Source: a virus
Virus record (IMG/VR): IMGVR_UViG_3300008219_000143
Location: 1-20,387 of that record
Strand: one strand, 5' to 3'
Length of the DNA stretch: 20,387 bases
Made by a program: the position numbers and the translations under genes. The notes below the pieces were generated by a model. That model was given only the letters and a program-made list of their open reading frames with translations, searched no databases and was not told the DNA's origin. Below are positions 1 to 20,387 of this stretch, in pieces (within the stretch, counting starts at the first letter, position 1; every line of letters starts with the position of its first letter).

Positions 1-23
1 CCAAGGGATGTTGGAGTGTATAA
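1..23 (+). CDS. possible 3' end of an upstream gene (partial)
   Basis: In frame 3 the first bases read through to a TAA stop at 21-23, so an upstream gene could end here and overlap the GTG start of the giant protein at 16 by eight bases. Overlaps of this kind occur elsewhere in the window. Only six sense codons are visible, so nothing can be said about the product, and the reading could be chance. Confidence 0.25.
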
Positions 24-3000
24 CCAATCTACATACGCTCCAATGACAGTGATTGGCGGTGTGCCTCATTTGCCTATGACGGAAGTAGTTTCCAAGGGCG
101 ATGAACGATATGAAAACATAACAAACCCGTATGGACACAGGCTAGACCAAGGAGTGTGGGAGCCTACTGAAGCTTCTGTTGACATTGCAATGATGTTTCC
201 TGAAGGCTGGCCACAAACTTTGGCGCTGGCAGCAACAGGGTTTACATCTCCTGCTGAAGCAGCATTGATCCCAGCCTTAGCGCTTGGCGGAGGACTTCCA
301 GCAGCAGGCTGGCTATCAGGAACTGCTGCGCCTGCCTTGAAGTCAATTCCATATACTGGCGGAGCGTTGCAGTATATCCCCAGAACTGGGGCTGCATTTC
401 TCCGTCCGATTTCAGGAAGCAGTAACCCTGCAAAAGCACTGGCTACTGAAGCAACCGCTGTTTATGCCGCAAATCTTGGAGGACAAGAAGCAGTCAGGCG
501 AACACCTGAAGATGCCCACCCTGCCGTAAAGTTTGGAGCGCAGATGGCTGGTGCTTTAGGTGCAGCAGGAATATCTGTTGGCGCTCTAAAGGGAGCGTCA
601 AGGGCAAAGAGTTCTGCTGAAATAATCTATGACACAAAGAAGGCTATGGAAGTATGGGACGAAACCTATAACAATAGCGCTTGGAAAGACCAGAGTGGCA
701 CTACCCAGAGATATAAAGATGCCTACGGTGTTTTACGTGAAGCAGAACGACAGGCAAAAACAGAGGGATATAGAGGCCCTGTAATAGATACATCTCAGGT
801 AGATAGCTGGAAGCGCCCTGCACAAGAAGGGGCAACATTAGAACCTGACATTGCAGTTCCAAGAGGAGCAGAGTCAACTGGAAGATGGGCAGGTGATCCC
901 CGTGGAGAGCAGCTAGTACGAGTTGCAGGCGGAGTTGATGACGATATATGGATTCCGCGCTCTCTTGAAGAGTTGAAAATGAGTGAAAGGTCAGATGAAG
1001 AATTACTAAGAATATATGGAGATATAGTCGCAGAGAATGGTGATAAGGAAATAAGGCAGGCTATACAGCGTGAACTCATTAGCAATCGTTCATCTCTTAG
1101 GAAGAAAGCACCGGGGATAGATCAGGAAGACCTTGACGCACCCGGCCCAACCGTACATTCACTTGAAGGCACTCCTAATATCCAGATCAGGGATCAGCTT
1201 AGCCAAGCCAGAACAGATGCTTTTACTAGGCGTAGAGAAAGAAATGTGCAAAAGCGTGAAACTCAGCCTTTCTTAGAAGAGCCTCCAGAAGCATCTATGG
1301 TACGCCCTGAAGATCCCCTCTCTCGCCCAAGTATATTAACGGAATCTGGGAAATATACAGTATTTGAAACTACAGATCCAGAAGCTCGACTTCTCCAAAA
1401 GGAAACAGGAGCACAACTAGAACATCCTAGAAACTTTGACATACATGACTCAGAAACAGGGGAGCCTCTTCTCAGGATAGATACTCAACAAATGCCGATA
1501 GGTGCAGCAGGCGCTAGAAAGACTGTTGAAGTTTCTATTCGTGGTCTGGATTTAAATGGAGAGCCATTACCGTATACAGATCAAGGATTTATGAATGAGT
1601 TTTCTCAATCAGATCTTACAGAAATTGCACAACAAATTTTCAAAACAACAGGCGCTGATGCAATCGTTGGGTTCAGGCTTCGTCGTGAAGGCAGGCCAGT
1701 TACGTTAAGACGGGCTGATGTAGGACTAGAAGCAAGAACTGATGAAACAACTGCTGTAGAAATAGAGGAAGATAACAATATACTCAGTCCTGCTAAGCAG
1801 GGATTAGAGGTTAGTGAAGCTGCTGACGTACAAGAACGAGGAACTATATCTTCTGCTGAAGACCCAGAGGTTACTACTACAGGCTTAGATGAACGAAACC
1901 GAATCGTAGAACCAGTTAGGTATAAAGAGCATCTTGAGTCTGATGAAAAGGCATTTTTCACAAGGTCAGTTCATTCCTTAATGGAAATTGCTAAAGAGCA
2001 AGGGCATCCTTTTGAGCAGGATTTAAGAGAAGGGCTTCCGCAATTTACAAGAGAAGCACTAACTGATATAGAACTTGCTGAGTTTCTTAATTCTCAGAAA
2101 GTTATAGATTTTCATACAGATAAAGCAGACGGATATACTGTTTTAGATGTAGCCCTTGGTAGATACATTGACGACCTAGACGTTTCCCTTGACCCAGCCC
2201 ATTCACGTAAGGGAGTGGATAAAGTTGAAGAGGCTCACATTGCCCATCTAAGGGAGATGGCCCTTCAAGAAGCAAAGGCTGCATATCTTGCTGGAGGAAG
2301 GTCGCTAGAGGCATATGCGCGAGACAATCCTTACGCTTCTCACACTTTACTAAATGCAGCATCGCATTTTGCCAGAGAGCAAGCAGCAACAACAAAGTTA
2401 TTAGACTTTGAGAGAACTGGCGACGTTGGCCCAAATCCTTTCAATCCCGATAATGCCCCCGACAGATTCAACAGGAAGTTTGAAACTATAGGACTGGTTG
2501 ATGCCTTTGCTGAAGAGCTTGATGATATATATGGCTTTGGCATAGCAGGTCGTACTGCGGGCGATATTATTCTTCAGGATTTTTCTGGCAGTAAAAATGC
2601 TGGACTTGGAAGACTCAGGGCATTGGCAGATGACTGGGACGAAAAATATAAAGATGTCTCGCCTGAGTTTTACAGCAGAGAGACTATGATGCCTTTGTTT
2701 GAGGCATTAGACCCAAACACTTACAGCAGCGTAACTAAGGCTAGCGACTCTCTTGAGGGATTCCCTCTCCTGCAACAAATGTATCACGACATTCGACTTT
2801 TACTTGACGATCATGAAGTTCAGTTTCTGAAATTCCTAGAAAATATGTCAGGAGATGAAGATGTTATTAAAAGGAAACTAAACGCAGCACATGTCGCACA
2901 GACCTTTATGGGAAGCCCTAACTACTTTCCGCGTAGCTGGATAAGGGAGGGGCAGAAATTAGATATGTGGGACGCTCCAATGACCCCACAGGAAAGTATG

Positions 3001-5538
3001 CGATGGCTCCAAGCCAGAAACGATATGACTTTCAGGGAGATGGTAGAGAAGCGCAAGGTTGAACCTGTTAGCTGGAACCCTGTGGATATGGCCTTCAGAA
3101 GAGTGCAAGAAGGTCAGGAATTCATGCTTAACTACCTTTTACTCAAACATGCAAGAAGATTAGAAATTGCAGTTGATGCTGGCGATCCAAACTGGTTGCC
3201 GCATGTAGGAGATGGCAAGCCCTTAAGGGTTCCAGAGTTATCTGGGCCAGCAGCGCGCATATGGAAAGGAACGCCCATAATAAAAGAAAACGCCAAGGGC
3301 GAACTGGAATACGAGGTAGATGAAGACGGGTTAGTAAAATTAACAGGAAGCATAGCTGTTCCAAACTCATTTGCAGATACATTAGAGTCGATATTCAATA
3401 TACCGGGCATCAGCAAAACTTCTAAAAAGGGCAAAGCGTTTCATCACTACGATAGATTTGCAGATAATGTCAAGCGTATAAACCTGACCGGATCTCTGTT
3501 CCAGCACTCAGACATGATGCGTCGTGCTATTGGAGCCTCTCTTGCTCCCGAAGCACTGATCCACACTAGAGGGATGTCAGCACTTACACTTCCGTCGTTT
3601 ATTGGCGAAGCCTTCAATGTTTCATTTAGGCCAAGTAAACGGAAGCAGCTAAGGAGAGATATTTTATTTGGTGAAGATCCTCTGCGAACCACTAAGCTAG
3701 GTATAACTTGGCCCATGCTTGTTGAACATGGCGACCTTGGTATTGTTGGAGACACAACCATCTTCAACAGAAATATCAGGGAGTTCATTCAGGCAGAAGA
3801 AAAATGGATGTACTCTAATACAGGAAAAATAGTAAAGCCATTTCTACAGTTCCGCAGATATGTAGAAGCAGGGCTATTTGATGGAATGTATACAGTTGCA
3901 AACAAGCGCGCTGTTGAGCAGCTTTTATTGCCTATTGCAGAGAGAAGGTTTTTTAAGAAATTAAGAAAAGCCGAAAAGAAATTAAGAAAACAACTTGAGA
4001 GGGGAGAGATAGATGCCACAGACTTTGAAAGGAAGCTAGGTCTACTTGAAGAGATGAGAAAACCCGGCCCAGAATCGCCGGGAGCAATAAAGGTTGCACG
4101 GATTGTAGCTGAGCAGGCAAATGTTATTACCTCTCAAATACAGCCTTGGCAGGCAGTAATAAGAAATAAACGGAACCGCGCAATCATGAGAAGGACTTTG
4201 TTTTCTATGAATGAAAACGAAGCCCTTCTAAAGCAGGCATGGCGAGCGCTTTTACCTTGGACTCCTCACATGTATCCGCCTGACCCAAAGGGATTTACGG
4301 CAAGTGCAGCAGTAAAAGGGCAGGAACGTAAGTTCAATATGCGCTTTAACGAAAACTACCGATCCTTTGTTAACTTATGGGGAGGATATGTAATTGCCTT
4401 TACGTTGGTTGCAAATGTATTCAATTACATTTCTACATTCATTGACAGTGAAGGGGACTTCATATCTAAAGCAAATGATGAAGGCCTTTATTACATTAGT
4501 GGAGGGAAGCTAGGAAAAAGACACGGAAGGCTTATGCATGAAAATCCATACCCTGTAAGATTTGGAGGGCAGTTAGCCGCATATAAGCCATTAGTAAAAA
4601 AGAAAGACGCTGAAGGAACTCCATTAAATCCATTTACAGGGTATGAAAGAAATAGATATTTTCTAGCTCCATATCTGCCGGGAATAAAAGGCCCGTCAGG
4701 TGAGCCTCTTTACATGGACATGCTAGGGCAGATGGACACTCCTATGAGATGGGGATTTTCTGCTAAGGCTGCTCTGCTTTCCAGACTTGACATACCCTTG
4801 ACAGCAGGATGGAGAGCTGCCGAAGGTACAACTTTTATGAGCGGTAAAACATCAGGAGCACTGGAAAGGATTGGAGGATTGGCATGGGATCTGTTTGCCC
4901 CTATACCAGTTAAACTGGGAGGCGATTTTCTTAGAGGGAATATACCTGCTTTAACAAGGGTTATTCCTCCTGCATACGGAGAAACACTTGGGGAGAAGGC
5001 TTCTATTTACAGGGTGATTACTGGTGAAGGAGTTCTTGCTCCTACCCGTGAAGAGTGGGAACTGTGGGATTTTGAATCAGGAGATGCAAGCAGAAGGCCA
5101 AAGGTATTTTCAAAAGATGAATTAAGTAGAATCCCAAAAGAAAGGCTAAAGGAAGATATAAGGCAGGCAGTACGATCTGGTGACTGGATGTATATATCTA
5201 AGATAGAAATGCAGCAGGGGTATCAACTATTTGAAGGAGATCGTCGCGTCCAGACACGTATGATTGATTTTATTTTCAAAAAACGCAGAGAGTGGGACAG
5301 AATCCAGCGAACAGGAACCGAGACCCAGAAATCTAAAAGGCAAAGCAGGTGGGCCTCAGAGGAAATGGTTGGATGGGCAGTATCGGTATCAAATAGGGAA
5401 GACCCTAGGGCATATGCAGGCAAAAGCTACAAGGAAAGAATTGAAGTTCCTAAAACTCCAACCGACGCAGCTAAACAATGGGTAGAAGATAACATTCGAG
5501 ATAGAGCAGTTCCCGGCCCTGTTCCCGCCGTAAAGTAA
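16..5538 (+). CDS. giant internal virion / ejection-type phage protein, 1840 aa
   Basis: A single 1840-residue frame immediately before the scaffold and capsid genes. The frame is open to the window edge, so the start may lie upstream; GTG at 16 is plausible because AAGGG at 3-7 is well spaced. Residues about 68-100 and 170-197 are Ala/Gly-rich and hydrophobic. Residues about 200-650 are charged, with low-complexity linkers. A conserved-looking block around residue 970 contains NYFPRSW and is followed by helical, Arg/Lys-rich sequence. Residues about 1310-1334 form a Lys/Arg/Glu-rich helix. Residues about 1454-1475 form a clear membrane-type segment (LWGGYVIAFTLVANVFNYIS). Such architecture fits the large internal or 'polyvalent' proteins that phages package in the capsid and eject with DNA; that is inference from size, position and membrane segments. 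No catalytic motif was recognised. Alternatives are a tape-measure-like or head-vertex protein. Phage structural identity is fairly sure, the specific role is not. Confidence 0.6.
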   Translation: MYNQSTYAPMTVIGGVPHLPMTEVVSKGDERYENITNPYGHRLDQGVWEPTEASVDIAMMFPEGWPQTLALAATGFTSPAEAALIPALALGGGLPAAGWLSGTAAPALKSIPYTGGALQYIPRTGAAFLRPISGSSNPAKALATEATAVYAANLGGQEAVRRTPEDAHPAVKFGAQMAGALGAAGISVGALKGASRAKSSAEIIYDTKKAMEVWDETYNNSAWKDQSGTTQRYKDAYGVLREAERQAKTEGYRGPVIDTSQVDSWKRPAQEGATLEPDIAVPRGAESTGRWAGDPRGEQLVRVAGGVDDDIWIPRSLEELKMSERSDEELLRIYGDIVAENGDKEIRQAIQRELISNRSSLRKKAPGIDQEDLDAPGPTVHSLEGTPNIQIRDQLSQARTDAFTRRRERNVQKRETQPFLEEPPEASMVRPEDPLSRPSILTESGKYTVFETTDPEARLLQKETGAQLEHPRNFDIHDSETGEPLLRIDTQQMPIGAAGARKTVEVSIRGLDLNGEPLPYTDQGFMNEFSQSDLTEIAQQIFKTTGADAIVGFRLRREGRPVTLRRADVGLEARTDETTAVEIEEDNNILSPAKQGLEVSEAADVQERGTISSAEDPEVTTTGLDERNRIVEPVRYKEHLESDEKAFFTRSVHSLMEIAKEQGHPFEQDLREGLPQFTREALTDIELAEFLNSQKVIDFHTDKADGYTVLDVALGRYIDDLDVSLDPAHSRKGVDKVEEAHIAHLREMALQEAKAAYLAGGRSLEAYARDNPYASHTLLNAASHFAREQAATTKLLDFERTGDVGPNPFNPDNAPDRFNRKFETIGLVDAFAEELDDIYGFGIAGRTAGDIILQDFSGSKNAGLGRLRALADDWDEKYKDVSPEFYSRETMMPLFEALDPNTYSSVTKASDSLEGFPLLQQMYHDIRLLLDDHEVQFLKFLENMSGDEDVIKRKLNAAHVAQTFMGSPNYFPRSWIREGQKLDMWDAPMTPQESMRWLQARNDMTFREMVEKRKVEPVSWNPVDMAFRRVQEGQEFMLNYLLLKHARRLEIAVDAGDPNWLPHVGDGKPLRVPELSGPAARIWKGTPIIKENAKGELEYEVDEDGLVKLTGSIAVPNSFADTLESIFNIPGISKTSKKGKAFHHYDRFADNVKRINLTGSLFQHSDMMRRAIGASLAPEALIHTRGMSALTLPSFIGEAFNVSFRPSKRKQLRRDILFGEDPLRTTKLGITWPMLVEHGDLGIVGDTTIFNRNIREFIQAEEKWMYSNTGKIVKPFLQFRRYVEAGLFDGMYTVANKRAVEQLLLPIAERRFFKKLRKAEKKLRKQLERGEIDATDFERKLGLLEEMRKPGPESPGAIKVARIVAEQANVITSQIQPWQAVIRNKRNRAIMRRTLFSMNENEALLKQAWRALLPWTPHMYPPDPKGFTASAAVKGQERKFNMRFNENYRSFVNLWGGYVIAFTLVANVFNYISTFIDSEGDFISKANDEGLYYISGGKLGKRHGRLMHENPYPVRFGGQLAAYKPLVKKKDAEGTPLNPFTGYERNRYFLAPYLPGIKGPSGEPLYMDMLGQMDTPMRWGFSAKAALLSRLDIPLTAGWRAAEGTTFMSGKTSGALERIGGLAWDLFAPIPVKLGGDFLRGNIPALTRVIPPAYGETLGEKASIYRVITGEGVLAPTREEWELWDFESGDASRRPKVFSKDELSRIPKERLKEDIRQAVRSGDWMYISKIEMQQGYQLFEGDRRVQTRMIDFIFKKRREWDRIQRTGTETQKSKRQSRWASEEMVGWAVSVSNREDPRAYAGKSYKERIEVPKTPTDAAKQWVEDNIRDRAVPGPVPAVK

Positions 5539-5570
5539 AAACATGATAGTCTTACCAAACAATTTATTTG

Positions 5571-5576
5571 AAAGGG
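5571..5576 (+). promoter_or_regulatory. ribosome binding site deciding the scaffold gene start
   Basis: AAAGGG lies nine bases upstream of ATG 5586. It supports that ATG over the in-frame TTG at 5568, whose reading would run through this Shine-Dalgarno-like sequence. Confidence 0.55.
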
Positions 5577-5585
5577 CTCTTTCTG

Positions 5586-6470
5586 ATGGTCACTCAGGAT
5601 AATTCGGCTGCGCCAGTAGAGCAGCAAGTAACTGACAGTGGAGATCTTCCTCCTCTGCAAACAGAAGACAGTACACCTCCAGAGGTTCTTGAGCAGGAGC
5701 GACAGCTTTTGCAGAACCTTAATATAGGCGACCCTTCTGAGGCAGCAGAGGCAGACACTCCTGCCCCAGCGACTGAAAGCTACAGCACAGAAGAACAGCC
5801 TGCGATACAACCTTCAGACAATCCGTTGGTGCAGCAAGTACCTCAAGCTAACCCTGAGCAATCAAGAACTTATACTCAAGATGAGTTTGAGAAAATGCAA
5901 TCCTCTTTTGGTAAGCAGGTTGCAGAGGCTCAAAGGGCTGCCCAAGAAGCAGCCCAAAGACTTGAATCTTATGATGTTAGTTCTGAGGTAGAAGCTAGAG
6001 TCAGACAGCAGGAAAGCCAACTTGTTCCTCTTATTGGACAAGAAGAAGCTTCAAAGATTGCACGTAGTCCTGAACAGGTTAGACAAATTACTGAGGCAAT
6101 AACATCTCAGCGTCAACTTCAACAGCTTGCAGTGCAATCCCAGCAGCAAAATGTACAGACTGAAAACTTTGCGAAGATTCAGGCTGCGCAGATTATTGCT
6201 AAAGAAAACAATCTGTCTGAACAACAAGCAGAAACATTGTTAGTTGCTGCTGATCCAGTAGGTATGGAAATGCTTGCTAAGCAGCTTGCTCCTAATAATC
6301 AAGGTGCAGTACCACCGGAAACCCAAGTTACACAACTTGGAACTGGACGTTCATCAACAGCCGCCCCTCCAGATCAGCAGCGTATTACGCAATCTGCAAT
6401 GAATAAGCCCGCTACCCAGTGGTCTGAGTCAGAGTATGAAGCGTTACGTCGTGCTGCATGGGGCGAGTAA
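5586..6470 (+). CDS. capsid scaffolding protein (putative)
   Basis: The product has 294 residues from ATG 5586; a longer TTG start at 5568 would add six residues but is less likely. Residues 1 to about 95 are acidic and rich in Pro, Glu, Gln and Thr, probably disordered. From about residue 96 (TYTQDEFEK) the chain becomes a long Gln/Glu/Ala-rich helical and coiled-coil region, then a short C-terminal tail ending in WSESEYEALRRAAWGE. A disordered acidic N-terminus, helical core and position directly before the major capsid gene are the usual signature of phage scaffolding proteins, which template the procapsid and then leave or are degraded. No protease motif is visible. The call rests on composition and gene order, since scaffold sequences diverge too fast for residue-level motifs. 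Confidence 0.75.
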   Translation: MVTQDNSAAPVEQQVTDSGDLPPLQTEDSTPPEVLEQERQLLQNLNIGDPSEAAEADTPAPATESYSTEEQPAIQPSDNPLVQQVPQANPEQSRTYTQDEFEKMQSSFGKQVAEAQRAAQEAAQRLESYDVSSEVEARVRQQESQLVPLIGQEEASKIARSPEQVRQITEAITSQRQLQQLAVQSQQQNVQTENFAKIQAAQIIAKENNLSEQQAETLLVAADPVGMEMLAKQLAPNNQGAVPPETQVTQLGTGRSSTAAPPDQQRITQSAMNKPATQWSESEYEALRRAAWGE

Positions 6471-6484
6471 CCTAAAGAAAAATC

Positions 6485-7399
6485 ATGGCACAAACTGCTT
6501 CAACAGGCAATTTGAGTAATGTACAGGAAACTATTATCAATGCAGCTAGATTCGTGCAGGAGCATAACGCCCCTTCATGGCAACTCATTGAGAAGATTCC
6601 TCTTCCTCAAGGAGCCTCAACGGTTAGAGTTCCAAAGGTTGGTCAATTCGTAGTTTCAGATCTTGTGGATGGTCTGGATATGACGGATGAGCAGTCGATT
6701 GGACTAACGTATGTAGACCTCACTTCAACAGAACGTGGGGCAAAAATAATTGTTACGGACAAACTTGTTCGCCAGAACGGTACTACTCCAATCTTCTCAA
6801 TGATTGGACGACAGTTCGGTGACGCTGCTGCCCGTAAACAAGATCGAGATACTCAGGCTCTTTACTCTGCTTTAAACGGCGGTACTGCTTTTGGTGCTGC
6901 TGCTTCTAGCATGGGTCTTGGTGCTTTTGCTGGTGCTATTGCACGCGCCAGAGGCGGCGGTAAGTCGTCAACATCAGCATCTGCTGAGACTGGGTTTGAA
7001 TCCTTTAATCCAACTTATGCAATCGTTCACCCTCATTCTGCCTATGACGTTGTTCAGTCAGCGACTGCCATCGGATCAGGCACTTCAATGAAGGTCAACG
7101 ATCAGCGTGAAGAGCGATACCTGCAATCCTTCTTTACCGGGGTTAGCTTTAACGGTGTAGATCTCTATGAATCAGGTAACATCAATGTGGACTCTTCTGG
7201 AGACATGACTGGTGTTATCGCTCAAAGAGATGCTCTTGTTGGTCTTACGTCAGTTAGCTGGCGTACAGAACGACAGCGTGATGCTTCAGCCAGAGGGTTT
7301 GAGCTTAACCACGTTGCCGACTATGGCGTGTTTGAATTAGACGATAAAAAGGGCGCTCCGCTTCTTTACGATGCTGGCGTTCCGGGTACATCGTCATAG
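6485..7399 (+). CDS. major capsid protein, HK97-like
   Basis: The product has 304 residues and begins 14 bases after the scaffold stop. Features consistent with an HK97-fold coat protein include a short N-terminal helix, the early IPLPQGASTVRVPKVG strand pair, the residue 77-100 region (LTSTERGAKIIVTDKLVRQ) typical of the E-loop and spine start, and a mid-chain P-domain segment around FNPTYAIVHPHSAYDVV. The C-terminal A-domain portion ends RGFELNHVADYGVFELDD followed by a G-x-L-L-Y-D-A motif. A Gly/Ser-rich stretch (residues about 155-167) interrupts the core. Length is ordinary for the family. It should be the most abundant virion protein, forming the icosahedral shell. The family resemblance is strong; the exact subfamily cannot be fixed by eye. 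Confidence 0.88.
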   Translation: MAQTASTGNLSNVQETIINAARFVQEHNAPSWQLIEKIPLPQGASTVRVPKVGQFVVSDLVDGLDMTDEQSIGLTYVDLTSTERGAKIIVTDKLVRQNGTTPIFSMIGRQFGDAAARKQDRDTQALYSALNGGTAFGAAASSMGLGAFAGAIARARGGGKSSTSASAETGFESFNPTYAIVHPHSAYDVVQSATAIGSGTSMKVNDQREERYLQSFFTGVSFNGVDLYESGNINVDSSGDMTGVIAQRDALVGLTSVSWRTERQRDASARGFELNHVADYGVFELDDKKGAPLLYDAGVPGTSS

Positions 7400-7417
7400 C
7401 ACATGGGGCTTTAACTT

Positions 7418-7924
7418 ATGGTTGGTTTGTCTCTTGATAAGAACTTATCCCTGCAAACGCAGGGTTATGACCTTGATCTAATTGGGTTTGAAGATAGCCA
7501 GATACCGCTTTATCTGCATAAAGAAAGCTTGTCGGATAAAAAACGTGGAGATGTATTTATGCATTTCCGTGTAGATAATCCCACAAACTTAACTGCTGGT
7601 GAGGCGGACTATCTGATTCGGAAAGCCCAGACTATGGGACTGTTTCCGTGGACTCCGGGTGAAGATTGCTTAGAGCGAGACTTTACTCCGCAGTGGCATG
7701 AAGCAGTAGCAGGTGGAGGATCAAGGCTTGTCAAGGGACAAACCCAATCAGGGTGCGGTTACTGTCTCCGTGCAGCCCAAGAAGACAGTCTTGCTAATGG
7801 GTATTCGGCGGATGAAGCCGAGCCTGATGCAGCGACTGAGGTAGAGCCCACCTTTGCAACAGACGAAGCTTCTCCGCCGACTGCTACTCGTAGACGCAGG
7901 CGCAAAAGGCGTGATACGCTCTAG
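7418..7924 (+). CDS. unrecognised small phage protein with CGYC motif and Arg-rich tail
   Basis: The product has 168 residues and lies between the capsid and decoration genes, 18 bases after the capsid stop. I do not recognise it. Residues about 1-100 look globular, with a segment around VDNPTNLTAGEADYLIRKAQ and a downstream GLFPWTPGEDC. Three cysteines are seen: one at about residue 84 and a CGYC pair at about 113-116. The next 40 residues are acidic and Pro/Thr-rich, probably disordered. The last residues form a basic cluster (TRRRRRKRRDTL). The acidic linker plus basic tail suggests binding to DNA or to the acidic inner capsid surface, which is inference. Its position suggests a minor head or head-assembly protein. 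Confidence 0.6.
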   Translation: MVGLSLDKNLSLQTQGYDLDLIGFEDSQIPLYLHKESLSDKKRGDVFMHFRVDNPTNLTAGEADYLIRKAQTMGLFPWTPGEDCLERDFTPQWHEAVAGGGSRLVKGQTQSGCGYCLRAAQEDSLANGYSADEAEPDAATEVEPTFATDEASPPTATRRRRRKRRDTL

Positions 7925-8016
7925 TAGTTATAGCTGTAATTTTTAGCCGAGGCTATAACAACTAATTAATATCGGCTGAAGACGGGATTTGATAGCCCGA
8001 TGAAAGCGAGCTTGTA
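7925..8016 (+). promoter_or_regulatory. foldable leader before the decoration gene
   Basis: This 92-base gap is one of the longest in a region otherwise packed to overlap. Several complementary segments are visible: GTTATAGC (7927-7934) with GCTATAAC (7952-7959); AGCCGA (7945-7950) with TCGGCT (7972-7977); ATCGGCT (7971-7977) with AGCCCGAT (7994-8001), one bulge; and CGGG (7983-7986) with CCCG (7996-7999). Some are mutually exclusive, because TCGGCT can pair upstream or downstream. No T-tract follows, so it is not an intrinsic terminator. A five-codon frame, ATG 8000 to TAA 8015-8017, ends exactly on the decoration gene ATG. A regulatory RNA or translational switch is inference; no known riboswitch consensus was recognised. 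Confidence 0.35.
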
Positions 8017-8760
8017 ATGGCTTTTCCGAATTATATTTCCGGTACTTACGGAGATGAAAAAGCAGAAACCTCTACCCAGAAACGTGCACTTGGAACTCGT
8101 ATGGCGTTTGCTGATGGTCGAGAATTTAGATATACCCACAATGGTGGAACAGCCATTGGAGAGGGCCTTCTTTGCGCATCAGAAGCATTGGTAGCGCATC
8201 ACGGTTCTGATGGTGACTTGGCAGTAGCAACAACCGCTGCTGGTTCACAGACTATTGATGTAACTGTAGAAGGTACTGCTGCTGCTAAAGACCTATATGC
8301 AGAAGGTTATATATGGTTTAACTTAGCTGGCACTTCAGTACATGAGTTTTACAAAATCAAAGAGCATGATGCCTTTTCCTCTTCAGGCTCAGCAACTGTA
8401 ACTCTTGATGAGGAATCAGGGTTGCATCAGGCAGTTACTAATGGCACAGACACAGTAGGTTTGATGAAGAGCCCTTATGACAATATAATTGTTGCTACCG
8501 CAGCTCTTATAGAGCGGCCTATCGGCATTACAGTAAATAACTTTACTGCTGACTACTATGGCTGGATTCAGACAAGAGGTATCTCTGTTGCAAAGATAGA
8601 TGGAACCCCTGCTTTAAATGCACCACTTGGGCCTAGCTCAAACCACGCAGGACAACTTCTTGTGGTTGGGGCAGACACAACTGGCGGTATCGCTAGAATT
8701 CATAGCTTGGCTGGCATTGACAACGAGTACGCTCCTGTAATGCTCTACAACCTAGATTAG
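8017..8760 (+). CDS. head decoration / capsid-stabilising protein (putative)
   Basis: The product has 247 residues, predicted all-beta and rich in Gly, Thr, Ala and Ser. It opens with YISGTYGDEKAETSTQKRALGT, and a central segment runs through YYGWIQTRGISVAKIDGTPA, followed by a Gly-rich strand pattern and the ending YAPVMLYNLD. The pattern 'YYGW-IQT-G' followed by an Asp-Gly turn and a late beta region recalls small phage decoration or head-fibre proteins of the DUF2190-like kind, and the gene lies one gene after the major capsid protein. The start ATG at 8017 has no strong Shine-Dalgarno sequence; a five-codon frame ending TAATG at this start may feed ribosomes to it. An intrinsic terminator follows 15 bases after the stop. 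Alternatives are a head fibre or a tail tube protein. Confidence 0.6.
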   Translation: MAFPNYISGTYGDEKAETSTQKRALGTRMAFADGREFRYTHNGGTAIGEGLLCASEALVAHHGSDGDLAVATTAAGSQTIDVTVEGTAAAKDLYAEGYIWFNLAGTSVHEFYKIKEHDAFSSSGSATVTLDEESGLHQAVTNGTDTVGLMKSPYDNIIVATAALIERPIGITVNNFTADYYGWIQTRGISVAKIDGTPALNAPLGPSSNHAGQLLVVGADTTGGIARIHSLAGIDNEYAPVMLYNLD

Positions 8761-8775
8761 TACTTTCGTACCTAT

Positions 8776-8808
8776 AAAGAAGGAGTCTCTTCGGAGGCTC
8801 CTTTTTTT
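8776..8808 (+). terminator. intrinsic terminator with TTCG loop after head genes
   Basis: AAGGAGTCTC (8780-8789) pairs with GAGGCTCCTT (8794-8803) across a TTCG tetraloop. This gives ten base pairs with one G-U wobble, followed by a T-run to 8808; an A-run just upstream can extend the helix. It ends transcription from the capsid genes or throttles read-through into the cassette downstream. Confidence 0.9.
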
Positions 8809-8833
8809 ATTGTGTGCTATCCTGTCAGGTACA

Positions 8834-9532
8834 ATGCCATCTCACAACATCTTAGATGATCCTGACAGACAGCTAGTAATCTGGGCAGATACAGACTTTG
8901 CAAACTGGCGTTCAACTGGAGTAAGTAAAGAGCCTTGGACTTATGACTGGCTTTCTGACTTCGATGAAACAGTCTGCCTGTATAACATCGGAGCCTGTGT
9001 TGGCACGTACTCGATAATGGCTGCTGCTCGCGGGGCCAGTGTGTACGCATTTGAGCCACTCCCTGTCAACATAGAGGCACTGCACAGGAATATCAGTGCT
9101 AATAATCTCCAGAGCAAAGTAGTGGTCTTCCCTTTTGCTTTGTCAGCTATGCAGGAAATAAAGACTTTTTATATAGCTGAGGGCTACAGTGTCATAGCTG
9201 GATACGGACTGCTCTCCTCTGATCCTGTTACTAAAGGATTGCCTAAGAACTCAAGCATAAGGCTTCCGTCATTCAGACTTAATGACATTGCTTTACCTAT
9301 AAAGAAACCTACTCATTTACTCATAGACGTAGAAGGTGGAGAGGTAGAAGTGTTGCAGGGTGCAGACATGCTGCTTGAGGGAAGTAGTATCGAGTCAATC
9401 TTAATTGAAGTGCAATCGGACACAGAAGACGAGGTTGAGGAGATACTAAACAGCTTTGACTTTAAGGCAGTTGAATCCTTTGCTCCTAGGAATCTAATGA
9501 AGTGCGTTCTCTATAACAGGGAGTATAAGTAA
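8834..9532 (+). CDS. FkbM-family SAM-dependent methyltransferase
   Basis: The product has 232 residues from ATG 8834. An in-frame TTG at 8810 would add eight residues but abuts the terminator T-tract and has no ribosome site. SAM-binding motif I is seen as CLYNIGACVGTYSIMAA, matching the family D-x-G-A-N-x-G with Tyr-Asn-Ile-Gly and Cys in place of the usual Asp and Asn. It is followed by the characteristic VYAFEPLPVNIEALHRNI strand and later LLIDVEGGEVEVLQGA, the family's ID-x-EG-x-E-x-x-V-L-x-G motif. FkbM proteins usually O-methylate sugars or small molecules and are common in polysaccharide clusters. The stop overlaps the synthase start by one base (TAATG), implying coupled translation. 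The natural acceptor is unknown; a glycan built with the neighbouring nonulosonate enzymes is a reasonable guess. Confidence 0.88.
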   Translation: MPSHNILDDPDRQLVIWADTDFANWRSTGVSKEPWTYDWLSDFDETVCLYNIGACVGTYSIMAAARGASVYAFEPLPVNIEALHRNISANNLQSKVVVFPFALSAMQEIKTFYIAEGYSVIAGYGLLSSDPVTKGLPKNSSIRLPSFRLNDIALPIKKPTHLLIDVEGGEVEVLQGADMLLEGSSIESILIEVQSDTEDEVEEILNSFDFKAVESFAPRNLMKCVLYNREYK

Positions 9533-10578
9533 TGCCATTATCTATTGACGGTCAGCTTATATCAGAAGACGAGAAAGCGTATCTGATAGCAGATATAGGA
9601 CACAACCACTCTGGAAGTATGGACAGGCTGGAAGAGATGGTTCTGGCTGCAAGAGACTCAGGGGTAAACGCAGTCAAGTTCCAGACTAGGAATCCAAAAG
9701 AAGTTTACTCACCATCTGAATACTACCGAAAGAGTGACAACCCTCAGTGGATGGATGAAACCTATGGGATTCACAGAGAAAAACTAGAGTGGTCGCCAGA
9801 GGAGTGGAAGCATGTCTTTGACTTCTGTAAAACTGTTGGGGTCACAGCGTTCTCTACTCCCTTTGACTTTCGTAGTCTGGATCTCCTGCTCTCCTTAGAT
9901 GTTCCTGCAATAAAGATAGCCAGCGGAGATGCAACCAATCTACCGCTGATAGGCGCAGCAGCCTCTCATAACATCCCTATGATAATCAGCACAGGTGGAT
10001 GCAACATAGAAGAAGTAGATGCAATAGTTCAGGTAATGACGCTAAAGAAAACTCCGTTTGCAATACTCCAGTGTTCATGCATCTACCCTGCCCCACATGA
10101 TGTACTGAACATAAAAGTTATACAGGGATACAAGGACAGATACCCTGACATTGAAACAGGACTGTCTACCCATGACCCAGATATACACCCTACCCTTGCG
10201 GCCTTTGCCCTAGGGGGCAGGATCTTTGAGCACCACTTCACTGTGAATCGTAGATGGAAAGGCACAGACAATGCCTTCTCACTTACCCCTGCAATGATGA
10301 AAGAACTCAGGAAGAATATAGATGATGTCTTTCTATCACTTGGCAGCCTTGTAAAAACTCAAGACCCAAGAGAGAAGGTCTATACAGACGAAAGAAGGAA
10401 GAGTCTGTACTGGGCAGCAACCAAGAACCAAGGAGAGACTGTCTCCGATAACGACATAAAGATTCAGTGTCCTGCCAATATCATGCACCCCGCAGATATG
10501 TACACACTCATCGGCAAGAAGATACATTCCCTAAAGGTTACTGAAGGGAATCCTGTTACTGAGGTAGACGTAATTTGA
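9532..10578 (+). CDS. neuB: NeuB-family nonulosonate (sialic acid-type) synthase
   Basis: The product has 348 residues, full length for the family. The enzyme condenses phosphoenolpyruvate with an N-acyl-mannosamine or related amino sugar to give a nine-carbon acid. Motifs in order: ADIGHNHSG at about 20-28, AVKFQT at about 47-52, AFSTPFD at 106-112, IKIASGD at 127-133, STGG at 153-156, LQCSCIYPAP at 179-188, THD at 213-215 and EHHFT at 233-237, with His 214 and His 235 at the metal-binding positions, then GTDNAFSL. A SAF (antifreeze-like) domain occupies about 285-348. In that domain the usual Arg-Pro-Gly substrate-contact motif reads Cys-Pro-Ala. Substrate (sialic, legionaminic or pseudaminic precursor) cannot be decided. 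Its start shares one base with the methyltransferase stop, and its own stop overlaps the cytidylyltransferase start. Confidence 0.93.
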   Translation: MPLSIDGQLISEDEKAYLIADIGHNHSGSMDRLEEMVLAARDSGVNAVKFQTRNPKEVYSPSEYYRKSDNPQWMDETYGIHREKLEWSPEEWKHVFDFCKTVGVTAFSTPFDFRSLDLLLSLDVPAIKIASGDATNLPLIGAAASHNIPMIISTGGCNIEEVDAIVQVMTLKKTPFAILQCSCIYPAPHDVLNIKVIQGYKDRYPDIETGLSTHDPDIHPTLAAFALGGRIFEHHFTVNRRWKGTDNAFSLTPAMMKELRKNIDDVFLSLGSLVKTQDPREKVYTDERRKSLYWAATKNQGETVSDNDIKIQCPANIMHPADMYTLIGKKIHSLKVTEGNPVTEVDVI

Positions 10579-11297
10579 TAAAAGCAGTAGCGCTTATTCC
10601 AGCCAGAGCAGGTAGTAAGAGGGTAGTAAATAAGAATATAAGAAAGCTAGGAGACAAGCCTCTTATTGCACACACAATAATTGCAGCACAGGATTCCAAG
10701 TGCTTTGATTCAATTATAGTTTCTACTGATAGTGAAGCTATTTCTGAAGTAGCTTATGAATACGGAGCAGATGTCATAGGCAGACCACCAGAGTTTGCCA
10801 CAGATACTTCCCCTGACATTGACTGGGTTATCCACGCTCTTATCAACCTAGAGATAGACGCAGGAGTATCAGAGTTTTATTCAATACTTCGACCTACTTC
10901 TCCCTTCAGAACGAAAGAAACAATACAGCGCGCAATAAATCTATGGGAAGGCATGGCTAGTCCCGCAGGGTTTACTTCACTAAGGGCAGTTGAAAAGGTA
11001 CAGCAGCATCCAGCTAAGATGTGGCAGCGTCTTTTGTCAGGTGAGATATGCCCTGTATTGCTTCAGCCATCTAAAAGTAAGTGGCACGATAACCAGTACC
11101 CGTCCCTGCCTGATGTATATACGCAGAACGCTTCTCTGGAGATAGCCTCTACATCAATGACAATGAGCGAAAGAAGTATTTCAGGTAAGAAAATTTATGG
11201 ATTCTTGACCTTAGATAACGAAGGCTTCGATATAAATACAGAATATGATCTTTCATATGCAAATGAATTACTAGAACAAGAGTTAGCTAATGCCTGA
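10575..11297 (+). CDS. neuA: NeuA-family CMP-nonulosonate cytidylyltransferase
   Basis: The product has 240 residues, normal for the bacterial enzyme domain. It activates a nonulosonic acid with CTP to give the CMP-sugar used by transferases. The N-terminal nucleotide-binding motif is ALIPARAGSKRVVNKNI (residues 6-22), followed by IIVSTDSE (47-54), RPPEFATD (70-77) and LRPTSPFR (105-112). NASLEI (185-190) comes late, and the metal-site region reads FDINTEYDL (218-226), where the second Asp of the meningococcal-type DID is Asn, a substitution that I recall in related cytidylyltransferases. The TTG start at 10575 is unusual but well supported: it overlaps the synthase stop and puts the first motif at its proper distance. 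A specific legionaminic or pseudaminic activity is equally possible. No sugar transferase follows. Confidence 0.9.
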   Translation: MIKAVALIPARAGSKRVVNKNIRKLGDKPLIAHTIIAAQDSKCFDSIIVSTDSEAISEVAYEYGADVIGRPPEFATDTSPDIDWVIHALINLEIDAGVSEFYSILRPTSPFRTKETIQRAINLWEGMASPAGFTSLRAVEKVQQHPAKMWQRLLSGEICPVLLQPSKSKWHDNQYPSLPDVYTQNASLEIASTSMTMSERSISGKKIYGFLTLDNEGFDINTEYDLSYANELLEQELANA

Positions 11298-11724
11298 AGA
11301 ACTTATTTTCAACGTACCTGATAAAGCAGAAGATGCAACTGCTAGCTTCTGGACATCAACAGAAGTTGAATATATCCAGTCTTGGGTTCTGGGAAAAGAA
11401 GAAGAAAATAATGAAAGGGTTTTGAAGCATGAATTCAAGCTGAACTATAAAGGGCAGGTAGAAATGTTTGGGGTAGTAGCAGAAGAGTCTGCTCCTGAAT
11501 CTCAAATAGAAGATATGGCTGCAAGGGTTGCGGAGAGATCAGCAGTAAAGATATTAGAAAAGCTACAAAAAAGAGGAAGCAAACTTGCACCAGAGAAGCT
11601 TGCTCTAAAAGAATACACAGACCTGCGGCGTGATGTTGCAGGAGCATTTAGGGATTACATAAGTCATGCCAAGCGCAGGTCGCAAAGCTCAACGGGCAAA
11701 ATCTACTTCAAAGGCATCTCGTAA
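11290..11724 (+). CDS. unrecognised charged helical protein
   Basis: The product has 144 residues and starts eight bases before the cytidylyltransferase stop. I do not recognise it. Residues 1-65 look like mixed strands and turns (an early AEDATASFWTSTEVEYIQSW, then a beta-like FKLNYKGQVEMFGVVAEE). Residues about 68-135 are strongly helical and charged, with Lys/Arg/Glu patterns typical of a coiled coil or helical bundle. No cysteines or catalytic motifs are seen. The 3' end overlaps the next gene by 59 bases, unusually long for this window. The start codon matches the tight packing of the cassette, so translation is likely coupled to the upstream gene. Its role could belong to either the sugar cassette or the virion genes that follow. 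Confidence 0.6.
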   Translation: MPEELIFNVPDKAEDATASFWTSTEVEYIQSWVLGKEEENNERVLKHEFKLNYKGQVEMFGVVAEESAPESQIEDMAARVAERSAVKILEKLQKRGSKLAPEKLALKEYTDLRRDVAGAFRDYISHAKRRSQSSTGKIYFKGIS

Positions 11725-12748
11725 AGATGTCTGCATACTTGGGTATGCTCAGGAGACAAGGGATCTTGTCTTTGATTTAGATGAAAGTGTAGAGATATGG
11801 GGCATCAATATGGCCCATGAGTTTCTTGGAGCGGGCAGTCGCACCGCAACTCAGTGGTATCAGCTACACCCTAGGGACTGGACTCTCTCTGAAAATAAAC
11901 CGACTGGCTATTGGGGTCGTCCTAAAAGGCACTTGACCTTTCTTCAGGAATTTGAGGGCGATGTCTTCATGTCCTACGATGAGCCAGATGTTCCTAACTG
12001 TAAGGTCTTTCCACTGGAAAAGATGTATGAGTATTTCCCAACAATATATTTCACCAGTACTTTTAGTTACATAATTGCCCATGCCTTATATCAGCACAAG
12101 CATGGAAAGAAGATAAGGAAGCTTTATCTGTACGGCATAAACCTAACAGCGCTAGATGAGTACACTCAACAAAGGCCGTGTGTTGAATACTGGATAGGTA
12201 AGTGTGAAGAAGCAGGGATTGAAGTAATTATTCCCAATGCCTCTGCTCTGTGTAAGGGAACACTGTATGCCTTTACCCGAAAGGATAAGGAAAACGACCT
12301 TGCTAAACATACCCTAGATAGGTTGCAACATTGGAAAGAGCAATATACTTTGCACTGGTCTAACATCATGGTTGTTCAAGCTATGCATAAAGAGCTTGAG
12401 CACTGGACTAAGTTTTTAGGAGAGGTATTTGAGGCTGCTGAAAACGAAGCAAAAGAGTTTGAAGGCAAGACTAAAGACGAAATAATGGTGTTTGCAAAAG
12501 AACTAGCTGATAAGATTCATGGTGTTGTGCAAGATCGCATAAGCAAAAGAGAAGGCAATAACAAGCGTATGCTTACCAAAGAGCAAACCGCTTTAAGTTC
12601 AGCACAAGGAGTTGTAAGAACAGAGCAACATTATCTAAGCTTGAATGGTGGGGTAGATCACAGGGCTCCTGCTTTACCAGAACTTAGATTCCCGGCTGAA
12701 TTTTTATCTGATGATTATGAAACACCAGATACGCCAGAGGCAATATAA
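11666..12748 (+). CDS. Rossmann-like phage protein with long helical C-terminus
   Basis: The product has 360 residues. After a basic 20-residue leader comes KDVCILGYAQETRDLVF (20-36), a first strand and loop, then VEIWGINMA (42-50). ATQWYQLHPRDW (61-72), a YFPTIYFTSTFSYIIAHAL stretch (123-141), KLYLYGINLTALDEYTQQRP (152-171) and EYWIGKCEEAGIEVIIP (174-190) follow. This order matches a phage protein family I know from annotations such as 'norphogenetic protein', with a Rossmann-type fold. Residues about 205-320 are almost entirely helical and coiled-coil-like, longer than the usual domain. The family's activity is not established. A distant similarity in fold to DUF115/Maf proteins, which act on nonulosonate glycosylation of flagellin, is suggestive beside NeuA and NeuB, but the family also occurs in phages without them. 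No better start exists than ATG 11666. Confidence 0.7.
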   Translation: MPSAGRKAQRAKSTSKASRKDVCILGYAQETRDLVFDLDESVEIWGINMAHEFLGAGSRTATQWYQLHPRDWTLSENKPTGYWGRPKRHLTFLQEFEGDVFMSYDEPDVPNCKVFPLEKMYEYFPTIYFTSTFSYIIAHALYQHKHGKKIRKLYLYGINLTALDEYTQQRPCVEYWIGKCEEAGIEVIIPNASALCKGTLYAFTRKDKENDLAKHTLDRLQHWKEQYTLHWSNIMVVQAMHKELEHWTKFLGEVFEAAENEAKEFEGKTKDEIMVFAKELADKIHGVVQDRISKREGNNKRMLTKEQTALSSAQGVVRTEQHYLSLNGGVDHRAPALPELRFPAEFLSDDYETPDTPEAI

Positions 12749-12753
12749 GGTGA
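12747..12753 (+). promoter_or_regulatory. strong ribosome binding site
   Basis: AAGGTGA lies three bases before ATG 12757. It is one of the clearest Shine-Dalgarno sequences here and marks re-initiation at the start of the neck/tail gene set. Confidence 0.6.
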
Positions 12754-12756
12754 GAA

Positions 12757-13164
12757 ATGACTTCTTCGGCAGGCCCTGTATGGCGGGCATATCTAGATAG
12801 TAAAAGACCCGCAGCAACTATTGGCGGCGCTACTGGCGTACCTGAAGGCGCTACCTTTGTGCTGGAAACTGTATTGCTTATTGACGGGAATACAGACTCA
12901 GGACATATAACTTCTTCTGGAACAGTAAGCCTTACAGTATCTGACTCTGTATTAAATGCAGGGACAGCCCTGATTACAGACAAGGCAAGCACTACCTTTA
13001 CTAAAACAACTGGGCTTGCTCTGTTTAAGATTACAAATACTGAGTCTAATGGATGGGAGAGCGGTACTTACAACGGCGATGTAAAGTATGCGTCTGACAG
13101 CGGTGGAACTTCTAGGTCTTTTTACTGGCCTTTGAAACTAACTGTTAGAGAGGCTAGGGACTAA
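12757..13164 (+). CDS. small beta-rich virion protein, neck or head-tail region (putative)
   Basis: The product has 135 residues, rich in Thr, Ser, Gly and Ala with regular beta-strand spacing. It opens with VWRAYLDSKRPAATIGGATG and closes with SFYWPLKLTVREARD. No catalytic motif is present. The shape resembles a beta-sandwich or Ig-like domain. It lies nine bases after the Rossmann-like gene, with a strong ribosome site, and its stop overlaps the next start (TAATG). Gene order between head and tail genes suggests a head-completion, neck or minor decoration role; this is positional inference only. Confidence 0.55.
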   Translation: MTSSAGPVWRAYLDSKRPAATIGGATGVPEGATFVLETVLLIDGNTDSGHITSSGTVSLTVSDSVLNAGTALITDKASTTFTKTTGLALFKITNTESNGWESGTYNGDVKYASDSGGTSRSFYWPLKLTVREARD

Positions 13165-14441
13165 TGGCTACCCCTACTAGGAAAAGAACCTTAAAGCAGA
13201 TCAGGCAGTCAATAGGAGTAAACCTAGATGCCATCAACCAAGACGATGGCGCGATTGAAACTACTATCTCTGATTCCTCTGGCAACTATTCTTTAATTCG
13301 CGACAACTCCCTACAGTACGGGACACATGACGAGCATCGTGGTAAGTGGATTATCGCAACTGACTCAAGCAGTAACCGACATATCAGAAGGGTTCAGGCA
13401 TCTGATCCTGATGCAAGAACACTAACAGTTTCTATTCCATTTTCCTCTGAGCCAAACAATGAATGGACGTTTGAACTCTGGGATGATTCAATCTCTCCGG
13501 TTGCATTGCATGACTACGTGAATCAATCATTGGCTGAGGTTACTAGAAAAGGATCTGTGCCTGTTAATTTAGATAGTGTTCATACCGGAGGTGGAATTAC
13601 TGAGTGGGCTGCGCCAAGCAGCGTTGTTGGGATACAGGATGTATTCACCAGACGTTCTTATATTGGTGAGCAGATTGAAAGCTTTGACGATGCATTAAGT
13701 TCCTTGGGTTCTAATGTAACTATTTATAACGACAGCGAAGATATAAGAGAAGGCAGCGGTGCGGCAAAGCTAACCGTTGGTGCTGGCGCTGGTACATCAG
13801 AGGCCCTAGCTGGCTCTTCTTTCTCCGCAATGGATCTTTCTGGGTATGACTCACTAGAGCTTTTTATAAAATCAAACACTGCTACAAGCAGTTCTAACTT
13901 TACCCTGTCTCTATACGAAGGCAGCTCTGCTAAGGAAACAATAGCACTGCCTGCTTTGACTGCTGATAGCTGGACTTATACAGAGCTTTCCCTTTCTAAT
14001 GCAGAGGTTGACACAGGCATTACAAGCTTCCGTATTAATACAGGGTCATCAGATGCAGGAGCGTTGACTCTCTGGTTTGACGACCTAAAAGCAGTGCGAA
14101 GTAAGTCAGCCCATTACGACAGAATTCCTAGGAAGTTTTGGAAAGTAAATCAAGACGACAGAACTCTTTATCTTGATGAGGATGCAAGCGTTCCCTATTC
14201 CAGACTACGGTTAACTGCGAGAAGGCCACCTGCTCTCTTGAGTAGTGACTCTGATGTGTGTGAGGTTGACTCTCAGTTTGTGATTAACTCTGCAATGGCA
14301 AAGGCATTAAGGTCATCAGCCGACAGGGGCGGGGGCAATGCTGACGCTAAGGATGAGGCAGCAGAAAGAAGAGAAGCTCAGGCTCAAGCCCTTAGATTAA
14401 AGATGAGGTCGCCTTCTGGTATTAGATGGTTTGGTGATTAA
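13164..14441 (+). CDS. neck/connector-like protein with inserted carbohydrate-binding-like jelly roll
   Basis: The product has 425 residues. Residues about 1-165 form an N-terminal part (helical start LKQIRQSIGVNLDAI, then beta strands and a segment DSISPVALHDYVNQSLAEVTRKG). Residues about 172-312 look like a separate jelly roll, with the order expected of carbohydrate-binding folds. That region opens ESFDDALSSLGSNVTIYND, has GSGAAKLTV, SGYDSLELFIKSN and SWTYTELSLS, and closes LWFDDLKAVR. Residues about 313-425 resume the main fold with YLDED and a helical Ala/Arg-rich tail (QFVINSAMAKALRSSA, then AERREAQAQALRLKM). The helical tail resembles head-tail adaptor or connector proteins. The inserted domain probably protrudes from the virion. 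Both flanking genes overlap it by one base. Confidence 0.6.
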   Translation: MATPTRKRTLKQIRQSIGVNLDAINQDDGAIETTISDSSGNYSLIRDNSLQYGTHDEHRGKWIIATDSSSNRHIRRVQASDPDARTLTVSIPFSSEPNNEWTFELWDDSISPVALHDYVNQSLAEVTRKGSVPVNLDSVHTGGGITEWAAPSSVVGIQDVFTRRSYIGEQIESFDDALSSLGSNVTIYNDSEDIREGSGAAKLTVGAGAGTSEALAGSSFSAMDLSGYDSLELFIKSNTATSSSNFTLSLYEGSSAKETIALPALTADSWTYTELSLSNAEVDTGITSFRINTGSSDAGALTLWFDDLKAVRSKSAHYDRIPRKFWKVNQDDRTLYLDEDASVPYSRLRLTARRPPALLSSDSDVCEVDSQFVINSAMAKALRSSADRGGGNADAKDEAAERREAQAQALRLKMRSPSGIRWFGD

Positions 14442-14740
14442 TGCGACACCTATACGGAACGAAAAATACATCAACATCTAATGTATCTGTTGCTCTAATC
14501 ACTGACACTTCAACCAGAGTTGTTTCCCTGACGGTAAAAGCAAGGGCTACAAATGGCAATGCAATGTTTCTAGGGTTTGATTCTGGCGTTAGTAGTAATG
14601 CAGGCTGGGAACTAACAGCAGGTTTAGCAAAAACTATTAACTATGGAGACTACTCCGCAACTGTAAAGGGCATTAACGTCTGGACAAATTGCTCTGATAC
14701 AGCAGCAAAGCTTGACTTTATAATGCTTACGGAGAACTAA
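14441..14740 (+). CDS. small beta protein, 99 aa, unknown virion component
   Basis: The product has 99 residues, predicted beta-sandwich, with segments SNVSVALITDTSTRVVSLTVKA, NAMFLGFDSG and ATVKGINVWTN, ending in LDFIMLTEN. It contains one Cys near residue 83 and no catalytic motif. Both its start and stop are shared with neighbours through TAATG overlaps, so it is tightly coupled to the connector-like gene before and the propeller-like tail gene after. A small adaptor or tail-attached beta domain is likely from context. I do not recognise a named family. Confidence 0.55.
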   Translation: MRHLYGTKNTSTSNVSVALITDTSTRVVSLTVKARATNGNAMFLGFDSGVSSNAGWELTAGLAKTINYGDYSATVKGINVWTNCSDTAAKLDFIMLTEN

Positions 14741-16677
14741 TGACTCAATCCACAGCCAGAGTTACAAGCAACAATACTGTCAATCTTGGCAACAGATTAT
14801 TCAATATCGTTGGCAAGCCACAGAGGAGACTTGTTTCTGTTTTCCCGCAAAAGATAGTTACTGGTGATTACACAAATGAATCCAACCCTGTCTCTTCTGC
14901 TCAGGTCTGGGATGATGCAAGGGGTGGCATCGGAGTAGAAAACTGGACACAGCAAGCAGCAGGTAGGCCGTGGTACTCAACGCTTTCACTCAGGCACAAC
15001 AGGCACTTAGTCCTTCAGCGCAGGGCAATATCAACCGCAAGCAATGACGATATAGGGTCAGACACTTCAGTTACTTTTCTGGCAGAACTAAACCAAGAGA
15101 TCTATTCTTTAGCTACCTCAAAGATTTATCTATACGATGACGCTGCTGATAGCTGGGGCTCTTCTCTGAGAACCTTTGCTGCCAGAGTGACGGATGTAAT
15201 AACTGCCCCTATTGGTGGAACAGACACGCTGATTGTTGCCCAGAGAGATAACCCTGTTGACTATACAACTAACGGAAGTAGCTGGACTAATGAGGCAAAG
15301 GCTACGCAGATAGAGCTAATGACTTATGGCTACAAGGATTTACTGTGGGGCATAAGCAATGAAGGGGAGCTGCATTTTCTTAGCAATTTTACTGATGGGT
15401 GGAAACATATAGCCACTCTAAAGATTCCCTACGGAGAGCCTACTAAGTTGTTTATAGGGCCGGGGCCTTCTGGAGAAGACCTGCTTTATTGCTCTACTCA
15501 AGTAGGACTATTTGTATATGACAATCTCAATGAAAGATTTGTTCAGACAGAACTGGTTCTTCCTTACCACAAAGATAATGGGAGAGGGGTAGACATCTAC
15601 AGGGGTGCTATTTATTTTTCAGCAGGAGGTTCTCTGTATAGATACCAGCCGGGGCAGGAATCAAGAATTGACATCATTGGCCCTGACCTAGAAGATGGCC
15701 TGCCTGAAAGCAGGCAAGGTGTTATCAAGGCAGCTATCAAAACCCACAATGACTTTATCGTATTGCTGGACGGGTCTGAGCTTTCAGGGTCAGCGGCAGA
15801 AGCAAATGTCCCTAACTTTACTGACGGTATACATACAAGTACGGTAATGCCATCAGGGTTTGGAAGGTCAAGCGTACTTGGGCTTGCAATGCCTAGGGCT
15901 GGATGGGAAGTGAAGTGGTCTTCTGCAACAGCAGGAGAGTCTGTATCTGCAAATATGCTGGTTACTACTGCCTATACTTCTTACAGGCTATGGTGGGCAG
16001 CAGGTGAGAATGTCTATTACCAGCAGCTTCCTACGGCTCTTGAAAATCCTAACCAAGTAACAAGTGCTCAACGAGAAGCATCAGGGATATTTGAAACCCC
16101 TTGGTACGATGCAGGTGCAGGACATCAGGACAAGACAGCCTTATCTTTCAAGGTAGACTCTGTTCATCCCTCTTCTTCAGAGACAGTACTGCTTCAGTAT
16201 GCAGTTAACTATGATGACGCTGACTCTGCTTATAGGAGCGTAGTAACTAAGAGCGTTACCTCTGAAGAGAGCTACTCTTTGCCAACGCCAAACAACCCAG
16301 AGGGGATAGTATTCAGGGCTATAAAGGCAAAGCTTACACTTACCAGATCAGGCACAAGAACATCAACTCCAGATGTCAAGCAGTTAGCATTAGTCTTTAA
16401 GAAGACCAATGAAACTTTATGGGGTTGGGATGTAGTAATTGACTTCCGTAAGGGGAAACAAGGGCAGACACCAACAGAGCAAAGGGATTATATTTTTGGT
16501 AGGTCTGTTGACTCTCTTGTAAATAAAAGGGAGCTTATTCCTTTTACATTCAGAGATGAATTAGATAACGAGCAGAATTTCTGGGTAATGATTACAAATG
16601 TAATAGCCGAAGAAGGTACAGGTAGAGATGTATCAGGGCTGTGGCGAGTTACAGTTGCTGAACCGAGGCAGTCTTAG
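14740..16677 (+). CDS. beta-propeller-like tail protein
   Basis: The product has 645 residues. Residues about 115-345 carry repeated short strands with Tyr/Trp/Asp spacing typical of propeller blades (EIYSLATSKIYLYDDAADSW, DTLIVAQRDNPVDYTTNG, DLLWGISNEGELHFLSNF, LLYCSTQVGLFVYDNLNERF, AIYFSAGGSLYRYQPG). Residues about 350-440 continue beta-rich, and about 450-545 look like a further sandwich (FETPWYDAGAGHQDKTALSF). The C-terminal 90 residues include LWGWDVVIDFRKGKQG and end in WRVTVAEPRQS. Propeller-like proteins form hubs or nozzles in short-tailed phages, so a tail nozzle or hub role is plausible. This, and the absence of a tape-measure-like gene after it, mildly favours a podovirus morphology, which is inference. 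No enzyme motif was seen. Confidence 0.65.
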   Translation: MTQSTARVTSNNTVNLGNRLFNIVGKPQRRLVSVFPQKIVTGDYTNESNPVSSAQVWDDARGGIGVENWTQQAAGRPWYSTLSLRHNRHLVLQRRAISTASNDDIGSDTSVTFLAELNQEIYSLATSKIYLYDDAADSWGSSLRTFAARVTDVITAPIGGTDTLIVAQRDNPVDYTTNGSSWTNEAKATQIELMTYGYKDLLWGISNEGELHFLSNFTDGWKHIATLKIPYGEPTKLFIGPGPSGEDLLYCSTQVGLFVYDNLNERFVQTELVLPYHKDNGRGVDIYRGAIYFSAGGSLYRYQPGQESRIDIIGPDLEDGLPESRQGVIKAAIKTHNDFIVLLDGSELSGSAAEANVPNFTDGIHTSTVMPSGFGRSSVLGLAMPRAGWEVKWSSATAGESVSANMLVTTAYTSYRLWWAAGENVYYQQLPTALENPNQVTSAQREASGIFETPWYDAGAGHQDKTALSFKVDSVHPSSSETVLLQYAVNYDDADSAYRSVVTKSVTSEESYSLPTPNNPEGIVFRAIKAKLTLTRSGTRTSTPDVKQLALVFKKTNETLWGWDVVIDFRKGKQGQTPTEQRDYIFGRSVDSLVNKRELIPFTFRDELDNEQNFWVMITNVIAEEGTGRDVSGLWRVTVAEPRQS

Positions 16678-16697
16678 TGTAGTAAACTGCCATGAAC

Positions 16698-16703
16698 AGG
16701 AGA
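16698..16703 (+). promoter_or_regulatory. ribosome binding site of tail fibre gene
   Basis: AGGAGA lies five bases before ATG 16709 in a 31-base gap after the propeller-like gene. It is a near-consensus site at one of the few junctions here without stop-start overlap. Confidence 0.7.
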
Positions 16704-16708
16704 AGTAA

Positions 16709-19234
16709 ATGCCTTCAAGTCAAACGCTAACTGGATTTGTATATGACGCAGCAGGGAAAGCAGTTTCCTCAGCCGATGTAAAACTTTACAGGGCAGGAAC
16801 TACTACTGGCGCGCTATCTTCTACTGTTACCAATGCTTCGGGTAAGTGGACGTTTGCCCTGTCATCGGCAACTGACTCTAACTATGACGCAGGAGCGGTA
16901 GACCTAGACGTTCAGATAACTAACGCTGCTACTGGTACGGTTGGACGTATCAAGTTTGAAGATCAGGTACAGGTAGAGAGGGTTCTTGCTAGGCAATTCC
17001 TGCTTTCTCCTGACTCCAATGCGTCTTCAGGTACAGCAGCCAGAGGCTTTTTCCACCGGATTACTGGCACTACTACGCTAGGTGCAGAGATGACACACAC
17101 TCTGCCAAAGCATACTGGTACTTTCCTGATGGGGAAATCTCAGGATTCAGCAGGTGCGTTTGTTCTTGGGGATTCTCAAACTGTTACATCATCTGCCGCA
17201 GCATCATTTAAAAAGCTAACTACTACCAGCAGCCTTGAGGTCACTGGTGGTGGAGTAAAGGTAAACACCAGTAAGTTCACCACTGATTCTGATGGTAATA
17301 CTGTAATTGCAGGGACGCTTACAGTTGGCGCAAATGCAACGAGTGGAACTGATGTTATTTTCTACTCTGCAACATCTGGCGATAACTTCACATGGGATGC
17401 ATCTGCAAAGAAACTAATTATTACTGGTACAAATGCAACGACCGCTTTCGCAGTGGCAGATGGTAACGCTACGTTTGCAGATGATGTAACGATTACAGGG
17501 TCGCTGACTGTTAGTGGTACAACCACAACGATTAACTCTACCGTTACTACTTATTCTGATGCACTCGTAAAACTGGCACAGGGTACTACTGCAACTCCTG
17601 CTGCTGACCTTGGGTTTATTTTTACCAGAGGTAATGGATCTGGCACTAACATAGCTAACCGTGCAATGCTTTGGGACGAGTCCGAAGATGAATTTGCTTT
17701 TGCCTTTACAAATAATGAGACAGGGGCTACCACTGGTAACGTAACCATAGATGACCATGCTGCCCTTCACGTAGGAAAGATAGAAGCAGATGACGCGTCT
17801 GTCTTTACTCAGGGCTTTACGGTTGGTACTGATGCTAACGGGGCAGATGTTATTTTTTATTCTGGTACATCTGGAGACAATCTCACATGGGATGCGTCTG
17901 AAGAGGTGTTACAGATAACAGGAACTAATAACACAACAGCATTAGATGTTCTGGATGGTGACGTAAGAATAGTAGACAAGCTCTACTTCTATGACAGAGG
18001 AGGAGAATATATATCCTCAGACGGGTCAACTCTCACTATTACAGGGGCAACAACCTTTTCTGCAAATGTAGTTATAACAGGCGACCTAACCATATCTGGT
18101 GACGACCTGACGATGGCAACCAATACATCCGGTGCAGCTTTGATTGGTGATGGTACTAATTTCAATCCGGTAGTTATTAGCGGTGATATTGCAATAGCAA
18201 CAAACGGCACGACTACGATAGCCGATGATGCTGTGGATAGCGACCAGATCGTATCAGGGGCTATTGATGCAGGGCATATGGCTGCTAACTCAATAGACTC
18301 CGCTAGTTATGTTGACGGTTCTATTGATACAGCACATTATGCCGCTGGTTCAGTTGATACAACTGCTTTAGGAGCAGATTCAGTAACCGCAGCGAAGATT
18401 GGCGATAATGTAATTGATAGTGAACATTATGCGGCAGCTTCCATCGACAACGAACACCTTGCAGATAATGCTGTCGATAGTGCTGAACTTGCAGCAGGCT
18501 CTGTTGATACAGCCCACATCGCTGATAACCAAGTAACACTACCAAAGATGGCAGGACTTGCAAGAGGCAAGATTATATACGGGGATGCTAGCGGAGATCC
18601 TGCTGCGCTGGCAGTAGGCACGGCAGGCTATGCCCTTGCAACAAATGGAACAGACCTAGCTTATACAAACTCTTTGTTAGCAGCAGACTATGTTATAGGT
18701 GAAGACGCTGACACAAAGATTGACTTTGAAACTGCTGATGAAATTCACTTTGACGCAGCAGGAACTGAAATAGTCAAGATAGATGCTGCTGGGTTAACTA
18801 TGACTAGCGGTAAAGGAATTGTATTAGACTCCCTACCAGATTCAGACAATGAGTTCTCTGGCTTCTTTGCTTCCTTTGCAAATGCTACAGGATCAACTAT
18901 TTCTCAGGGTGCAGTTGTATACCATACTGGCACAGCAAACCAAGTTGCTCTTGCCAGAGCTAATGCAGACTCCACTATGCCAGCGATAGCTATTGCAACG
19001 GCTGATGTAGCCAATGGAGCGAGCGGAAACTTTATGCTAATGGGGATTTGCTATGACGCATCTCTTGCAACTTTAGGTATTGGCGGAGAGGTTTATGTGT
19101 CTGAAGATACCGCAGGTGCAGTTACAGCTACCCTCCCAGCTAGTGCTGGTGACAGAGTTCAGGTAGTTGGTATAGGTATGCATGCAGATAAGATGATTTT
19201 CAATCCTGATTACACTGTTGTAGAGAGGGCATAG
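16709..19234 (+). CDS. tail fibre protein with transthyretin-like head, duplicated module and decapeptide array
   Basis: The product has 841 residues, Gly/Ser/Thr/Ala/Asp-rich. Residues 1 to about 95 form a CarboxypepD_reg/transthyretin-like domain (SQTLTGFVYDAAGKAVSSADV) that probably attaches to the tail. Two copies of one module follow: residues about 211-262 and 376-425 share ADVIFYSGTSGDNLTWDAS-type sequence and then ITGTN-TTA. Residues about 508-617 contain some 11 ten-residue repeats of the form S-I/V-D-x-x-H-Y/L-A-x-x, characteristic of elongated trimeric fibre shafts. Residues about 710-841 form a beta-rich tip beginning SGFFASFANATGSTISQGA and ending FNPDYTVVERA, of a kind seen in phage fibres. 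The gene has a near-consensus ribosome site, and its TAG overlaps the next GTG. The tip may bind the host receptor. Confidence 0.8.
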   Translation: MPSSQTLTGFVYDAAGKAVSSADVKLYRAGTTTGALSSTVTNASGKWTFALSSATDSNYDAGAVDLDVQITNAATGTVGRIKFEDQVQVERVLARQFLLSPDSNASSGTAARGFFHRITGTTTLGAEMTHTLPKHTGTFLMGKSQDSAGAFVLGDSQTVTSSAAASFKKLTTTSSLEVTGGGVKVNTSKFTTDSDGNTVIAGTLTVGANATSGTDVIFYSATSGDNFTWDASAKKLIITGTNATTAFAVADGNATFADDVTITGSLTVSGTTTTINSTVTTYSDALVKLAQGTTATPAADLGFIFTRGNGSGTNIANRAMLWDESEDEFAFAFTNNETGATTGNVTIDDHAALHVGKIEADDASVFTQGFTVGTDANGADVIFYSGTSGDNLTWDASEEVLQITGTNNTTALDVLDGDVRIVDKLYFYDRGGEYISSDGSTLTITGATTFSANVVITGDLTISGDDLTMATNTSGAALIGDGTNFNPVVISGDIAIATNGTTTIADDAVDSDQIVSGAIDAGHMAANSIDSASYVDGSIDTAHYAAGSVDTTALGADSVTAAKIGDNVIDSEHYAAASIDNEHLADNAVDSAELAAGSVDTAHIADNQVTLPKMAGLARGKIIYGDASGDPAALAVGTAGYALATNGTDLAYTNSLLAADYVIGEDADTKIDFETADEIHFDAAGTEIVKIDAAGLTMTSGKGIVLDSLPDSDNEFSGFFASFANATGSTISQGAVVYHTGTANQVALARANADSTMPAIAIATADVANGASGNFMLMGICYDASLATLGIGGEVYVSEDTAGAVTATLPASAGDRVQVVGIGMHADKMIFNPDYTVVERA
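18230..18559 (+). repeat. decapeptide-coding 30-base tandem repeats in fibre gene
   Basis: About 11 imperfect 30-base units, in frame, encode ten-residue repeats such as GSIDTAHYAA, GSVDTTALGA and ASIDNEHLAD (residues about 508-617). They form a regular shaft element rather than a CRISPR or mobile repeat, since the units are adjacent with no spacers and are kept in frame. Confidence 0.8.
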
Positions 19235-19911
19235 TGGCAAACCAAGTTGCAAAAGTATCCTTAGTAGCTATTGCGGACATTGAAGAAGTAACAGGAATAG
19301 CTGACGCTAGCCTTGCAGAACTTTCAGGCCTTGAGTTTACTGGCGTAACTGACGCTCATACGCTGATCGGCAGTCCTGCTATCAGCGACGGTAGCGATGC
19401 CTCTCTTGGCTTTACTTCTGGCATAGATTCCACCTATGAGGTATACGAGTTCCACTTTATAAATATGCACCCTGAGAATGGTAATGCACAGTTTATGTTC
19501 CAAGTAAACGACTCAGGTGACGAGGGTGGGGCTTATGATGAATCTGAGATTACGTCTACTACATGGAACTGGTATAACGGTGCTTCAAAAACTGCTACTG
19601 GCCCGAATTACGAAGATGACAAAGATTTATCGAATGATGCAGATTATCAGCCCATACTTTCACGGCGTACTGGTGCTGAAGATAGTGAATCGGTTTCTGG
19701 TATTTTGACGTTATTTCACCCGTCAAGTAATACTTTCGTGAAGCACTTTATATCACAAGGCATAGGCTACCACCACGAAGATTATGCTTTGACGTTTAGA
19801 GTCGCAGGGTATATCAACGATACTACTCCTATAACTCAGATAAATTTTAAGTTTGATAACGGACAGATACAAGGCGGGCAAATTAGAATGTACGGATTGG
19901 CGAAATCATAA
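19234..19911 (+). CDS. beta-rich tail/fibre-associated protein, first paralogue
   Basis: The product has 225 residues. It starts with GTG at 19234, sharing bases with the fibre stop (TAGTG), and ends at a TAATG shared with the next gene. It contains YEVYEFHFINMHPENGNAQFMFQVND (residues about 69-94), SGILTLFHPSSNTFVKHF (154-171), RVAGYIND (191-198) and an Ile-Arg-Met-Tyr-Gly-Leu end. Such proteins, with a 'YEFHF-NxHP' start, an IxxYG-type ending and a beta-sandwich predicted in between, are common next to fibres in marine phages. The next gene is its tandem relative. A receptor-binding or fibre-tip role is inferred from position; the first 45 residues may form the attachment segment. Confidence 0.65.
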   Translation: MANQVAKVSLVAIADIEEVTGIADASLAELSGLEFTGVTDAHTLIGSPAISDGSDASLGFTSGIDSTYEVYEFHFINMHPENGNAQFMFQVNDSGDEGGAYDESEITSTTWNWYNGASKTATGPNYEDDKDLSNDADYQPILSRRTGAEDSESVSGILTLFHPSSNTFVKHFISQGIGYHHEDYALTFRVAGYINDTTPITQINFKFDNGQIQGGQIRMYGLAKS

Positions 19912-20387
19912 TGGCTAAGACACTAATTCTAGCTAAGACAGCCCCCACTGACGCGGATTCAGGCGTACTTCGGTTTGTAGATGGGGAAGATGCCGTAGTG
20001 ATGGATGACACTTATCCAGTTTATGAATTTCATTTCTATAACCTGCACCCCTCTGTGGATGCAGCAAAGGTTATGTTCCAATCAAGCCTCGATACTGGTA
20101 ACAATTATAATATTTCTACAACGACAGCTTTTCTTCAGACGTACCACAGCGAAGGCGATGGCAACGAAACATTTTCAATCAATGCAACTTACAGCGCAGG
20201 GAATAGCACTTCTGATCTTTACCTAAGTGATGGCGTTGGTTACGACAACGACCAATCTGCCAGCGGGGTTATGACTTTGTACGACCCTTCAGATACGGAT
20301 TTCGTGAAAAACTTTACGTGTGAAATTCAGCAGTCATCTGCTGGTGACACCTGTAACATTTCCCGTGTGGCAGGCTATATCAATACA
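19911..20387 (+). CDS. beta-rich tail/fibre-associated protein, second paralogue (3' truncated by window)
   Basis: An open frame from ATG 19911 runs to the window end, 159 codons without stop. It repeats the landmarks of the gene before it: YPVYEFHFYNLHPSVDAAKV corresponds to YEVYEFHFINMHP, GVMTLYDPSDTDFVKNF corresponds to GILTLFHPSSNTFVKHF, and RVAGYINT corresponds to RVAGYIND. Lengths between landmarks are similar, but the mid-region differs, consistent with a duplication followed by divergence of the exposed part. The first 30 residues (AKTLILAKTAPTDADSG) are shorter than in the first copy. The final residues, including any C-terminal motif, are beyond the window. The start is fixed by the stop-start overlap. 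Confidence 0.65.
   Translation, partial: MAKTLILAKTAPTDADSGVLRFVDGEDAVVMDDTYPVYEFHFYNLHPSVDAAKVMFQSSLDTGNNYNISTTTAFLQTYHSEGDGNETFSINATYSAGNSTSDLYLSDGVGYDNDQSASGVMTLYDPSDTDFVKNFTCEIQQSSAGDTCNISRVAGYINT

Follow-up and report, generated by a model that had tools for sequence, protein, structure and literature searches.

Our structure model of a 425-residue marine phage protein predicts that residues 166-315 form a jelly roll of the carbohydrate-binding-module (CBM) fold, set into what we call a neck protein. The jelly roll is an insert that is kept in a phage clade, and computational comparison of sequences indicates that the domain is mobile between phage and filament proteins. Because it recurs in phage tail tubes and in the swimming-filament and pilus proteins of Dehalococcoidia, we consider it a real, portable module.

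The window, by which we mean the whole stretch of DNA that was analysed, corresponds to a 20,387-base virus record. The neck gene is an intact reading frame (13164-14441), open throughout. The features referred to below are listed here, with coordinates in the window unless another locus is named.

8810-11297: FkbM methyltransferase, NeuB and NeuA-type cytidylyltransferase, between the capsid and neck genes; conserved in L005, L006 and L007
12757..13164, + strand: 135-residue protein immediately upstream of the neck; kept beside the neck in L005, L006, L007, L017 and L059
13164..13658, + strand: N-terminal core of the neck protein, residues 1-165, from the model; L027 matches residues 1-154
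13659..14108, + strand: predicted inserted CBM-like jelly roll, residues 166-315, from the fold and from its recurrence in tail tubes, archaellins and pilus proteins
14109..14441, + strand: C-terminal core of the neck protein, residues 316-425 plus stop, with modelled strands 317-354 and helices 370-386 and 393-413
14441..14740, + strand: 99-residue protein, a conserved neighbour whose order relative to the 645-residue gene varies
14740..16677, + strand: 645-residue protein, conserved after the neck; candidate tail nozzle by position, without a database match
L056:9124-10310 and L067:8292-9489: tandem tail-tube genes of prophages, with and without the jelly roll

A first structure model, made from four aligned sequences, was poor (pLDDT 55.3). 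The second, made from 40 sequences (the four earlier ones and 36 of the 59 complete relatives described below), reaches a pLDDT of 86.4 and a pTM of 0.71, with values of about 82-93 over the jelly-roll block. In this model, the N-terminal core consists of a basic N-terminal helix, beta strands, a helix at 112-125 and strands within 132-165, the last of which (132-140, 147-149 and 156-165) lie directly ahead of the jelly roll. Ten strands make up the jelly roll itself (168-172, 185-190, 200-205, 214-223, 230-237, 246-252, 255-261, 269-276, 286-293 and 301-311), and the neck fold resumes afterwards with strands 317-321, 326-329, 334-337 and 347-354 and the two helices listed above. The sequence-only reading had proposed a separate jelly roll of carbohydrate-binding type at about residues 172-312, flanked by a fold that continues after it. 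The 40-sequence model, Foldseek and VIA-align agree on such a domain, which is predicted as a separate unit and not as a segment of the core fold; the position of the insert stands as proposed, and its modelled limits are slightly wider, about 166-315.

Comparison with known structures places the domain among CBM folds. The best Foldseek match of the model is the CBM11 entry 6r3m (E 2.9e-6). In VIA-align, where models without a clear match typically reach a best Z of 7 to 8, the CBM30 entry 2c24 scores 14.7, the CBM11 entry 6r31 14.6 and the CBM4 entry 2y6k 12.6 over roughly the same residues. The HFTV1 capsid turret, 8qpg, scores 14.5 (rmsd 2.4 Å over 135 residues), and the complex I assembly entry 7zkq scores 13.9, again over roughly the same residues. 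These matches span model residues 165-322. The ten strands form a beta sandwich in the size range of a CBM (about 130-170 residues), and Z runs from 11.5 to 14.7 for entries of families CBM4, 11, 22, 29 and 30. To our knowledge, NDUFAF1/CIA30, which have their fold in common with the jelly roll (Z 13.9), are not sugar binders. Other PDB rows of the Foldseek search, for instance the capsid protein of a bird virus and an insecticidal protein, align at an rmsd above 20 Å and were not counted as relatives, and the best match in BFVD is an unnamed protein, A0A1B1ITR8 (E 3.7e-21, TM 0.62).

A search with alignment A4 returned 73 IMG/VR loci, 4 of them contigs already known and 69 new (L076-L144). 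Among the new loci, 59 have a complete neck reading frame, with 43 different sequences, and the other 10 are truncated at a contig end. The jelly roll is present in 59/59 complete new marine necks and in 6/10 cut ones; the remaining four are fragments of 87-207 residues that end before or within the jelly roll. In every IMG/VR relative retrieved, a single copy of the domain is detectable in the stretch compared, and it lies in the neck gene. Since every complete marine neck carries the domain, relatives without it had to be sought farther away. L027, a protein of 373 residues from a genome in the Dehalococcoidia search, matches the family profile at residues 1-154 (probability 96.9, E 1.4e-10) and the N-terminal core by hmmsearch at 3e-12, and gives no match to the jelly-roll domain. 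Only about 134 residues follow the matched part, close to the length of the C-terminal core, whose profile does not find L027. Comparison with a relative lacking the insert thus bears out the proposed insertion, as this remote protein has the N-terminal core of the neck without the jelly roll. In 8 of the 59 complete necks (L121, L122, L123, L125, L126, L133, L140 and L141), a beta module of about 65 residues is itself nested inside the jelly roll.

The domain also occurs well outside necks. We ran A2, the profile of the full neck, against 393 genomes of Dehalococcoidia, the class to which the bin behind L017 belongs. Twelve genomes matched; two of the hits are full-length necks, and most others cover only residues ~170-315. 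Because the neck-family profile finds the jelly-roll part alone in other protein contexts in these whole-genome searches (E 1e-18 to 1e-10), the feature is more than chance. The domain alignment A3 matched 14 of the same 393 genomes and 6 of 400 genomes of the phylum; three of these six were already in the class set, and the other three are weak matches in proteins of about 1340 residues. Among the carriers, all five archaellins scanned match PF01917 Arch_flagellin at their N-terminus (1e-11 to 2e-19; L022, L023, L024, L031 and L064:1749), the neighbours of L061 are of T2SSE, T2SSF and KaiC type, as at archaellum loci, and L026 and L030 were judged archaellin-like by eye. Further carriers are a PilX-like protein, a PilN-like protein whose BACON domains split the jelly roll (L070:9305-11137), a tail-tube protein that matches the major tail protein family phrog_1407 (1.4e-8), and additional necks with SU10_adaptor matches of 6e-4 and 6.7e-4. 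The other classifiable locations of the domain are likewise virion proteins or archaellum and pilus proteins. Inserted sequence also splits the jelly roll of a 515-residue protein (L071:8984-10531).

As a control for circularity, we built a profile solely from the 40 phage-clade necks. It still recovers the archaellins, with values of about 1e-15 to 1e-32 in the sequence sets compared, and the profile-profile comparison of neck and archaellin domains gives a probability of 99.8 (E 1.5e-29). Two siphophage-like prophages each have tail-tube genes in tandem, one of which is longer than the other by a clean insertion of ~145 residues (122 vs 268 residues in L056, 123 vs 270 in L067). Necks that carry the domain, tail tubes with it and paralogues without it, and a neck core that lacks it together fit a mobile virion decoration. 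In a tree of 56 domains, the archaellins require at least three label changes, with details that are unsafe and a direction of transfer that the tree does not settle, because long branches meet and the root is arbitrary.

We infer the name neck protein from gene order together with weak matches to the Pfam family SU10_adaptor in remote relatives. PF24175 matches L066 (6e-4), L029 (6.7e-4) and L027 (0.02, C-terminal half), all below the 27-bit cut-off, and matches neither the window protein nor any member of the family table of 40 relatives. For the window protein, searches of PHROGs and NCBIfam gave no match, Pfam gave only a sub-threshold, chance-like one, and tblastn against 50,697 phage records gave none; PDB sequence searches with the protein, its domain or three alignments returned nothing credible. 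Profiles of the whole neck, its core and its domain, compared with 27 SU10 and T7 proteins, adaptors included, all stayed at a probability of 0.6 or below. Within the 40 relatives, PHROGs matches are scattered and weak (phrog_4406, 'virion structural protein', 1.6e-6, 2/40; phrog_1101, 'tail protein', 2.4e-5, 3/40), and Pfam rows are mostly chance-like, the commonest being MgpC (9/40, best 0.0074). The strand order and C-terminal helices of our model are compatible with an adaptor fold. An important caveat is that the VIA-align match list is filled by the jelly roll and barely covers the core, so adaptors missing from it prove nothing.

Close IMG/VR relatives share the gene order MCP, NeuB, NeuA, 135-residue protein, neck, 99-residue protein and 645-residue protein. 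In L013, about 1.2 kb separates the neck from the 99-residue gene, and in the bacterial copies the large tail gene comes first and the 99-residue gene second. The nozzle label of the 645-residue protein is positional only, since it has no PDB sequence match and its PHROGs matches among 16 relatives are all above 0.05.

Some other genes of the window deserve mention. The 360-residue protein at 11666-12748 falls in no Pfam family; L006 and L007 have two copies of it (the second at about 12.4 kb), and L008 and L168 have one. The genes at 19234-19911 and 19911-20387 lie in tandem and both match phrog_14820 (E 1e-41 and 2e-38), a PHROG without an assigned function. Positions 1-5538, before the scaffold gene, encode an open-ended protein of at least 1845 residues that has a distant large counterpart in L007 and no PHROG of note. 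The MCP (6485-7399) is 26-28% identical to the MCPs of four Pelagibacter phages and two others, and is related to that of Pelagibacter phage HTVC111P, whose annotation includes a tape measure protein. No tail gene of the window, by contrast, has a match in the HTVC111P record, a combination that could reflect a swap of head and tail modules.

How might a virion use this domain? We tentatively favour, by analogy, a CBM11/CBM30-like decoration displayed on the neck adaptor that gives low-affinity, reversible contact with glycans. The gene would encode a portal-proximal, adaptor-type neck protein of a probably short-tailed marine phage, and residues 166-315 would be a portable jelly roll, set within the beta part of the neck fold and displayed outside the virion around the head-tail joint. 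There it would most likely act as a multivalent, low-affinity adhesin that reversibly engages a surface rich in glycans, be it host envelope, appendage or particle, as an initial step ahead of commitment by the tail fibres. The neck role, the exposure, the copy number (12 if the protein is like known adaptors) and the glycan contact are points that we infer, the exposure because the model is of a monomer only.

Putative sugar binding by the jelly roll is plausible from its fold and from the precedent of HFTV1. The galactose-binding-like domain of the HFTV1 turret has been proposed to bind host glycans reversibly (PMC12494034), and head-first binding has been described for this virus (PMC9973310). 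In phage OWB, the T7-type tail proteins A and B are reported to bind a host receptor (PMC7241545).

At the level of profiles, the neck domain has a remote similarity to CBM11 that we regard as real. Compared with 10 Chloroflexota CBM11 domains, it reaches a probability of 87 (E 3.9e-6), and controls reach 0.1 with five column-shuffled profiles and 0.2 with one reversed. The family model PF03425 (CBM11) does not match the window protein and matches 1 of 40 relatives (E 0.0011). Aromatic residues average 6.1% in the 40 phage domains and 6.0% in 6 archaellin domains, vs 13.9% in the 10 CBM11 domains, a shortfall that counts against sugar binding. The conserved positions include E232 and an aromatic residue at 234 (both 40/40), K236 and W270 (both 39/40) and Tyr/Phe 272 (36/40). 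Of these, the Trp-type positions 234 and 270 alone line up with the conserved Trp of CBM11, and they may have a structural role. The way hydrophobic residues alternate with them suggests outward-facing side chains at 232/234/236 and 270/272/274.

Within the protein, conservation is highest in the jelly roll, with a mean pairwise identity of 0.61 vs 0.50-0.57 for the other parts (780 pairs). Conservation above that of the surrounding core is not the pattern of a receptor binder that evolves fast; host-range determinants seldom show it, and it speaks against rapid host-range evolution. The same conservation, together with the presence of the domain in all 59 complete relatives and its paucity of aromatics, would suit a structural part of the neck, either a fibre dock or a capsid clamp, in which the CBM fold is reused as a ligand-free scaffold. 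We consider this possible, if somewhat improbable. In the model, the jelly roll has strands of the neck's beta part on either side, and adaptors of other phages offer parallels: in SU10, long fibres are held by dock domains and radial loops of the adaptors (PMC9509320), and the R4C adaptor has an Ig-like domain that is thought to stabilise the neck (PMC10276861). A structural role sits less well with the recurrence of the domain in tail-tube, archaellin and pilus proteins, which have neither a capsid nor a fibre nearby, or with L027, whose N-terminal neck core does without it.

Rather unlikely, in our estimate, is a reading in which a CBM-like family of Dehalococcoidia surface filaments and virions would be common to host archaella and pili and phage necks and tail tubes, the phage would attach to the filaments or to the same ligand, and the module would have been exchanged with the host motility apparatus. 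We also think it unlikely that the jelly roll is a target or shield for glycosylation, an exposed, Ser/Thr-rich surface bearing O-glycans and perhaps nonulosonate from the phage NeuB/NeuA pair. Ser plus Thr amount to 27% of the window's domain vs 17.5% of its core, but only to 14-20% in several homologues (L017, L019, L020 and L021). Genes for NeuB (PF03102, 7e-64) and the cytidylyltransferase (PF02348, 3e-23) lie 2-4 kb upstream of the neck, and likely O-glycans are reported for a Chloroflexota archaellum (PMC12488501). The NeuB gene is close to the neck in the window and in its 97% relative, and NeuB homologues are near the neck in L005, L006 and L007. However, 45 of the 69 new loci extend 5 kb or more upstream from the neck, and a NeuB match at E 1e-4 is found there in 0/45, with copies elsewhere in those genomes being possible; no known glycosyltransferase was identified beside the neck, where the 360-residue neighbour has no Pfam match. 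The same 0/45 leaves unsupported the speculation in the sequence-only reading that the domain binds the phage's own nonulosonate. Finally, it is very unlikely that the module is a filament-related one through which the virion docks on or mimics the host archaellum or pilus, by like-with-like or shared-ligand contacts: the strong neck-archaellin match and the label changes on the domain tree would fit, but the tree has long branches.

Phage Ig-like decorations are portable beta domains across unrelated virion proteins. The jelly roll resembles them in its portability among virion proteins, and differs in its fold and in its additional occurrence in bacterial archaellins and pilus proteins. With CBM families 11 and 30 it shares the fold (Z 14.6-14.7 over ~140 residues) and, for CBM11, the remote profile similarity; unlike them, it has less than half the aromatic content and is carried by virion and filament proteins, and its binding is putative. 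HFTV1 gp31 (8qpg) likewise places a CBM-type jelly roll outside the virion of a tailed virus, with a proposed role in reversible adsorption to glycans, but does so on the capsid turrets of an archaeal virus and beside a deacetylase-like domain, whereas the window's domain is in a neck protein, alone. SU10/T7/KP32 adaptors (tail tubular protein A type; PF24175) resemble the window protein in their place between the capsid genes and the large tail gene, in the helices at the C-terminal end and in having a beta part, which in T7-type adaptors is reported to dock fibres. The window protein differs from them in lacking a direct sequence match, PF24175 appearing only in remote relatives, and in its large extra jelly roll. 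The R4C adaptor also has an accessory beta domain on a marine phage neck; this attachment domain is Ig-like, N-terminal and in touch with the capsid, and the CtCBM11-like domain of R4C sits on a tail-tip protein.

Virion decoration as such is known, and capsid turrets and tail tips are sites for which carbohydrate-binding-like domains have already been suggested. As judged from sequence, the CBM-fold decoration domain is new as a family common to phage necks, phage tail tubes and bacterial archaellins, and the new point is the presence of one module in both a phage neck and host motility filaments. We found no paper on such a domain in the adaptor of a short-tailed phage or in archaellins, in a search whose thin coverage of subscription journals and preprints makes it weak evidence of absence; PMC12488501 does not contain the words 'carbohydrate', 'jelly' or 'insertion'. 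A neck jelly roll that is fixed in a large marine phage clade and has a homologue inserted in archaellins ties the virion to the decoration of host filaments. If both bind the same ligand, this would point to a shared target on the surface of SAR202-like bacteria of the ocean, about whose phages little is known.

Domain sharing also helps to suggest a host group for the phage clade. Two Dehalococcoidia bins contain full-length necks together with the tail gene that comes next, which makes a host of this class plausible for the clade, and the nearest cellular relatives of the window phage itself appear to be in Dehalococcoidia. Phage-like loci in two Dehalococcoidia bins, L072/L073 (G001 contig C34, ~212-234 kb) and L059/L168 (G353 contig C49, ~37-58 kb), each have a terminase-like gene, the 135-residue gene, the neck, the large tail gene, the 99-residue gene and a homologue of the 684-residue reading frame of L006. 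Terminase_6N has no match in G001 or G353, and no MCP match was found genome-wide in G353. We regard the locus as a candidate domesticated phage locus, perhaps GTA-like; a literature search found no GTA paper for the Dehalococcoidia group. At both loci, the phage genes are dispersed among the same housekeeping genes (AhpC/TSA, CinA, DAO and RraA), with 79-90% identity between the bins. Values of dN/dS are 0.05-0.11 for the neck, tail and 99-residue genes, similar to the 0.04-0.11 of three flanking genes, and are rough because dS is saturated. G001 additionally carries the MCP and scaffold genes.
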